From Anaeromyxobacter oryzae (GTDB lineage: Bacteria; Myxococcota; Myxococcia; Myxococcales; Anaeromyxobacteraceae), in assembly GCF_023169945.1 (NCBI RefSeq), contig NZ_AP025591.1, positions 1,572,501 to 1,636,500 on the forward strand: DNA of 64,000 nucleotides, given 5' to 3'. Each line of letters starts with the position of its first letter. Position 1 is the stretch's first letter. Positions 1-64,000 of this stretch are shown piece by piece. Position numbers and translations under genes: made by a program. The notes under the pieces are model-generated. The model saw only the letters and a list, made by a program, of their open reading frames with translations, made no database searches and was not told the origin of the DNA.

Positions 1-743
1 GCCTTCATGGGATCGTGGCACCCGCGGCAGCCCTGCTCGGCGAGCCGGTGGTCGGGGCGGACGAGGAACTCCGCGGTGCTCTGGCGCCGCGGATCCATGG
101 AGAGGTACCGGAGCGTGCCGTGCTTCGCGTCGGTCCGGACCGGGTTGTTGCTCGCGTAGTGGCAGGCGACGCAGTCGACGAGCTTCGCCGCGTGGACGTC
201 CCAGGGCGCCGCGAGCGTCGCCTTCGCCTCGAGGTTCAGGAAGGAGTCCGCCATGCGCTGGGGCGAGACGATGGCGCCCTCGCCCTGGGTGAGCGACCAG
301 GTCCGCCCCGAGTCGCTCTTCGGAGCGGCCTCGAAGTCCGCGGGCACCGCGACCGGGGCCCCGCCGTCCGAGACGAGGCCGTGACACGCGGCGCAGTTCG
401 CGGCCCGCGGCGCCCCGATCCGGATCGCCTCGCGGCGGAGCCGCCCGTCGGCCTCGAGCTGCTCCGGCCGGATCTCGAGCCGCCCGCCGTCGACGTGGCA
501 CTGGACGCAGGTCGCCGTGACCTTCGGCGCCGCGTGGCCGCTGTGGCCCGCGATGTACGCGGTGTCGTGGCACGCGCCGCAGGTCTTGTCCGTCGAGAGC
601 TCCTTGCCGTCGCGGACCGCGCGGCCGGAGGCGTCCCGCGGCACGAACACCGGGTGGATGGGGTTCACCGCCTGCTGCGCCCGGGCCGCGGGCGCGAACG
701 CGACCGCGAGGGCGAGGAGCGGGAGCGAGATGGCGCGGTTCAT
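1..743 (-). CDS. multiheme cytochrome c (partial, C-terminus outside window)
   Basis: The reading frame opens with an ATG at 743 and stays open to the window edge (247 codons visible). The first 20 or so residues form a classic signal peptide (MNRAISLPLLALAVAFAPA, cut near ARA-QQ), so the product is periplasmic. At least five CxxCH haem motifs are visible in order: CGACH, CVQCH, CAACH, CVACH and CRGCH, the last close to the window edge. The start codon overlaps the stop of the upstream octaheme cytochrome gene (ATGA), so the two are translationally coupled and probably exchange electrons. It could be an electron donor or redox partner for that enzyme. The exact family is not recognisable from the visible part. 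Confidence 0.85.
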   Translation of the reverse strand, partial: MNRAISLPLLALAVAFAPAARAQQAVNPIHPVFVPRDASGRAVRDGKELSTDKTCGACHDTAYIAGHSGHAAPKVTATCVQCHVDGGRLEIRPEQLEADGRLRREAIRIGAPRAANCAACHGLVSDGGAPVAVPADFEAAPKSDSGRTWSLTQGEGAIVSPQRMADSFLNLEAKATLAAPWDVHAAKLVDCVACHYASNNPVRTDAKHGTLRYLSMDPRRQSTAEFLVRPDHRLAEQGCRGCHDPMK

Positions 744-2182
744 CGACGGCCTCCGGTCTTGATGGGGTCGCCGGCGTATCCGAGCGCCTTCCAGTCCATC
801 CGCGACGGCTCGCCGTGGCAGTCGAAGCACGTCAGCGCCTTCTCCTTCGGGGCGACCATGTGAGAGAGCGGCCAGTACATGTCCGTCCGGGCGAAGCCGA
901 CCCGGCCGCTGTAGGCGATGCCCGATGCCTTCGCTCCGAGCGTGAACGCCTGGTTCCAGTCGAAGTTCGTCCAGTAGCCATCCTTGCCGCCGGTGACGGG
1001 GGGAAACAGGTACATGTTCCCCGCGTCGTACGGCTGCTTCCCGCGGTGCACCTTGAACGGCCAGATGCGGGCGGTCTTGTCGTCGATCCCCCCGCGCGGC
1101 GGGTTCAGCACCGTCGGCTTCTCGGGATCCTCGATCCGGTCGCCGAGCAGGTATCGACCGACGGTGCCGTTGAACCACCGGTACTCGGGCACGGCGTCCT
1201 GCTCGTAGACGAACTCGCCCTTGATCTTGAGGTAGTGGTGCGCGTCGTCCTTGCGCGTGGCGTCGCCGGCCTTGCTCCAGTCCCAGAACGCCTTGGTGGG
1301 CAGCTTCCCGGCGAAGGTCGGGATGTGGCACGTCTGGCACGCGAGCGTCGCGAGGTGCGCGTTGATCCGCGCGTCCTGGTGCTCGGGCTTCGTGTGGCAG
1401 TCGGCGCAGGCGACCCCGTGCGAGTCCTCGACGCTCACGGAGAAGGCGCGGCCGCGGATCGCGTGGTCCGGCGCGGTGTGGCAGTCGACGCAGAGGAAGC
1501 CGTGGCGCCCGATGTGGACGTCCTCTTCCTCGAACGGGTGCGCGAGCGACGAGTCGAGGTCGCCGTGCTTCACCGCCTGGCCGCCGCCGCCGAAGGCATG
1601 GCAGCCGAGGCAGTTCTCGCGCTGCGGAGTCCCGACGGACCGCGCCGCCGCGAGCAGGTCCGTGCCGGGCTGCGGCAGCCCGTACGTCCCCTTCACGTAC
1701 GCGTTCGTGTGCTCGTGGCACACGAGGCAGTCGACGTTCTCCTCCTTCGAGAAGTCGAAGGAGTCGTCCGCCCAGCCGTAGCCGGCGTGGCACTTCATGC
1801 ACGACCGCTCGTTGCCGCGGGTCGCGATGCAGAAGTTGTTGAGGACGTTCCGCTTGCCGATGCGCGTCGTCCCGGTGCGTCCCGGGATCTGGACCTCGTC
1901 GCCGAGCCAGAGCCAGTGGGAGGTCTTCATCACCTTCCGCGCGTCCGGGTGGCAGCCGAGGCAGGCGCGCGTCACGGCCTGCGGGGTCTCGAACTTCTCG
2001 GTGATGACCGCCGCATGGTCGAAGTGCGGCCGGACGCGCTTCGCGTAGCCGGCCGCGTGTCTCGCGGGCTCCTCGGGAGCCTTGAACGCCAGCGCCATGG
2101 CGACGCCTGCGGCGCTCACGAGCGCGACCGCCGCCCCGATGATCCAGGGCCGGTGGAGGTGCAATCTCAGCCGTTCTGCCAT
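740..2182 (-). CDS. octaheme tetrathionate reductase-family cytochrome c
   Basis: A 480-residue protein with one N-terminal membrane anchor or uncleaved signal (about residues 10-32) and exactly eight CxxCH motifs (CLGCH, CMKCH, CLVCH, CLGCH, CVDCH, CADCH, CQTCH, CFDCH). Eight haems, the long C-terminal region rich in aromatic residues and the overall length match the OTR family (Shewanella octaheme tetrathionate reductase), which can reduce tetrathionate, nitrite and hydroxylamine in vitro; the physiological substrate is uncertain. I chose the ATG at 2182 because it has a GAGG about 6-10 bases upstream and is followed directly by the hydrophobic anchor; longer in-frame extensions look non-coding. 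It overlaps the next multiheme gene by ATGA. A sigma-54 type promoter lies 63-78 bases upstream and a sigma-54 activator is divergent. Confidence 0.88.
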   Translation of the reverse strand: MAERLRLHLHRPWIIGAAVALVSAAGVAMALAFKAPEEPARHAAGYAKRVRPHFDHAAVITEKFETPQAVTRACLGCHPDARKVMKTSHWLWLGDEVQIPGRTGTTRIGKRNVLNNFCIATRGNERSCMKCHAGYGWADDSFDFSKEENVDCLVCHEHTNAYVKGTYGLPQPGTDLLAAARSVGTPQRENCLGCHAFGGGGQAVKHGDLDSSLAHPFEEEDVHIGRHGFLCVDCHTAPDHAIRGRAFSVSVEDSHGVACADCHTKPEHQDARINAHLATLACQTCHIPTFAGKLPTKAFWDWSKAGDATRKDDAHHYLKIKGEFVYEQDAVPEYRWFNGTVGRYLLGDRIEDPEKPTVLNPPRGGIDDKTARIWPFKVHRGKQPYDAGNMYLFPPVTGGKDGYWTNFDWNQAFTLGAKASGIAYSGRVGFARTDMYWPLSHMVAPKEKALTCFDCHGEPSRMDWKALGYAGDPIKTGGRR

Positions 2183-2244
2183 CTCGTCCTCGCGTTTCCG
2201 CCGCGGCATTCGTGCGACGGCTCGTTTCTCGCTCGGCCCCGCTT

Positions 2245-2260
2245 GCGTCCGCCGTGCCGC
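2245..2260 (-). promoter_or_regulatory. candidate sigma-54 promoter of the cytochrome operon
   Basis: On the minus strand the site reads CGGCACGGCGGACGCA: GG at -24 and GC at -12 with the obligatory 10 bases between, and the CACG part of the -24 box intact. Initiation would fall near 2234, about 50 bases before the ATG at 2182. The divergent neighbour encodes a sigma-54 activator, which supports the call. A 12-bp palindrome TGCGACGTCGCA at 2303-2314, 43 bases further upstream, is a candidate activator site. Confidence 0.5.
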
Positions 2261-2316
2261 CGGGCCGAAGCACCGGAATCCGGGCACTTGCCCCCGCGTC
2301 GCTGCGACGTCGCACC

Positions 2317-2360
2317 GTTTCACGTTTCACGGGGTCTCACCGCGTGTCAGGAGGTGAAAC
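2317..2360 (+). promoter_or_regulatory. GTTTCAC repeats and hairpin over the ribosome binding site
   Basis: Two adjacent GTTTCAC copies (2317-2323, 2324-2330) are complementary to GTGAAAC at 2354-2360, which directly abuts the ATG at 2361 and overlaps the end of the AGGAGG ribosome binding site (2349-2354). In the mRNA either copy could pair with the start region and hide it. This may be translational or operator control of the activator gene; the function is inferred. Confidence 0.35.
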
Positions 2361-3800
<1,440 letters not shown>

Positions 3801-3930
3801 CGGGGAGCGCGCGACCGCTCCCGCGCTCGCTGCCATCGAGACGGCGAATACCCCTGGATCCAGGCCTGCAGCCCCCGCGGCGGGACGACGCCTTGATCTG
3901 ACCGTGCGTCCGAGCCACAGTCGGTGTCCC

Positions 3931-5316
3931 ATGGCCGCCGCGGCCGCCGCAGCCACTCCTCAGCCCGGGCGAACGCGCCTCTTGCTCCGCGGCGTGTTCG
4001 GCCTCGTGATCGCGGCGCTCGCGAGCGTCGCCATCGCGCTCGCGGTGTCCATCGGCACGCCGCTGCGCGCGCTGCGGTCGATCGCCGACGATCACGCACG
4101 TGCGGTGCAGGTCGCCACCAACCTCCGCTCGTCGATGTCCGTCGCGCGCCGGATGCTCGTCGCCGACGTCTCGGGCATCGATCCCGCGGCGGGCCTCGCG
4201 AGCCACGGGATGCGGTACGGGGCCCTCAAGGGTGCCGCGACCGAGCTCGAGCCGGCGTGCGACACGGACTTCGAGCGGCAACGGCTCCAGGCGCTCCGCG
4301 CCGCGCTGGCCCGGGCCGCGAGCGCGTCCGACGCGATCGAGCAGCGCCTCGCGGGCGGGGACCGGAACGGAGCGCTGGAGCGGGTCGGGGCCTTCCTGGA
4401 GGCGACGTCGGACGCGAACGAGGCGGTGGACGCGATCACCGCGTTCAATGCAGCGCAGGTCCGAGACTCCTCGGCGCGCATCCAGGGTTCCCTGCGCACG
4501 CTCACGACGGCGCTGATCGCCATCGCCATCGCCGTCGCCGTCGGCGCCTATGTCCTGCTCCGGTTCGCCCTCAGGGGGCTCGACGCGTTCCAGGCCAGGT
4601 GGAGCGCGCGGTACGCGGAGCTGGACGCCTTCGCATCCCGGGTCGCGCACGAGCTCCGCACGCCGCTCCAGACGCTCACGCTCTCGCTCGCGTCCACGGC
4701 GCCGAACAACTCCGGGCGCATGCGGCGGGGCATCGAGCGGATGCAGCGGACCATCGACGCGTTGCTGGAGTTCTCGCGCGCCGGCACCGCCCACGCAGGA
4801 GACGCGGTGAGCGACGTCGGGGCGGCGCTCGCGGACGTCGAGGACGAGCTGGCGCGCGAGATCGAGCAGAGGCGAGCTCGCCTCGAGGTGGACGTGCCGG
4901 CGCACGTGAGCGCCACGATCGCGCCCGATCACCTCAGGACGATCCTCCGCAACCTCGTCGCGAACGCGCTCCACCACGGCGGGTCGCCGGCAGGCGTCCG
5001 CATCGCGATCGCGGCATCGACGAGCGGGGGCCGGGTGCGCGTCGAGGTGAGCGACGACGGGCCGGGGATCCCGCCGGCTGCGCTCCCGCACGTGTTCGAG
5101 CCCTTCATCCGCGCAACGGACGCTCCGGGCGGATACGGCATCGGCCTCGCGACCGTCCGTCGGCTGGTCGAGGGGCACGGGGGGACCGTGACGGTCACCT
5201 CGGCGCCCGGGCGTGGCACGACGGTGCGCGTGGAGCTGCCAGCCGCGAGGTCCGCCGGGACGGCCGTCACGAAGTCGCCGAGCGCGCGAGGTCCACGAAT
5301 GGGGACCGGACCGTGA
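3931..5316 (+). CDS. membrane sensor histidine kinase
   Basis: A 461-residue kinase. Two membrane helices (about residues 19-41 and 190-215) bracket a helical periplasmic sensor. A DHp domain with H-box AHELRTPL (His about 240) and a HATPase domain with N-box NLVANALHH, G1 DDGPGIP and G2 GYGIGLATV follow, so all catalytic motifs are present. The ATG at 3931 is preferred over an upstream in-frame ATG at 3781 because the intervening residues look like non-coding sequence. It lies 130 bases after the sigma-54 activator in the same orientation. That activator has no receiver domain and no response regulator is adjacent, so the kinase appears to be an orphan. The signal is unknown. Confidence 0.85.
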   Translation: MAAAAAAATPQPGRTRLLLRGVFGLVIAALASVAIALAVSIGTPLRALRSIADDHARAVQVATNLRSSMSVARRMLVADVSGIDPAAGLASHGMRYGALKGAATELEPACDTDFERQRLQALRAALARAASASDAIEQRLAGGDRNGALERVGAFLEATSDANEAVDAITAFNAAQVRDSSARIQGSLRTLTTALIAIAIAVAVGAYVLLRFALRGLDAFQARWSARYAELDAFASRVAHELRTPLQTLTLSLASTAPNNSGRMRRGIERMQRTIDALLEFSRAGTAHAGDAVSDVGAALADVEDELAREIEQRRARLEVDVPAHVSATIAPDHLRTILRNLVANALHHGGSPAGVRIAIAASTSGGRVRVEVSDDGPGIPPAALPHVFEPFIRATDAPGGYGIGLATVRRLVEGHGGTVTVTSAPGRGTTVRVELPAARSAGTAVTKSPSARGPRMGTGP

Positions 5317-5398
5317 ACGTCGTGCCGTCCGCGCGGCGCACCGGCACTCGGGGACGATCCTCCGAACCCTTCGGTCCTGCTCGGGCTCTCACGGCGCG

Positions 5399-6355
5399 AT
5401 GATCGCGCCTCCCCGGGTCCGAACGCTCCTCGTCGTCGCCGCCGGAGCGGTCGTGCTTCACCCCTCGGTTCCCTCGGCGGCCGCGCTCGCGGCGGGCGCC
5501 GCCCTGGCGCTCACGGTCGGCAACCCCGTGGCCGCGCTGACGCGCGCCACCGCCAAGCGGCTCCTGCCGATCTCCGTCGTCGCGCTGGGGGCCGGGATGA
5601 ACCTCGTCGCGGTCCTGCGCGCCGGCGCCCGGGGCATCGGCTTCACCGCCGTGAGCATCGCGGCGGTCCTCGTCGTGGGCACGCTGCTGGCGCGGGCGCT
5701 CCGCGTGGACCGCGCGACGGGGCTCCTCGTCACCGTCGGGACGGCCATCTGCGGCGGCAGCGCCATCGCCGCCGTCGCACCGGTGATCCGCGCCGACGAC
5801 CGCCAGCTCTCGGTGTCGCTCGCGACGGTCTTCATCCTGAACGCGATCGCCCTCCTCGTCTTCCCGCCCATGGGCCACCTCGCCGGGCTCGACCAGCGCG
5901 CCTTCGGCCTGTGGGCGGCGCTCGCCATCCACGACACGAGCTCGGTCGTCGGCGCGGCGCTGCAGTTCGGCCCGGTCGCGCTCTCCATCGCGACGACCAT
6001 CAAGCTCGCCCGCGCGCTCTGGATCGTGCCGGTCGCGCTGGGTGTCGGCGCGACCGCGCAGACCGAGAGCTCCGGCGCGCCGACCGCGCGCGCGCCGTTC
6101 CCCTGGTTCATCGCCGGCTTCGTCGCGCTCGCCGCGCTGACCACGTTCGTCCCGGCGCTGCGGCCGGCGGGCGCCGTCGTCGCCCTCGTCGGACAGCGCG
6201 CGCTCGTCCTCACGCTGTTCCTCATCGGGCTCGGGCTGTCGCGCGAGGCGCTCCGGGCGGTGGGCGTCCGGCCGCTCTTGCTCGGCGTCGTGCTGTGGGT
6301 CGTCGTGGCGGCGGGCTCGCTCGCCGCCGTGGTCTCCGGCGTTCGCGCGGGCTGA
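5399..6355 (+). CDS. YeiH-family putative sulfate exporter (UPF0324)
   Basis: A 318-residue, almost wholly hydrophobic protein with about ten membrane helices. It carries features of the YeiH/UPF0324 family: a GTAICGGSAIAAV segment near residue 120 and a conserved HDTSSVVGAAL segment near 180. The family is annotated as putative sulfate exporters, largely by genomic context. The ATG at 5399 lacks a clear Shine-Dalgarno sequence. A second, longer homologue sits at 34974 beside a sulfite reductase. Together with the octaheme cytochrome upstream, this one fits export of sulfur oxyanion end-products, but that role is inferred. Confidence 0.8.
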   Translation: MIAPPRVRTLLVVAAGAVVLHPSVPSAAALAAGAALALTVGNPVAALTRATAKRLLPISVVALGAGMNLVAVLRAGARGIGFTAVSIAAVLVVGTLLARALRVDRATGLLVTVGTAICGGSAIAAVAPVIRADDRQLSVSLATVFILNAIALLVFPPMGHLAGLDQRAFGLWAALAIHDTSSVVGAALQFGPVALSIATTIKLARALWIVPVALGVGATAQTESSGAPTARAPFPWFIAGFVALAALTTFVPALRPAGAVVALVGQRALVLTLFLIGLGLSREALRAVGVRPLLLGVVLWVVVAAGSLAAVVSGVRAG

Positions 6356-6372
6356 CCCGCCGCGCCGGCACG

Positions 6373-6618
6373 TCACGCGCCGTCGCCTCCGCCCCGCGCC
6401 TTCCCGATCGCGTCCGCGAGCGAGAGCGGGCCGGACTCGATCGAGTCGGCGTCGAGCGTGATCACGTCCTCCGACTCGGGGGTCCCGAGCGGCACCTGCG
6501 AGACGACGAGGAGCGCGGCGGGAAGGAGCCACCGCAGCCACTGCGTGAGGGTCGCGGACCGCCGCGGGGTCGTGCGGGGCCCCACGACGAGGACGACGAC
6601 GGGAGGTCGGTCGCTCAT
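6373..6618 (-). CDS. small hypothetical membrane protein
   Basis: An 81-residue frame convergent with the YeiH gene. It has one predicted membrane helix (residues about 23-42, RWLLPAALLVVSQVPLG) and an acidic C-terminal tail (ESEDVITLDADSIES). No family is recognised and the ribosome binding site is weak. Amino acid composition is more protein-like than the frames opposite, which is the main reason to list it. It might instead be chance reading in GC-rich DNA. Confidence 0.4.
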   Translation of the reverse strand: MSDRPPVVVLVVGPRTTPRRSATLTQWLRWLLPAALLVVSQVPLGTPESEDVITLDADSIESGPLSLADAIGKARGGGDGA

Positions 6619-6735
6619 GCCTGGAGAACGCGCGTCCGCGCAGGCCATTCCGGCGATCGGGCGACCGGTCGGGCTGCTGCTGCACCCGAAGCGTCTCGTC
6701 GCGACGCTCCGGGAGTGACGATCCCCCGCCGCGCA

Positions 6736-6969
6736 TCAGGTCCTGAGCAGGTCCTTCACCGCGTCCGGCGAGAGGACCTTTCCGGCGGCCTTCACGACGC
6801 CGTCCACGGCGAGCGCCGGGGTGGTCATCACGCCGAGCCTCATGATCTCCCGGAGGTCCTCGACCTTCTCGACGGCGACGCCGAGCCCGAGCTCGGCGAC
6901 CGCCTTCTCCGCGTTCGCCGTGAGCTGCTTGCACCTGGCGCAGCCGGTCCCGAGCACCTGGATCCTCAT
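6736..6969 (-). CDS. mini-thioredoxin (redox-active disulfide protein 2 type)
   Basis: A 77-residue thioredoxin-fold protein starting MRIQVLGTGCARCKQL. The redox motif is C-x-x-C (CARC) at residues 10-13, with the cis-proline segment MTTPALAVDG further on, as in the MTH895/TM0996 glutaredoxin-like family. The start at 6969 has GGAG 7-10 bases upstream. It is the last gene of a four-gene operon, 18 bases after the permease gene. Pairs of this mini-thioredoxin and a DUF318-type permease are common in bacteria and are often linked to metal(loid) or thiol handling; the electron donor here is unknown. Confidence 0.85.
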   Translation of the reverse strand: MRIQVLGTGCARCKQLTANAEKAVAELGLGVAVEKVEDLREIMRLGVMTTPALAVDGVVKAAGKVLSPDAVKDLLRT

Positions 6970-6987
6970 GTCCGTTCTCCTCACGCC

Positions 6988-8082
6988 TCACAGGACCGCG
7001 TTGAACAGCCAGCCGACCAGCAGGATCCCGCTCGCCACCACGCCGACGAACGCGGCGATGAGGGGCGGCCGGAGCACCTTCCGCAGGATCACGATCTCGG
7101 GGAGCGAGAGCCCGATCACCGACATCATGAAGGCGAGCACGGTCCCGAGCGCCGCGCCCTTCCCGAGGAGCGCCTCGACGACCGGGATGATGCCCGCCGC
7201 GTTCGAGTACATGGGAACGCCGATGGCCACGGCCGCCGGCACCGACCACCACGCGGACTTGCCCATGAAGGTGGCGAGGAGCCCCTCCGGCACGTACCCG
7301 TGGATGCCGGCGCCCACCGCGATGCCGGCGACGACCCACGGCCAGACCTTGCTCACGATCTCGCGAACGGCCTCGGTGCCCTTCTCGACGCGACCGCCGA
7401 ACCCGAGGCGCTCCCTCTCGAAGCGTGGCCCGGCGCTCATGGACTCGAATACCCAGGCCTCGACGTGGCGCTCCAGCCTCATGCGACCGAGCACGTACCC
7501 GGAGGCGATGGCGATGACGAGGCCAGTGACGAGGTAGAGGGCGGCGACCTTCCAGCCGAACAGCCCGAAGAGCAGGACGAGCGCGATCTCGTTCACCATC
7601 GGGGCGGAGATGAGGAACGAGAAGGTGACGCCGAGCGGGACGCCCACCTCGACGAACCCGAGGAAGAGCGGCACGGCGGAGCACGAGCAGAACGGGGTCA
7701 CGACCCCGAGCAGCGCCGCGAGGACGTTGCCGACCGACTCCCGCCTGCCCGCGAGGATCGCGCGGGTTCGCTCGGCCGTGAAGAACGAGCGGACGATGCC
7801 GACCAGGAACACGATGAGGGCGAGGAGCAGCAGGACCTTGGGCGTGTCGTAGAGGAAGAACGCGACGCTCTCTCCCAGGTGCGAGCCCGGCGCGAGCCCG
7901 AGCGCCTGGAACGCGATCCAGCGCGAGAGCGGCGAGATCGTTGCGTAGGCGCCGGCCCACGCGGCGAGCGCGGCGGCGAGCCAGATCGCGGTCCTGCCCG
8001 CGCCGGGCCGGGGCGGCTCGCCCGGTCTCGCGGGGGAAGTGGGGCTGCAGCACGGGGCGCTGGCAGGGGAAGCGGTCGTCAT
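6988..8082 (-). CDS. permease with CSCSAVP motif (PF03773/DUF318 family)
   Basis: A 364-residue permease with about eight membrane helices. The family-defining motif TPFCSCSAVPLF is in the first half and a second repeat (GVPMYSNAAGIIPVVEALL) is in the second half. The N-terminal 30 residues are polar with a CC pair. Members of this family (for example ArsP-like proteins) export organoarsenicals or other soft-metal compounds. The partner genes are a thioredoxin, a CcdA-like protein and a mini-thioredoxin, suggesting thiol/disulfide-linked transport. The ATG at 8082 follows the CcdA gene by 17 bases. The substrate cannot be read from the sequence. Confidence 0.85.
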   Translation of the reverse strand: MTTASPASAPCCSPTSPARPGEPPRPGAGRTAIWLAAALAAWAGAYATISPLSRWIAFQALGLAPGSHLGESVAFFLYDTPKVLLLLALIVFLVGIVRSFFTAERTRAILAGRRESVGNVLAALLGVVTPFCSCSAVPLFLGFVEVGVPLGVTFSFLISAPMVNEIALVLLFGLFGWKVAALYLVTGLVIAIASGYVLGRMRLERHVEAWVFESMSAGPRFERERLGFGGRVEKGTEAVREIVSKVWPWVVAGIAVGAGIHGYVPEGLLATFMGKSAWWSVPAAVAIGVPMYSNAAGIIPVVEALLGKGAALGTVLAFMMSVIGLSLPEIVILRKVLRPPLIAAFVGVVASGILLVGWLFNAVL

Positions 8083-8099
8083 GCTCTCGGCTCCACGAC

Positions 8100-8810
8100 T
8101 CAGGCGGGCGCGGTGAAGAGGAAGTAGAGGCCGCCCGCGAGGACGGCGGCGGCGGCAGCGGCGCGGAGGAGTCCCGTCGCGCGCGCGCCGGCCCTCGAGG
8201 AGAGGCACCGATGCAGGCTCTGGGCGGAGACCCCGGCGATCACGATGGCCCCGGCGTGCCCGGCCGCGTAGAGCGCGACGAGCGAGGAGCCGAGGACGGG
8301 GTGGTCCCGGCCGGCGCTGAAGGCGACTCCGAGCAGCGGCGCCATGAAGGCGAACGTGCAGGGCCCCAGCGCCGTCCCGAACGCCGCCCCGAGGGCGAGC
8401 GCGCCCCACGCGCCGCGGCGGCGCACGCCCGACCGCGCCGGCCAGGACGGGAGCGGGAGGGCGCCGAGCAGGTTCAGCCCGAGCGCGAAGAACACGGCGG
8501 CGAGCGCGTAGCTGCCCACCTTCCCGAGGTCCCCCGCCATCCGGCCGGCCAGCAGGGTGGCGAGCCCGACCAGCGCGATGCTCACGACGTTCCCGGCGGC
8601 GAAGGCGCCCGAGAGCACCGCCGCGCGGCGCGTCCCCGGCAGCTCGGTCCCGCCGTTCATGTACGCGACGACGAGCGGGATGCTCGAGAGGTGACACGGG
8701 CTCAGGAACACCGAGAAGGCGCCCCAGAGCAGCGACGCGACCGCGGCGAGCCAGGCCGTCCCGCCGAAGGCTCTGCCGAAGGTCTCGAGGAGCGCGCCCA
8801 CGCCGGTCAC
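8100..8810 (-). CDS. CcdA/DsbD-like transmembrane electron carrier
   Basis: A 236-residue membrane protein with six helices. The two CcdA-type cysteine motifs are visible: SPCHLSS near residue 38 and LGPCTFAFM near residue 150. These cysteines carry reducing equivalents from cytoplasmic thioredoxin across the membrane. The start is GTG at 8810, immediately after the TAG of the upstream thioredoxin gene, so the two are translationally coupled. Its partners here are an anchored periplasmic thioredoxin and a DUF318 permease, not cytochrome c maturation genes. Confidence 0.85.
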   Translation of the reverse strand: MTGVGALLETFGRAFGGTAWLAAVASLLWGAFSVFLSPCHLSSIPLVVAYMNGGTELPGTRRAAVLSGAFAAGNVVSIALVGLATLLAGRMAGDLGKVGSYALAAVFFALGLNLLGALPLPSWPARSGVRRRGAWGALALGAAFGTALGPCTFAFMAPLLGVAFSAGRDHPVLGSSLVALYAAGHAGAIVIAGVSAQSLHRCLSSRAGARATGLLRAAAAAAVLAGGLYFLFTAPA

Positions 8811-9230
8811 CTAGAGCTGCACGCCGACGGCCTTCCACTGCGCGAGGATCTCGGCCTTCGCCATGAACCCCTCGTGGCGGGCGAGCTCGCGCCCGTCGGC
8901 GGCGTAGAAGATCTGCGTCGGGATCATCCGTACGCCGTGGCGCGAGGCCGCGTCGGGGTCCTGCCAGACGTCGACGAACTGGACGTCCATGCGCCCGGCG
9001 TACTCGGCCTTCAGCTCCTCGAGGATGGGCGCCATCGCCTTGCAGGGGACGCACTTCCCGGCCCCGAGGTCGACGAGGCGAACGAGCGGTCGCGCGGGAG
9101 TGACGGTGGACGCCGCCTCGGTCCCCGCCGACGTCGTCGCCGATGTCGTCGCCCGCGTCCTGGCGACGAGCACGACGGCGACCGCCGCGGCCACCACCCC
9201 GATGAAGACGACCTGGGTCACCCGAGTCAT
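8811..9230 (-). CDS. membrane-anchored periplasmic thioredoxin
   Basis: A 139-residue protein: N-terminal anchor (residues 3-22, VTQVVFIGVVAAAVAVVLVA), a Thr/Ala-rich linker, then a thioredoxin fold with active site KCVPCK and cis-proline segment MIPTQIF. I chose the ATG at 9230 because it directly precedes the anchor; the 33-codon in-frame extension upstream is polar and implausible. It heads an operon with CcdA, permease and mini-thioredoxin genes and is the natural recipient of electrons from the CcdA protein. Confidence 0.88.
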   Translation of the reverse strand: MTRVTQVVFIGVVAAAVAVVLVARTRATTSATTSAGTEAASTVTPARPLVRLVDLGAGKCVPCKAMAPILEELKAEYAGRMDVQFVDVWQDPDAASRHGVRMIPTQIFYAADGRELARHEGFMAKAEILAQWKAVGVQL

Positions 9231-9405
9231 CGCACGCTCCCGTCCGGACTCGCGCTCTATCGCATGATGACGATAAGCGAGCAACCCCATCCCGGTGCGC
9301 TGCAATGCCGCAGATCGGCGATCCACCATGGCGCGTGGAGAGGGATCCGGGGCTCCACGCGCAGGCAGACCATCGTAGAACCCCGAACGCGCCTGCGGCG
9401 CGACG

Positions 9406-9472
9406 CGCTCGCCCTTCGACGAGCCTCAGGGGTGGACGGAAGACACGTGCTGAGCCCGTCGAACCGCGAGCG
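9406..9472. repeat. imperfect inverted repeat with TTCGACG...CTGAGCCCGTCGAA arms
   Basis: The left arm (9406-9429) and right arm (9450-9472) pair over about 22 of 24 positions, including CGCTCGC at the outside and TTCGACG/CGTCGAA in the middle, with a 20-base loop. It resembles the dispersed TTCGACAGGCTCAG palindromes seen in many proteobacterial genomes. It sits 40 bases beyond the stop of the CBS gene and in the upstream region of the thioredoxin operon. It could act as a terminator or be a REP-like repeat. Confidence 0.55.
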
Positions 9473-9513
9473 ACCGCGCTCCGAGGCAGCGAGCCCCGCA
9501 GCGCCCGGGGTCC

Positions 9514-10806
9514 TCACCGGCCCTGCGGGATGAGCCCGTGCAGCAGGTCCGCCCGGTCCACGATCCCGACGACCCGTCCGTCCGCGTCCGTGACCGCGAG
9601 CACCTTGTTCTCGCCGCGGAGCATCGTCGCGACCGCCTCGGAGAGCAGCACGTCCTCGCGGACCGTCGCGACCTCGCGGGTCATGACCTCCGCGGCGGTC
9701 CGGCCGCGGGTGTGCGCCGCGGCGGACTCCTCGCCCTTTCCGTGCCGGAACGGCAGGCGCTGCATGAGCGAGCGGATCGCTCCGGGGCGGAGCGCGGGCG
9801 TGACACGCTCGAGCAGCTCGGCGTCGGTGACGAGACCCACCGGCCGGCGGTCGGCGTCCACGACCAGCGCGCGGTTCAGGCGCGTCGAGGTCACCGCCTG
9901 GAACACCTCGGGCAGCGGCGACTCCGGATCGACCGTCGGCACGTCGCGACGCATGACGCGCGACAGCGGCTGATCGCCGTCGAGCCCCAGCTCGCGCGCG
10001 ACCGGCTCCTTTCGTCCGAAGCCGACGCCGGCGGTCCGGAGGAGATCGACGCGGCTCACCATCCCGACCAGCGCGCCGCGGGCGTCGATCACCGGGAGCC
10101 GCTTGAGCCGCCGCCGCACCATCAGCTCGGCCACGGCCGGCAGCGGCGCCGAGACCGCCACCGTCACCGGGTCCGGCGTCATCACGTCTCCTGCCGTGCG
10201 GTTCTGCTGCGACAGCCGCTCGAGGAGGTCGTGCACCTCGGGTTTGTCGAGGCTCGCGAGGAGGTCGAGCCGGACGCCGAGGCCGCCCCGGTGGACGAGA
10301 TCGCCGTTCGTGACGATGCCGACCGGGCGGCCGTTCTCCACCACCGGAACGGCGCGGTAGGTCTTCCCGACCGTCAGCTCCACGACCTCGCGCACCGGAG
10401 TCGAGCGGGTCACCGACGCCACCTCGCGGCTCATCACGTCGCCGGCGACGGCGGTGGCCGCGAGGTCGCGCACCGGGTGCGGCTCGAACAGGAGCACGTC
10501 GGTGTCGTCGACCGTGATGAGCCCGTGCTGGACGAGCGTCTTGATGCGCGGCGCGAGGCGCTCCACCTGCTCGGGGCGATCGATCCACTCGACGATGACC
10601 GGCAGCTGCCACGCGACGTCGGCGAGGTTGCTCACGTGGATCCGCCCGGTCGCGCCGAAGCCCTCGACGCCCTTCAAGACCGTCGCGCCCTGCGCGTTCT
10701 CGCGCCGCAGGAGCTCGAGGATGGCGAGGTGCAGCGGCTTCCCGTCCGCGCGGTCGTCCTCGCTGACGTAGATGCGGACCCGCTTGGCTTTCCCGAGGGT
10801 GTCCAT
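9514..10806 (-). CDS. DUF190 plus multi-CBS domain protein
   Basis: A 430-residue soluble protein. The N-terminal 105 residues match DUF190, a PII-like fold (RVRIYVSEDDRADG, then VSNLADVAWQLPVIVEWID). Four CBS modules follow, each recognisable by a V-M-[ST] start (GDVMSREVASV, GDVMTPDPVTV, SRVMRRDVPTV, AEVMTREVATV) and a VGIV or VGMV strand. CBS pairs bind adenine nucleotides, so this is probably an energy- or ligand-sensing regulator. No enzymatic or transport domain is attached. The partner is unknown; the ECF sigma gene 77 bases upstream is in the same orientation. Confidence 0.85.
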   Translation of the reverse strand: MDTLGKAKRVRIYVSEDDRADGKPLHLAILELLRRENAQGATVLKGVEGFGATGRIHVSNLADVAWQLPVIVEWIDRPEQVERLAPRIKTLVQHGLITVDDTDVLLFEPHPVRDLAATAVAGDVMSREVASVTRSTPVREVVELTVGKTYRAVPVVENGRPVGIVTNGDLVHRGGLGVRLDLLASLDKPEVHDLLERLSQQNRTAGDVMTPDPVTVAVSAPLPAVAELMVRRRLKRLPVIDARGALVGMVSRVDLLRTAGVGFGRKEPVARELGLDGDQPLSRVMRRDVPTVDPESPLPEVFQAVTSTRLNRALVVDADRRPVGLVTDAELLERVTPALRPGAIRSLMQRLPFRHGKGEESAAAHTRGRTAAEVMTREVATVREDVLLSEAVATMLRGENKVLAVTDADGRVVGIVDRADLLHGLIPQGR

Positions 10807-10883
10807 GCGCCTTCTCTAGGCGGGATCGCGCGCGGGCGCCCGTACCAGGTGAACGACTCCGGCGGGACGGCCGCCGTGGACGG

Positions 10884-11489
10884 TCACCGCCGGGATCCGC
10901 CCGGCGGCTTGCGGTCGCAGGCGAGCTCGTTCCGCTCGTCGCGATAGAGCTCGCAGCTCGCCCCGAGGAGCTTCCTGAGCTCCGCCCGGGCACGGTGCAG
11001 CCGCATCTTCGCAGCCTCGAGCGTGATCCCGAGGGCGTCGGCGATCTCCTGGTCCCTCGAGTCTCGCAGCTCGCCGAGCAGGATCACCTCGCGATACGCA
11101 GGCGGGAGGCGATCCACCAGATCGAGGATGCAGTGGCGCATCTCCTTGCGGATGACGTGGCTGTCCGCGTCCTGCGCCTCGCAGGCGCCGCCCCCGGAGA
11201 CGAGCTCGTGCTCCTCCTCGACCGGCGACTCCGCGGTCGCGGCGACGGGGACCTCGTGGCGCGATGCGGCGCGCAGTCGATCGATCGCCGCGTTCGTGGC
11301 GATGCGGTAGAGCCACGTCGAGACCAGCGAATCGCCCCTGCGGGTCGGCAGGGCGCGGTGCGCCCGGGCGAACACCTCCTGCGTGAGATCTTCCGCCTCG
11401 GCGGCGCCCACGAGCCGCGACAGGTAGCGTCGGATCCCCGGCGCGAGCTCCTCGTAGAGGGCGCGGAATTCTCGATCCGGTCCGTTCAT
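10884..11489 (-). CDS. ECF-type RNA polymerase sigma factor
   Basis: A 201-residue sigma factor with region 2 (ALYEELAPGIRRYLSRLVG, then AEDLTQEVFARAH) and region 4 (LPPAYREVILLGELRDSRDQEIADALGITLEAAKMRLHRARAELRKLL). After region 4 is a short conserved-looking tail with two cysteines (C-E-L-Y-R-D-E-R-N-E-L-A-C), which could bind metal or a redox cue. No anti-sigma gene is adjacent. The AhpD-like gene is divergent, and carboxymuconolactone-decarboxylase genes are known neighbours of some ECF groups (ECF41 for example), but this protein lacks the SnoaL-like extension of ECF41. Confidence 0.88.
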   Translation of the reverse strand: MNGPDREFRALYEELAPGIRRYLSRLVGAAEAEDLTQEVFARAHRALPTRRGDSLVSTWLYRIATNAAIDRLRAASRHEVPVAATAESPVEEEHELVSGGGACEAQDADSHVIRKEMRHCILDLVDRLPPAYREVILLGELRDSRDQEIADALGITLEAAKMRLHRARAELRKLLGASCELYRDERNELACDRKPPGGSRR

Positions 11490-11814
11490 CCCGATCGATC
11501 CTACCACCCCGCCCGCGGCTCGACCGGAGGCCCCGGTCCGTTCGCCCCGGCAACGGTGCGGCTCCTTCTCGTCCTGGCAGACGGAAGCCCGGCGGCTCCT
11601 CGCACCACACGCGATCGACACCGTGACGCCTCCTCCCGATCGGCCCATCACCTCCGACGAGGCGGCGGCCCGAAACGATACACAGGCCCGCGGCGACGTC
11701 CGGCGTCGCGGGCAGATGTATCTCCGCGCGCCGCGCATCCGTCTCGGGGGACGGGACCAGCGCTTCCGGCGAGGACGCCGCGGGTGGTCGGGTCCCGTGA
11801 CCACGGAGGAAGCC
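11490..11814. other. divergent intergenic region, ECF sigma / AhpD-like
   Basis: The 325 bases separate the divergent ECF sigma and AhpD-like genes and must hold both promoters. I see no convincing sigma-70 boxes, no strong palindrome and no small gene. An in-frame extension of the AhpD-like gene to 11623 is possible but its residues look non-coding. Confidence 0.5.
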
Positions 11815-12228
11815 ATGACCTCGGACCCCCTCGAGACCCGGTGCTGCCCGACGGACTCTTCACGGAGCGACACCACGGGAGCCGGAGCGCGCTGCGCGAC
11901 CGTCGAGTCGCCGCACCGCCGCGCGCAGCCGCAGAAGGACGTCGATCGACCGAAGCTCGAGGACCTGATCCCGATCGCAGTCGTCATCGCGGCCGGCTGT
12001 GAGCCGTGCGCCGAGCGGATGGTGCGGCGCGCGGTGGAGGCCGGGAGCGCGGGGCGCCACGTCCTGCGGACCATCGCGATCGTGGCGGACCTGCGCGAGC
12101 GGGAGTGCTTCCAGACGAAGATCGCCCCGGAGGTGCTCGAGCGCATGAGCGGGCCGCTCGCGAGGGCTCGGCAGACCCTCGACGAGCTCGGAGGGACGGA
12201 CGCGAGCGCGCCTTGCTCGTGCACGTGA
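11815..12228 (+). CDS. carboxymuconolactone decarboxylase / AhpD-like protein
   Basis: A 137-residue protein. The core [26 protein letters not shown] contains a C-x-x-C (CEPC) followed by a helical segment, the arrangement of AhpD-like alkylhydroperoxidase proteins. The N-terminus contains another CC pair (TRCCPTDS) and the C-terminus ends with CSC. Several free thiols suggest peroxide or metal(loid) stress chemistry. I chose the ATG at 11815 because GGAGGA lies 8 bases upstream (GGAGGAAGCC-ATG). It is divergent from the ECF sigma gene, which may control it. The exact substrate is unknown. Confidence 0.75.
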
Positions 12229-12458
12229 AGATCCGCTTCGCTCGAGCTTCCTTCCGCCGGACGGAGCCGACGCGAAGCGGATGCCCGCCCGCCCGATGCC
12301 CCAAGAAGTCGCGCGGAGTCCGCGGCGCAGCACGGTCGTCGCACACAAGCTCGGGTGGCGCACGCGTGCACCAGGCAGCACCACCCGACGCGCTCCTCGG
12401 TCGAACGGGAGGAGCGCGTCTTCGACAGCGGCGTGGAGCCGCAGCAGGAGCCGGGGCC

Positions 12459-13328
12459 ATGAGCACGATCACGACGAGGGACGGGACCGAGATCTTCTAC
12501 AAGGACTGGGGCTCGGGACAGCCGGTGGTGTTCTCCCATGGCTGGCCGCTCACCGCGGACGCCTGGGACGCGCAGATGATGTTCCTGGGCGAGCGTGGAC
12601 ATCGCGTCGTCGCCCACGACCGCCGCGGTCACGGCCGCTCGAGCCAGCCGTGGACCGGCAACGACATGGACACGTACGCGGACGATCTCGCGGAGCTCAT
12701 CGAGGCGCTCGACCTGCGAGACATCGTCCTGGTCGGCCACTCCACCGGCGGCGGCGAGGTCACCCGCTACATCGGCCGCCACGGCACGGAGCGCGTCGCG
12801 AAGATCGTGCTGCTGGGCGCGATCCCACCGCTGATGCTCAAGACGGCCGCGAACCCGAAGGGCCTCCCGCGCGAGGCCTTCGATCAGCTCCGCGCGGCCA
12901 CCCTCGGGAACCGCTCGCAGTTCTTCAAGGATCTCCCGATGCAGTTCTACGGCTACAACCGCAAGGGCGCGAAGGCCTCGCAGGGCGTCATCGACGCGTT
13001 CTGGCTCCAGTCGATGCAGGGCGGGATCAAGGGCGAGTACGACTGCATCAAGCAGTTCTCCGAGACGGACTTCACCGAGGACCTGAAGAAGTTCGACGTG
13101 CCGACGCTGATCGCGCACGGCGACGACGATCAGATCGTTCCGATCGTCGCGTCGGCGCTCCTCTCGTCGAAGATCGTGAAGAACGCGACCCTGAAGATCT
13201 ACCCGGGCGCCCCGCACGGCCTCGCCACCACGCGCGCCGATGAGTTCAACGCCGATCTGCTCCAGTTCATCCAGTCCGGCGAGCGGTACGTCTCCGTGCC
13301 GTCCGAAGGCGCTCCGCTGACGCACTAG
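12459..13328 (+). CDS. alpha/beta hydrolase, non-haem chloroperoxidase type
   Basis: A 289-residue alpha/beta hydrolase. The nucleophile elbow is GHSTGGG (Ser about 98), the oxyanion segment is [11 protein letters not shown], the acid is in [10 protein letters not shown] and the catalytic His in [15 protein letters not shown] and the N-terminus ([21 protein letters not shown]) match cofactor-free haloperoxidase/esterase enzymes. It is alone on the plus strand, ends 14 bases before a strong hairpin terminator, and has no pathway neighbour. Physiological function is probably ester or peracid hydrolysis; halogenation is only an in-vitro side activity of the family. Confidence 0.88.
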
Positions 13329-13342
13329 CCAGCGCAGACGCG

Positions 13343-13375
13343 CCCTCTTCCCCCGGCTCCGCCGGGGGGAGAGGG
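13343..13375. terminator. 15-bp hairpin, bidirectional terminator
   Basis: The arms 13343-13357 and 13361-13375 pair over 15 positions with one G-U and a 3-base loop (TCC). The hairpin lies between two convergent genes ending at 13328 and 13401. There is no long T tract, as is usual in very GC-rich genomes. Confidence 0.75.
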
Positions 13376-13400
13376 AGGACTGGTACCCAAGCTGTCGTCG

Positions 13401-14048
13401 TCAGAAGGCGAGAACGAGCGAGAGCTCGCCTGCGCTGGCCCACCTCGGCTCCGAACCCACCCCGACGTCGTCGAGCGGCAGCCGAACGTAGCGCCCGCCC
13501 AGCTTCCATGCCGCATGTGGGCTCATTCCCATCAGCAGGCCGAATCCAAGCTGTGGGACGCCGGCGGTGGTCGTGGTGTTCCGTCCCGGATCGGAACATC
13601 CTTTCCTCGATACGTGCGCGAGCGCGACACCCGCGTCACCCACGAGTGAAATCGGATAATTGGCCGGGACCTGCAGGCCGATCGCGGGACCGGCGCTCGC
13701 CCAGAAGAGATCGCACGGGCGCGTGACCCCCTCACCCGTCACGCTCGACCCCAGTACGGCGTACGTCACCATCCGCGCGGAGACCGCCAGCCAGCCATCT
13801 GGTTCCGTCAGCCGATAGTCATAGGCGCCGTGCACGGCCCAGCTGCCATGCAGGTCGAGCGGGCCCCCATCCAGCGAGGCGGATCCAAGGCCGGCGGTGA
13901 TGAGGTGGTGACGGCTCTGATCGAGCGTCCCGGTCGCACAGCCGGCTACCGCAAGGAGCAACGCCGCGAAGACGGCCGCAGCTCTCAGCCGTCGCGACCC
14001 GGAGCCCGCATCCCCGCGGCGCCGAAGCGTAGCCAACGTTGTCCGCAT
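13401..14048 (-). CDS. putative outer-membrane lipoprotein
   Basis: A 215-residue protein with an N-terminal signal and lipobox (LLLAVAG-C, Cys about 37). The mature part alternates polar and hydrophobic residues with many glycines and aromatics and ends in LVLAF, as in a small beta-barrel or beta-rich surface protein. No family is recognised. It stands alone, convergent with the hydrolase gene; its ribosome binding site is not strong. Confidence 0.65.
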   Translation of the reverse strand: MRTTLATLRRRGDAGSGSRRLRAAAVFAALLLAVAGCATGTLDQSRHHLITAGLGSASLDGGPLDLHGSWAVHGAYDYRLTEPDGWLAVSARMVTYAVLGSSVTGEGVTRPCDLFWASAGPAIGLQVPANYPISLVGDAGVALAHVSRKGCSDPGRNTTTTAGVPQLGFGLLMGMSPHAAWKLGGRYVRLPLDDVGVGSEPRWASAGELSLVLAF

Positions 14049-14123
14049 GCTTGCCCCCCGGCGAGGCTAGCACGACCGACGACGGGCTGCGCGCTGCGCG
14101 AGTGGAGGGTGCGCTCGCAGCGC

Positions 14124-14211
14124 TCACCGGCTGGCCGCGTCGCGCGCGGCCTCGTGATCCTTGCCCTGCATCATCGCGTCGACGTGCCTCTGGCCGCGGA
14201 GCGCCATCTTG
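14124..14211 (-). pseudogene. 3' fragment of the small M-x-G-K-D-H repeat protein gene
   Basis: Only the last 28 codons survive: KMALRGQRHVDAMMQGKDH followed by EAARDAASR and the stop. They are nearly identical to the C-termini of the intact genes at 38687 and 46214. About 50 bases of 3' flank (from roughly 14074) also match. The homology ends abruptly just before the AAGATG, so this is a truncated third copy and not an expressed gene. Confidence 0.8.
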
Positions 14212-14325
14212 GGATCGCCTAGTCCCGCGGGTCGTGCGGCCGCGGGCGCCCCCTCCGCCCGCCCCGCGTGCTCTCGCCTCGACGGCCGTCCCGCCGCGCC
14301 CCGGCGAGCGCATCCGCCGTCCTCG

Positions 14326-15471
14326 TCACGCCGCGCGCTGCAGCGCCTCGACGAGATCCGCGCGCTCCCACGAGAACCCGCCGTCGGCTTGCGGCGTCCG
14401 ACCAAAGTGGCCGTACGCCGACGTGCGCGCGTAGATCGGGCGGGCAAGCCCGAGGCGCTCGCGGATCGCGCGCGGCGTGAGCGAGACGGCGGTCCGGATC
14501 GCGGCCGCGATCCGGTCCTCCGGGACCGTCCCGGTACCCTGGGTGTCGACGTAGAGCGCGAGCGGCTCCGCGACGCCGATCGCATAGGCGAGCTGGATGA
14601 CGCAGCGGTCCGCCAGGCCGGCCGCGACCACGTTCTTCGCGAGGTACCGCGCGGCGTACGCGGCGGACCGATCGACCTTGCTCGGATCCTTCCCGGAGAA
14701 CGCGCCGCCACCATGCGGCGCCGCGCCACCGTAGGTGTCCACGATGATCTTGCGGCCCGTGAGGCCCGTATCGGCCGCAGGTCCGCCGTGGACGAAGGAG
14801 CCGGTGGGGTTCACGAGGACGCGCGTCTGCGCGTCGAGCCATCCGCCGGGAAGCACCTCCCGCAGCACTCCGTCGACGAGGTCTCGGAGCGCGGCGCTCG
14901 AGAGGCGCCTCGAGTGCTGGTGCGAGACGACGGCGGTGTGGACGCGCACCGGCCTTCCATCCTCGTACTCCAGGGTGAGCTGGGACTTGCCGTCGGGGCC
15001 GAGATCGGCGTCGCCCGCCTTCCGCCGGGCCGCGAAGCGCTCGAGGATCCGGTGCGCGTACTGGAGCGGCGCCGGCATCAGCTCAGGGGTCTCGCGGCAG
15101 GCGAACCCGAACATGAGGCCCTGGTCGCCCGCGCCCTCCTCGCCATCCTCGCGGTCCACCCCCTGGGCGATCTCCGCCGATTGCGCGTGGACGTGCGACT
15201 CGAACCGGAGCGTCCGCCACGAGAACCCTTCCGCTTCGTACCCGATGTCGCGGACGGCGCGGCGCGCGATCTCCTCGACGCCGACCGAGGGCCCCCGCAC
15301 CTCACCCGCCACCACGCAGCGGTCCGTCGTGACGAGCGTCTCGATCGCCACGCGCGCCCGCGCGCCCTCTCGAAGGTGCGCGTCGAGGATCTCGTCGGAG
15401 ATCCGGTCCGCGACCTTGTCGGGGTGGCCCTCGGACACGGACTCGCTGGTGAACAGGTGGCGCCTGGGCAT
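14326..15471 (-). CDS. metK: S-adenosylmethionine synthetase
   Basis: A 381-residue enzyme that makes SAM from methionine and ATP. Signature segments are present: [20 protein letters not shown] at the N-terminus, [12 protein letters not shown] with the ATP-binding motif, and [19 protein letters not shown] with the P-loop-like motif. The ATG at 15471 has an excellent GGAGGAAG 5 bases upstream. It is divergent from a sigma-54 activator. Its own promoter appears to carry an operator between -35 and -10. Location beside an operon with two radical SAM proteins suggests local demand for SAM, although the gene may simply be the housekeeping copy. Confidence 0.96.
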
Positions 15472-15519
15472 CGATCTTCCTCCGAGGTGGTTGGGCGCAC
15501 GGTGCGTGCGGATGAGGCG

Positions 15520-15559
15520 CTTATCCGCAAAAACGGATGACCTGTCAAGCATGACGGAT
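15520..15559 (-). promoter_or_regulatory. metK promoter with operator in the spacer
   Basis: On the minus strand TTGACA (15548-15543) is followed after 17 bases by GATAAG (15525-15520). Within the spacer and touching the -10 box is the inverted repeat ATCCG-N6-CGGAT (15523-15538). Another ATCCGT lies just upstream of the -35 (15559-15554). The arrangement suits repression by a dimeric regulator. The same half-site recurs at 15628-15643 and near 34742-34784. Confidence 0.6.
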
Positions 15560-15627
15560 TACGGCCTCATGCGTTCGGTGAAGCCACGGCGATCACCACC
15601 CGCTGGAGGTTCGATGGAGTTTGTGCT

Positions 15628-15643
15628 GTCCGTTATAACGGAC
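15628..15643. promoter_or_regulatory. 16-bp perfect palindrome, candidate operator
   Basis: GTCCGTTATAACGGAC is a perfect palindrome with the same TCCG-N6-CGGA architecture as the metK operator 90 bases away. Its centre TATAAC could be the -10 box of the sigma-54 activator gene, so the activator may be repressed by the same regulator, or by itself. A further TCCGT half-site follows at 15649. Confidence 0.6.
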
Positions 15644-15655
15644 TACCATCCGTCC

Positions 15656-17347
15656 ATGTCCCATACCGCCGACCGTGCACGGGGCGCGACCGGCGCGCCC
15701 CGGCTCGCTCCGGAGCCGAGGGGATCCCACCTGCACGACGCCCTCGTCCTCGAGCTCTGGCGCGACGTCTCTCGATCGACGTCGCGCGCCGAGATCCTGG
15801 AGCGCATCCTCGCGCGCACCGGCAGCGTGCTCCCGATCCGCGCCCTCCTGATCGCGCGCGCCGAGGGCGAGTCGCTCGTGCGCGTCGCGGTGGCGCCGGG
15901 CGCGCGGCCTCCCGCCGAGGGCGAGCCGGCGATCCCGTTCGAGCGCGCGCGGAGGCTCTTCCTGGAAGCGCGCGTCGCGTCCGGGCGCCCGGCCCGGCTC
16001 ACCGGCGCGGGCACGCTCCTCCCCCCGGGGCTCCAGGGCCGGTTCCTCCTCGGCGCGCTCGAGGCCGCGGGGGAGCCGATCGGCGCCGCGGCCTTCGTGG
16101 GCACGGCGACGGCCGAGTTCACCCCGGAGCACGTCGCCATCGCGGAGCGCCTGCTCGAGCCGCTCGGGTTCCTCCTCGAGCGCAGCCTCGGCGAGGGCGA
16201 CGCGCCCCGGCCGTCGGGGGTCGCCCGTGCACGCGCGTCCGGTCCTGCCGGCGCGCCGCGCGCCCTCCGGCCGGACGCCGCGGAGGGCGCCATCGTCGGC
16301 GAGCGGCAGGGGCTCCGCGCGGTGATGGATCTCGTGGTCCGCGCCGCGCCGGCGGATGTGCCCGTCCTCATCATGGGCGAGACCGGGTCGGGGAAGGAGG
16401 TCGTCGCGCGCGCCATCCACGAGCGCTCCGCGCGGGCGTCCGGTCCGCTCGTGCGCGTGAACTGCGGCGCGATCCCGACGGAGCTCGTCGACTCCGAGCT
16501 CTTCGGCCACGAGCGGGGCAGCTTCACGGGCGCGGTCGCGACGCGCAGGGGATGGTTCGAGCGGGCCGACGGAGGGACGCTGTTCCTCGACGAGATCGGC
16601 GAGCTCCCGCTCGCGGCGCAGGTGCGGCTGCTGCGCGTGCTCCAGGACGGGACGTTCGAGCGCGTAGGAGGTCAGACGCCGCGATCGGTCGACGTGCGGA
16701 TCGTCGCCGCGACGCACCGGGACCTCTCGGAGATGGTCGCCACGGGACAGTTCCGCCGCGACCTCTGGTACCGGCTGAACGTGTTCCCCATCCACCTGCC
16801 GCCGCTGCGCGCTCGCAGGGACGACATCGGCCTGTTCGCGACGCACTTCGCGGCGCTCGCCGGGGAGCGGCTGTTCGGCGCGCCGGCCGTGCCGACGGAG
16901 GAGGACATCGCGCTGCTCCGGGACCACCCGTGGCCGGGCAACGTGCGCGAGCTCGCGGCCGTCATCGAGCGCGCCGCGCTGCTCGGCGGTGGCCGCTGCC
17001 TCGAGGTCGCACAGGCGCTCGCCGCGCCGCCCGCGGCGGACGGCGTCGGCGTCGGCGTCGCGGGCCGGCCTCACGAGGGGAGCGCTCCCGTGCGCCCCGC
17101 CCCGCAGGACGCGCGGGTCCAGCCCGAGCCCGGGACGGCCCCGGTCGGCCACGCCGTGAGGCCGCTCGAGGCCGTGCTGATCGAGCACATCGAGCGCGCG
17201 CTCCTCGCGACGTCGGGGCGCATCGAGGGGTCCGGGGGCGCCGCAGCGCTGCTCGGCGTGAACCCGCACACGCTCCGCGCGCGGATGCGGAAGCTCCGGA
17301 TCGACTGGACGCGGTTCCGCCGCGGCGCCGCCCCGACCGGCGAGTGA
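15656..17347 (+). CDS. GAF-domain sigma-54-dependent activator (NorR-like architecture)
   Basis: A 563-residue activator. Residues about 25-185 form a GAF-like sensor. The AAA+ domain has Walker A GETGSGKE near 241, the sigma-54 loop GSFTGA near 288 (Ser in place of the usual Ala), Walker B TLFLDEIG, and the WPGNVREL motif. A Fis-type HTH (AALLGVNPHTLRARMRKL) ends the protein. Start choice is uncertain: the ATG at 15656 lies just after the palindrome but lacks a ribosome binding site, while an in-frame ATG at 15614 has GGAGG 4 bases upstream and would place the palindrome inside the gene. It converges on the nitrogenase-like operon and is its most plausible activator. Confidence 0.88.
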   Translation: MSHTADRARGATGAPRLAPEPRGSHLHDALVLELWRDVSRSTSRAEILERILARTGSVLPIRALLIARAEGESLVRVAVAPGARPPAEGEPAIPFERARRLFLEARVASGRPARLTGAGTLLPPGLQGRFLLGALEAAGEPIGAAAFVGTATAEFTPEHVAIAERLLEPLGFLLERSLGEGDAPRPSGVARARASGPAGAPRALRPDAAEGAIVGERQGLRAVMDLVVRAAPADVPVLIMGETGSGKEVVARAIHERSARASGPLVRVNCGAIPTELVDSELFGHERGSFTGAVATRRGWFERADGGTLFLDEIGELPLAAQVRLLRVLQDGTFERVGGQTPRSVDVRIVAATHRDLSEMVATGQFRRDLWYRLNVFPIHLPPLRARRDDIGLFATHFAALAGERLFGAPAVPTEEDIALLRDHPWPGNVRELAAVIERAALLGGGRCLEVAQALAAPPAADGVGVGVAGRPHEGSAPVRPAPQDARVQPEPGTAPVGHAVRPLEAVLIEHIERALLATSGRIEGSGGAAALLGVNPHTLRARMRKLRIDWTRFRRGAAPTGE

Positions 17348-17359
17348 CCACGCCGGCCG

Positions 17360-17406
17360 GGGCGCCGCGCCGGAGCGACCGCTGCCGCGAGCGCCGCGCG
17401 GCGCCC
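17360..17406. terminator. hairpin between convergent genes
   Basis: GGGCGCCGCGC (17360-17370) and GCGCGGCGCCC (17396-17406) are perfect 11-bp complements. They lie between the stop of the sigma-54 activator (17347) and the stop of the radical SAM gene (17415), the expected place for a bidirectional terminator. Confidence 0.6.
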
Positions 17407-17414
17407 GCCCTGGC

Positions 17415-18662
17415 TCACCCGCGGCCCGCCCCGCTCGTCGCCGGACGCCTTCTCGCGTCCTCGAAGACCGGGAACAGCTCGTCCTGGATCCGGTACAGGT
17501 CGTGCTGGATCCCGACGGACGACGCGTTCGCGTCGTACACGTGCTCGTAGGTGATGCCGTTCCGCTTCCAGATCGTGACCAGCTTCTCCGCGAGGTCGAG
17601 GTACCAGGCCGGCTCCGGCGCGCGGTGACCGCGCAGCTCCGACCCCGGGTTCGGGCACCACACGGTGAAGGTGCCGACCACGCCCTTCGAGGCGAGCACC
17701 TCGAGCCCCTCCAGCGTCCGCGCCTTCGGCTCGATGCCGGCGACGAAGTTCGAGCGGACGCGGCCATGCCCGAAGACGCCGACGGCGTACTCCAGCGCCC
17801 GGACCCAGTGCGCCCATCCTCCCGAGCCGCGAGCCTTGCCCGGGCAGATCACCTCGTAGATCCGCTGATCCCAGATCTCGAGGTTCATGGCCGTGGTGCG
17901 GAAGCCGGCCTCCTCGAGGCGATCCAGGTTCGTGAGGTCGAGGGGCGCGGCGACGGTGGCGGTCCCGTTGAACCGCTCCTGGCCGGTCGCGGCGCGGATC
18001 GCCTCCGCGACGTCGAGGTAGTAGTCCAGCTCACGCCGCTCGGGGATCACGCCGCCCGTCACGGTGAGGTGCCGGTAGAGCCCCTCCTCGGCGGCCGCGG
18101 CGATGGTCTCGCCGATCTGGCGTGGCGTCTTCCAGTGGTTCAGCCCCTGCCGCTCCCCGAACTCGCTCTTCGTGTAGTTGATGTTGCAGAAGAGGCAGTC
18201 CTCGCCCCGGTCCTTGTACGAGCACTCGTTGCTGTAGACGACGAAGACGTGCTGGTCCGGGCTGGCGATCGCGATGGTGGACATCGGCTTCCCGTCCGAC
18301 GTCTTCCGCGAGTAGAAGCCCGGACGCGGGTGGAAGGAGATCGGGAACACCTCGTGCTCGCCGTCCGCGAGGATGAACGTGCTGCCGTCCAGGGCGATCC
18401 GGTAGCGGGAGCGCGGGTTCCAGCGGACGGGCACGTCGAGGCCGTGCGGGGTGACGAACTCGGCCGGGAGGTCGCCCTCGTGTGGCTCGAAGTCCATCAC
18501 GAACAGGCACTGGATCTGCTCCTTCACGTCGGAGCCGAGCCGGAGCGCGCGGAGCGCCTGCGGCTCGACCGCCACGCCGTCGGTGACGACGTCGGTCTTC
18601 ACGACGAGCTCGTTCCAGAGCTTCGCCTTCAGCTCCGTGATGCGGTTGGCAGTGGCGCTCAT
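17415..18662 (-). CDS. radical SAM-like protein with C-x8-C-x2-C motif (first paralogue)
   Basis: A 415-residue protein. The putative cluster motif is NEC-SYKDRGED-CLFC (Cys 147, 156, 159), a C-x8-C-x2-C spacing instead of the canonical C-x3-C-x2-C. It is followed by a radical SAM-like barrel: TVTGGVIPERRELDYYLDVAEAI resembles the GGE strand, and NGTATVAAP and GRVRSNFVAG look like later strands. An N-terminal domain of about 110 residues contains another Cys shared with the paralogue at 21222 (EQ-I/V-x-C-L-F, here Cys 52). AGGAG precedes the ATG. It is the last gene of the nitrogenase-like operon. Assignment to radical SAM is strong by overall pattern; the reaction is unknown. Confidence 0.8.
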   Translation of the reverse strand: MSATANRITELKAKLWNELVVKTDVVTDGVAVEPQALRALRLGSDVKEQIQCLFVMDFEPHEGDLPAEFVTPHGLDVPVRWNPRSRYRIALDGSTFILADGEHEVFPISFHPRPGFYSRKTSDGKPMSTIAIASPDQHVFVVYSNECSYKDRGEDCLFCNINYTKSEFGERQGLNHWKTPRQIGETIAAAAEEGLYRHLTVTGGVIPERRELDYYLDVAEAIRAATGQERFNGTATVAAPLDLTNLDRLEEAGFRTTAMNLEIWDQRIYEVICPGKARGSGGWAHWVRALEYAVGVFGHGRVRSNFVAGIEPKARTLEGLEVLASKGVVGTFTVWCPNPGSELRGHRAPEPAWYLDLAEKLVTIWKRNGITYEHVYDANASSVGIQHDLYRIQDELFPVFEDARRRPATSGAGRG

Positions 18663-18698
18663 GTCTGCTCCTGTGCGGCTGGGGCCGGGGGAAGCGGT

Positions 18699-20381
18699 TC
18701 AGACGGCGAAGCGGGTCACGGCGGACGGCCCGCGCCCCTGGGAGAGATCCACGACCTTCACCAAGCGCGGCGTCACGCGGAACAGGGCGCTGTCGCCGAG
18801 CTCGCCCTTCTCCGCCCGCTCCCTGAAGCGCGGGTTCCGCGCTCCGATGAGCTGGATGGCGCGAGCGCGCTCGCGTTCGTCCGACACGGGCTCGGCCTCG
18901 CCGCGGATCTCCACGTTGCGGAAGCTCGGCAGCTCCTGTCGGTCGTGCTGGAAGAGGACGGCGACGTGCCGGTTCACGCCGAGGTGCCGCACCTTCTCGG
19001 AGCTCCGGCTCGTGGAGAAGTAGACCGTGAGGCCGTCAGCGGCGAACGAGGCGAGCACGCGCGTCGCCGGGCCGGTCGTCTCGTCGACCGTCGAGAGGAC
19101 GATGAGAGGGGTCTCGTGCAGGTATTGCGGGATCTGGTTCTTCTCGAGCGCCATGGTTCTGCTCCTTGCTTCGTGGGGGGTGAAGGCCAGGACGAGGAAG
19201 AAGGGTACGAAGATCACGAGGACGGCGTGCGCGGGGACCGCTCGGCTCGCGAGCGCGCAGGCGAGGGGGCCGACCGTGATGCCCAGGCCGGCAGACGCCT
19301 GGAACAGGCTGGAGATCTTGCCCCGCGCCCCGCGCAGCTCGCCGAGGCGCGAGGAGACGAGGACGTGCACGAGCCCCAGGCCGACGCCGAGGACCGCGCC
19401 CGCGGCCGCGAGCGCGGCCGGTCCGGGCGCAAGCGCGGTCCCGAGCGCGCCGGCCGCGGCGATCGCCCCGGCCAGGCGCCGCAGCGCGACCCGACGGGCC
19501 GCCAGCCCGCCCGCGAGGAAGGACGTGAGGATGAAGGCCGCTCCCTCGATGACGAGGATCTGCGAGGCGGCAAGCGGGCCGGCGCCGAGCTCGCGCACGG
19601 CCACGACCACGACGAACGCGCTGAAGGCCGAGAAGCACGCCGCGCCCAGCATCTCGGCCGCGACGACGGGACGGATGGACCGCTCGCGCAGGACCGAGGC
19701 GAGCTCGGCCAGCTGATCCCGGAACCCTCGGGCCGGCGGCGCGGCGCGCGGGCCCCGGTCGTCGAGCACGAGCAGCGACACGACCACCGCGCTGAGGAGC
19801 TGCAGGGCCACGACGACGCCGAATACCGCGCGGAACCCCGCGCTCCGGGCGAGGAATCCGGCGACCAGCGGCCCGAGGAAGGTGAGGCCGATCGACATCG
19901 AGCCCTTGAACCACCCCGCCTTCTCGCGCCCGATCGTCCCCAGGCACGAGAAGAACGCCGCGTTCAGCGCCGTGAAGCGCAGCGGCCCGAGGAGCCCTTC
20001 CGTCCCCATCAGCAGGATCAGCGCGAGCGGCTTGTCGGCGAACGCGATCGCGGCAGCGACGGCGGCGCCGGCGACGCCGCCCACCCGGAACACCTTCCGC
20101 GGGCCGAAGCGATCCACCAGGAAGCCCACCGGCAGGACGAGCAGGAGCATCCCGAGTCCGGCGATCGCCCTGAGCGCGCCGATCTCCGCGTTCGTGGCCT
20201 CGAGTCGCACCGCGTGCAGCGGGACCGCGAGCTGCATCACGCCCGACGCCGTGCCCGCGAGCACGTTCAGCACGACGAACCCCGCGGCGACCGGCGTGCC
20301 GCGCGCCGCGCGTTCGGGGGCCGCGTCCGCGACGAGCGGCGCGTCGACCTCGAGGTGGAATGGCAGGGCATCGGGTTCCAT
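18699..20381 (-). CDS. MFS transporter fused to a PNPOx-like flavin-binding domain
   Basis: A 560-residue protein. Residues 1-405 are a 12-helix major facilitator (motif A-like GFLVDRFGPRKV near 105). Residues about 410-560 form a pyridoxamine-phosphate-oxidase-like split barrel (MALEKNQIPQYL, then ATRVLASFAADGLTVYFSTS and VNRHVAVLFQHDRQELPSFRNV). The junction has an in-frame ATG at 19154 preceded by a near-perfect AAGGAG 8 bases upstream. The flavin domain may therefore also be made alone, or two genes may have fused by loss of a stop. It is in the nitrogenase-like operon, 55 bases after the SDR gene. The MFS half is homologous to the divergent gene at 31915. Confidence 0.8.
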   Translation of the reverse strand: MEPDALPFHLEVDAPLVADAAPERAARGTPVAAGFVVLNVLAGTASGVMQLAVPLHAVRLEATNAEIGALRAIAGLGMLLLVLPVGFLVDRFGPRKVFRVGGVAGAAVAAAIAFADKPLALILLMGTEGLLGPLRFTALNAAFFSCLGTIGREKAGWFKGSMSIGLTFLGPLVAGFLARSAGFRAVFGVVVALQLLSAVVVSLLVLDDRGPRAAPPARGFRDQLAELASVLRERSIRPVVAAEMLGAACFSAFSAFVVVVAVRELGAGPLAASQILVIEGAAFILTSFLAGGLAARRVALRRLAGAIAAAGALGTALAPGPAALAAAGAVLGVGLGLVHVLVSSRLGELRGARGKISSLFQASAGLGITVGPLACALASRAVPAHAVLVIFVPFFLVLAFTPHEARSRTMALEKNQIPQYLHETPLIVLSTVDETTGPATRVLASFAADGLTVYFSTSRSSEKVRHLGVNRHVAVLFQHDRQELPSFRNVEIRGEAEPVSDERERARAIQLIGARNPRFRERAEKGELGDSALFRVTPRLVKVVDLSQGRGPSAVTRFAV

Positions 20382-20436
20382 GACCGTCGTGCGGAGGCCC
20401 TCGCGCTCCCGCGGTAGCGGGCCGCGGTCGCCTCGC

Positions 20437-21225
20437 TCAGGCCTCCAGGGGTCGGCCGCCGATGACGAACCCGCCGCCCGAGACGTCGAGCCGGGCTCCG
20501 GTGACGAACGAGGCCTCGTCCGAGAGGAGCCACACGATGGGGCGCGCCACCTCCTCGGCCGTCGCGATCCGGTTCGCCGGGATCGTGGCGGCGATCGCGG
20601 CGAGCGCCGCCGGATCGTCGGTCACGCGGCGGGTCATCGCGGTGTCGGTGAAGCCCGGTCGGACGGCGTTCACGCGGATGCCGCGCGCCGCCACCTCCTT
20701 CGCGAGCCCGACCGTGAAGGTGTCCACTGCCGCCTTCGACGCGGCGTAGGCGGACGCGCCCGGCCGGCCGCCGATGGTGGCCGCCATCGAGGACACGTTC
20801 ACGATCGCGCCGGCACCGCTCCGGGAGAACCGGGCCACCGCCTCGCGGCTGGCGATGATCGTGCCGGTGACGTTGGTCGCCCAGAGCGCCGCCAGATCCT
20901 CGCCGGTGAAGGTGCCCACCGGCCCGTGCCGCCCCCCGATCCCGGCGCTGTTCACGAGGCCGGCGAGCGGCCGCCCCGGGAAGCGCGCGTCCACCTCGGC
21001 GAACAGCCGGACCACGTCCCCCTCCTTCGCCACGTCCGCGGCGAGCGCGTGGGCCTCGCCGCCCGCGTCCCGGAGCTCCGCGACCAGCGCCGCGGCTGCC
21101 GCCTGCTGCGACCGGTAGGTGATGACGACCGGCCAGCCCCGGGCCACCGACAGCCGCGCCACGGCCGCGCCGATCCCGCTCGAGCCACCCGTCACGAGGA
21201 TCGGGCCGGACGTGCGCGCGGTCAC
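20437..21225 (-). CDS. short-chain dehydrogenase/reductase
   Basis: A 262-residue classical SDR: cofactor loop TGGSSGIG (residues about 12-19), NSAG motif, catalytic Ser (NVSSMAA), and YAASK with catalytic Tyr and Lys. The arrangement after strand 2 (TYRSQQ) points to NADP(H). The start is a GTG at 21225 that overlaps the TGA of the preceding radical SAM gene (GTGA), so translation is coupled. It presumably oxidises or reduces an alcohol/ketone group of the substrate, product or cofactor handled by the nitrogenase-like system. Confidence 0.85.
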   Translation of the reverse strand: MTARTSGPILVTGGSSGIGAAVARLSVARGWPVVITYRSQQAAAAALVAELRDAGGEAHALAADVAKEGDVVRLFAEVDARFPGRPLAGLVNSAGIGGRHGPVGTFTGEDLAALWATNVTGTIIASREAVARFSRSGAGAIVNVSSMAATIGGRPGASAYAASKAAVDTFTVGLAKEVAARGIRVNAVRPGFTDTAMTRRVTDDPAALAAIAATIPANRIATAEEVARPIVWLLSDEASFVTGARLDVSGGGFVIGGRPLEA

Positions 21226-22451
21226 GGGCGCACCTCCGTCGCCGGCCGCACCGTCCCGGTCGCCTGGGCCTTTCGTGGTGCGGGGAGCCGCCCCTCCTCG
21301 ATGCGGTAGATGTCGTGGACGAGGGTGGTCGGCGCCGCGTTCGCGTCGTAGATCTGGTCCCAGGTGAAGCCGACCTTCCGGTAGAGGGCGACGGTCTTTC
21401 TCGCGACGTCGAGGTGCCACTCCGGCTCCGGTGACCGATGCCCCTCGAGCGCCGAGCCGGGGTTCGGGAACCACGCCGGGGAGATCGCGATGATCCCCTT
21501 CGCCGTCAGCGCCTCGATCCCTTCCAGCGTCGACTGCTTGCTCTCGAGCCCGCCCACCATGTTCGAGCGCACCCGGCCGCGACCGAACACGCCGACGGCG
21601 TGCTCGAGCGCCGCGATCCAGTGCTTCTGGCCGCCGCACAGCTGCTCCTTGCCGGGGCAGTACGCCCGGAAGAAGTGCTCGTTCCAGACCTCGATGTTGA
21701 TCGCGAGGGTGCGGTAGCCGACCTCCTTGTACTTCTCGATGATGCTGAGGTCCTGCGGCGCGCCGATGCAGGCGGTGCCGTTGAAGTCCTCGAGGCCGGT
21801 CTGCTCCTTGATGCTCTCGGCGACGTCCAGGTAGTAGTCCACCTCGCGCCGCTCCGGGACGAAGCCCCCGCTGATCGTGAGGTGGCGCGCGCCCTCGGCG
21901 TACGCCGCGGCGATCGTCTCGCCGATCTGGCGCGGGTACTTCCACCGGACCCCTTCGGCGTCGCCGTAGGTGTCGCGGGTCGCGTTGATGTTGCAGAAGA
22001 GGCAGTCCTTGCCGGTGGACTTGAGCGAGCATTCGTTGCTGTAGGCGACGAACACGACGCCGTCGGTGTTGTGCACCGCGACGGTCCGCATCTGCGTGCC
22101 GTCCGAGGTCTCCTGGCGGTAGTAACGGGGCCGCTTCGCGAACTCGACCGGAATGGCCTCGCCGTCGCGGCGCACGAGGAAGAAGCGCTTGCCGTCGCGC
22201 TCGAGCCGGTTCGGCGACCGGCGGTTGTAGTTGAAGAGCGCGACGAGCCCGTGCGGCAGGACGAGGTACGGGGGCAGCTCGAGGCCGACGTGCGTGTCGG
22301 TGTCGTACTCGAAGAGGCAGTGGACCTGCTCCTGGTGCTCTCCGCCCACGTCGGCGTGGTCGAAGATCGCGGGGTCGAAGGTGATGCCCTCCTGGCTGAC
22401 GTGGGCCTTCAGCTCGAGCTCGCGGTACTGCGCTTCCTTCAGGCTGGACAT
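21222..22451 (-). CDS. radical SAM-like protein with C-x8-C-x2-C motif (second paralogue)
   Basis: A 409-residue paralogue of the protein at 17415. The cluster motif is NEC-SLKSTGKD-CLFC (Cys 141, 150, 153), followed by the same barrel-like segments (SGGFVPERREVDYYLDVAESI, NGTACIGAP, GRVRSNMVGG). The N-terminal EQVHCLF cysteine (Cys 45) is shared. GAGGAG lies 8 bases before the ATG. It follows the K-like subunit by 12 bases and overlaps the SDR gene. Two paralogues in one operon suggest two steps of a cofactor assembly or substrate modification pathway, or a heterodimer. Spacing C-x8-C-x2-C is conserved in both, so it is not a sequencing error. Confidence 0.82.
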   Translation of the reverse strand: MSSLKEAQYRELELKAHVSQEGITFDPAIFDHADVGGEHQEQVHCLFEYDTDTHVGLELPPYLVLPHGLVALFNYNRRSPNRLERDGKRFFLVRRDGEAIPVEFAKRPRYYRQETSDGTQMRTVAVHNTDGVVFVAYSNECSLKSTGKDCLFCNINATRDTYGDAEGVRWKYPRQIGETIAAAYAEGARHLTISGGFVPERREVDYYLDVAESIKEQTGLEDFNGTACIGAPQDLSIIEKYKEVGYRTLAINIEVWNEHFFRAYCPGKEQLCGGQKHWIAALEHAVGVFGRGRVRSNMVGGLESKQSTLEGIEALTAKGIIAISPAWFPNPGSALEGHRSPEPEWHLDVARKTVALYRKVGFTWDQIYDANAAPTTLVHDIYRIEEGRLPAPRKAQATGTVRPATEVRP

Positions 22452-22463
22452 GGACGTTGCTCC

Positions 22464-23870
22464 TCAGGCGTGGGGGACGTGGACGACTTCGAGCGCCGGC
22501 GGCCCGTGCCGCCGGTGCAGTTCGGGTTCGTGCAGCGCGGCCGCCGGGGCGCCGCGCGCACCGGGCTCGCTCCGGGCGCGCCGCACGGCCGACAGGATGC
22601 TCTCGACGAGGTGGAGGGCGCCGTCGACGCCGGCGTGGCTCCGCCGGAGCACCGCCGAGGCGCGCAGCGGCGCCGCGGTCTCGACGTGCGCGGCGCCGAG
22701 CTCGCGGGCGACCGCCGCCTCGAGGGCGCTGCCGAGCACCAGCTCAGGCGCGGCGGCGCGCAGCTCGGCCTCGATCTCGCGCCGGCTCGCCAGGAACGCG
22801 ACCGCGGCTCCGGGACCGGCGACGGCCTGCACCGCCTCGAGGATCGACGCGCGGCGCTCGGCGGGCGGCTCGTCGGTGACGATCACGCGCTCGACCTGCT
22901 GCCCGAGGGTGCCGGCGAGGAACCGCGCCTGCCCCACGGCGCCCGCGGTGCCTCCCACGACCGCGACGCGCTCCAGCACGTCGCCGAGGAGCAGGCTCGC
23001 GCTCGCCCGGCTCAGGAAGTGGCGCAGCCTGCGGTCGAGCCCCGCGCGCGCCGCCTCGACGGCGGAGGGATCGAGCCCGAGCGCCTGGGCGATCCGCTCC
23101 AGGAGGAGACCCGCGTCCCGGCTGCCGACCGGGACCCAGCCGAGATCGACCACCGGCGTGCCATTCCGATCCGCGAGGAGCTCGGCGGCCGCGTGGCCCC
23201 AGGGCGAGAGCACCACGTTCACTCGTGCCCGCGGCGCCTGCCGCCACGCGGTGAGCCCCTGGTCCAGGCCGACGAGGCGGTTCGTCTGCAGGCCGAGCTC
23301 GCCCAGGACGGCCTCGAGCTCGAGGAGGTCGCCGTCCCAGGTCGGATCCTGGCCCGGCACCACGCCGAGGAGGTTCACGTCGGGAGCGGGCCCGCGGGCG
23401 TCGTCGGGGAAGAGCCCGGGCAGCTGGTCCAGCAGCGATCGCGCCGCCGCGGCGGCGCCGCTCCAGCCGTGCCCCTTGAACCCGGGGGTCGCGATGCCGA
23501 GCACCGGGAAGCGCTGATCACGCGCCTCCTTCACCATGGCCGGAACATCGTCGCCGACGATCTCGGGAACGCAGCCGGTGACGACGACGTACACCTCGCC
23601 GTCCTGCACCTTGACGGTGTTCTTGATCTGCTCGCGCAGGCGCGCCGTGCCGCCGAAGACGACCTGCTTCTCCTGCAGCACGGTGGCGCTGAGCTCCTGG
23701 GTGCCCGTCGAGAGCTCGCCGTGTCCGCCCGCGAACGCCTCGGTCGACGTCCGGGCCCCGACGCCGCACCCCGGGCTCGCGTGCAGGACGGGCACGATGC
23801 CAGCGACGGCCTCGAGCAGGCGCAGCGCACCGTGCAGCGCGCAGCCGCTGCGATCCTCGTGAATGGGCAT
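22464..23870 (-). CDS. nitrogenase-like component 1 subunit with three cluster cysteines
   Basis: A 468-residue NifD/NifK superfamily protein. Three cysteines occupy the P-cluster positions: Cys 10 (SGCALHG), Cys 35 (HASPGCG) and Cys 100 (VTGCVPEIVGDD); spacings 25 and 65 resemble NifD (26 and 66). The VVFGGTARLREQI helix and the GDD after the third Cys are classic. The segment that holds the FeMo-cofactor Cys275 in NifD reads NVVLSPWGHAAAELL here, with no Cys. With the partner subunit's single Cys this would give four ligands for one [4Fe-4S] cluster, as in COR. It begins 2 bases after the D-like gene, with GAGG inside that gene's end. Confidence 0.85.
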   Translation of the reverse strand: MPIHEDRSGCALHGALRLLEAVAGIVPVLHASPGCGVGARTSTEAFAGGHGELSTGTQELSATVLQEKQVVFGGTARLREQIKNTVKVQDGEVYVVVTGCVPEIVGDDVPAMVKEARDQRFPVLGIATPGFKGHGWSGAAAAARSLLDQLPGLFPDDARGPAPDVNLLGVVPGQDPTWDGDLLELEAVLGELGLQTNRLVGLDQGLTAWRQAPRARVNVVLSPWGHAAAELLADRNGTPVVDLGWVPVGSRDAGLLLERIAQALGLDPSAVEAARAGLDRRLRHFLSRASASLLLGDVLERVAVVGGTAGAVGQARFLAGTLGQQVERVIVTDEPPAERRASILEAVQAVAGPGAAVAFLASRREIEAELRAAAPELVLGSALEAAVARELGAAHVETAAPLRASAVLRRSHAGVDGALHLVESILSAVRRARSEPGARGAPAAALHEPELHRRHGPPALEVVHVPHA

Positions 23871-23872
23871 CG

Positions 23873-25279
23873 TCACTTCACCTCGTGCTTGATGAACCAG
23901 TGGGTGCTCTTCGAGAGCCAGCCGGCGGCGTAGCTCCCCTCCCCGCCGTCGGCGAGGAACCGCGCGAAGCCGGGATTCGCGAGCCGTCGTGCGATGGCCG
24001 CCGCGACCCGCTCCACGCCGGCGTAGCCGAGGAGCGGCACGCGCTGCAGATCGAGGACGGGGATGCCGAGCCGGAGCGCGTGAACCGCGGCATTCCCACG
24101 CGTGATGCAGAGCGCCGGCCGCAGGGATCGCAGCAGGTTCACCTCCTCGAAGGCCTGCCCCTCCCCGACCAGCACCGGGAGGTCGGGCTGGCCCGCCGCG
24201 AGCTCCTTCAGGCGCGAGAGGTGGCGCGGCCCGACGGACGGGACCGAGAGCCCGGACAGCGAGAGCCCCAGCTCTCGCAGGAGCTCGGCCGCGGCGAGCG
24301 CGGCGGACGCCGGCAGGTTCACGAACACCCGCGCGCCCGCGTGACGCGCCAGGCTCGCGCGCACCCCCGCGAGCGCGCGGGCGTGCCGCGCCGCGACCGC
24401 CGCCGCCTGCGCCTCCTGGCCCGTGGCCGCGCCGATCCGCGCCAGCCACCGCGTCGTGCCCGAGATCCCGACGGGCGGCGGCGACTCGAGGTACGGGACA
24501 CCGCGCAGCTGCCGGAGCGCCTCCCCGGCGTACTCCGACTCGTCGGGGTCGATCGAGACCGACAGGCGCGCGTGCACCGCCTCGCCGAGGCTCGCCACCG
24601 GCGCGTGGCGCGGGAACGACCCGGCGGCCACGCCGACCTCGCCGATCAGCGCGCGGAGGTGGGCCAGCTCCTCCTGGCCCTCGGCGAGCGCGATCAGGTT
24701 CACGTGATCACCGGCGCCGCCGTGCCGGTGCGGGAGCAGGTGCTTCACCAGGGCGTGCACCGTCACGTCGTGCCCGGTGCTGCCGAGCTTCGAGCGGAAG
24801 CCGTCCGTGTACACGGGCGCGATGGGGACGTTCAGCTCCTCGCGCAGCTCGGCCGCCACGGACTCCAGATCGTCGTTGTTGATCGCCACCACGGGGGTCG
24901 CGAGGACGGCGATCGCCCGCGGCGCATGCTCCCGGCGCAGGCGGAGGATGGCGTCGCGCAGCTTCGCGTCGCCGCCCATGATCGAGTCGCGCTGGGTGAG
25001 CCCGGTGACGATCCAGGGGGTCGCCGGCCCGTCGGCGTGCAGGGTCGCTGCGCAGCCCGCCGGGCCGTGGATCACGAGGCCCAGGCCCTCGATGGTGCGG
25101 AGGAGGTCGAGGGCACGCTGGAGATCGCTCGGGCGGTCCTGGGCGAAGGTGCGGACACGCTGGGCGAGCCCAGCCTCCCCCTCGCGCGCCAGGGCGCCGA
25201 TCGCGCCGGCGAAGGCTCCGATGTCGCCGGTACGCTTCTCGCGGACGGGGGCGGTGCGCTGCTGGATCGAGATGGTCAT
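23873..25279 (-). CDS. nitrogenase-like component 1 subunit with one cluster cysteine
   Basis: A 468-residue NifD/NifK superfamily protein. Only the middle P-cluster cysteine remains (HGPAGCAA, Cys 76). The first is absent, and the third position reads VLATPVVAINNDD, with Thr 128 where nitrogenases have Cys. TQRDSIMGGDAKLRDAI is the typical NifD-like helix. Near the C-terminus the region equivalent to NifD His442 reads ALCITRGNAAVHALRLGIPVL with no matching His, so a FeMo-type cofactor could not be bound in the usual way. GGAGAGGG precedes the ATG at 25279. It lies between the H-like gene and the three-Cys subunit. Confidence 0.85.
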   Translation of the reverse strand: MTISIQQRTAPVREKRTGDIGAFAGAIGALAREGEAGLAQRVRTFAQDRPSDLQRALDLLRTIEGLGLVIHGPAGCAATLHADGPATPWIVTGLTQRDSIMGGDAKLRDAILRLRREHAPRAIAVLATPVVAINNDDLESVAAELREELNVPIAPVYTDGFRSKLGSTGHDVTVHALVKHLLPHRHGGAGDHVNLIALAEGQEELAHLRALIGEVGVAAGSFPRHAPVASLGEAVHARLSVSIDPDESEYAGEALRQLRGVPYLESPPPVGISGTTRWLARIGAATGQEAQAAAVAARHARALAGVRASLARHAGARVFVNLPASAALAAAELLRELGLSLSGLSVPSVGPRHLSRLKELAAGQPDLPVLVGEGQAFEEVNLLRSLRPALCITRGNAAVHALRLGIPVLDLQRVPLLGYAGVERVAAAIARRLANPGFARFLADGGEGSYAAGWLSKSTHWFIKHEVK

Positions 25280-25293
25280 GTTGCCCTCTCCGC

Positions 25294-26169
25294 TCAGATC
25301 CCCGCGGCCTTCGCCGCGACGATGCCCTGCTCGCTCTCGAGGAGGACGTTCCCCCACTTGCGGGCCCAGGCGCGCAGGTCGTTCACCGCGAGCGGTCTCG
25401 GGATCACCGCGGTGGTGTCGGCGAGCACCTTGCTCGCGAGCTGGCGATAGACGTCGGCCTGGGGCGAGCGCGGGCTCGCCTCGATGACGGTCTGGCCGCA
25501 CAGCTCGGCCTGCGCGACGGTGGTGGATCGGGGGACGTACTGGACGGCCCGCGTCCCCGTCGTCTCGGCGAAGTCGTCGATGAGCGATCGGGCGTACGGC
25601 TGGGAGATGCTGTTGGCGATGATGCCGCCCAGCCTCGCCCCGCCCGACGGCGCGTACTTGGCGATGGCGCGGAAGAGGTTGTTGGCGGCGTAGATGGCCA
25701 TGAAGTCGGCCGACGACACGACGTACACGCGGTCCGTCAGGCCCTCGCGGATGGGCACCGCGAAACCGCCGCAGACGACGTCGCCGAGGACGTCGTAGAG
25801 GACGACGTCGGGCTTGAACTCCTCGAAGAGGCGGAGCTCGCGGAGGAGCTCGATCGCCGCGTTGATGCCCCGCCCCGCGCAGCCCACGCCCGGCACGGGA
25901 CCGCCCGCCTCGATGCAGAGGACCCCGCCGAAGCCGACGCGGGAGACGTCCGACAGCTGGATCCTCCCGCCGTCGCGCGTCGCGTCGAGCACGGTGGGCA
26001 GGTAGGTGCCTCCGCGCAGCGTGCTCGTGGAGTCGCTCTTCGGATCGCAGCCGATCTGGATGACGCGGCGCCCGGCGTCGGCGAGCGCCGCCGCGAGGTT
26101 GGAGGTGGTGGTGGACTTGCCGATGCCACCCTTTCCGTAGATGGCGATGTGCTGCGGTCGGTCGGTCAT
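25294..26169 (-). CDS. NifH/BchL-family ATP-dependent reductase
   Basis: A 291-residue iron protein. The P-loop is GKGGIGKST (residues 12-20), the switch I region is CDPKSDST, and the two [4Fe-4S] ligand cysteines are at 97 (GVGCAGRG) and 133 (VVCGGFA), almost exactly the NifH positions 97 and 132. It therefore should form a homodimer with one bridging cluster and deliver single electrons to the component-1 subunits at the cost of ATP. AGGAAAG precedes the ATG. It is downstream of the ABC transporter ATPase (53 bases) and 14 bases before the D-like gene. Sequence details cannot assign it to N2 fixation; no nifB, nifE or nifN is in the window. Confidence 0.92.
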
Positions 26170-26222
26170 TTGCGCGTCTTTCCTGGCGGTGGAGGGGCGT
26201 CGGGTCCGGGCCGGATCCGGGC

Positions 26223-27041
26223 TCAGATCTCGAACTCGATGTCGGACTCCGCGGCCGTGAAGAACTCGCCGTAGATCCGCTTGCGGACCGAGACGAACGC
26301 GCCGGAGCTGCGGTCGCGCGGGCGCGGCAGATCGACGTGGACGAGCTTGCGGATCGTCCCGGGGCGGTTCGACATGACGGCGACCCGGTCCCCGAGATAG
26401 ACCGCCTCGTCGATGTCATGGGTGACGAGGACGACGGTGGACCGCTCCACCTCCCAGATCCGGAGCAGCTCCTGCTGCATCTGGATCCTGGTGAGGGCGT
26501 CGAGCGCGCCGAATGGCTCGTCGAGCAGGAGGACCCGGGGCTTGTTCACGAGCACCCGGGCGATCGCGGCGCGCTGGGCCATGCCGCCCGAGAGCTGGTG
26601 GGGGTAGGCCTTCTCGAACCCGGAGAGCCCGACGACCTCGATGGCCTCGGCGATCCGCCTGCGTGCCTCCGCCTTCGGGAGCCGGCCGAGGGCGAAGCCG
26701 ACGTTCCGCTCGACCGTGAGCCACGGCAGGAGCCGGCTGTCCTGGAACATGATGCCCCGCTCCAGCGAGGGTCCGCTGATCGGAGCGCCGTCCACGGTGA
26801 CGGTGCCGGCGTCGTTCCGCTCGAGCCCCGCCACGATCCGGAGGAAAGTGCTCTTGCCGCAGCCGCTGCCGCCGATGATCGAGAGGAACTCACCGGGCCG
26901 GACGTCGACGTCCACGCCTCGCAGCGCGACGACCTCGTTCCCGTTCGCGTTGAAGCTCTTCCCGATGCCGGTGGCCTTGATGGGTGGCGCCTCGGGGGCG
27001 GCGGATTGGAGAACGCGGCGGGCGATGGTCGTGGTGGTCAT
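26223..27041 (-). CDS. ABC transporter ATPase, SsuB/TauB/NrtD type
   Basis: A 272-residue ATPase. Walker A is GGSGCGKST (residues about 58-66), the Q-loop is [13 protein letters not shown], the signature is [15 protein letters not shown], Walker B is [12 protein letters not shown], and the H-loop is [16 protein letters not shown] and [10 protein letters not shown] are typical of the sulfonate/taurine/nitrate subfamily. It is the energy subunit for the two permeases and the periplasmic binding protein encoded just upstream and sits immediately before the nitrogenase-like HDK genes, so the imported compound is likely the substrate or a precursor. Confidence 0.9.
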
Positions 27042-27068
27042 GGGGCAGGCTCCTGGGGCGCGCCGTCC

Positions 27069-27866
27069 TCAGGCGCTCGTCGCCGGACGCGCGGGGCGCC
27101 AGCGGAGGACGTGGCGCTCGACCGCGCCGATCGCGGTGGTCAGGCCGAAGCCGATGAGCCCGTTCACCGCGATGCCCACCAGCACGAGGTCCATCCGGCC
27201 GAGGGCGCGGCCTTCGATGAGGGTGCGGGACGCGCCGGGGGCGATCTGGAGGAAGAACTCCGCCCCGAACGTCGCCAGCCACGCGGTGACGAGGGCGAGG
27301 TGCAGGCCGGTGAGGATCTGCGGCGCAGCGTACGGAAGGAGGAGCCCGGTGACGAACTTCAGGCGCCCGAGCTCCAGGACACGCGCGAGCTCGACGTGCT
27401 CGCGCGGCAGGGCATGCACGCCCTCGAAGGTGTTGATCACCACGGGGGTCACCGCCGCCACGGCGACGAAGGCGATCTTGGTGGACTCGCCGCCGCCGAA
27501 CCAGGCGGAGAGGAGCGGGATCCAGGCGAACACCGCGACCTGGCGGTACGCGTGAAAGCTCGGGCCGACGAGGCGATCGGCCCAGCGCGACACGCCGAGG
27601 ACCGTCCCGAGGATCACGCCTGCGGCCGCAGCGAGCGTGAAGCCGCACGCGGTGCGGCCGAGGCTCGCGGCGACGCCGGACCAGAAGTTCGGCACCGTGA
27701 GCTCCGTCCATGCGGTCCTCGCGACGAGCGCGGGCGAGGGCACGAGGTCCGGGTTCACGAGGCGCGCGCTGCTCGCGACGGACCACGCGGCGATGACGAC
27801 GAGCGGCAGCGCCAGCGCTCGGCGGTCCTGCAGGGGAAGCGCGACGGCACGGGATACGGTGGCCAT
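27069..27866 (-). CDS. ABC transporter permease, SsuC/TauC type (second)
   Basis: A 265-residue permease with six helices. The ATPase-contact EAA loop reads HVELARVLELGRLKFVTGLLLPYAAPQILTG in part, typical of the BPD_transp_1 family. The start at 27866 is 11 bases after the stop of the first permease gene. The two permeases are only distantly similar, so the transporter is probably a heterodimer, unlike SsuC or TauC homodimers. Confidence 0.85.
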   Translation of the reverse strand: MATVSRAVALPLQDRRALALPLVVIAAWSVASSARLVNPDLVPSPALVARTAWTELTVPNFWSGVAASLGRTACGFTLAAAAGVILGTVLGVSRWADRLVGPSFHAYRQVAVFAWIPLLSAWFGGGESTKIAFVAVAAVTPVVINTFEGVHALPREHVELARVLELGRLKFVTGLLLPYAAPQILTGLHLALVTAWLATFGAEFFLQIAPGASRTLIEGRALGRMDLVLVGIAVNGLIGFGLTTAIGAVERHVLRWRPARPATSA

Positions 27867-27877
27867 GGTCGGTCTCC

Positions 27878-28765
27878 TCAGAACGCCGCCCGGTGCCACC
27901 GGCGAAGGCGGCGCTCCAGGCCGGACAGCACGAGGTCGAGGGAGAGCCCGACGAGGCCGATGACGACGATGGCTGCGAGCACCACGTCGAGCTGGAAGAG
28001 CTGGCGCCCCCAGACCACCATGAACCCGACCCCCTCGCTCGACGCCACGAGCTCGACGACGACGAGGGACATCCAGGCCGCGCCGAGGCCGCTCCGGACC
28101 CCGGTGAACAAGGACGGCAGCGCGGCCGGGATCACGATCCGCGACACCACCTCGCCGCGCCCGAGCTGGGAGACGCGCGCGAGCTCGAACCACTTGCAGG
28201 GGATCCCGGCGATGCCCTGCATCGTGTTGATGGTGACCGGCAGCGCCGTAGACCAGGTGATCACCGCGGTCTTGAGCGGCTCGTCGATCCCGAACACCAG
28301 GATGAGCAGCGGGATCCACGCGAGGACGTTCACCTGGTACATGGACATGAAGGTGGGCCGCACGTACGCCCGGAACGTCGTCGACAGGCCCAGCGTGCCC
28401 CCGACGAGGAGCCCGCTCGCGGTGCCGATCGCGAAGCCCTTCGCGACGCGGACGGCGCTCACATGCAGGTTGGCCAGGATCGTCCCGTCCGCCCACAGCC
28501 CGCGGAACGTCTCGAGGACCACCGCGGGCGGCGGCAGCACGAGGGTCGAGACCCACTCCCGATCCGCCGAGAGCTGCCACAGCCCGAGCAACATCGCGGG
28601 AACCACCGCCGCCGCCCCGACCGCGACGGCACGCGGCGCCACAGCCCTGAAGACCGTAGCGAGCGCGTGAGGCCCGGCGCCCGCACTCGGCGCGCGCGGC
28701 TCCTCGCCACGGGATGGCGTGACCTCTCGATCGAGGAGTGCGCTGGCGGTGAGGTCGGAGAACAT
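27878..28765 (-). CDS. ABC transporter permease, SsuC/TauC type (first)
   Basis: A 295-residue permease with an N-terminal polar extension of about 45 residues, then six helices. The EAA loop (FELARVSQLGRGEVVSRIVIPAALPSLFTGVR) is canonical in form. AWIPLLILVFGID and the C-terminal LSLDLVLSGLERRLRRW are typical of the nitrate/sulfonate/taurine group. It lies 71 bases downstream of the binding-protein gene and 11 before the second permease. Confidence 0.87.
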   Translation of the reverse strand: MFSDLTASALLDREVTPSRGEEPRAPSAGAGPHALATVFRAVAPRAVAVGAAAVVPAMLLGLWQLSADREWVSTLVLPPPAVVLETFRGLWADGTILANLHVSAVRVAKGFAIGTASGLLVGGTLGLSTTFRAYVRPTFMSMYQVNVLAWIPLLILVFGIDEPLKTAVITWSTALPVTINTMQGIAGIPCKWFELARVSQLGRGEVVSRIVIPAALPSLFTGVRSGLGAAWMSLVVVELVASSEGVGFMVVWGRQLFQLDVVLAAIVVIGLVGLSLDLVLSGLERRLRRWHRAAF

Positions 28766-28836
28766 GATCGCTCCCTTTTCCGGCTTCGAGTCGACGTGGA
28801 GGGTGGAGGGCCGGGCGTGCGGCGCGTCGGCGGCGC

Positions 28837-29928
28837 TCAGCGGGCGGCCGCCGACGCCCCCGTGGGCGGCGCCTTCGGCTTGCCGTCGGAGTCCAGCTCG
28901 CGCCAGACGCGCGCGAGGTTCAGCTCCGCGAGTCCGCGGTTCAGGTACGTCGCGTCGAGCCACTGGTCGACGTCGAAGTCCTTGCGGACGAGCCGCAGCC
29001 CGCGCGCCGCGTCGAGGAGGCGCCGGTACTGGACACGAAAGAACTCGTCGAGCAGCGGCGACGCGCGGTCGCGCAGCACGAAGGAGTCCCAGTCGCCCTT
29101 CCAGGCCGGCAGGCCGAACCCGCTCTTGGTCCAGATCTGGTAGGCCCGCGCGCGGTTCGCCTCGTCCGCGAGCCATGCAGCGTCGCGTAGGACGGAGTTC
29201 ACGACCCGCTGCACGACGGCGGGGTAGCGCGCCGCGAACTCCTCGGTGACGAGGAGGTGGCTCACGCGGCCCAGCCTGGGGTCGCCCTGCGTCGAGTAGA
29301 CGATGCGCGCGACACCGCGCTCCACGAGCGGGAAGACGTCGGACCCGGAGACCTGGGCGTCGATGTCCTTCGACAGCAGCGCCGCGTTGCCGTCGTTCGT
29401 GGACATGTTGATCAGCTTGAACTCCGAGTCCTTCAGCGACTTGCTCTCGAGCACCCGGTACAGCGCGAGCTGGAGGTTCGTCCCCTTGAACACCGCCACC
29501 CGCTTCCCCTTGAGGTCCTCGAGCGTACGGGCCGGCGAGTCGGCGGGGACCGCCACGTAGGTCGGCTCGAACCGCGTGTGCGCGAGGATCACCTTCGTGC
29601 GCAGGCCGCCGGCGCGGGCCACGAGGGACGGCAGGTCACCCTCGAACGCAAAGTCGAGCTGGCCGTTCGCCAGCGCCTCGTTCACCGCCGGGCCGGCGCC
29701 GGAGAAGTAGATCCACCTCACCTCGATGCCGTCCGGCTTGAGCTCGTTCTCGAGCGAGCCGTTCGCTGCGACGACGGAGGAGTACGACCAGCCCGAGACG
29801 GGACGGCCGCCGGTTCCCACCGCGGCGACGCCGATCCGGACGACCGTCGGCCGGTCCGCGGCAGGCGCGACGTCGGGCGCGGCGATGGATAGGAGCGTGA
29901 GGACGAGAGCCAGGATGCTGGTGCGCAT
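28837..29928 (-). CDS. periplasmic substrate-binding protein, SsuA/NMT1-like
   Basis: A 363-residue protein with a signal peptide (residues 1-24, cut near APAADR). The NMT1/THI5-like fold is visible: RIGVAAVGTGG at strand 1, NGQLDFAFEGDLP, the hinge DLKGKRVAVFKGTNLQLAL and DIDAQVSGSDVFPLV. These proteins bind aliphatic sulfonates, taurine, nitrate or thiamin precursors. No ligand-specific residues can be assigned by eye. GGAGG lies about 12 bases before the ATG. The gene follows the porin gene by 40 bases, so outer-membrane, periplasmic and inner-membrane uptake steps are encoded in order. Confidence 0.87.
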   Translation of the reverse strand: MRTSILALVLTLLSIAAPDVAPAADRPTVVRIGVAAVGTGGRPVSGWSYSSVVAANGSLENELKPDGIEVRWIYFSGAGPAVNEALANGQLDFAFEGDLPSLVARAGGLRTKVILAHTRFEPTYVAVPADSPARTLEDLKGKRVAVFKGTNLQLALYRVLESKSLKDSEFKLINMSTNDGNAALLSKDIDAQVSGSDVFPLVERGVARIVYSTQGDPRLGRVSHLLVTEEFAARYPAVVQRVVNSVLRDAAWLADEANRARAYQIWTKSGFGLPAWKGDWDSFVLRDRASPLLDEFFRVQYRRLLDAARGLRLVRKDFDVDQWLDATYLNRGLAELNLARVWRELDSDGKPKAPPTGASAAAR

Positions 29929-29968
29929 GGGTGTGGTGTTCCTCCGGAGCGAGGGGGGTGGTGTCGCG

Positions 29969-31468
29969 CTAGAAGCCGAACTGGAGCTGGAGCAGCACTT
30001 CCGCGGACTTGTCGTTCTCGGCCGCGACGACGTGCTGGATGCGCCGGTTCACGTTGAGCTGTGCCTTGGTCGTCTCCGCGAAGAAGACGTTCAGGCCGGC
30101 GGTGTAGACCTCGTTGGCGGAGCCGGGGGTCCGGTCGTCGGCCTCCCAGCGGTCGTACCGGACGAAGGGCTGGAAGGTCTTCGGCCACCAGTCGTCGAAC
30201 TTGCCCTGCGTCTTGATGCTCCGCAGGAATTGCTCGCCGAAGCTGTAGAAGGCGGTGACGGTGTGGCCGGCGCGATCGAAGGTCCCGACCTGGGCGGCCG
30301 AGGTATCCGTCCTCGCCTGCGTGACGACCTTCTCTCGGGCGCGGACGTACTCGTACGTCAGGCCGAACGGGAAGTGGCTGTAGTAGACGTCGAGGCCGAA
30401 GCGGTTCTTGGCGCCCGTTCCGAGGATCGCCGGCGTCTTGTAGCCGTCGTTCAGCGTGGCGCGGCCGATGTACGCCGACGCCCCCACGCGCAGCTCGCGG
30501 AGCCACGAGTTGTACTCGGCGGGCACCGTGAAGGCGACGCGCCCGACGATGTCCTTGAACGCGTTCTCGTCCCCGCGGTTGGGACCGTTGCCGTTCACGA
30601 TCCCGAGCGCGACCGCGAGGGCCGCCTGCCGGTAGTTGTAGCCGAAGTCGTACTGCGAGAAGAACTCGGCGCGCGCGATGAGCCCGATCTGCCGTGCGCC
30701 CAGGCCGGTCTGGCCGACGAACAGCGCGTTGTTGATGACCGGCTTCAGCTCCTCGGTGGTGTTCGACTCGAGGCCGAAGGGGAGCAGCTGCTGGCCGAGG
30801 GTGAACGAGAGCCGATCGCCGTCGTTCTCGATCGTCGGCAGGGCCTGGTAGGCGACGTTCGCGTCGAGCAGCGACAGGAAGTTCGTGTTCGCGCCGGCGG
30901 AGGGGACCGCGTTCACGCCCACGCTGAAGCCGAGGTTCCGCGCCTGCTCGTAGTCGCGGTAGAGCAGGCCGTTGAAGGCGACGATCGCGGCGGGAACGTC
31001 GAAGGACGTCCTCCGGTTCTCGAGCAGCGCCGGGTTGTTGACGGACGTGTTCGCGATGCTCGACGGCACCGGCGAGGTGATGTCCCGCGAGTAGTACGAG
31101 GTGCGGGCCTGGACCGTCCCGGAGATGGTCAGGTTCCGGTTGCTGAGCGCGCTCTTCGTCTCGCGGTCCCGCTGGACCTGGTACTTGAAGTTCTCGAGGT
31201 CGGCCTGGACGCCCTGGACGTCGGCGCGCGTGGGCGTCTCACCCGAGCCCGGGTCGAGACGCGCCTCGAGCAGCGCGACGGTCTTCTCGAGCGCGTCGAG
31301 CTCGGAGCGCAGGTCCGCCGGCCTGGGCTCGGGCGGTGTCAGGACCGCCGGCGTCGTCGACACCTGCGCCACCGCCGGACGCGCAGACGCGGGCGCGGAA
31401 GGGCCTTCGGCGCTGGCGCGCCCGACCAGCAGGAAGGTCGCGAGCGTGAGTGCGGCGCGTCGAATCAT
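29969..31468 (-). CDS. outer-membrane porin with N-terminal coiled coil
   Basis: A 499-residue protein: signal peptide (residues 1-20, cut after RASA), a Pro/Ala linker, a short coiled coil (LRSELDALEKTVALLEARL) and then a beta-barrel of alternating residues ending in the outer-membrane signature LLQLQFGF. The coiled coil probably packs against peptidoglycan or trimerises the porin, as in OprP/OprO-like or DcaP-like channels. The ATG at 31468 is chosen because the signal peptide follows; the 29-codon extension is not credible. It is the first gene of the operon and probably admits the same anionic substrate as the ABC transporter. Confidence 0.85.
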   Translation of the reverse strand: MIRRAALTLATFLLVGRASAEGPSAPASARPAVAQVSTTPAVLTPPEPRPADLRSELDALEKTVALLEARLDPGSGETPTRADVQGVQADLENFKYQVQRDRETKSALSNRNLTISGTVQARTSYYSRDITSPVPSSIANTSVNNPALLENRRTSFDVPAAIVAFNGLLYRDYEQARNLGFSVGVNAVPSAGANTNFLSLLDANVAYQALPTIENDGDRLSFTLGQQLLPFGLESNTTEELKPVINNALFVGQTGLGARQIGLIARAEFFSQYDFGYNYRQAALAVALGIVNGNGPNRGDENAFKDIVGRVAFTVPAEYNSWLRELRVGASAYIGRATLNDGYKTPAILGTGAKNRFGLDVYYSHFPFGLTYEYVRAREKVVTQARTDTSAAQVGTFDRAGHTVTAFYSFGEQFLRSIKTQGKFDDWWPKTFQPFVRYDRWEADDRTPGSANEVYTAGLNVFFAETTKAQLNVNRRIQHVVAAENDKSAEVLLQLQFGF

Positions 31469-31914
31469 GTGCGGTGCTCCCGGCGTCGAGAAGGTTTGCC
31501 TGCGCGTCGCCTCGCCCCTTCTGCAACGCGCGTGCGCAGGGCTCGCGTACGGCACGCCGACGCTTCACCTACCGGCAGTCACGACCGAAGGCGGGGGACG
31601 CATGTCCGCCATTACAGACGGGCTCGCCGCCCCAGCCTGCGGAGCTGCGCTCACGGGCGCGCGGGGGGCTCGACGCGCCGACATCGCGTGGAGCTCTCGC
31701 CGTCGGCCTCGGGCGGGTCACGGGTGATCCCAGCTGCCGTCACGGGCGCCCAGCACCGGTCACGGCCGGGCGACACGCGTCCACGCCACGAGACGAGCCG
31801 AGGTTCGCACCCCCGAGCCCGCGAGGCGCTTCCCCAGCTGGACGGATCGTCGCCTCCACGGTCCTTCGACGCGTCTCGTCTCTCGCTGGTACCGCGCGTG
31901 CACCGGCCGCCCGC
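31469..31914. other. divergent regulatory region of the nitrogenase-like operon
   Basis: The 446 bases separate the porin gene (minus) and the MFS gene (plus). The porin side holds a candidate sigma-54 promoter at 31522-31537. The rest has no credible gene; short open frames are compositional. I found no strong palindrome in it. Confidence 0.5.
31522..31537 (-). promoter_or_regulatory. candidate sigma-54 promoter of the nitrogenase-like operon
   Basis: On the minus strand GCGCACGCGCGTTGCA has a consensus -12 element (TTGCA) and CACG of the -24 element at correct spacing, but CG replaces the invariant GG. Initiation would be near 31512, about 44 bases before the porin ATG. The nearest sigma-54 activator gene (15656) converges on the far end of this operon. 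Alternatively a weaker site with GG lies at about 31498-31513. Confidence 0.4.
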
Positions 31915-33168
31915 GTGCGCGCCTCGTGGGAGCGGAATCGGTTCCTCGTCCTCTTCGCTGCCGTCACGTCCGTCATGGGCGTCAGCGTGGGGATGGCCCG
32001 GGTCGCGACCTCGCTCTACGCGCTCGAGCTCGGGGCGAGCGAGACCGTCCTCGGGCTGATCGCCAGCGGGCAGTCCATCGGGCTGCTCCTCATGAGCCTG
32101 CCCGCGGGCGCGCTCGTGGACCAGCTCGGCCCGAGGCCCCTCTTCCTGGCAGGGACGATCGTCGCGGGCGTGACCTACCTCACCGTCCCGCTCGTCCCGT
32201 CGCCGTGGTTCCTCCTCGCCTGCACGACGGTCGCGAGCTTCTGCATGCCGACACGGTTCGTGCCGCTCAACGCGGTGTTCATGCAGCAGCTCGCCACGGT
32301 GGGCGAGGCGAAGGCGGGCTGGTACCGTGGCACGCACATGACCGGCATGGCGCTCGCCGGCCCGGTGCTCGCCGCTGGCGCCGCGAAGGTCCTCGGGTAT
32401 CCGGCGACCTACGGCATCATCGGTGGGCTGTTCGCCGTGAGCCTCGTCGCCGCGCCCGTCATCCTCGACCGCTACGCGGTCCGCGGAGATCCGCGGCGTC
32501 GCGTCTCGCTGCGAGACGTCCTGGGCCAGCTGGCGCTGCTCGGGGACGAGCCGGAGCTCCGCGGCGCGTGCCTCGACGACTTCTGCGTCCAGGCGGTGAA
32601 CGCCTTCTATACGTTCTTCATCGTCGTGATCGCGATCCAGGCGCTCCACGCAGGTCCGCGCGAGGCCACCCAGCTCCTCGTCGCGCAGGGTGGCGCGTTC
32701 ATCGCCGCCCTGTTCCTGCTCGGCGCGCTCGTGAGCAGGGTCGGCGTCACGCGCCTCCGCCGCACCTGTCTCGGCGGGATCGCGTGCGGGCTGCTCGTCC
32801 TCGGCCTCGGCCGAGCGCTCGGCACGCTCCTCGCCGGCGGGCTTCTTCTCGGGTCAGGCCTCGGCGTCCTGCAGATCTCCACCCTGAGCCGGTTCGCGAC
32901 GCTCGGGACGAGGCTGGGGCGCGGCCGCACCGCGGGGCTCGAGGCGCTGTTCGGGCCGGCCGGCGCCCTGACCGGGAGCGCCGTCGGCGGCGCGCTCGGC
33001 CATCTCATCGGCCTTCAGCCGGTGTTTCTCGTGCTCGCCGCGATCGTCGCCGCGCTGGCCTTCGTCTCCGGGAGGCGAGGCTCCGCGACGGCAGCGCCGG
33101 CGCCTCTGCGTGCCGCGCAGGTGCAGCCCTGTTCGCTGGCCGGCGGCTCCGTGTCACGCGATGGCTGA
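31915..33168 (+). CDS. MFS transporter, divergent paralogue
   Basis: About 417 residues with 12 membrane helices. It shares clear similarity with the MFS half of the operon's fusion protein (ATVGEAKAGWYRGTHMTGM here, TIGREKAGWFKGSMSIGL there; ALVDQLGPRPLF here, FLVDRFGPRKVF there). No flavin domain is attached; the C-terminus is short and polar. The start is uncertain: GTG at 31915 puts the first helix near residue 10, and longer in-frame starts exist. It is divergent from the porin gene, flanking the operon on the opposite side from its paralogue. Transport of a substrate or waste product is likely. Confidence 0.8.
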   Translation: MRASWERNRFLVLFAAVTSVMGVSVGMARVATSLYALELGASETVLGLIASGQSIGLLLMSLPAGALVDQLGPRPLFLAGTIVAGVTYLTVPLVPSPWFLLACTTVASFCMPTRFVPLNAVFMQQLATVGEAKAGWYRGTHMTGMALAGPVLAAGAAKVLGYPATYGIIGGLFAVSLVAAPVILDRYAVRGDPRRRVSLRDVLGQLALLGDEPELRGACLDDFCVQAVNAFYTFFIVVIAIQALHAGPREATQLLVAQGGAFIAALFLLGALVSRVGVTRLRRTCLGGIACGLLVLGLGRALGTLLAGGLLLGSGLGVLQISTLSRFATLGTRLGRGRTAGLEALFGPAGALTGSAVGGALGHLIGLQPVFLVLAAIVAALAFVSGRRGSATAAPAPLRAAQVQPCSLAGGSVSRDG

Positions 33169-33262
33169 TCCGGCGGCGGCGCGGGAACGCGCCCTCTCCT
33201 GGCGGTAGGATCCGTGACGCCGGCACCCCACGCGACGGGCGCCGCGTCATGCCCCGCCTCCG

Positions 33263-34546
33263 TCAGCCCGGCAGCGTTCCCAGCGACTGCTCGAGGTCCC
33301 CGACGAGATCCGCGGGGTCCTCGATGCCGATGGAGAGCCGGATCACGCTGTCGGTGATCCCGGCGCGGAGCCGCGCCTCCGGTGTCATCGAGGCGTGCGT
33401 CATCGACGCCGGGTGCGCGACGAGGCTCTCGACGCCCCCGAGGCTCTCCGCGAGCGTGAACCAGCGGAGCGTCCGGAGCACGTGCTCCACCCGGTCCGGC
33501 CGGCCGTCCCGGAGCTCGAAGCTGAGCATCGCGCCGAAGCCCGCCTGCTGCGAGCAGGCGAGCGCGTGCTGTGGGTGCCCCGGGAGCCCGGGGTAGAACA
33601 CCTTCGCGACCGCCGGGTGCGCCGCCAGGTACTCCGCGACGAGGCGCGCGCCCGCCTCGTGCGCCTTCATCCGGAGGAGCAGCGTCTTGAGGCCGCGCAG
33701 GACGAGGAAGGCGTCGTGCGGGCTCTGCGACGTGCCGAGCAGGTTGTTCATGCTCTGGATGCGCTGCAGCAGCGCCGTCTGGCCTGGCGCCGCGACGACG
33801 GCGCCGCCGACCACGTCGCTGTGGCCGTTCAGGTACTTCGTGGTCGAGTGGACCACCAGGTCGGCGCCATGCCGGAAGGGCTGCTGCAGCACGGGCGAGA
33901 GGAACGTGTTGTCCACCACGGTGAGCGCGCCGTGGGCGCGCGCGATCGCGCTCACCGCCCGGATGTCGGTGAGGCGCAGCAGCGGATTGGATGGCGTCTC
34001 GATCCAGACCATGCGCGTGTTCGGGCGCATCGCCTTCTCGACCGCCGCGAGGTCCGCGAGCTCGAGGTACGTGACCTCGAGCCCGTACGCCGCCTTCGCG
34101 TGCTCGAGCGCGCGGAAGGTCCCGCCGTAGCAGTCGACCGTGCAGAGGAGGTGGCTGCCGTGCGGCAGCAGGTTCACTGCCACCACCACCGCGCTCATGC
34201 CGGTGCTCGTGCAGGTCGCGCCGCTGCCGCCCTCGAGCAGCGCGATCGCCTCCTCCAGCGCCGCGCGGGTCGGGTTGCCGCTCCGTGTGTAGTCGTAGCC
34301 CGCGTTCGTGCAGACGTCGCGGAACGCGAAGGTGGACGTCTGGTAGATGGGCGGCATCACCGCGCCGTACGCGGGATCGGGCTGAACGCCCGCGTGGACG
34401 CACTGCGTCCCGAGCCGCGCGGCGGCGACGAGCGGTGCCCGCTTCGTCCAGCCGACCTTCGCCGGCGACCCGGCGGGCAGGATCGTGAAGTGGTAGGCCG
34501 GGTTTCCCGGAACGTTGGAGTCGAGGTGGACGTCTTCGGCGGACAT
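33263..34546 (-). CDS. Cys/Met-metabolism PLP enzyme (cystathionine gamma-synthase / homoserine sulfhydrylase family)
   Basis: A 427-residue fold-type I PLP enzyme. The PLP lysine is in HSTTKYLNGHSDVVGG (Lys about 236), preceded by DNTFLSPVLQQP. YDYTRSGNPTRAALEEAI is the family signature, and SLGGVESLVAHPASMTHASM the C-terminal active-site segment. Members are cystathionine gamma-synthase, O-acetyl/O-succinylhomoserine sulfhydrylase and methionine gamma-lyase; by eye I cannot choose among them, though a biosynthetic gamma-synthase/sulfhydrylase is favoured. A sulfhydrylase could fix methanethiol or sulfide from the neighbouring system into methionine. An N-terminal extension of about 40 residues is longer than usual. 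Confidence 0.85.
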   Translation of the reverse strand: MSAEDVHLDSNVPGNPAYHFTILPAGSPAKVGWTKRAPLVAAARLGTQCVHAGVQPDPAYGAVMPPIYQTSTFAFRDVCTNAGYDYTRSGNPTRAALEEAIALLEGGSGATCTSTGMSAVVVAVNLLPHGSHLLCTVDCYGGTFRALEHAKAAYGLEVTYLELADLAAVEKAMRPNTRMVWIETPSNPLLRLTDIRAVSAIARAHGALTVVDNTFLSPVLQQPFRHGADLVVHSTTKYLNGHSDVVGGAVVAAPGQTALLQRIQSMNNLLGTSQSPHDAFLVLRGLKTLLLRMKAHEAGARLVAEYLAAHPAVAKVFYPGLPGHPQHALACSQQAGFGAMLSFELRDGRPDRVEHVLRTLRWFTLAESLGGVESLVAHPASMTHASMTPEARLRAGITDSVIRLSIGIEDPADLVGDLEQSLGTLPG

Positions 34547-34741
34547 GTGAGGACCTCGGCGCGATGCGATGCGGCGGCTGCCGCGCGAAAGCGGACATAC
34601 CTAGCCGGTCGCCGCGGTGAACACAAACGGGCGCGCCGTCTCGCACGGCCGCGATGGCGGAGGCCGCCGAACGTCCGGGCGCGAGCCTGGTAGAGGCGAA
34701 TCCTCGAACGCACCGCCGACCGTCCGCCACACCGGACATTC

Positions 34742-34784
34742 ATCCGTTCTCCGTTTGACAGGAACTCCGTCCGTCATCTAGGAT
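34742..34784 (+). promoter_or_regulatory. promoter with TCCGT repeats, like the metK promoter
   Basis: TTGACA at 34755-34760 is followed after 18 bases by TAGGAT (34779-34784). ATCCGT (34742-34747) and another CCGT lie just upstream of the -35 box, and TCCGTCCGT lies in the spacer. TTGACAGG followed 3 bases later by TCCGT is also the arrangement of the metK promoter, which suggests a shared regulator. Confidence 0.55.
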
Positions 34785-34849
34785 GCAGTCGATCATGCGC
34801 TCTGCTGCTCCGCGATACGACGCGCGCTCACGACGGGTGAAGTGTACCT

Positions 34850-34899
34850 GTCGCCGGCCGGCGCCTCCCGCGCGAATGCGCGGCTGAGCCGCCGGCGAC
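34850..34899 (+). promoter_or_regulatory. nested hairpin in the 5' leader of the YeiH operon
   Basis: The outer stem GTCGCCGGC (34850-34858) pairs perfectly with GCCGGCGAC (34891-34899). Inside it CCGCGC-GAAT-GCGCGG (34868-34883) forms a second stem. The structure lies about 65 bases after the predicted start of transcription and 75 before the ATG at 34974. It may be an attenuator or RNA sensor; no known riboswitch class was recognised. Confidence 0.35.
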
Positions 34900-34973
34900 C
34901 GCAGCGCCCGAGCCCGTCGCGTTCCCTCCACACCGCACCGTGCGGCGCACGCGCGCCGCTGCAGGAGAGCTGC

Positions 34974-36311
34974 ATGTCAAACGCAACGACGACCGTCCTC
35001 CCGTGGCACCGCCGCGAGGACACCTGGGCGATCATCATCGCGCTGGGGCTCGTCCTCGGCGTGACGCTCGCCTTCTTCCTCGGCGCCGCGCACGCCATCT
35101 CGACGACCGCACTATCGTTCCCGACGTGGTCGGAGAGCGGCAAGCTCCTCGGCGCGCTCGGGGCGAACCCGGTCGGGCCGCTCGCGCTCTTCGCGGTGTT
35201 CCTCGCCGCGTTCTCCGTCGCGTCGCTCGTGATCGGGTGGGACGTGGCGAAGTACGCGGCCGGCTTCGCACTCCTCTTCGCCTTCTCGATCGTGGTGACC
35301 GCGCTCGGGTCGAACGCGCTGCTGAAGCAGTGGCAGCTCGAGACCCCCCTGCTCGCGCTCGCCGTCGGGATGGTGCTCGGAAACCTCGTGACCCTTCCCG
35401 GCTGGTTCCAGTCGGCGCTTCGCACCGAGTTCTACGTGAAGGTCGGCATCGTGCTCATGGGCGCGACGCTGCCCTTCACGATCATCGTACAGGCAGGTCC
35501 GCTGGCGATCGTGCAGGCGACGATCGTCGCCGTGACGACCTTCGTCGCGATCTACCTCGCGGCGACGCGCCTGTTCGGGCTCGACCCGCGCTTCGGCGCG
35601 ACGCTCGGCGCGGGCGGCTCCATCTGCGGCGTGTCCGCTGCGATCGCCATCGGGGGCGCGTGTCGCGCGGAGAAGAGCCACGTCTCCGTCGCGATCTCGA
35701 TGGTGATCTTGTGGGCGGTGGCGATGATCTTCGCCCTCCCCTTCGCGTGCCGGGCGCTCGGGCTCGCGCCCGGAGTCGCGGGCGCGTGGGTCGGGACGTC
35801 CGAGTTCGCCGACGCGGCCGGGTACGCGGCGGCCGCGACGATCGGGGACGAGCGCGCGGTGAAGACGTTCACGCTCATGAAGGTGGTCGGCCGCGACATG
35901 TTCGTCGGCATCTGGGCGATCGTGGTGGCGTTCCTCGCCGTGACGCGCTGGGACCGGAAGAGCGCAGGCGAGGCAGAGAAGGTCGGCCTCGGCGAGATCT
36001 GGCGCCGGTTCCCGAAGTTCATCCTGGGCTTCCTCGTCGCGTCGCTCGTCGTGACCGTGATCCTCGCGAGCTTCGACTCGAACGTCGGCACCCGGTTCTC
36101 GAAGGACGCGATCGGGCCGCTCAAGAACCTGCGCGGGTGGGCGTTCACCTGGACGTTCCTGTCCATCGGCTTCACCACCCGCTTCCGCGAGCTCACCCGG
36201 TTCGGGTGGCGGCCGTTCGCAGCGTTCGCGCTCGGCGTCCTCGTGAACGTGCCGCTCGGCTACTGGCTCTCGACGCACGTGTTCGACGCCTACTGGCTTG
36301 CAGTGAAGTGA
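34974..36311 (+). CDS. YeiH-family putative sulfate exporter (long form)
   Basis: A 445-residue membrane protein with about 12 helices. The family core is present (GATLGAGGSICGVSAAIAIGGA, GTSEFADAAGYAAAATIGDERAVKTFTLMKVVGRD). It has about 130 extra residues compared with the homologue at 5399, mostly as additional N-terminal helices and a cytoplasmic loop. AGGAG precedes the ATG. It heads an operon with a tiny protein and a siroheme reductase, so export of sulfate, sulfite or a related anion in assimilatory or detoxifying sulfur metabolism is plausible. Confidence 0.85.
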   Translation: MSNATTTVLPWHRREDTWAIIIALGLVLGVTLAFFLGAAHAISTTALSFPTWSESGKLLGALGANPVGPLALFAVFLAAFSVASLVIGWDVAKYAAGFALLFAFSIVVTALGSNALLKQWQLETPLLALAVGMVLGNLVTLPGWFQSALRTEFYVKVGIVLMGATLPFTIIVQAGPLAIVQATIVAVTTFVAIYLAATRLFGLDPRFGATLGAGGSICGVSAAIAIGGACRAEKSHVSVAISMVILWAVAMIFALPFACRALGLAPGVAGAWVGTSEFADAAGYAAAATIGDERAVKTFTLMKVVGRDMFVGIWAIVVAFLAVTRWDRKSAGEAEKVGLGEIWRRFPKFILGFLVASLVVTVILASFDSNVGTRFSKDAIGPLKNLRGWAFTWTFLSIGFTTRFRELTRFGWRPFAAFALGVLVNVPLGYWLSTHVFDAYWLAVK

Positions 36312-36318
36312 GGGGACC

Positions 36319-36552
36319 GTGGTCGATCACGTCACGCACGTCGACGTCGATGCCGTCGGCCGCCGTGCGTCCGAGCTGGCGCGAGCGCTGACCGCCCTGG
36401 GCTTCTCGGTTCGCTGCAAGCGCGGTCGGACCGTCGCCGACTCCAGCGCGATCGAGGCGCAAGACGCGAAGGCGAAGCTTCGGGCGCTCGGGTTCGCCGA
36501 CCGGGAGTACCGGATCTTCGTCGAGTACGTCCGGCAGTGGGGGTTCCTGTGA
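36319..36552 (+). CDS. small protein of unknown function, coupled to the sulfite reductase gene
   Basis: A 77-residue soluble protein starting at GTG (GAGGGGACC upstream), 7 bases after the YeiH stop. It is mostly helical with a basic patch (FSVRCKRGRTV) and an aromatic end (YRIFVEYVRQWGFL). No family is recognised. It lies between the exporter and the siroheme reductase in a tight operon, so it may be a small accessory or electron-transfer adaptor; it lacks metal-binding Cys clusters (a single Cys). Confidence 0.6.
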   Translation: MVDHVTHVDVDAVGRRASELARALTALGFSVRCKRGRTVADSSAIEAQDAKAKLRALGFADREYRIFVEYVRQWGFL

Positions 36553-36595
36553 CGGAGCCGCAGCTCGGTGGGCGCCGCGCGCCCGAGGGGATCGC

Positions 36596-38431
36596 ATGAC
36601 CGCAGCCATCCATCCGCAGGGGCGCGACCGCGCCTCCTTCGCGGACGACGCCGAGATCGCGGCGTTCGTCGAGACGCTGGGACGCTTCGAGCGTGGCGAG
36701 ATCGACGCGGAGGCGTGGCGCGCCTACCGGGTCGCCCGGGGCGCCTACGGGCAGCGGCAGGACGGTGTCCACATGCTGCGGATCAAGCTGCCCCAGGGCG
36801 CCGTCGGCGCCGACCAGCTCCGCGCCCTCGCCGAGGTGGCGACCCGATTCTCGCGCGGGTTCGGGCACGTGACGACGCGCCAGAACTTCCAGCTGAACTT
36901 CGTCCGGCCCGCAGACCTCGAGCCGGCGATGCGGCGTCTCGCCGAGGCCGGCATCACGACCTCTGGATCCGGCGGGAACGCCGTCCGCAACGTGGTCGCC
37001 TGCCCGCGCGCGGGCGTCTCCCCGGACGAGGTGTTCGACGTGACGCCTTACGCCGAGGCGTTCACGCGTCACTTCCTCCGTCACCCGCTCGGGAACGCAC
37101 TGCCCCGCAAGTTCAAGGTGGCGTTCGAGGGGTGCGTGGACGACCACGTCGCGACCGCGATCCAGGACCTCGGGTTCCGCGCGCGGCTCCGGACCAGCGG
37201 TGGAACGGCGCCGCGCGGCTTCTTCGTCACCGTCGCGGGCGGCACGTCGTCGCTCTGCACGACGGGCACCCCGCTCTTCGAGTTCCTGCCAGCCGGCGAC
37301 ATCCTGGCGCTCGGCGAGGCGGTCGTCCGCGTCTTCCACGCGCGCGGCGACCGGGTGAACAAGCAGCGGAACCGGCTCAAGTTCCTCGTCCGTTCCCTCG
37401 GGTTCGAGACGTTCCGGAGCCTCGTCGTGGCGGAGCTGGAGCGCGTGCGCGCGGAGGGTGCGCCGGCGCTGCCATTCGATGCGGATCATCCGCCCGCCGA
37501 GGCGATGCCCCGGCCTGCCCGGCCGGCGCCCTCGACGCCCGTCGAAATCGCGGACCGCGTCCGCGCCGCCCGGCTCGCGGGGCCCGGGGAGCCGCCGCCC
37601 GTCGATGTCATGACCGCCCCCGCACCAGACGCCCTGGAGACGTTCCGCAGGACGAACGTGCACGCCCAGCGGCAGGCCGGATACTCCGTCGTGACCGTCT
37701 CGCTGCCGCAGGGCGACGCGACCGCCGCGCAGCTGGAAGCGGTCGCCGGCCTCGCAGAGGCGTACGGCGACGGCTCGGCCCGGTTCACGAGCGGAGGCCA
37801 CCTCCTGCTGCGGTGGATCCGGACGGACGACATCGGAGAGCTGTTCTTTCGCCTCGCTGCCGCCGGGCTCGGCCGGGACGGCGCGGGCAGCGCCGCCGAC
37901 GTGGTCGCCTGCCCCGGAGCGGACGTCTGCCGGCTTGCCGTCACGCGCACGCGCGCGCTCTCCCGGCTCGTCGAAGGCGAGGTCCGGCGCACGCTCGCAC
38001 CGGACGTGCTCGCGGTGAGGCTGCCCCTCAGCGTCTCGGGTTGCCCGAACGGCTGCAGCCAGCACCACCTCGCGGCCATCGGGCTCCAGGGCAGCGCACG
38101 TCGACTCGGCGGCCGCGCGGTGCCGCAGTACTTCATCCTGCTCGGCGGCCACGTCGGCGACTCCGGCGCGACCTTCGGCCGGCTCGCGGGCAAGGTGCCG
38201 GCGCGGCGTATCCCGGAGGTCGTGACGCGCCTCACGGCGCTGTACGTCTCGGAGCGCCGCGACGGAGAGGGCGCAGGCCCGTTCTTCGCGCGCGCGCTCG
38301 ATCGGGCGAAGGAGGTCCTCGCCGCGTTGGAGGACCTCCAGGTCGAGGATGCTCGGCCGGAGGACTTCGTGGAGCCGGGCGCTTCGGAGGAGTTCCGTCC
38401 GGAGTCCCAGGCCGGAGAGTGCGCGGCGTAG
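36596..38431 (+). CDS. siroheme nitrite/sulfite reductase
   Basis: A 611-residue enzyme of the ferredoxin-type nitrite/sulfite reductase family. It has the two-fold repeated parachute and siroheme domains: HVTTRQNFQLNFV in the first half, FTSGGHLLLRWI in the second. The [4Fe-4S]-siroheme ligands are C-x5-C (CPGADVC, Cys 439 and 445) and C-x3-C (CPNGC, Cys 483 and 487). Whether it reduces sulfite or nitrite cannot be settled by eye. The YeiH exporter, the methionine enzyme and the sulfur island favour sulfite. GAGGGG precedes the ATG. Confidence 0.9.
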   Translation: MTAAIHPQGRDRASFADDAEIAAFVETLGRFERGEIDAEAWRAYRVARGAYGQRQDGVHMLRIKLPQGAVGADQLRALAEVATRFSRGFGHVTTRQNFQLNFVRPADLEPAMRRLAEAGITTSGSGGNAVRNVVACPRAGVSPDEVFDVTPYAEAFTRHFLRHPLGNALPRKFKVAFEGCVDDHVATAIQDLGFRARLRTSGGTAPRGFFVTVAGGTSSLCTTGTPLFEFLPAGDILALGEAVVRVFHARGDRVNKQRNRLKFLVRSLGFETFRSLVVAELERVRAEGAPALPFDADHPPAEAMPRPARPAPSTPVEIADRVRAARLAGPGEPPPVDVMTAPAPDALETFRRTNVHAQRQAGYSVVTVSLPQGDATAAQLEAVAGLAEAYGDGSARFTSGGHLLLRWIRTDDIGELFFRLAAAGLGRDGAGSAADVVACPGADVCRLAVTRTRALSRLVEGEVRRTLAPDVLAVRLPLSVSGCPNGCSQHHLAAIGLQGSARRLGGRAVPQYFILLGGHVGDSGATFGRLAGKVPARRIPEVVTRLTALYVSERRDGEGAGPFFARALDRAKEVLAALEDLQVEDARPEDFVEPGASEEFRPESQAGECAA

Positions 38432-38686
38432 CCTCACCGTCGCGGTGCGCCGAGCGAGCCGCTCCGTGCAAGAATCCGCCGCTCGCCGCGAGACAGGCGT
38501 AGCCCTCAACCGCGCCGGAAGCACGTCTCCGAGAACGCGTGCTGGTTGTCCTGGCTCTCGTGGATGTCAGGTTGCGGAGCTTCGACCGGATGGACGACAC
38601 AGCCCGTCGTCGGCCGGCAGAAGGGGAGCCAGCGCCGACCGACGACGAGCTGCACGCTGCGCGAGTGGAGGGTGTGCTCGCAGCGC

Positions 38687-39010
38687 TCACCGGCTGGCCG
38701 CGTCGCGCGCGGCCTCGTGATCCTTGCCCTGCATCATCGCATCGACGTGCTTCTGGCCGCGGAGCGCCATCTTCTCCCCGTTGACGGACGAGTGGGTCGC
38801 ATCCCAGGCGGACTGGTGGTCCTTGCCCTTCATCATCTCCTCGGCGTGCCGCTGCGCGGTGGCGGTGTTCTCCTCCACGGCCGCCGTGCGGGTGATACGC
38901 GCGAGCGCGCGAGCCTCGTCGGTGCTGGACGGGGTCGGATTTGCGTAGGCGACGCCGGTTCCGAGGGCGAGCGCGGCGGCGGCAAGCGAGAGCGGGAGGC
39001 GGAATTTCAT
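38687..39010 (-). CDS. small secreted protein with M-x-G-K-D-H repeats (copy B)
   Basis: A 107-residue protein with a signal peptide (residues 1-23, cut after VAYA). The mature part has two related units, EEMMKGKDHQSAWDATHSS and DAMMQGKDHEAARDAASR, each Met-Met-x-Gly-Lys-Asp-His. The Met and His residues suggest soft-metal (copper) binding, supported by the nearby CopA island; this is an inference. A near-identical paralogue is at 46214. It is preceded by a sigma-54 promoter and an upstream activator site. The start at 39010 is fixed by the signal peptide. Confidence 0.8.
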   Translation of the reverse strand: MKFRLPLSLAAAALALGTGVAYANPTPSSTDEARALARITRTAAVEENTATAQRHAEEMMKGKDHQSAWDATHSSVNGEKMALRGQKHVDAMMQGKDHEAARDAASR

Positions 39011-39052
39011 GATCTTCTTTCTCCAGTGTGCTTCTGGTTTGCGCTCTCGGTG

Positions 39053-39068
39053 TGCAGCGCCTGTGCCA
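39053..39068 (-). promoter_or_regulatory. sigma-54 promoter of copy B
   Basis: Minus strand TGGCACAGGCGCTGCA: perfect -24 (TGGCAC) and -12 CTGCA with correct 10-base GG-GC spacing. Initiation near 39042 gives a 32-base leader. The same site is found at copy C (46580). Confidence 0.75.
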
Positions 39069-39150
39069 CCACGGGCAGCGACGTCGGATGCGGGATCGCG
39101 CGGACTTTCTCGCGGCCGCCGTTCATCCGACATTCCGGCGCCATCACATC

Positions 39151-39167
39151 GTGACCGTCTCCGTCAC
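39151..39167. promoter_or_regulatory. upstream activator site GTGAC-N7-GTCAC
   Basis: GTGACCGTCTCCGTCAC, 83 bases upstream of the sigma-54 promoter, as expected for an enhancer-binding protein. Nearly identical sites occur at 46681 (copy C) and 44541 (copA). Confidence 0.65.
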
Positions 39168-39184
39168 ACGGGCATCAAGCTGCT

Positions 39185-39634
39185 TCACGGCCACGACAGG
39201 ACCCGCACCGCCGGCTCATCCAGCCCGCGGATCGTGATGGCGAACGAGCGGGGCAATGTCTCGAGTGGGAAGACGAGCTGACCACGACTGTGATGGCCTC
39301 GAAGGCCTGGAGCCGACGTCGGTGCAATGCTCTTCCCTTCGACCTCGAGAGATACGCTCTTCATCAGGTCGTGCTTGTCGAGATCATTGACGGTGTGAGT
39401 GGTGACCGCGATGTCGACGAACAGTCGTCCTTCAGCGTGCCTTCGTGGCGTCACCGTCACCGTGACGGCGCCCGCGCTCTCCCTGGTCACACCGATGATC
39501 TGGCTCGCGGTGTCCGACTCGACCGCCGAGGCACGGGCGACTCCGCTCGCCAGGGGGTGGGCGCTGACGACTGCAAGCGCGAAGACCGCGCCTGCAGCGG
39601 CTCGCGAAGCACCGATCGCTCCTCGAATGGACAT
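39185..39634 (-). CDS. secreted protein of unknown function
   Basis: A 149-residue protein with a signal peptide (residues about 1-36). The mature part is beta-rich (VTVTVTPRRHAEGRLFVDIAVTTHTV, SVSLEVEGKSI) and looks like an immunoglobulin- or CopC-like domain, without an obvious Cu-binding His/Met set. GGAGGAGG lies before the ATG. It is 24 bases after the membrane protein gene and probably co-transcribed with it. No family is assigned. Confidence 0.65.
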   Translation of the reverse strand: MSIRGAIGASRAAAGAVFALAVVSAHPLASGVARASAVESDTASQIIGVTRESAGAVTVTVTPRRHAEGRLFVDIAVTTHTVNDLDKHDLMKSVSLEVEGKSIAPTSAPGLRGHHSRGQLVFPLETLPRSFAITIRGLDEPAVRVLSWP

Positions 39635-39658
39635 GTCTACCTCCTCCGCCCACGGGCA

Positions 39659-40342
39659 TCAGGATGAAGCAGCCCATCCGGCGAACAGCGCAGCGATGAG
39701 CACGACGGCGGCGAGGACGATGGCCGGCAGCAGGGCTCTGTCCACGGGCCAGCGAAGCGCGAGGGAGAGCAGTGATGTCCGGCCGGGGAACAGCCCGTGT
39801 CGCCGTAGCAAGCCGAGCACGTAGACGAGACCCACGAAGTTCGAGAGCACGCCGACCAGGAGGAACACGGTCTGGTACGTCGCAAGCAGCGTGACCGCGC
39901 CGGCGACTCCGATGACCGAGAGTACATCGCCGAGATGGTGGGCGCAGCAGGCGACCATCGAGAGCGTGCTTGCCCCACCGGACGCGACGACGCCGCGCGC
40001 GTGCGCCGTCGAGTGCCCTGCTCGCGCCGCGCCCCGCGCATAGGCGAAGAGGCCCACCTGCAGCGAGAAGCCGAGCACGAGAGGCACCATCCAGAACTCG
40101 AGGCGCACGAGCTCGTCGAGGAGGTGCTCGAGGGAGTTGGCGACGGCCAGCGTCCCCGCGTAGACGCCGATGAGCAGCGCGCCGGCCAGTGCGCCCCAGC
40201 CGAATCCGCGTGCGCGAAGCGACCGGTGCAGGGACCAGTCGACGTGGCCGTTCTCCCCCGTCCGCATGGTGCCGGCCCACGACCGAGGCGGCCCTTCGCC
40301 GGGGTCGTGACTCGCGCGTTCCGGCTGCGCTCTCTCACTCAT
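39659..40342 (-). CDS. membrane protein of the copper/stress island
   Basis: A 227-residue protein with about six helices. A conserved-looking CCAHHLGDVLSVIG segment carries two Cys and two His in a membrane context, a possible metal site. The N-terminal 40 residues are polar. GGGGGA precedes the ATG. Similar CCAHH membrane proteins occur beside copper and mercury resistance genes, but I cannot name the family. A sigma-54 promoter lies directly upstream. Confidence 0.7.
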   Translation of the reverse strand: MSERAQPERASHDPGEGPPRSWAGTMRTGENGHVDWSLHRSLRARGFGWGALAGALLIGVYAGTLAVANSLEHLLDELVRLEFWMVPLVLGFSLQVGLFAYARGAARAGHSTAHARGVVASGGASTLSMVACCAHHLGDVLSVIGVAGAVTLLATYQTVFLLVGVLSNFVGLVYVLGLLRRHGLFPGRTSLLSLALRWPVDRALLPAIVLAAVVLIAALFAGWAASS

Positions 40343-40364
40343 GGGCTTTCCCCCAATGGTGAAA

Positions 40365-40380
40365 TGCAGTCTCCTTGCCA
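40365..40380 (-). promoter_or_regulatory. candidate sigma-54 promoter of the membrane protein operon
   Basis: Minus strand TGGCAAGGAGACTGCA: TGGCA at -24, CTGCA at -12, correct spacing. The leader to the ATG at 40342 would be only about 12 bases. No GTGAC-N7-GTCAC site is found upstream of it. Confidence 0.5.
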
Positions 40381-40509
40381 ACGGCAGCGACCGTGCGACC
40401 TGGTCCTCGATGTGCCGACTGCTTTCGAGCTCGCGAGAAGGGCGCGCCGCTGCGCGTGCGTTGCGCCGCGGGCATCAGGCGAGACGGATCTCCGGTCGCC
40501 GGGAAGGAG

Positions 40510-40525
40510 CGGCGCGGCGATTGCA
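40510..40525 (+). promoter_or_regulatory. weak candidate sigma-54 promoter of the response regulator
   Basis: CGGCGCGGCGATTGCA has a consensus -12 (TTGCA) and GG at -24 with right spacing but a poor -24 flank. Predicted initiation near 40537 falls just before the GGAGG of the gene at 40549, which makes the leader very short. Confidence 0.3.
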
Positions 40526-40548
40526 GCACTCAGTAGCGGAGGTCCCCG

Positions 40549-40989
40549 ATGACCGTTCCTCGCGTGCTCATCATTCACGGAGATCGCTGGGCGCGCCGCT
40601 TCCTGTCGCGTGTACTCGAGGACTCCTGCGACCTGTCGCTCGCCGAGGACGAAGCCGAAGCGCTCTCCTGGCTCACGGCCGAGCGCTTCGACGTCGTCCT
40701 CTCCGACGTTCATGTCGCGGCTTCAGGGGCGGCTCCATTCGCAGCGACGCTCGAGGCGACCTCGCCCGGCGCGGAGGTCATCCTGGTGGCGGGCGCTCGG
40801 GAAGGTGAGCGGTGCGAGGACCTCCGAGCGTGCGGCGTTCTCGAGTGTCTCCCGGACGCGTTCGATCCCGATAGTGTGACGCGGGCGCTGCAGCGCGCCA
40901 TCGACCGTAAGGCCCTGCGCGCCGAGATCGAGCGGCTGCGCGAGGAGCTTCATCGCGCTCGCGATGGACAGAGTTCCTGGCAAGCATGA
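40549..40989 (+). CDS. single-domain response regulator, degenerate receiver
   Basis: A 146-residue receiver domain protein. The phosphoacceptor Asp is in DVVLSDVHV, and the acidic pair is reduced to HGD (IIHGDRW). The conserved Lys before the terminal helix is missing: LECLPDAFDPDSV stands where a KPF motif is normal. A C-terminal coiled helix (ALRAEIERLREELHRAR) follows with no output domain. GGAGG precedes the ATG. It may be a pseudo-receiver that signals without normal phosphorylation; its kinase is unknown. Confidence 0.75.
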   Translation: MTVPRVLIIHGDRWARRFLSRVLEDSCDLSLAEDEAEALSWLTAERFDVVLSDVHVAASGAAPFAATLEATSPGAEVILVAGAREGERCEDLRACGVLECLPDAFDPDSVTRALQRAIDRKALRAEIERLREELHRARDGQSSWQA

Positions 40990-41015
40990 TCGCCGGGGCG
41001 CGTCCGTGCGACCGC

Positions 41016-41687
41016 TTAGCCATGCGCGCTCCACTCCCCGCCGGCCGGTCTCGGCCGGCGCGGCCGCGGGATGAACCGTGGAGTGTGCGACGCGTACTCG
41101 TCCCACACCCCGCCGAACGCCTCGCGGACCTCGCGCTCCTCTCGATGCGCGAGCCGCACGTAGACGGTCACGAGGAAGGGGAACATCACCAGCGTCACGA
41201 TCGTGGGCCACTGGAGGAGGAAGCCGATCATGATGACGATGAAGCCGACGTACTGCGGGTGACGCACGTAGGCATACGGCCCCGTCGTCGCGAGCGTGCC
41301 TTCCCGCTGCGAGCGGAAGAGCACGCTCCACGCCGCGGACAGGAGGAAGAACCCAGCGACGATGAGCACGTTGCTCGCGATGTGGATCGGGTTCCAGTGC
41401 GGGTCACCCCTGGACCCGAGGAGCGTGTACCAGAGGTGCCCGAAGTCGTGGCCGAGCGGATCGACGCCTGGGAACCTCCGCGTGAGCCAGCCCGACAGCA
41501 GGTAGATCGTGAGCGGGAAGCCATACATCTCGACGAAGAGCGCCACGATGAACGCGGAGAAGCTGCCGAACGTGCGCCAGTCGCGCTTCGTCTTCGGCTT
41601 GAAGAAGCTGAAGGCGAAGAGGATGAAGATCGCCGAGTTGATGATGACCAGTGACCACAGCCCGTACGCCGGCGCGTCGTGGTTCAT
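41016..41687 (-). CDS. isoprenylcysteine methyltransferase-like membrane protein
   Basis: A 223-residue membrane protein with five helices. The C-terminal ICMT/PEMT signature is visible: GPYAYVRHPQYVGFI and AHREEREVREAFGGVWDEYA. Bacterial members are common in metal resistance islands, where the methyl acceptor is unknown. Its start overlaps the stop of the DUF2933 gene (ATGA). It is the third gene of the copA operon. Confidence 0.8.
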   Translation of the reverse strand: MNHDAPAYGLWSLVIINSAIFILFAFSFFKPKTKRDWRTFGSFSAFIVALFVEMYGFPLTIYLLSGWLTRRFPGVDPLGHDFGHLWYTLLGSRGDPHWNPIHIASNVLIVAGFFLLSAAWSVLFRSQREGTLATTGPYAYVRHPQYVGFIVIMIGFLLQWPTIVTLVMFPFLVTVYVRLAHREEREVREAFGGVWDEYASHTPRFIPRPRRPRPAGGEWSAHG

Positions 41688-41974
41688 GGGATGCCCCCCA
41701 GTCCTCGCTCACTCTGCCCGCGGCCTCCGTGCTCCAGATGGGCGCCGCCGGCGTGGCCGTGTCCCCGGTGCACGAAGAGGTGAATGAGCGGGCAGAGCAG
41801 GAGGAGGACGAACGGAAGCGCGCCGAGGAGGTGCGCCCTGTGTTCCTCCCAGAGGAAGAACAGCGCGATCGCAAGGAACAGGCAGAAGCCCAGCCAGACT
41901 GGGATCCGGAAGGGAGAGCGCCGCGGGCGCGCAGTCGAACCCGCGGTCGCGACGCCTGGAGTGGCTCGTCTCAT
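41684..41974 (-). CDS. DUF2933-like small membrane protein
   Basis: A 96-residue protein with two helices (FRIPVWLGFCLFLAIALFFLW and LLGALPFVLLLLCPLIHLFV) and a His/Gly-rich C-terminus (HRGHGHAGGAHLEHGG), the pattern of DUF2933 proteins found beside copper ATPases. The His-rich tail may bind metal. GGGGGAG precedes the ATG. Its end overlaps the ICMT-like gene. Confidence 0.75.
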   Translation of the reverse strand: MRRATPGVATAGSTARPRRSPFRIPVWLGFCLFLAIALFFLWEEHRAHLLGALPFVLLLLCPLIHLFVHRGHGHAGGAHLEHGGRGQSERGLGGIP

Positions 41975-41987
41975 GGCTTCTCCCCCT

Positions 41988-44327
41988 TCACGCCGCGGCG
42001 TGCCGTAGTCGCAGCGCATTGCTGACGACCGACACCGAGCTGAAGCTCATGGCAGCGGCCGCGATGATCGGGGACAGCAGCAGGCCGAAGAACGGGTAGA
42101 GCACGCCAGCCGCGATCGGCACGCCGGCCGCGTTGTAGACGAACGCGAAGAACAGGTTCTGCTTGATGTTGCGCATCGTGCTCCGCGACAGGCGCCGCGC
42201 CCGGACGATGCCTCGCAGGTCGCCCTTCACGAGGGTCACCGGCGCGCTCTCCATGGCCACGTCGGTGCCGGTGCCCATCGCGATCCCGACCTGCGCCTGT
42301 GCGAGCGCGGGCGCGTCGTTGATCCCGTCGCCGGCCATGGAGACGAACCGACCTTCGCCCTGGAGCCGCTTGACGACGTCGACCTTCTGGTCCGGCAAGA
42401 CCTCGGCCACCACGTCGTCGAGCCCGAGCGTGCGCGCCACCGCCGCTGCCGTGGTCCGGCTGTCGCCGGTGAGCATCACGATGCGGATGCCCTCGTCGTG
42501 CAGGGCACGGATCGCCTCCGGCGTGCTCTCCTTGATCGGATCGGCGACGCCGAGCAGCCCCGCCCGCTGGCCCTCGACGGCGACGAACACGACCGTCTGC
42601 CCCTCGGTCCGGAGCGCCTCGGCCTCGTCGGCGAAGGAGCCCAGCTCGATCCCGAGGTCCGCCATCAGGGCGCGGTTCCCCAGCGCCACGGTGCGGCCCT
42701 CCACGGCTCCGCGCACGCCCTTGCCGGTGATGCCCTCGAACCGCGAGACGTTTCCCGGCGCGACCCCGCGCTCCTGGCTCCCCTTCACGATGGCGGCCGC
42801 GAGCGGGTGCTCGCTGCCGCGCTCCAGCGTGGCCGCGAGGCGAAGCAGCGTCCGCTCGTCGAGGCCCGCGACGGGCAGGACCGTGACGAGCCTGGGCTTG
42901 CCCTCGGTGAGCGTGCCCGTCTTGTCCACCACGAGCGTGTCCACCTTGCGCATGACCTCGATCGCCTCGGCGTTCCGGAAGAGCACGCCCATCGTCGCGC
43001 CCTTGCCGGTCGCCACCATGATGGACATCGGCGTGGCGAGCCCGAGCGCGCACGGGCAGGCGATGATGAGCACCGCGACCGCGTTGATGAGGGCGTGGGC
43101 CATGCGCGGGTCGGGCCCGACGACGCTCCAGATCGCGAACGTGACGACCGCGATGGCGACGACGGTCGGAACGAAGTACCCCGCGACGACGTCGGCGAGC
43201 TTCTGGATCGGCGCGCGGCTTCGCTGCGCCTCCGCGACCATCGCGACGATGCGCGAGAGCAAGGTCTCGGCCCCGACCTTCTCTGCGCGCATGACGAGCG
43301 AGCCGGTGCCGTTGACGGTCGCGCCCACGACCTTGTCGCCCGGCTGCTTCTGGACCGGGATCGGCTCGCCCGAGACCATCGATTCGTCGATCGAGCTCGT
43401 CCCCTCGAGGACGCGCCCGTCCACGGGGACCTTCTCCCCGGGGCGCACGCGCAGGCGATCGCCCACGCGCACGTCGTCGAGCGGCACGTCTTCCTCGTTT
43501 CCGTCGTCGCGGATCCGTCGGGCCGACTTCGCCGCCATGCCCAGGAGCTTCTGGATGGCCGCGCTCGTCTGGCTGCGAGCGCGCAGCTCGAGCACCTGCC
43601 CGAGCAGGATGAGCGTGACGATCACCCCGGCTGCCTCGAAGTAGACCGCGACCTCGCCAGCCTCGTCGCGGAAGCTCGCCGGGAAGATGCCGGGGAGAAG
43701 CGCGGCGACGACGCTGTATGCATAGGCGACGAGCACGCCGAGCCCGATCAGGGTGAACATGTTCAGGCTGCGGTTCTTCACCGACCGCGCCGCGCGGACG
43801 TAGAACGGCCACGCCGACCACGAGCAGACCGGTGTCGCGAGAGCGAGCTCGAGCAAGGTTCGAGTGCGCATCCCCATGAGCGACGAAAGCAGCCGCTCGA
43901 CGGCGGGGATGTACATGCCCATCGCGATCAGGAGCAGCGGAACGGTGAAGAACGTCGCGAGCCAGAACCGACGAGACATGTCGCGCAGCTCTGGATTCTC
44001 TTCCTCGGCCGTCGCGGTCCTCGGCTCGAGCGCCATGCCGCAGATGGGACAGGAGCCCGGGGCAGCTCGCACGATCTCCGGGTGCATCGGGCACACCCAC
44101 TCGGTCGGAAGCGGCTTCGGTGCGGGCACGGTCGGCTCGAGCGCCATCCCGCACTTCGAGCACGTGCCCGGACCGGCTTGCTTCACGTCCGGGTGCATCG
44201 GGCACACGTAGACCGTCGTCTGGCTGGCCCGCGGGAGTTGAGGCGCCTGCGCGCCCGGATCGGTCATGCGGACGGCCGCTCGGTGAAGCGGCGCCCTGTC
44301 GAGCTCATCGTTCGTGCGCTCGTGCAT
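41988..44327 (-). CDS. copA: copper-translocating P1B-type ATPase
   Basis: A 779-residue P-type ATPase. Two N-terminal heavy-metal binding domains of the YHS/CxxCGM type (YVCPMHPDV...CSKCGM and WVCPMHPEI...CPICGM) replace the usual MxCxxC domains. Eight membrane helices include the CPC ion site ([13 protein letters not shown]). Catalytic motifs are DKTGT (phosphorylated Asp), SEHPLA, GDSRTTA and GDGINDAP. The metal pattern indicates Cu(I) efflux from the cytoplasm. GAGGGAG lies before the ATG. It leads the operon copA-DUF2933-ICMT and has a sigma-54 promoter with an upstream activator site. Confidence 0.95.
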
Positions 44328-44369
44328 GTGCGCTCCCTCTCATGCATGAGGGTTCCCGAGGTCCGGCAG

Positions 44370-44385
44370 TGCACTGTTCCTGCCA
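44370..44385 (-). promoter_or_regulatory. sigma-54 promoter of copA
   Basis: Minus strand TGGCAGGAACAGTGCA: TGGCA at -24, TGCA at -12, correct spacing. Initiation near 44359, 32 bases before the ATG. The activator site at 44541 is 156 bases upstream. Confidence 0.65.
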
Positions 44386-44540
44386 ACGCGTCGCGACGCC
44401 CGGAAGAGGACGGTGAGGCGCCGCCTCGCGTCGGTCCTGGCATGGAGCCGGGAGCGCGAGTCGGCTCGCTGCATCACACCTTCCTGGTTCTCGAGTCTCT
44501 CGCGGACGCTCTCGCGCGGGAGAGCCGGCGCAAGCGCAGC

Positions 44541-44557
44541 GTGACGTCCTTCGTCAC
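44541..44557. promoter_or_regulatory. upstream activator site GTGAC-N7-GTCAC (copA)
   Basis: GTGACGTCCTTCGTCAC, of the same form as the sites at 39151 and 46681. It lies just beyond the stop of the 44578 gene and upstream of the copA sigma-54 promoter. Confidence 0.65.
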
Positions 44558-44577
44558 GGCGTGACGTAGACGCGCGA

Positions 44578-44877
44578 CTACGGCGTACCCAGCTTCACGT
44601 CGGTCGCCTGGAGCTGTCCGGCGCCGCGCTTCGCATGGACGACCGCCCGGTCGCCTGGGTGGACGTCGGCTGCGTGGATCGTGACCGTGCCGCGGGTGAT
44701 CCGGGTCTCCGGCGTGAGCGCGACCGTGACCGCCTCCCCGGAAGGCGTGTCGACCACGAGCCGCTCCGCGCTGATCTCCTTCACGACGCCACGGACGTGC
44801 GCTCCGCCCTCGTGGGCGAGCGCCGAGCCACCGATGAGCGCCGTCGCGACGAGCGCTCCCTCCAACCACCTCTTCAT
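44578..44877 (-). CDS. small secreted beta-barrel protein
   Basis: A 99-residue protein with a signal peptide (residues 1-21, cut after SALA). The mature domain (VRGVVKEISAERLVVDTPSGEAVTVAL, then ADVHPGDRAVVHAKR) resembles the DUF5666-type OB-like domain. HEGGAH at the mature N-terminus may bind copper. It follows the cytochrome c gene by 12 bases. Confidence 0.7.
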   Translation of the reverse strand: MKRWLEGALVATALIGGSALAHEGGAHVRGVVKEISAERLVVDTPSGEAVTVALTPETRITRGTVTIHAADVHPGDRAVVHAKRGAGQLQATDVKLGTP

Positions 44878-44889
44878 CTCAGTCTCCGT

Positions 44890-45489
44890 TCAGTGATGAT
44901 GCCCGCCCTGCTCGCGCGGCGGAGGCTCGCCGCCGCGCAGGAACTGCTCCTCGTCCTCGAGCTCGCGCCACTCCTCCGGGGATCTGGGATTCAGTCGCTC
45001 CATGTCGGCCCGCTCGGCGTCGGTGAGCCGAGGCAGGTGCCGGACGAAGTGGACGAGCTTCCAGCTCTCCTCCGGCTTGGCGGCGCCGCCCCACGCTGGC
45101 ATCCCGGTGAACCGGATTCCGTTCTCGATCACGTAGAACAGCTCCCCGTCGGTGAGGTCCTGCGTCGCGGGCGCCCTGAGGTCGGGCGCGCGCGGATACA
45201 GGTTCTTCCCGAGATCGGTCCGGCCGCTTCCGTCGTTTCCGTGGCAGCTCGCGCAGTGATCCGCGAAGTGGGCGCGCCCCTCCGTCAGGATCCGCTCGCT
45301 CGCGGCGAGCGGATTCCGCTGGTCGCGCGCTCGCGACGGCATCGCGAGAAGCCGCACCTTTCGCGCGAGGGCGACCTCGAAGCCGGACGGCGGCGGCCGA
45401 GCGGAGAGTCCGCCGCGGAGCAGCAAGACCGCGCCGCCCCCCACCAGGATCACGAGAGCGGCCGCGACCCCTGCCAGGAACCTAGCCAT
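44890..45489 (-). CDS. membrane-anchored class I cytochrome c
   Basis: A 199-residue protein with an N-terminal anchor (residues 4-25), one haem motif CASCH and a Met ligand in FTGMPAW. It ends with a His-rich tail (EQGGHHH). Mono-haem cytochromes of this kind carry electrons to oxidases or metal-resistance oxidoreductases. It is cotranscribed with the small beta-barrel gene and lies just after a decayed response regulator. Confidence 0.85.
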   Translation of the reverse strand: MARFLAGVAAALVILVGGGAVLLLRGGLSARPPPSGFEVALARKVRLLAMPSRARDQRNPLAASERILTEGRAHFADHCASCHGNDGSGRTDLGKNLYPRAPDLRAPATQDLTDGELFYVIENGIRFTGMPAWGGAAKPEESWKLVHFVRHLPRLTDAERADMERLNPRSPEEWRELEDEEQFLRGGEPPPREQGGHHH

Positions 45490-45504
45490 TCCCGCGCTCC
45501 TGCC

Positions 45505-45867
45505 TCATCCGTCACCGCTCCTTGAAGTCATCCGAGCGGAGCCCGTAGAGCTCGCGCCGGAGCTCCTGGTCTGCACGCGGAGGCGCCGCCGCTCGAGCGC
45601 TCGCGCGACGACCAGCAAGGCGTCGTCGGGGTCGAACGGCTTCTGCAGGTAGTCGTAGGCCCCCTGCTTCATCGCGTCGACGGCGTCCTGCACGCTCGCG
45701 TACGCCGTCATCATGATGGCCTCCGTGTCGGGCGCCCTCGACTTCACCGTCCTGGGCACCTCGAACCGGTCCACCCCTGGCATCCCGAGGTCGGTCACGA
45801 CGAGGTCGAACTCCAGCTTCAGCATGTTCTCCTTGTCGTCGACGACGAAGATGCGCGCCCGTTCCAT
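45505..45867 (-). pseudogene. response regulator remnant with internal deletion and frameshift
   Basis: It starts normally (ARIFVVDDKENMLKL) but jumps straight to EFDLVVTDLGMPG, so about 35 residues (helix 1 to strand 3) are missing. The rest of the receiver is intact through DYLQKPFDPDD. After RRLRVQTR the reading shifts: the +1 frame continues as ELRRELYGLRSDDFKER and ends at TGA 45514-45512. With both lesions the receiver cannot fold normally. It looks like the lost regulator of this island. Confidence 0.75.
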
Positions 45868-46144
45868 CTCAGACCCTCGCGGCGGTCGTGCTGACGTTCG
45901 CGGTGGGCCGCGGCGTCGTTCATGGCGCCGGCTTCGCGACGGCAGGGCCACTGCTGCGCATGGGCGGCGCCGCGTTGCGCTCTCACCTCCTCCTCACGGT
46001 CGTCCGGCGCCACGACGAACAGCCCGCGAAGCGCAGCCGCCTGCGTCGTGGCGAGGTCGAGCATCCGGAGGATGCGCGAGTGGATCGGCGTATGGTGAAG
46101 GGAGCGTAAGCGCCGCGAGGACATCGCAGCCCGTCCTCGGGCGG
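45868..46144. other. region without a recognisable gene
   Basis: Between the response regulator remnant and repeat copy C. A plus-strand frame around 45875-46000 (LAAVVLTFAVGRGVVHGAGF) is hydrophobic and could be debris of a membrane protein, but no intact gene is visible. Confidence 0.4.
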
Positions 46145-46213
46145 CTGAAGGGGAGCCAGCGCCGACCGACGACGGGCTGCGCGCTGCTGGACCGGGGGGT
46201 TTCCTCGCAGCGC

Positions 46214-46537
46214 TTACCGGCTGGCCGCGTCGCGCGCGGCCTCGTGATCCTTGCCCTGCATCATCGCGTCGACGTGCCTCCGGCCGCGCAGCGCCATCTT
46301 CTCGCCGTTGGCGGATGAGTGGGTCGCGTCCCAGGCGGCCTGGTGGTCCTTGCCCTTCATCATCTCCTCGGCGTGCCGCTGCGCATTCGCGGTGTTCTCC
46401 TCCACGTCCGCCGTGCGGGTGGTGCGCACGAGGGCGCGAGCCTCGTCCGTGCTGGAGGGAGTCGGACTCGCGTAGGCGACGCTGGTTCCGAGGGCGAGGA
46501 CGGCGGCGGCAAGCGAGATCGGGAGGCGGAATTTCAT
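46214..46537 (-). CDS. small secreted protein with M-x-G-K-D-H repeats (copy C)
   Basis: A 107-residue protein with about ten substitutions relative to the 38687 copy. The signal peptide (cut after VAYA) and both MM-x-GKDH units are kept, showing that both copies are under selection or recently duplicated. The mature product is probably periplasmic and may bind metal; direct evidence is lacking. Promoter and activator site are the same as in copy B. Confidence 0.8.
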   Translation of the reverse strand: MKFRLPISLAAAVLALGTSVAYASPTPSSTDEARALVRTTRTADVEENTANAQRHAEEMMKGKDHQAAWDATHSSANGEKMALRGRRHVDAMMQGKDHEAARDAASR

Positions 46538-46579
46538 GATCTTCTCTCTCCAGTGTGCTTCTGGTTTGCGCTCTCGATT

Positions 46580-46595
46580 TGCAGCGCCTGTGCCA
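46580..46595 (-). promoter_or_regulatory. sigma-54 promoter of copy C
   Basis: Minus strand TGGCACAGGCGCTGCA, identical to the site at 39053, with a similar distance to its gene. Confidence 0.75.
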
Positions 46596-46680
46596 CCACG
46601 GGCAGCGACGTCGGACGAAGGATTCGGCGCGAGTTTTCTTCGCGGCCGCCATTCATCGGACATTCCGGGGCCATCAGATC

Positions 46681-46697
46681 GTGACCGTCTTCGTCAC
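46681..46697. promoter_or_regulatory. upstream activator site GTGAC-N7-GTCAC (copy C)
   Basis: GTGACCGTCTTCGTCAC, 86 bases upstream of the sigma-54 promoter; one base different from the 39151 site. Confidence 0.65.
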
Positions 46698-47260
46698 GCT
46701 CCGCGCCCCGAGCAGGCGCGCACCGGCGCGCACGGCGGCGTTCCTCGTCAGCCTTCCTGGAGCGCGCGGACCGGATGTCGCGACCACGTCCTCGCAGGAC
46801 TCCGGTGGGTGCGGCCGCGAGCGCCGCGCACACCGGCCGTCCAGTGCCGGTTGAGGCGCAGCTGACCGAAGAAGAGCATCCACCTGCCGCTCGACCTCCG
46901 GCGCGAAGACCCGGCCTCCGCGCCGCCGTTCCAAGGAGGGGAACGGCTCCAAGACTCACCCGAGTCACGCGGGGGCCGGGCCCGAAGCCGAAGAGCAATC
47001 CCCGTGCCTTGCGTCCCTCCCCTGCTTTACGTCAGGTTGCGCGATCCGGGCTGGTACGCTTGATCACGGTGTGATGGCCCGCGTTACGATCTCCGGCCCT
47101 CCCGCTCCTCACGGCCGCACCGATGGCGTCGAACTCGCGAGCTCTTCGGCGACGCAGGATCTCGCTCGCTGCTGCGGGCTCCTTCACGCGGGCGACAGCG
47201 CCCCGATGAAGCCTGAGCGCGCCGCGCAGCGGGCATCTCTCTGGTGGCTCGCGAGCACCG
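46698..47260. other. gene-poor stretch, probable debris
   Basis: No intact gene. On the minus strand around 46852-46917 a short frame (WMLFFGQLRLNRHWTAGVRG) resembles a beta-barrel strand pair and may be a fragment of an outer-membrane protein. The rest is unassigned. Confidence 0.35.
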
Positions 47261-48088
47261 CTACCGCGGTGCCACGCGCGCGCCGTCCACGATCGAATCG
47301 GCCGGCTGCGTGATGACCGTGGCGTCCTCGACGAGACCGTTCGTGACCGCGGTCCACTCGCCGTCCGACGCTCCGATCTCGACCGGCACGAGGCGCGCAC
47401 GTCCCCCTTCGAGCTTGAACAGCGCCCATCGATCGCGATCCCGGAACAGCGCGGTTGCCGGAACGCGCAGGACGTCCTTGTCTTCTCGCACGACGACCGT
47501 GACATCGACGCGGTAGTCGTGGCCGAGCTCCGGCGGAGGCTGCTCCGCGAGATCGAGTACGACGTGGACCCGTTGTTCCTCGAGCCCGAGCGCGGACACC
47601 TTCGTGAAGGCGGCCGGCTCGATGGTTCGGACGCGGACCGCCAGCGGCTTGCCTCCCCACCCGGTGACGCGCCCCGTCGCGCCGACGCGGACCCTTGCGG
47701 CGTCGCTCGACAGCAGGTCGGCGACGACCTCCAGCCGGCTCACATCGCCCACCTCGACGAGGGGCGTTCCCGCGGCGACCGGTCCTGCGCTCTCCCGAAC
47801 GACCCGCAGGATGCGGCCGGGCACTGGCGAGATGACGATCGCAGCAGGTGCGGAGCCACGCCGCTCGCTGGTGGTGAGCGTCGCGAGCGCACGCGCGAGT
47901 TGTGCACCCGCCTCGCCGGACGCGGCACGAGCCGCCTCGAGGGCGCGGCGGCGGCGGGCGTGGGCGTCAGAGGTCAGCCCGATCCAGCGGCTCAGGGAGG
48001 CGCACGACCGCATGCGCGGTCGGTCCATTCGTCCGTGCTCGGGTGCGCTCCGTCTGGACGCGCAAACGGGACCGAGCCGGAATCGCAC
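47261..48088 (-). pseudogene. RND efflux periplasmic adaptor, 5'-truncated
   Basis: The homologous part (47261 to about 47995) covers the second half of the coiled coil (HARRRRALEAARAASGEAG), the lipoyl half (ISPVPGRILRVV, GTPLVEVGDVSRLEVVADL), beta-barrel and membrane-proximal domains (VLRVPATALF) of a HlyD/CusB-like adaptor. The signal peptide and first half (about 130 residues) are missing; upstream codons look random. No RND pump or TolC gene adjoins. It is most likely a remnant of a Cus/Czc-type efflux system. Confidence 0.7.
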
Positions 48089-48104
48089 CCCGGTCCGACG
48101 ATCT

Positions 48105-48650
48105 TCACGATCCGTGCTGCGGATGATCCATCATCCCGCATCCCTGCTGCTCCATGTGTTGCGCGTAACTGCGCACGGCGGACTGCAGCTTCTGCAGATC
48201 GGCGGGGTCGTTCGGCGTCACCTGGATCCTCGCGCCGTCGGGGAGATCCTCGACGGCCGCACGCGACGGCGGCGGCATGCCGCCCATCTCTTCCCCGCCC
48301 ATGCCGCCTCCCATCATCCCGCCCATCATCCCACCGTGCCCGGTCTCACCGGAGGCGTGCTGGCGATTGTGCATGTCCGCCATTGCGTGCACCCTCTCGC
48401 GGAGCGCGGCGGCCTGGTCTGGCGTCGTCGTGAACGTCAGCGCCTCGCCGGTGGCGGTGTCCGCGGCCGACACCTTCGTGCCAGGAACGCTCATCGGGCA
48501 CATGCCTGCCATCCCGCCACCCATCGCGGCGCCGGCGGACGGCGGAGCGGTCGCGGCGGGCTCGGGCGTTGCCGCGGACGCGGCGTGCCCTGCCATGCAA
48601 GCGGTGCCCGTGAGCGCGAAGACGACGGTGGCCAGGAGCGATCGAGTCAT
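48105..48650 (-). CDS. Met/Gly-rich secreted, probable copper-binding protein
   Basis: A 181-residue protein with a signal peptide (residues 1-24) and a Cys at the cleavage area (TACMAGHA) that could be a lipobox. Central Met/Gly runs (GGGMAGMCPM and HGGMMGGMMGGGMGGEEMGGM) and the C-terminal MEQQGCGMMDHPQHG suit Cu(I) binding in the periplasm. It precedes the broken adaptor gene and was probably the first gene of that efflux operon. Confidence 0.75.
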   Translation of the reverse strand: MTRSLLATVVFALTGTACMAGHAASAATPEPAATAPPSAGAAMGGGMAGMCPMSVPGTKVSAADTATGEALTFTTTPDQAAALRERVHAMADMHNRQHASGETGHGGMMGGMMGGGMGGEEMGGMPPPSRAAVEDLPDGARIQVTPNDPADLQKLQSAVRSYAQHMEQQGCGMMDHPQHGS

Positions 48651-48858
48651 GGGTTGCCTGTCCTTTCGTGCGTGAGAGGCGCAGTCTGCGCTCGCGACGT
48701 CATCCCGCGGCTGCCCGAGAGGGTGAACGACCCGTCCGCGTTTCGCACGCTGGTCGCGGTCGGGCCTTCGCCAGGCATTCGATGACGAGGCGTCGCGCCG
48801 TCCATCACGAAGGAAGACTCATGACGCCGGCGCGGAGATGTGTTTTCCTGCGCGGCCC

Positions 48859-49431
48859 ATGAGAGTCGTCGCATTCAACGCCAGCTCCCGGAAGGACGGC
48901 AACACCGCGATCCTGCTCCGCCGCGTCCTCGACGAGCTCGAGCGCGAGGACATCGCCGCCGAGGTGGTGAACATCGGTGGCCAGCCGCTCCGCGGCTGCA
49001 CCGGTTGTCGCCGGTGCCGGACGCTGCAGGACGGGCGCTGCTCGAGGGACGACGATCTCGTCAACGCGTGCATCGAGAAGATGCGCGCGGCCGACGGGAT
49101 CCTGCTCGGCTCACCGACCTACTTCTCCGACGTGACCACGGAGATGAAGGCGCTCATCGACCGCTGCGGCTTCGTCGCGAAGTCGAACGGTGACCTGTTC
49201 CGCCGCAAGGTCGGCGCCGCGGTGGTCGCGGTCCGGCGCGCCGGCTCGATCCACGCCTTCGACACGATGAACCACTTCTTCACGATCAATCAGATGATCG
49301 TGCCCGGCTCGTCGTACTGGAACGTCGGCGTGGGCCTCGAGAAGGGGGACGTGGAGAAGGACGAGGAGGGGCTCCGGACGATGAAGGTGCTTGGTGAGAA
49401 CATGGCGTGGCTGCTGAAGAAGGTCCGCTGA
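48859..49431 (+). CDS. flavodoxin-fold NAD(P)H-dependent FMN/iron-sulfur flavoprotein
   Basis: A 190-residue protein. FMN phosphate loop [12 protein letters not shown] near the N-terminus, a Cys cluster CTGCRRC-x7-C ([16 protein letters not shown]) typical of iron-sulfur flavoproteins, and the second flavin loop [19 protein letters not shown]. It probably reduces quinone-like or metal compounds in the cytoplasm. The start at 48859 is set by alignment of the N-terminal strand; an in-frame ATG 21 bases upstream is possible. Confidence 0.82.
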
Positions 49432-49496
49432 CGAGAGCCAGGCCCCGCTCCATGCGTGGTTGGCGCTCACCTTCCTCGCGATCGTCGAGAACCGCT

Positions 49497-49640
49497 TCAC
49501 AGCGGACCGCAACCCAGTCCAGGACCCGACCGGACATGTAAGGCAGCGCGGCTTTGACGGAACAGGCGCTCGAATGCCTCCGCGTCGCCCGCCACGTTGT
49601 CCTCCGTCAGGGCCTCCTCGTCCGCACGTGCGCGCTGCGA
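49497..49640 (-). pseudogene. possible ECF sigma factor N-terminal remnant
   Basis: A minus-strand frame reads [21 protein letters not shown] before ending at a stop. The [10 protein letters not shown] part resembles region 1.2/2.1 of ECF sigma factors. No downstream sigma domains follow, so if real it is a fragment. Confidence 0.25.
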
Positions 49641-49705
49641 GGACCCTCGCGCCCAACTGTCTTGGCGCGCGGCACGTATCCAGAGCATCTACGAGACGTG
49701 ACGCC

Positions 49706-50311
49706 ATGAGCGCGCGGTACTCGGGTAGGGCGCGTGGGGTGGTCCTCGGGGCGGCTTGCCTCCTGGGCATCGCTCACGCGGGCGGCGCCGAGGTCCAGCC
49801 CGGCGAGCGCTCGGCTGGAGCGCAGGAGACGGCGCGTATGCCGACCTTCGAGAAGCCGTCCGACGACGAGCTGCGTACGCGGCTCACGCGGGAGCAGTAC
49901 CAGGTCACGCAGCACGAGGGCACCGAGCCGCCGTTCCGGAATGCGTACTGGGACGAGCACCGGACCGGGATCTACGTGGACGTCGTCTCGGGGGAGCCAC
50001 TCTTCAGCTCGCTCGACAAGTTCGAGTCCGGCACCGGCTGGCCGAGCTTCACTCGACCGATCGCTCCCTCTGCGATCACGACGCGCAAGGATCACCTCCT
50101 GTTCATCCCGCGCACGGAGGTCCGCTCCAGCGTCGCGGACTCGCACCTCGGGCACGTGTTCGACGATGGGCCGCCGCCCACCGGGCTGCGGTACTGCATC
50201 AACTCGGCCGCCCTGAGGTTCGTCCCGGTCGAGCGGCTCGCCGCGGAGGGCTACGGCGAGTACCTGAAGCTCTTCCAGACGACCGCGCAGGATGGGAGGG
50301 CGTACCCTTGA
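49706..50311 (+). CDS. msrB: peptide-methionine (R)-S-oxide reductase, exported
   Basis: A 201-residue protein: signal peptide (residues 1-25, cut near HAGGA), then a full MsrB domain. [11 protein letters not shown] and [28 protein letters not shown] are diagnostic; the catalytic Cys is in RYCINSA. The structural Zn cysteine pairs of many MsrB enzymes are absent ([18 protein letters not shown]). It repairs R-methionine sulfoxide in periplasmic proteins. Its stop overlaps the TTG start of msrA (TTGA), so the two repair enzymes are made together. Confidence 0.93.
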
Positions 50312-50964
50312 AGCCGGCGCTGCTCCTCGCCGCCCTCGCGATCGCGGGCGTTTCCATCGTGAAGGTCGTCTCGCAGCCCAGACCGGGGGGCGCGGGCGGC
50401 GACGTGATCGGAAACCCGAGCGTCGGGACGCGACCGGGCAACGTCGGCCAGGGCACGCCGCTCGTCCCGTCGGCCGGTCGCGAGCTCGCGGTCTTCGCTC
50501 AGGGCTGCTTCTGGGGCGTCGAGGAGCGCTTCCGGAGGGTGCCGGGCGTCGTCGCGACCGCGGTGGGCTACACGGGCGGAAGAGAGAAGGACCCGACGTA
50601 CGAGACGGTGAGCGCACACCGGACCGGACACGCCGAGGCCGTACTCGTCGAGTTCGATCCGGCCCAGGTGACGTACGCCGAGCTGCTCCGGGTCTTCTGG
50701 GAGACGCACGACTCGACGTCGGGCGACCGGCAGGGACCGGATCGCGGGCACCAGTACCGCTCCGCGATCTTCACGTTCGGGCCGGAGCAGCAGGCGGCGG
50801 CGCTCGCCTCCCGCGACGCCGAACAGGCCCGCCTCGCGGACCGGATCACGACGGAGATCGCTCCAGCCGGCCCGTTCTGGATCGCGGAGAGCTATCACCA
50901 GCAGTGGGACGAGCGGCATGGGTACCGGTCCTGCCCGGCTCCGCATCGCCCGCGCGCGAGGTGA
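50308..50964 (+). CDS. msrA: peptide-methionine (S)-S-oxide reductase, exported
   Basis: A 218-residue enzyme. A hydrophobic signal/anchor (residues 3-20) and a Gly/Pro linker precede the MsrA domain with the catalytic motif [11 protein letters not shown] and the HTEAV-like [12 protein letters not shown], then [13 protein letters not shown]. Start TTG at 50308 overlaps the msrB stop; GGGAGG lies 8 bases upstream. Its substrates are S-methionine sulfoxides in the periplasm. Adjacency to the copper island fits oxidative damage by copper. Confidence 0.92.
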
Positions 50965-50983
50965 GCGGTGGTGGAAGCAGTGG

Positions 50984-51029
50984 CGACCGGGGTCCTGAGC
51001 CCTGCTCGGTGCTCAGGGCCACCGCGGTC
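50984..51029. terminator. hairpin after the msrBA operon
   Basis: GGTCCTGAGC (50991-51000) pairs with GCTCAGGGCC (51011-51020) through a 10-base loop, and CGACCG/CGGTCG extend the stem outside a small bulge. It starts about 20 bases after the msrA stop. Confidence 0.5.
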
Positions 51030-51086
51030 GGGAACGAGACCTCCGGACGGTGTACGTCTTCCCGGCTGCCGGAACGGGAGCGAAAG

Positions 51087-51767
51087 ATGCCGTCCCATCA
51101 CTTCATCCCAGGCGCGAGGTTCCGGTTCCTCACCCCGTCGTACGATCGCCTGAGCCGCCTCATGGGCTTCGGCGAGCGCTTCCGCGCGTTCGAGCTGCGC
51201 GCGCTCGGCGCGCTCGACGGCAAGCGAGTGCTCGACGTGGGCTGCGGAACCGGCGCGCTGCTGGCCGAGCTCCGTGAGGCGAAGCCGGCGCGCCTCGTGG
51301 GAATCGATCCCGATCCGGCCATGCTCGCCCAGGCCGAACCGAAGCTCCGGGCTGCGGGCGTGACGGCCGAGCTCCTGCGCGGCTCGGCGGACGCGCTGCC
51401 TTTCCCGGACGGCTCCTTCGATGTCGTCGTGTCGAGCCTCATGTTCCACCACCTCGACGGCCCGACGAAGCGGGCGGCGCTCCGGGAATGGCGCCGCGCG
51501 CTCGCGCCCCGCGGCGCGCTCGTCCTCGTGGACTTCGGCGCCCCGCGGAACGCGATGCTGCGCGCCGTTCTCTGGCCGCTCGGCCTCTTCGAGCACGTCG
51601 CGGAGAACATGCGCGGCCGCCTCCCGGCGCTCCTCGAGGAGGCCGGCTTCACGTGCAGCGAGGTCGGCCGGTACGGCGGCGTCGTCGTGGCGCTCGCCGC
51701 GACGCCTCGGACGCTCACCGCGCCTGGAGCGCGGCCAGCCGGCTCGCGGCTCGGCGCGCCCAGGTAG
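51087..51767 (+). CDS. class I SAM-dependent methyltransferase
   Basis: A 226-residue methyltransferase. Motif I is VLDVGCGTGALLAEL (residues about 49-63), the acidic residue of motif II is GIDPDPAML, and motif III-IV segments are ADALPFPDGSFDVVVSSLMFHHL. The C-terminal part (WPLGLFEHVAENMRGRLPALLEEAGF) resembles phosphatidylethanolamine- or ubiquinone-type enzymes. No specific substrate can be assigned and no pathway partners adjoin. Confidence 0.85.
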   Translation: MPSHHFIPGARFRFLTPSYDRLSRLMGFGERFRAFELRALGALDGKRVLDVGCGTGALLAELREAKPARLVGIDPDPAMLAQAEPKLRAAGVTAELLRGSADALPFPDGSFDVVVSSLMFHHLDGPTKRAALREWRRALAPRGALVLVDFGAPRNAMLRAVLWPLGLFEHVAENMRGRLPALLEEAGFTCSEVGRYGGVVVALAATPRTLTAPGARPAGSRLGAPR

Positions 51768-51947
51768 CTCGCAGGCTCACGAGGCCGCCGAGCGCAACGA
51801 TGATCCCTCGTCGGGCGACCCGGCCTGAGGCGTCGGCCCCTCGGGGCCCCGATCCCGATTGGATACCGAGGTCGTCGCTGGCCGTTCTCCCGTCGCGCGG
51901 CGGCCCCGGCACGATAACGAGGAAAGACAGGGAAACGGAGGCTGGCC

Positions 51948-52433
51948 ATGCCCGAGACCACGAAGGTGACGCAGGGCTTCCTCGACGGCCATGCGGCGCT
52001 GAGGAAGCAGCTCGAGATTCACAAGGCCGGAGTCGGAGGCCTGCATGGCGCGTCTCGAGAGGCGGCGAGAGTCACGATGGATCGCGCGGTGCTGTTCCTC
52101 GACGAGGAGATCAGGCCGCACGCGAGCTGGGAGGAAGTGAAGTTCTATCCGCTGCTGGACTCGATGGTCGGCGGCCGCGCGCCCTTCACCGCCACCATGC
52201 GCCACGAGCACGCGATCATCGACCGCTGGATCGAGGATCTCGCCGTCAATGCCGGGTCCACCGCTCCCGATGTGGTCTGGTTCGCGCGCAGCGCCGACCG
52301 GCTGTTCGGGCTCATCGAGGCGCACTTCGAGGAAGAGGAGGCGGTGCTGCTCCCGATCCTCGAGCGCCGCTACGAGACCGCCGACGACTTCGAGCGGGCG
52401 GTTGGCGGCGAGATCCACGCGCACTCCCACTGA
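51948..52433 (+). CDS. hemerythrin HHE-domain protein
   Basis: A 161-residue four-helix protein. Candidate iron ligands are visible as H...E pairs: DGHAALRKQLEIH, RPHASWEEVKFYP, MRHEHAIIDRWIED and EAHFEEEEAVLLP. The family binds a di-iron centre, often for O2 or NO sensing or iron storage. It stands in the same orientation as the preceding methyltransferase but 180 bases away. Confidence 0.85.
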   Translation: MPETTKVTQGFLDGHAALRKQLEIHKAGVGGLHGASREAARVTMDRAVLFLDEEIRPHASWEEVKFYPLLDSMVGGRAPFTATMRHEHAIIDRWIEDLAVNAGSTAPDVVWFARSADRLFGLIEAHFEEEEAVLLPILERRYETADDFERAVGGEIHAHSH

Positions 52434-52518
52434 GCGGGCCCGTCCTTCCCCGGTCGTGCACCAGCGAACCTTCGGCGGAAGGTGCCTACTCGCCAACGGC
52501 CGCACCGGGAGGAATGGC

Positions 52519-53562
52519 ATGAGACGCCCTGGAGAGACCGCGCCGTTCCGTGGCCCGCGGGGCCAGCCCGTGCCGGGCAGCATCGCCGAGATCCGCTACC
52601 TCCGCCTGGGCGGGCTCGATCAGTGGGTGATGATCCGTGGCGAGAGCGTCACGAATCCGCCGCTGATCCTCCTGCATGGGGGGCCCGGCCTGAGCGAGAC
52701 GGCGCTCTTCCGCCACTTCAACGCGGCGCTCGAGAAGACCTTCACCGTCGTCTACTGGGATCAGCGCGGCGCCGCGAAGTCGTTCGACCGCGGGATCCCC
52801 AGGTCCTCGATGACGGTTGAGCAGTTCATCAGCGACCTCGACGAACTGGTCGAGGCCGTGCGCGCCCGCGTCGGGCACGAGCGGGTCGCCATCTTCGGGC
52901 ATTCCTGGGGGTCGGCGCTCGGCGTGCTCTACGCCGGACGCTTCCCGGAGAAGGTGGCCGCCTACGCCGGGAGCGGACAGATCGGTGACTGGGCGGCAGG
53001 CGAGGCGCTGTCGTACGCGTTCGTGCTCGCGGAGGCGCAGCGTCGCGACGACCGCAAGGCGTTGAAGGCGCTCCGCGCGATCGGCCCGCCGCCTCACGAC
53101 GCCAGGAGACTGTGGACGCAGCGCACGTGGCTGCAGCGCGTCGAGGGAGACCTGACCGCGAGGGCCCTCTGGAAGTTCGGTCGCGTCCTCCTCGGTGCGC
53201 CGGAATCCTCCATCCTCGACCTGCCCGGCCTCGTGCGAGGCTTCCGCTTCTCGCTCGACGCCATGTGGGCCGAGGTCTCGGCGCTGAACCTCCTGGAGCG
53301 GGCTCCCGCGTTGCAGATGCCCGTGTTCTTTCTCCTCGGGCGCCACGATCACTGGGTGCCACCCGAGACCAGCGTCGCCTACTTCGAGGCGCTGACCGCG
53401 CCCTCCAAGGGACTCGTGTGGTTCGAGGCGTCCAAGCACGAGCCGTTCGTCGACGAGCCGGCGAAATTCAATGCAGCGATGGTGGAGCTGGTGCGGCCAA
53501 TCCTCGCCGGCATTCCGCGCCCGCCCGTGCCCTCCGGGCAGGCCGCTCACGCGGCCTCCTGA
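52519..53562 (+). CDS. alpha/beta hydrolase, proline iminopeptidase-like
   Basis: A 347-residue hydrolase. Oxyanion segment LLHGGPGLSE, DQRGAAKS strand, nucleophile elbow GHSWGSALG (Ser about 135), acid in LLGRHDHWVP and catalytic His in EPFVDEP region. HGGPG and GHSWG fit the prolyl iminopeptidase/epoxide hydrolase branch. The long cap region (residues about 155-260) is helical. GGGAGGA lies before the ATG. Substrate unknown. Confidence 0.85.
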   Translation: MRRPGETAPFRGPRGQPVPGSIAEIRYLRLGGLDQWVMIRGESVTNPPLILLHGGPGLSETALFRHFNAALEKTFTVVYWDQRGAAKSFDRGIPRSSMTVEQFISDLDELVEAVRARVGHERVAIFGHSWGSALGVLYAGRFPEKVAAYAGSGQIGDWAAGEALSYAFVLAEAQRRDDRKALKALRAIGPPPHDARRLWTQRTWLQRVEGDLTARALWKFGRVLLGAPESSILDLPGLVRGFRFSLDAMWAEVSALNLLERAPALQMPVFFLLGRHDHWVPPETSVAYFEALTAPSKGLVWFEASKHEPFVDEPAKFNAAMVELVRPILAGIPRPPVPSGQAAHAAS

Positions 53563-53850
53563 TCTCGACGCACCGGTTCGACGCGCGACGACCGCGCGCC
53601 GAACCGTGGCAGCGCCGCGGCCGGTCACGTGTTCGGGTGGCGCGGCCCCCCTCGTGGCCAGGGGCCCGACGGCAGGTCGCGTGCCCGTCTCCTCCACGAG
53701 GTTCCGGCCGGGCGCCACTTCTGCGCCGCTCGGTGGAAGGCCCGGGCGAGGACGCGCGGTCGATGTTCAACGACCTCCGGCGAGAGCCTGGCCCATCGAA
53801 GCCCCCCGCTCCACGCCCACAGCGCTTAGTCGAGGCTGACGAGGACCGTC

Positions 53851-54348
53851 ATGGACGATCGCCGCATCGAGCTGCTCCAGTGCACGCCCATCTTCGGCGC
53901 GATCCAGGCGCGGGCGCTGGAGGTTCTCCTGGGGGGCACCGTGAACGTGGAGGTTCCGGCCGGCGCTCATTTCTTCCACGAGGGAGAGGCCGCGAACGCG
54001 ATGTTCGTCCTGGAGTCGGGCCGAGTGGCGGTGGTGAAGCGCTGGGAAGGAGTCGACCACCACCTCCGCGATCTGAACGCCGGCGATTGCTTCGGCGAGA
54101 TGGCGCTGATCGACATGTCCCCGCGCAGCGCGTCGGTGATTGCGCTCGAGGACTGCTCGGCCATCCGCTTGACGAACGCGGACCTCTTCCGTGTTTACCA
54201 GGCCGATCTGGAGCAGTTCGCGCTCATCCAGATGAACATCGCGAGGGAGCTGAGCCGGCGTCTGCGCATCGCCAACGAGCGCTTGTTCGTCGTCGACCTG
54301 GAGCCGCGGAGCCGCGGTGAACCCGAGGCGGGCTTCACGAATACCTGA
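53851..54348 (+). CDS. cyclic nucleotide-binding domain protein
   Basis: A 165-residue protein consisting almost only of a cNMP-binding fold: HFFHEGEAANAMFVLESGRVAVVKR and the phosphate-binding cassette DCFGEMALIDMSPRSASVIAL. The ligand Arg and Glu are present. There is no DNA-binding HTH after the C-helix, so it is probably a sensor subunit interacting with another protein. Confidence 0.85.
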   Translation: MDDRRIELLQCTPIFGAIQARALEVLLGGTVNVEVPAGAHFFHEGEAANAMFVLESGRVAVVKRWEGVDHHLRDLNAGDCFGEMALIDMSPRSASVIALEDCSAIRLTNADLFRVYQADLEQFALIQMNIARELSRRLRIANERLFVVDLEPRSRGEPEAGFTNT

Positions 54349-54351
54349 CGT

Positions 54352-54376
54352 TGGCCTGGGCCAAGGCCCCAAAGGC
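54352..54376. terminator. hairpin between convergent genes
   Basis: TGGGCC and GGCCCCA inner arms, with GGCCT/AGGCC outside, form a compact stem directly after the cNMP gene and opposite the end of the oxidoreductase gene at 54469. Confidence 0.4.
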
Positions 54377-54468
54377 CGCTCGCGCGACCTCCTGATCCGG
54401 ACGCGCGGGCTCGCCGAGCCGAGCGGCGGATGGCTTCCCGATCGCCGGACGCTTCACGGGGAGGCGCG

Positions 54469-55350
54469 CTACCCGGTCACGCCGCGGCTGATCACCATCC
54501 AGTCCTGCCCGCCCAGCCCCTCGCCGATCGCGCGGTCCATCGCGGCGGCGATGACGGGGAGCAACATCAGGGCCGCCGCGCCGGGCCCGGCGGCCTCGGT
54601 CATGAGCCGCGCGTCCTTGCGCGCCATGTCGAGGGTCCAGGAGGGACGGTCGTGGCGCGCCGCGAGGATCCGCTTCACGCGCGCCGGGACGGTGGTGCCC
54701 GGGTTGAAGAGCTCGAAGAGCGCACCCGCCTCGGCGGGCGGGACGCCGAGCGACTTCCCGAGGGCCAGCGCGTCGACGAGTCCTGCCGACATCGCCATGA
54801 GGAAGCAGTTCCCGACGAGCTTGAGCGCCGCCGCGCGATCGACCTGCGGGCCCAGCCACTCCAGCCGCCCGGTCATGGGCGCGAGGGCCGGCGCGAGCGC
54901 CTCGAAGCGGGCGCGCGGCCCGGACGCGAGCATGAGCCCCGTGCCCTCGAGCGCGTTCTGCGGCCCCATGAACACCGGTGCGTGCTGGAAGGGGACGCCG
55001 AGGGCCTCCCACCGCGCGGCGCGTGCGATCGTCCCCGCCGGCGAGGTGGTGGTGTGATCGACGAGGATCGCCCCGGGCGCGAGGCCGGGGCAGATCCGGT
55101 CCAGGACGTCGTCCACCGCGGCGTCGTCCGAGAGCGCGAGGTGGACGCGCGCCGCGCCGCGGACCGCGTCCGCCGGGTCGTCGCAGGCCACCGCGCCGGT
55201 GGAGGCGAGGGCGCGGGCCTTCTCCGGCGATCGGTTCCAGCACCGCACCGGCACGCCGCGCCGGCGCAACGCGCGGACGAAGTTGCCGCCGAGGAGGCCG
55301 GTGCCGAGGAACGCCACCTGCTCTGCTGCCGTCGTGCCCTGCTCGCTCAT
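54469..55350 (-). CDS. 3-hydroxyisobutyrate dehydrogenase-like NAD(P) oxidoreductase
   Basis: A 293-residue beta-hydroxyacid dehydrogenase family enzyme. Cofactor loop FLGTGLLGGNFVRAL (GxGxxG) at the N-terminus; an Arg after strand 2 (WNRSPEK) suggests NADP(H). DHTTTSPAGT is the substrate-binding motif and LKLVGNCFLMAMSAG contains the catalytic Lys (about 175). The C-terminal helical domain is complete. Members reduce short aldehydes such as succinic semialdehyde or glyoxylate. It stands alone. Confidence 0.88.
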   Translation of the reverse strand: MSEQGTTAAEQVAFLGTGLLGGNFVRALRRRGVPVRCWNRSPEKARALASTGAVACDDPADAVRGAARVHLALSDDAAVDDVLDRICPGLAPGAILVDHTTTSPAGTIARAARWEALGVPFQHAPVFMGPQNALEGTGLMLASGPRARFEALAPALAPMTGRLEWLGPQVDRAAALKLVGNCFLMAMSAGLVDALALGKSLGVPPAEAGALFELFNPGTTVPARVKRILAARHDRPSWTLDMARKDARLMTEAAGPGAAALMLLPVIAAAMDRAIGEGLGGQDWMVISRGVTG

Positions 55351-55450
55351 CGTCTTCTCCCGATGCCTCCGTGGCGTGTGTGGCGGCGGAGAGGATAAGG
55401 CTCCTGGCTCGCCTGGGCTCTCCCAAACTGGATCTGGTCCAGGGTTCCGA

Positions 55451-55583
55451 CCGAGAGTTCCGCCGATCAGCCCGAGCGGCCGCGTCCGGGACCATTCCGA
55501 TCGAAGAATCTCAGGATGGCGTCCGTGCTGCGGAACCGAGAGTTCCGCCGATCCATCCGAGCGGCCGCGTCCCGGACCATTCC
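55451..55583. repeat. direct repeat, two 48-bp copies
   Basis: Copies at 55451-55498 and 55536-55583 (85-base period) share CCGAGAGTTCCGCCGATC at the start and GAGCGGCCGCGTCC then GACCATTCC towards the end, with about 3 differences. They lie upstream of the gene at 55741 and also upstream of the divergent oxidoreductase. The remaining parts of 55351-55740 contain nothing else recognisable. Confidence 0.7.
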
Positions 55584-55740
55584 TGTTCGGCGCATTCGAC
55601 GCTTCTACCGCGGCGCGAAGCCGCTCCCGCGACGGGTGCGGCACGGTGCCTAGCGGCGGAGACCCGGACGCGTGCGGGGCATTGCAGCGGCATGGGGATC
55701 GTGCGTTCGATCAACCAGTCGATCGACGAGGGGGAAGGTC

Positions 55741-57723
55741 ATGATCGCCCGGACGAGGTTGGTGCTCGCGGCCGTGGTGCTCGCGGCCGTCCTCGGATGC
55801 TCGAAGAGCAGCAGCGGCGGAAGCGGCGCGTGCCGCGCGGAGCCCGCCCCGGCGTCGGGCCCTGGCGACGTGTCGAACCTGTTCCCGCTCGCCCCGGGCG
55901 ACGCGTGGGTCTACCAGCTGGTGCCGGCGGACGGCTCGTCCTCGGTGCCCGGCGACATTGCGCGCCGCCATCGCCGGTGGGTGGCCGGGACGCGCCAGGT
56001 CGGCGCGCGCGAGGCGGCGGTCGTGCTCGAGCGCGACGCCGACGATCCCGCGGCGGAGCAGGCGGGGTCGCTCCTCGCCGTCACGCCCGGCGGCGTGGTG
56101 AGCATCGGGACCTCGTCCGAGCTGCCCGGCGTCGGCGAGGTGACGGTGCTCCGGTTCCCGGTGACGGTCGGCGCTTCGTACGAGGTGGCCTCCTGCTCGC
56201 GCGTCGACCTGGGGCTCGACGTGGACGACGACGGCCAGCCGGACGCCTTCGACGTCCGCGAGACGGTCCAGGTCGGCGGCTTCGAGGACGTCACCGTGCC
56301 GGCCGGCCGCTTCGCGCAGGCGGTCCGGGTCCTGACGCGCGTCGAGGTCACGGCCTACGCGTCGGGCGGCGGCCAGGGATCCGCCTCCGTCGCCGAGACG
56401 GACTGGCTCGCCTCCGGGGTCGGGCTGGTCAAGTCGTCCATCGACGACGGCTCCGGAATGCCCCCGACGGTGATCGACCTCGCCGGCTACACGGTCGGCG
56501 GCGCGTCCCGGGGGCTGGGCGAGGCGCATGTCCTCTTCAGCGAGAGCGGAAGCCAGTCCTCCCGCTGCCCGGCGCTCGCGGCCGCGGCCGGGAAGATCCT
56601 GGGCTCGTTCTGGAACGCGAACCTCGCCAGTCCGCCGTTGCGCGCGGTGATGATGTCCCTGGACGGCGGCACGCTGTCGGACGTGACGGCGATCGAACGC
56701 GTGCTCGGGGTCCCCGCGGTCGCCTTCGACGGCACGCGGTTCCTCCTCGCGGTGGCGGACCTGAACACCGGGTCCACCGCCGTCTACGGCCGGCGCTTCG
56801 ACACGTCGGGCGCCGGGCTGGACGCCGCGGCCGGGTTCCCGATCGTCGATGCCGCCACGCTGGGCGGCGGCTCCCTCGGCGACGTGGCCGCCGCAGGCGC
56901 GTCCGGCGGCGGGTTCCAGGTCGTGCTGGTCCAGAGCACGAGCACCGCGTACCAGGCGCTCTGGGGCGTGCACGTCGCCGGCGACGGTACCGTCTCGGCG
57001 CCTCGGTTGCTGTACGAGGGCGAGTTCATCCGGTTCCCGGCGATCGCCGCGGGACCGGGCGGCTCGCTCGTCGCGTGGGAGGAGAGCTCGTTCGCCTGGA
57101 CACCCGTCCTCGGGAGCTCGCCCGCGATCCGCGCCCTGCGCCTCGGGCCCGACGGCGCGCCGCTCGACGCGGCGCCCATCGACGTCTCGAGCCCGCTCGA
57201 CGCCGGCCAGACCCTCCCCGCCGTCGCCAGCGACGGCGCGGGATGGCTCGTCGCGTGGCAGGCGTCGCTCGGTCACCACGATCCGTTCTTCGACACGCCA
57301 TTCGCGGACCTGGCCGGCGCCCGCATCGACGCGAGCGGCGCGCTGCGGGACGGCCCCGCGACGGCGCACGGGTTCACGATCTCCGGGTCCGACCACGGCG
57401 CGCGAACGGGGGCGGCGGTCGCGTTCGACGGCACCCGGTACCTCGCGGCGTTCCAGCTCTCGTCGCCCTATGGGTCGCCAGACTACGGGTGGGGAGGCAT
57501 CCGCGCCTTCGCGCTCGGCGCCGACGCGCGCCCCGAGATCCCGCCCTCGGGCTTCGGGCTCGACGTCACCGGCGCGCCGCTGGAGGGCCACGTGCTCGAC
57601 TGCCCGATTCTCCTGTCGCCCGACGACGGACCGCCGGTGATCGTCTGGCGGGACCAGACCTGGCAGGGACCCGGGGCGCCACCGCCGGACGTGTCGCTGC
57701 GGGCGGCGCGGCTCGCATGGTGA
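55741..57723 (+). CDS. large secreted lipoprotein, beta-propeller-like
   Basis: A 660-residue protein with a lipobox (VVLAAVLG-C, Cys about 20) followed by a Ser/Gly linker. The N-terminal third contains a domain opened by LFPLAPGDAWVYQL. The C-terminal two thirds contain repeated blade-like units with VAFDGTRFLLAV, VASDGAGWLVAWQ and VAFDGTRYLAAF, typical of surface beta-propellers in myxobacteria. A possible Ca-binding loop is DVDDDGQPDAFD. Function unknown. Confidence 0.75.
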   Translation: MIARTRLVLAAVVLAAVLGCSKSSSGGSGACRAEPAPASGPGDVSNLFPLAPGDAWVYQLVPADGSSSVPGDIARRHRRWVAGTRQVGAREAAVVLERDADDPAAEQAGSLLAVTPGGVVSIGTSSELPGVGEVTVLRFPVTVGASYEVASCSRVDLGLDVDDDGQPDAFDVRETVQVGGFEDVTVPAGRFAQAVRVLTRVEVTAYASGGGQGSASVAETDWLASGVGLVKSSIDDGSGMPPTVIDLAGYTVGGASRGLGEAHVLFSESGSQSSRCPALAAAAGKILGSFWNANLASPPLRAVMMSLDGGTLSDVTAIERVLGVPAVAFDGTRFLLAVADLNTGSTAVYGRRFDTSGAGLDAAAGFPIVDAATLGGGSLGDVAAAGASGGGFQVVLVQSTSTAYQALWGVHVAGDGTVSAPRLLYEGEFIRFPAIAAGPGGSLVAWEESSFAWTPVLGSSPAIRALRLGPDGAPLDAAPIDVSSPLDAGQTLPAVASDGAGWLVAWQASLGHHDPFFDTPFADLAGARIDASGALRDGPATAHGFTISGSDHGARTGAAVAFDGTRYLAAFQLSSPYGSPDYGWGGIRAFALGADARPEIPPSGFGLDVTGAPLEGHVLDCPILLSPDDGPPVIVWRDQTWQGPGAPPPDVSLRAARLAW

Positions 57724-57948
57724 GCCCGGAAGCACCCCGCGAGGCGAACGGCGGCGGCCCCCCACCGGCAGCGCGCCCCGCTCCACCCGCACCGGAGTCG
57801 CCGGATCGAGCCGGGCGCCGGCGCGGCGGAGCAGCGCGGCGTCGAACTGCCGCGCGCCCGCAATTCGATCGCGTCCACCACCGGTGGCGTTCGGATCGCC
57901 ACGATCTCCGGACGAGACATAGAATGCGCGCACGCGCCGGACTGCACG

Positions 57949-58743
57949 GTGCGGTTCCAGGGGGACGCGTTGTCCAGGATGCTCGTGGTGGTTCTCGTGC
58001 TCGGCGCGGGCGCGGGGTGCGCGGCGAAGCCTTCCTCTCAGCCGGTCCACCGGTTCGAGCTGCTGACCTACGCCGAGCCGGCGAATGCGAGTGATCCAGC
58101 GACGGTTGAGAGTGAGCAGTGTCTCTTCGGCAGCTACGCCGCCGCGACCCCTGTTCTTCTGTTGTCGGAGAAGGACTCGACGACCTGCTCGGTGACGACC
58201 GGAAGAGTCGGTGCGGTGGGGACGGGGAACGGTGATTGCACCGTCCTGGTGGGAGCCGAGCGCTGCAAGGGGACCTACGCACTCGGCGTCATCGGAGCGC
58301 GGGGCGCTTACCGGCAGGTAGAGCCTCACGCGATAACGGACGAAGCGACCCGAGCCAGGCTCCGCCAGGCAATCTCGACCGGCAGGGCCGTCGAGATGGC
58401 ATCGAGCCGGTGGAAGGACGCACTCGACGGACGCTCATTCGAACCGTCCATCTTCGAGGCGTTTTCCTGGTCGGAGCTGGACGGCGGACCGATCCTGGTC
58501 CGGTTGAAGGTCGATGGCGACGCCGAGGGGGGCCCCTGGGTGACAGTCTCGCACGGTGAAGTGGGGGCGATGGCAGGGCCGTTCACGATGCAGGTGCCCA
58601 GCGGCTTCACGCTCGACGGGCGCAGCTACCTGAGCATTTCGGTCGCCGTTTGCACGGAATGCGGCGGCGTGGGGACCGAGGTTCACGCAGTGGAAGGCGG
58701 AAGGCTCCGGCGGGTACTCGAGTCCTTCGCGAACGCGAACTGA
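57949..58743 (+). CDS. putative lipoprotein of unknown function
   Basis: About 264 residues. A signal with lipobox (VLVLGAGAG-C) indicates an outer-membrane lipoprotein. The mature part has six Cys arranged in pairs, suggesting disulfides. The start is uncertain: GTG at 57949, or ATG at 57979, which begins directly at the hydrophobic stretch. No family is recognised. It follows the large lipoprotein gene by 225 bases. Confidence 0.6.
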   Translation: MRFQGDALSRMLVVVLVLGAGAGCAAKPSSQPVHRFELLTYAEPANASDPATVESEQCLFGSYAAATPVLLLSEKDSTTCSVTTGRVGAVGTGNGDCTVLVGAERCKGTYALGVIGARGAYRQVEPHAITDEATRARLRQAISTGRAVEMASSRWKDALDGRSFEPSIFEAFSWSELDGGPILVRLKVDGDAEGGPWVTVSHGEVGAMAGPFTMQVPSGFTLDGRSYLSISVAVCTECGGVGTEVHAVEGGRLRRVLESFANAN

Positions 58744-58879
58744 GCGGAGCGTGCCTTCCCGGGTCGACGTCTGCCCCTCGCCTCGCCGAGTGGAGCGCGC
58801 CCGCGGACGTGCGCTCCCAGTCGTTCTTCGAGCGTGGGAGCGAGCCCCTCGCTACCGACGATATAGAGGAAGGAACGCC

Positions 58880-59737
58880 ATGCCTGAGAAGCCTGACGCT
58901 GAAGCAGACAGCACGGCGGTGCGGGTGGCCTTGTGGCGGGCCCTACACGTCCAAGCCGATCCGCCGCCGCACGTGCTCGAAGACGAGGTCGGCCTGAAGC
59001 TAGCGGCTCCGCCAGACGGATGGCGCAACCGTCCAGACATGAGCCCGTTCACGAGGCCCTTCCGCGCCTCCATCGTGGCCCGTGGCCGCTTCATCGAAGA
59101 CCTCGTCGCGGAACAAGCTGCGCGCGGCGTCGGGCAGTACGTCATCCTCGGAGCGGGACTGGACACCTTCGCCCAGCGTCGACCGGACCTCGCCTCCCGA
59201 TTGCGCGTGTTCGAGGTCGATCGACCCGGTCCTCAGGCGTGGAAGCGCCAGCGCCTCGTCGACCTCGGCTTCGGCATCCCGTCGTTTCTGCGGCTCGTGC
59301 CGGTCGACTTCGAGGCCGGCGACGCGTGGTGGGAGCGGCTGGCGACGTCGGGCTTCGATGCCGGACGGCCGGCGGTCGTGGCCTCCACCGGCGTCAGCAT
59401 GTACCTGACCAAGGACGCGATCGCGGCCACGCTGCGCCAGGTCGCGGCGCTCGCGCCGGGCTCCACGCTCGCCATGTCGTTCTTGCTGCCGTTGGAGCTC
59501 GCGGACCCAGAAGTTCGTCCCGGGCTTCAGCGGGCTGCGGAGGGCGCGCGAGCAAACGGCACGCCCTTCATCAGCTTCTTCAGGCCGACGGAGATGCTCG
59601 CGCTGGCCCGCGAAGCCGGCTTTCGAGACGTCCATCACGTGTCGGCCGCTGCTCTGACCCAGCGCTACTTCGCGGGCAGGATGGATGGCCTTCGTCCACC
59701 GAACAACTCGGAGGAGCTGCTGGTCGCGACGACGTAG
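58880..59737 (+). CDS. LCM-type SAM-dependent methyltransferase
   Basis: A 285-residue enzyme of the leucine carboxyl methyltransferase-like (TIGR00027) family: RARFIEDLV-like (VARGRFIEDLVAEQA), SAM motif QYVILGAGLDTFAQR, FEVDRPGPQAWKRQRL and VASTGVSMYLTKDAIAATL. GAGGAAGGA lies before the ATG. Members are abundant in actinobacteria and myxobacteria and mostly lack known substrates, but act on small carboxyl or O-methyl acceptors. Confidence 0.85.
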   Translation: MPEKPDAEADSTAVRVALWRALHVQADPPPHVLEDEVGLKLAAPPDGWRNRPDMSPFTRPFRASIVARGRFIEDLVAEQAARGVGQYVILGAGLDTFAQRRPDLASRLRVFEVDRPGPQAWKRQRLVDLGFGIPSFLRLVPVDFEAGDAWWERLATSGFDAGRPAVVASTGVSMYLTKDAIAATLRQVAALAPGSTLAMSFLLPLELADPEVRPGLQRAAEGARANGTPFISFFRPTEMLALAREAGFRDVHHVSAAALTQRYFAGRMDGLRPPNNSEELLVATT

Positions 59738-59853
59738 TCGCTCGTCGTCGTCGAGCGAACGGACGGAGGACGGTGGTTCGTCGTCGATCAACAGTACCGC
59801 CCCCGTTGAGACGCGTGTCGTGGAAGACCGTCGCGCTCGAGGAGCACGCCGCT

Positions 59854-60738
59854 TCACCGGTTCACGAGCCCGAGCCGCGCCCGGCACTCCTCGACCGTCG
59901 CGACCGCGCGCCCCTGGTCCCGCACCATGCGCGCGGCCCGCTCGACGAGCTCGCCATTCGAGCGCGCCATGGTGCCGTCCGGCAGGTAGAAGTTGTCCTC
60001 GAGCCCCACCCGCACGTTCCCGCCGATTGCGCAGGCCGCGGCGACGAGGCGCCACTGGTCGCGCCCGATGCCGATCACCTCCCAGTCGCTCTGGTCCGGG
60101 AGCTGCCCCACCATCGCGAGCAGGTTCGCCACCGTGGGCGGCACGCCCCCCAGGACACCCATGATCAGGCTGAACTGGAACGGAGGCGCGAGGAGCCCCA
60201 TGTCCACGAGCGGGTACGCGTTCCCGATGTGCCCCACGTCGAAGCACTCCATCTCCGGCTTCGTCCCCGCCTCCCTCATGGCGCGGAGGATCTCCACGAT
60301 CTCCGAGAAGGGGTTCGCGAACACGAACTCGAAGACGAACGCCTTCCGGCCGGAGTGGTACTTCGCGTAGTTCATCGAGCCCATGTTGAGCGCCGCGACC
60401 GCCGGGCGCATCGCCAGGACCGGCGCCGTCTTCTTCTCGGTCGGGATCCCCACCGCGCCCGTCGAGAAGTTGACGATGACCGGGCAGGCGGCGGTGACCG
60501 CCTCGTAGATCGCGCGGTAGTCCTCCACCTCGTAGCTCGGCGTCCCGTCGGGCCGCCGCGCGTGGATGTGCACCGCGGCCGCGCCCGCCTCGAAGGCGCG
60601 CCGCGCCTCTGCCGCGTACTCCTCCGGCCGGTAGGGGATGGCCGGGCACTGGGAACGGTTCGCCACCACGCCGGAGAGGGCGCAGGTGATCATGCACGGC
60701 CGCTCGGGGTCCTGGTTCGCCCGGGTCCACGTTCCCAT
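59854..60738 (-). CDS. beta-keto acid cleavage enzyme (BKACE, DUF849)
   Basis: A 294-residue TIM-barrel protein. ITCALSGVVANRSQCPAIPYRPEEYAAEA and AGAAAVHIHARRPDGTPSYEVEDY are diagnostic, with the Zn-binding His-x-His in VHIHAR and the nearby acidic residues. These enzymes condense a beta-keto acid with acetyl-CoA to give acetoacetate and an acyl-CoA. It is the last gene of the acyl-CoA operon, 2 bases after the enoyl-CoA hydratase gene, in the place where a HMG-CoA lyase would be expected in leucine degradation. Confidence 0.88.
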   Translation of the reverse strand: MGTWTRANQDPERPCMITCALSGVVANRSQCPAIPYRPEEYAAEARRAFEAGAAAVHIHARRPDGTPSYEVEDYRAIYEAVTAACPVIVNFSTGAVGIPTEKKTAPVLAMRPAVAALNMGSMNYAKYHSGRKAFVFEFVFANPFSEIVEILRAMREAGTKPEMECFDVGHIGNAYPLVDMGLLAPPFQFSLIMGVLGGVPPTVANLLAMVGQLPDQSDWEVIGIGRDQWRLVAAACAIGGNVRVGLEDNFYLPDGTMARSNGELVERAARMVRDQGRAVATVEECRARLGLVNR

Positions 60739-60740
60739 CG

Positions 60741-61511
60741 TCACCTCCCCGTCCAGCGGGGCTCGCGCCTCGCGAGGAACGCCGAGAGCCCCTCGGCGGC
60801 GTCCTCGGTCGCGAACACGTCGCCGAGCCGGCGGCACAGGTGCTCGACGGCGGTGTCGAAGGGCAGCTCCTCCGCCTCGGAGAGAGCGCGGCGCCCGATC
60901 TGGACGGCGCGCGGAGCGCCCGCCGCGATGGCGGCGAGCACGCGCTCCACCTCGGCGTCGAGCGCGGCGTCGGGCACCGCCCGCGTCACGAGTCCCATTG
61001 CCTCCGCCTCGCGCGCCCCGACGAGCGCGCCCGTGTAGACGAGCTCGAGCACCTTCTTGCGCAGGCCGTCGCGGAGGAGGAGCGCCGCGATCATCATGGG
61101 GAAGAGGCCCACCTTCACCTCGGGCGTGCCGAAGCGAGCCCCCTCGCGCGCCAGCGCCACGTCACAGGCGAGCACCGGCCCGAGCCCGCCCGCCAGGCAG
61201 TCCCCGTTCACCCGCGCGACGAGCGGCTTCCCGTACCCGCGCATCCGCGAGAGGAGCGCCGCGTAGGTCCGGAACAGCGCCATGGGATCGCCCGCGCCCA
61301 TCGCCGCGGCGAGATCGGCGCCGGAGCTGAAGGCTTGCTCGCCGGCGCCGGTCACGCAGACCACGCGCACGGCCGCGTCGGCCTCGGCGCGGTCGAGGTG
61401 CGACAGGAGCGCCTCGAGCGTGGCGGGGCCGAGGGCGTTCCGGCGCGCCTCCCGGTCGATGGTGAGCCAGGCGGCCGCGCCGCGAACCTCGTACCGCACC
61501 TCGTCCGCCAT
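60741..61511 (-). CDS. enoyl-CoA hydratase/isomerase
   Basis: A 256-residue crotonase-fold enzyme. The oxyanion-hole segments FSSGADLAAAMG and VNGDCLAGGLGPVLACDVALA are present. The two Glu residues of true hydratases are not both obvious: the second region reads GTPEVKVGLFPMMIAALLL with one Glu (about 147). Function in the pathway is probably hydration of a branched enoyl-CoA. It is 19 bases after the carboxylase gene. Confidence 0.85.
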   Translation of the reverse strand: MADEVRYEVRGAAAWLTIDREARRNALGPATLEALLSHLDRAEADAAVRVVCVTGAGEQAFSSGADLAAAMGAGDPMALFRTYAALLSRMRGYGKPLVARVNGDCLAGGLGPVLACDVALAREGARFGTPEVKVGLFPMMIAALLLRDGLRKKVLELVYTGALVGAREAEAMGLVTRAVPDAALDAEVERVLAAIAAGAPRAVQIGRRALSEAEELPFDTAVEHLCRRLGDVFATEDAAEGLSAFLARREPRWTGR

Positions 61512-61530
61512 GCCGATCCTCCACCCACGG

Positions 61531-63147
61531 TCACATCCGGAAGGTCCCGTACCCCTGCCGGCGCCCCTCGAGCGGCGCGTTCCGGGCCGCCGCGAGCGCG
61601 AGCCCGAGCGCGTCGCGCGTGCCCGCCGGGTCCAGGATCCCGTCGTCCCAGAGCTGCGCGGTCGAGTACCACGCGCTCCCCTCCGCCTCGGCGGCCGCGA
61701 GGATCGGGGCGCGGATCTGCTCCTCCTCCTCGGGCCCGAGCGGCGGGCGGCCCTCGCGGGCGAGCTGGTCGTTCTTCACGCTCACGAGCACGCGCGCGGC
61801 CTGCTCCGGCCCCATCACCCCGATGCGCCCGTTGGGCCAGGTCCACAGGAACCGCGGCGAGTAGGCGCGGCCGCACATCCCGTAGTTCCCTGCGCCGAAC
61901 GACTGGCCGATGATGACGGTCAGCTTCGGCACCGTCGCGGTGGCGACCGCGTTCACCATCTTCGCGCCGTCCTTCGTGATGCCGCGCCGCTCGTACTCGC
62001 GGCCGATCATGTAGCCGGGGACGTTCTGCAGGAACACGAGCGGGATGCCCTGGCGATCGCACAGCTGGATGAACTGGGTGGCCTTGAGCGCCGACGCCGA
62101 GAGCAGGATTCCCTGGTTCGCCAGGATCCCGACCTCGTGCCCGTGCACGAATGCGAACCCGCACACCAGCGTCTTGCCGTAGAGCGCCTTGAACTCGAGG
62201 AAGCGCGACCCGTCCACGACGCGCGCGATCACCTCGCGCACGTCGTACTGGCGGGACAGGTTCCGGGGGACGATCCCGTAGATCTCCTCCGGGTCGTAGC
62301 GCGGCGGCTCGGGGGTCCGCGCCGGCTCCGCCGGGCGGACGTCGCGCGGCAGCGCCTCGACGAGCCCGCGGACGATCCGGAGCGCGTCGGCGTCGTCCTC
62401 GGCGAGGTAGTCCGAGACGCCGGACTCGCGGCAGTGGACGACCGCGCCGCCCAGCTCCTCCGCGGTGACCTCCTCGCCCGTCGCGGCGCGCACGAGCGGC
62501 GGCCCTCCGAGAAAGATGGCCCCGGTGCCCTTCACGTGTACGACGTGATCGCTCATCGCCGGGATGTAGGCGCCTCCGGCGGTGCAGTGCCCCATGACCG
62601 CGGTGATCTGCGGGACGTTCGCCTTGGAGAGCTGCGCCTGGTTGTAGAAGATGCGCCCCCCGTCGTCGACGTCGGGGAAGATCTCCGACTGGAGCGGGAG
62701 GTACGCGCCACCGGAGTCGACCAGCATGATCACGGGGAGCCGGTTCTCGAGCGCGATGGTCTGGACGCGCAGCGTCTTCTTCACGCCCAGCGGGTACACC
62801 GTGCCGCCCTTGATCGTCGGGTCGTTGGCGTGGACGAGCACCTCGCGGCCGTGGACGAGGCCGATCCCGGCGCGCGAGCCGGCACCGTGGACGTCGCCCT
62901 CGTAGAGGCCGCGCGCGGCGAGCGGCGCGAGCTCGAGCCACGGCCCCCCCGGATCGAGGAGGCGTTCGAGCCGCTCTTGCACGGTGAGCTTGCCGAGCTC
63001 GGCGTTCCGCCGCAGCGCGCGCTCCGACCGCTCCGAGCGAGCCCGCTCGAGCTCGCGGCGGAGCTGCTCCACCAGCGCCTGCATGGCCGCGAAGTTCTCG
63101 CGGTACTCGGCGCCGCTGGGATCCACCCGGGTCGGCAGGACGTCCAT
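61531..63147 (-). CDS. acyl-CoA carboxylase carboxyltransferase (beta) subunit
   Basis: A 538-residue carboxyltransferase with the MCCB/GCCB-like layout: [50 protein letters not shown] (first oxyanion) and [16 protein letters not shown] (second oxyanion). The motif is closest to methylcrotonyl-CoA or geranyl-CoA carboxylase beta subunits. The biotin-carrying alpha subunit is not in the window and should lie upstream beyond 64000 or elsewhere. It follows the acyl-CoA dehydrogenase gene by 5 bases. Confidence 0.92.
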
Positions 63148-63152
63148 GCGCT

Positions 63153-64000
63153 TCACCTCTGGTGATCGAGGCACGCGTCCGCGATCTCCATCCGCGCGAC
63201 CTCGATCGTGGTTCCGGCGAGGGCGAGCCCCTTCGCGTCGCGCCAGGCGCGCTCGGCCGCGCTACCGCGGCGGTAGCCCTCGCCGCCCATGGCCTGGAGG
63301 CAGGCGCCGGCGGCCCGCTCGGCCTCCTCGGCGCAGAAGACCTTCGCGCAGCGGACGACCGCGTCGGCGTCGGGATCGCCGGTCGCGGAGAGCCAGGCGG
63401 CGCGGTGGCAGAGGAGCTCGGCCGCTTCGGTCCGGGAGAGCACCGCCGCGAGCGCGAAGCCCACCTCCTGCCGCGCCAGCACGGGCCGGCCGTCGCGCAT
63501 CCGCGCGCTCGCGTGGCGGTGGGCGGCGCGCAGGACGCCGCGCATGAGCCCTGCGGCGGCGATGGCGAGGGAGAGGTCGGCGTCGCGGCGATACCGGGCG
63601 CTCGCGGCCCGATCCGGGCGCGGGGCCGAGACGCGCGCCGCCGCGACCGGAGCATCGTCGGCGTCCAGCGCGGAGACCGGCAGGCCGTCGAGGCCGAGCA
63701 GCGCGGCGGGCGGGCCGACCCGGATCCCCGGATCGCCCGGAGCGACGAGGCAGAGCGCCTCGGCGCCGTCGGCCTCAGCGAAGACCGCGACGAGGTCGGC
63801 GACCGGCGCGTTCGTCACGAGCGGCTTCGCCGCCGTGAGCCGCCAGCCATCCCCGGCGCGTCGCAGGCGCGCCGGGCCGCGCTCCGCGGCGTCCGCGAGC
63901 GCCACCGCGCCGACCCGCTCGCCCGCGTCGAAGGCGGCGGCGTCCCCGGGCGCGAGCGCGCCAGGGAGGAACGCGGCCGCGAGTGACGCGAGCTGGCGCG
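63153..64000 (-). CDS. acyl-CoA dehydrogenase (partial, N-terminus outside window)
   Basis: The frame is open to the window edge, with 282 C-terminal codons visible. The C-terminal four-helix domain is typical ([61 protein letters not shown]). The catalytic Glu is not certain. It is the first visible gene of the operon dehydrogenase - carboxylase beta - enoyl-CoA hydratase - BKACE, which resembles leucine (isovaleryl-CoA) or isoprenoid (citronellyl-CoA) degradation. Confidence 0.85.

Follow-up and report, generated by a model that had tools for sequence, protein, structure and literature searches.

Which compound is handled by a relative of nitrogenase that is encoded together with its own importer, and which of its partners would choose that compound? 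The question is raised by twelve minus-strand genes (17415-31468) within a 64,000-nucleotide stretch of the Anaeromyxobacter oryzae genome (contig NZ_AP025591.1, positions 1,572,501 to 1,636,500), referred to here in its entirety as the window. Judging from sequence, the isr-family HDK reductase, its two radical SAM partners, the SsuABC-like importer and the predicted porin probably serve sulfonate uptake and, likely, C-S cleavage to sulfite, with each partner likely setting the sulfonate used. Through this twelve-gene set the cell is likely to gain sulfur from organic sulfonates without oxygen.

Organisation and conservation of the operon

A sequence-only reading had proposed a single twelve-gene operon, and the order and spacing of the genes bear this out: the largest gap measures 71 bases, and the sole overlap joins RS1 and the SDR gene, whose GTG start overlaps the RS1 stop.

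29969..31468, minus strand, predicted outer-membrane porin, 499 aa (signal-peptide-like start, C-terminal Phe; 61% identical to the same-place gene in locus L005)
28837..29928, minus strand, SsuA-like periplasmic binding protein (NCBIfam SsuA_fam, PDB 3uif)
27878..28765, minus strand, ABC permease 1, corrected start (Pfam BPD_transp_1)
27069..27866, minus strand, ABC permease 2, corrected start (Pfam BPD_transp_1)
26223..27041, minus strand, SsuB-like ABC ATPase (Pfam ABC_tran; 78% identical in L005)
25294..26169, minus strand, IsrH, NifH-like ATP-dependent reductase (Pfam Fer4_NifH, 318 bits)
23873..25279, minus strand, IsrD, NifD-like subunit (Pfam Oxidored_nitro; IsrD clade)
22464..23870, minus strand, IsrK, NifK-like subunit (Pfam Oxidored_nitro; conserved cysteines)
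21222..22451, minus strand, RS1, second Isr-type radical SAM enzyme and IsrB paralogue (NCBIfam NF045502, 460 bits)
20437..21225, minus strand, SDR oxidoreductase, GTG start (Pfam adh_short_C2)
18699..20381, minus strand, MFS transporter fused to a PNPOx-like flavin-binding domain (Pfam MFS_1 and PNPOx_N)
17415..18662, minus strand, RS2, radical SAM enzyme and IsrB orthologue (NCBIfam NF045502, 429 bits)

Eleven of the twelve genes are backed by Pfam or NCBIfam matches; the exception is the porin, for which there was no Pfam match at E <= 0.001 and, searched with a longer start, no NCBIfam match. The matches of the SDR favour no sulfonate enzyme over other SDRs, and SDR genes of at least 200 bits occur in six of 80 isr loci, in all six among the isr genes. 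The cluster lacks nifB, nifE and nifN, as had been claimed, but a nif locus is present elsewhere in the genome, at 5.536-5.542 Mb.

Among 146 genomes of the same order, family and genus, D was found in that of the window alone, so that conservation of gene order was judged in L005, an independent Myxococcales MAG. There the stretch from porin through RS1 is collinear with the window (identities of 82% for H, 59% for D, 61% for K and 83% for RS1), which marks the cluster as more than a chance assembly; metK adjoins the porin, and the second radical SAM gene differs from RS2. Across the loci of at least 13 kb, the fetched stretch contains an Isr-type radical SAM gene in 58 of 66 and none in eight, and in 54 of the 66 this gene is accompanied by one or more transporter pieces, so that both kinds of flanking gene are conserved with HDK (all locus tables exclude L001-L004, and L077 was likewise left out). 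A search for plasmid copies gave a single match for D (27% identity across 60% of the query) and none for RS2.

An Isr-type nitrogenase-like reductase

The isrBHDK isethionate reductase system was described in Rhodobacter capsulatus in 2024, and IsrBHDK and SsuCAB are required for the growth of Rhodobacter on isethionate and together conferred it (PMC11423573). The cluster in the window is a system of this already described kind. The claim that it matches no characterised family is therefore not supported, since D groups firmly with IsrD and RS2 with the IsrB of R. capsulatus; the phylogeny proposed as a check, D against group IV proteins, places D in the characterised IsrD clade, apart from methylthio-alkane reductase. 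In a tree of 59 rows, 32 IsrD rows including those of the window and R. capsulatus lie on one side of a branch with an SH-aLRT of 99, and the support for the IsrD clade is 100/100 in a tree reduced to 34 rows, made up of 28 of the 32 IsrD and six of the 20 other nitrogenase-like rows, with no NifD/NifE rows. The window D is 37% identical to R. capsulatus IsrD (429 aa, E 1e-56); the reference protein P0142, named R. capsulatus oxidoreductase in its source, was equated with IsrD since it contains a single Cys, Cys74, in agreement with the publication.

The cysteines of D, K and H in the window match the published Isr pattern. In D the sole conserved cysteine, Cys76, falls in the Cys88 column, where 31 of 32 IsrD rows have Cys. 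The Cys62 column carries Arg in all 32 IsrD rows, yet is not clean, as Arg also occurs in 10 of 14 other nitrogenase-like rows. IsrD rows have Pro (29/32) or Ser (3/32) at the Cys154 column, and 31 of 32 lack Cys in the Cys275 column, which is Cys in all 27 other rows; in the window these two positions of D are Pro and Asp, while MarD-like rows have Cys at both (6/6). A check of the columns found no equivalents of Cys275 and His442, the FeMo-co ligands. Cys10, Cys35 and Cys100 of IsrK are kept in 79, 78 and 79 of 80 rows, and Cys97 and Cys133 of IsrH in 75 of 75 aligned rows. The nitrogenase models scored 57 bits for NifD against a cut-off of 654 and at most 39 for NifK against 427; the DPOR, COR and CfbCD models were likewise far below their cut-offs (DPOR_BchB 82.8 vs 490 bits; CfbC 325 vs 402 for H).

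Two proposed radical SAM partners of one reductase

RS2 is 57% identical over 393 aa to R. capsulatus IsrB (P0189, named R. capsulatus radical SAM protein in its source), and the two form a clade with a support of 99 in two trees, one of them reduced to 42 of 109 rows, and of 98/93 in a third of 30 of the 109 rows. RS1 is 50% identical to the same protein, falls in a separate clade and is a deeply different paralogue; it has no solved sequence relative at E <= 0.001. Its AlphaFold2 model has a pLDDT of 91.8, and fold searches returned general radical SAM barrels only (lipoyl synthase, HydE, MqnE, BioB, NifB), with no mechanism indicated. Two candidates from Myxococcota without IsrD were set aside: among three radical SAM genes of more than 330 bits (G192, G104, G030), the two in the tree both lie outside the Isr-type clade, and the third, L109, scored just 106 bits against RS1.

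RS2 groups with alphaproteobacterial IsrB, and D with Myxococcota, Fibrobacterota and Thiodictyon rows, its grouping with alphaproteobacterial IsrD being rejected (AU p 0.0003). AU tests, whose groups were chosen after the first tree had been seen, also reject RS2 with the second radical SAM gene of L005 (p 4e-44) and RS2 with RS1 (p 2e-5). This difference in nearest kin between RS2 and D favours an exchange of partners.

The co-occurrence of one IsrD gene with several radical SAM genes recurs. IsrD is single in 48 of 49 other IsrD genomes, and in 28 of the 49 the Isr-type radical SAM genes number from two to eight (102 in total, a count drawn from 50 of 80 loci, the omitted 30 being mostly shorter); at a threshold of at least 400 bits 82 genes are left, with two or more in 22 of 42 genomes. 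In the 47 loci that measure 20 kb or more, the number of these genes did not correlate with how many SsuB-like ATPases were present (Spearman 0.17, p 0.25). In two Chlorobiaceae loci four of six radical SAM paralogues pair as orthologs across the genomes, which indicates that the paralogues are kept apart.

Neighbouring genes and the additional metK

Three genes flank the operon.

14326..15552, minus strand, extra, divergent metK (SAM synthetase; TIGR01034, 475 bits, above cut-off), true start likely near 15471
15593..17347, plus strand, sigma-54-dependent activator, start uncertain (Pfam Sigma54_activat)
31450..33168, plus strand, MFS transporter, start uncertain, MFS domain from about 31960 (Pfam MFS_1)

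The metK of the window is the second copy in the genome, the other being at 3119104. The sequence-only reading had pointed to this neighbour, and it proved a good lead: an additional metK near isr genes recurs in 30 genomes. Of the 49 IsrD genomes, 31 have a metK no more than 15 kb from an isr gene, and 30 of these 31 carry two or more metK against one of the remaining 18 (Fisher p 5e-11, which overstates the significance as the genomes are not independent, many being Pseudobutyrivibrio or Chlorobiaceae). No metK was found in the isr loci of any sampled Chlorobiaceae or alphaproteobacteria, and none at all in the genome with eight radical SAM genes. The extra metK could also serve sulfur or methionine metabolism generally.

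The sigma-54 activator may act on the isr operon, and a 43% identical gene adjoins metK in L005. Matches to the sigma-54 promoter consensus upstream of the porin were at chance level (40 vs 41.8 expected), and no Rfam family, riboswitches included, reached its gathering score within the window. The plus-strand MFS transporter shares 32% identity with the MFS portion of the fusion, and nine isr loci contain matching MFS genes.

Proposed mechanism and alternatives

The combination of one HDK with many radical SAM genes, their differing kin and the extra metK favours, short of proof, selection of the sulfonate by a SAM-consuming radical SAM enzyme. We tentatively put forward, at somewhat less than an even chance, that the IsrB-type enzymes select and cut the sulfonates, while HDK is the shared ATP-driven source of electrons for up to eight interchangeable cutters, supplied by a dedicated SAM synthetase. 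The sulfonate would pass the porin and then the importer, as their families suggest. The H dimer would use ATP to deliver low-potential electrons to DK, for which the conserved cysteines predict a single four-cysteine cluster site. RS2, as a member of the IsrB clade, likely handles isethionate, and RS1 likely acts on another sulfonate. The radical SAM enzyme would make a substrate radical that loses sulfite, with HDK giving electrons to either this enzyme or the product radical. Methionine would be turned back into SAM by the extra MetK, and the released sulfite would enter sulfur assimilation.

The published genetics fit either role of IsrB (PMC11423573), including a rather unlikely alternative in which the radical SAM enzyme matures or activates HDK, akin to NifB or an activating enzyme, the substrate-specific reduction of the sulfonate is the work of HDK itself, and the paralogues assemble or reset this one enzyme in differing conditions. 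This is at odds with a D subunit that lacks NifB-type cluster ligands (the Cys275 column above), with up to eight radical SAM genes per single IsrD, and with the ortholog pairs of the Chlorobiaceae paralogues; moreover, RS1 and RS2 both match NF045502 and neither has a NifB model match at E <= 0.001.

The importer, by family of the sulfonate type, bears on the substrate. Among solved structures, a sulfonate-binding SsuA is the best match to the binding protein (PDB 3uif, E 8e-45). That the same architecture imports a compound other than a sulfonate, such as another organic anion, is improbable: the importer family is broad, the binding protein scores 139 bits against the SsuA_fam cut-off of 163.5, its Pfam matches also include phosphonate-binding and NMT1, and the SDR and flavin-binding fusion are unexplained, but the 3uif match, the place of RS2 in the IsrB clade and the recurrence of SsuABC-like pieces with HDK across loci speak for a sulfonate. 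The earlier proposal of a nitrogenase-like reductase that works with ATP and low-potential electrons and has a dedicated importer of an anionic sulfur compound is supported by the 3uif match and by the relatives of H, D, K and RS2, which R. capsulatus requires for growth on isethionate (PMC11423573). It is very improbable that the system scavenges methylthio compounds as a thioether reductase akin to methylthio-alkane reductase, for although the nearest solved relative is MarD (9fmg, E 2.5e-40) and metK is close by, D falls outside the clade that holds MarD and the other group IV proteins and lacks the two cysteines of MarD-like rows at the Cys154 and Cys275 columns, and the importer and partner genes are of the sulfonate/Isr type.

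Comparison with known systems

The closest counterpart is R. capsulatus IsrBHDK/SsuCAB (PMC11423573), with which the window shares the HDK clade, the cysteine pattern, an IsrB orthologue (RS2) and an SsuABC-type importer, as well as a porin and metabolic genes nearby. Unlike it, the window has two deeply different IsrB-type enzymes per HDK, two permeases, an SDR and an MFS-PNPOx fusion between RS1 and RS2, operon neighbours that include an extra metK and a sigma-54 activator, and a D from another IsrD branch. The one-to-many pattern of HDK and radical SAM genes, the mismatch of their trees and the recurrent extra metK go beyond the published Isr work and predict sulfonates other than isethionate. 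If this holds true, the anaerobic use of sulfonates in guts, sediments and green sulfur bacteria is broader than isethionate.

A radical route from isethionate to sulfite exists in the isethionate sulfite-lyase IslAB, a glycyl radical enzyme (PMC11423573); it offers a model for the proposed chemistry but belongs to an unrelated protein family and has no nitrogenase-like part. MarBHDK likewise combines a nitrogenase-like HDK with a radical SAM gene and carries out reductive C-S cleavage (PMC12552129; PDB 9fmg). However, MarB carries NifB motifs (PMC12552129), and MarD, in its separate clade, keeps the Cys columns for large clusters (P-cluster, Fe8S9C). The system is related by descent to NifHDK and NifEN and, like them, relies on H to deliver electrons at the expense of ATP, whereas the window D has a single conserved cysteine and none of the FeMo-co ligand columns. 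Should the proposed mechanism be correct, a relative of nitrogenase would act as the common power unit of a family of radical enzymes, a new working mode in this superfamily.

Operon layout and genomic setting

The twelve-gene operon proposed by the sequence-only reading is borne out, with every gene on the minus strand and with intergenic gaps of 71, 55, 53, 40, 36, 27, 14, 12, 11 and 2 bases plus one four-base overlap. The operon and its neighbours are arranged as follows:

14326-15552, minus strand, metK (SAM synthetase)
15593-17347, plus strand, sigma-54 activator
17415-31468, minus strand, operon encoding a porin, an SsuA-like binding protein, two permeases, an ATPase, the nitrogenase-like H, D and K, the radical SAM enzyme RS1 (21222-22451), an SDR, an MFS-PNPOx fusion and the radical SAM enzyme RS2 (17415-18662)
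31450-33168, plus strand, second MFS gene

The host genome (6.72 Mb, single contig) carries a separate nif locus, with H at 5535482 and four more component-1 matches up to 5542143, two of which share one 941-aa frame; the nitrogenase-like operon is therefore a second system. Among 146 related genomes, eight of them from the same genus, a D match was found only in that of the window. Five same-genus genomes were compared around the adjacent PLP-enzyme gene; their similarity to the window begins at the stop codon of this gene (33262/33263) and does not extend to the operon side. It is thus likely that the cluster was gained by transfer, and metK, the sigma-54 activator and the second MFS gene are probably parts of it.

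Elsewhere in the window, a Cons_hypoth698 membrane protein is encoded at 34842-36308, and also at two same-genus loci (87-88% identity); this gene may be the 'sulfate exporter' of the sequence-only reading. A NirA-family siroheme-type reductase, of the nitrite or sulfite reductase kind, lies at 36596-38431 (264 bits, below the cut-off). A 300-base direct repeat occurs in three copies, at 14029-14328, 38592-38891 and 46119-46418, which match the reference at 63-100%; the first of them lies immediately past the metK 3' end.

Membership of the isethionate reductase family

A 2024 paper, PMC11423573, reports that anaerobic growth of Rhodobacter capsulatus on isethionate requires each of the nitrogenase-like HDK, IsrB (a radical SAM protein) and the SsuCAB importer, that together they confer this growth on R. 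sphaeroides, and that a known isethionate lyase substitutes for DK, which implies that sulfite is released. Our R. capsulatus references for this isethionate reductase (Isr) are known by their source names, P0142 (oxidoreductase) for IsrD and P0189 (radical SAM protein) for IsrB; the sole cysteine of P0142 is Cys74, in exact agreement with the cysteine published for IsrD. The window's D and P0142 are 37% identical across 429 residues (E 1e-56). When 59 D-type proteins are placed in one tree, a branch with support 99 divides the 32 IsrD rows from the MarD-like, other nitrogenase-like, NifE and NifD candidate rows; in a smaller D set this split scores 100/100. The label MarD (methylthio-alkane reductase subunit) is based on a 912-bit match to PDB 9fmg, which we take to be MarD and whose molecule name reads only 'Nitrogenase'. 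The column of NifD Cys154 holds Pro or Ser in all 32 IsrD rows and Cys in all 27 others, while that of Cys275 holds Cys in one of 32 IsrD rows and again in all 27 others. The Cys62 column does not discriminate, as Arg is also found in 10 of 14 other nitrogenase-like rows. Three cysteines are kept in K and two in H. Every sequence feature tested places the operon in the Isr family, on which no second study besides PMC11423573 was found among open-licence papers outside bioRxiv.

Two radical SAM enzymes and an apparent exchange of partners

RS1 and RS2 both belong to NCBIfam NF045502 ('variant_rSAM'; 460 and 429 bits, respectively, cut-off 125), and they are the only two proteins of the host genome above the cut-off. 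The usual radical SAM motif is CX3CX2C; that of RS1 and RS2 is CX8CX2C, and 105 of 106 aligned relatives keep all three cysteines. RS2 is 57% and RS1 50% identical to P0189, and the two are 48% identical to each other. RS2 falls inside the R. capsulatus IsrB clade (99 in two trees, 98/93 in a third), and RS1 groups outside it with a gene of L005, a Myxococcales MAG locus (82-83% identity), and with Bacteroidota genes.

Gene order in L005 matches that of the window from the porin through the binding protein, two permeases, ATPase, H, D and K to RS1, with metK and a sigma-54 activator directly ahead of the porin; its second radical SAM gene, at the position of the window's SDR, belongs to a third clade. 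The window's D groups with L005, Fibrobacterota and Thiodictyon rows. In AU tests of groups chosen after inspection of a first tree, a grouping of RS2 with the second L005 gene (p 4e-44) or with RS1 (p 2e-5) was rejected, as was one of the window's D with alphaproteobacterial IsrD (p 0.0003). Since RS2 and D have discordant relatives and the second L005 gene differs, it seems that HDK lineages have exchanged their radical SAM partners.

Three isr loci, L010 (2309-3550), L021 (1446-2711) and L061 (1637-2887), hold a weak radical SAM relative (103-113 bits) in addition to their Isr-type radical SAM gene; in each it is flanked by the SsuA-like gene on one side and the permeases on the other.

One HDK, several radical SAM genes

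Genome contigs scanned with the D alignment gave 117 relatives, the best 80 of which were taken as loci; 50 of these were submitted to whole-genome search, covering 49 genomes. All 49 carry at least one Isr-type radical SAM gene (at least 330 bits; next lower score 223), 102 in total, with two or more in 28 genomes and a maximum of eight; at 400 bits or more, 82 genes are retained and 22 of 42 genomes have at least two. IsrD (at least 380 bits; the next score, 331, comes from another clade) occurs once in 48 of 49 genomes, counting as one the halves on two contigs of G241; the exception, G208, has two. The loci L046 and L051, from Chlorobiaceae MAGs, each hold one HDK and six complete adjoining Isr-type radical SAM genes within the stretch covered, and the L051 genome has eight. 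Four of these six paralogues have an ortholog in the other genome (98-100 in the tree; 86-92% identity), so these copies arose before the two genomes diverged and have stayed distinct since. No statement of one HDK with several IsrB paralogues was found in the covered parts of the open-licence literature outside bioRxiv, including PMC11423573, PMC11659671, PMC13067680 and PMC12552129.

Other nitrogenase-like genes were also seen: two Mar-type DK pairs (L113, 2184-5105 and 15259-18187) about 30 kb or less from the isr genes in the Rhodopseudomonas genome of L074, and three more group IV D-type genes within 20 kb in G199 (L114), which the tree places with neither MarD nor IsrD.

An additional metK beside the isr genes

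The metK of the window is divergent in sequence and is an extra copy beside one at 3119104; each of eight same-genus genomes has one. metK is present in 41 of 80 isr loci (the best 80 of 117 relatives), and 31 of 49 genomes have one no more than 15 kb away from IsrD or an Isr-type radical SAM gene. No metK occurs at any of 16 loci (3.7 to 20 kb) that encode other nitrogenase-like proteins. At least two metK genes occur in 30 of these 31 genomes versus one of the 18 others (Fisher 5e-11, with kinship ignored). In a tree of metK copies, 39 from isr loci and 29 from elsewhere, the locus label needs six changes; several long branches, that of the window's copy above all, leave single placements unsure. 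At least three of the changes are forced by well-supported branches, and repeated recruitment of metK to isr loci is therefore likely. The main text of PMC11423573 makes no mention of metK, and the link was not found stated in the covered parts of the open-licence literature outside bioRxiv.

A proposed way of working

Sulfonates are indicated as substrates by the importer family, by the SsuA-like protein, whose best solved relative is 3uif, and by Isr membership. Five basic RS1 residues (Lys171, Arg201, Arg202, Lys268 and Arg339) are conserved in at least 95% of 106 rows, and one might guess that they hold the sulfonate group. We infer a chemistry in which the radical SAM enzyme would meet the sulfonate, spending SAM at each turn, and HDK would be the common electron source for its radical SAM partners. 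Such a scheme would lead one to expect the three patterns observed: several partners for one HDK, their exchange among lineages, and an additional SAM synthetase that recurs. Against this reading speak the lack of a metK close to the isr genes of the Chlorobiaceae and alphaproteobacteria sampled, the result of no metK at all in two Chlorobiaceae MAGs (one the genome with eight radical SAM genes), and a radical SAM number that does not track transporter number. In G004, a same-genus genome with no IsrD, a second-tier NF045502 gene (187 bits) adjoins genes for a permease, an ABC ATPase and an SsuA-like protein (the whole group at L112, 5792-10212); this related but different protein would fit a putative radical SAM action on a sulfonate without HDK.

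Judging from its sequence, DK retains the ligands of a single four-cysteine site and lacks all ligand columns of the large clusters; a NifB-like maturation step is therefore not called for, the same argument as is made for FeMo-co in PMC11423573.
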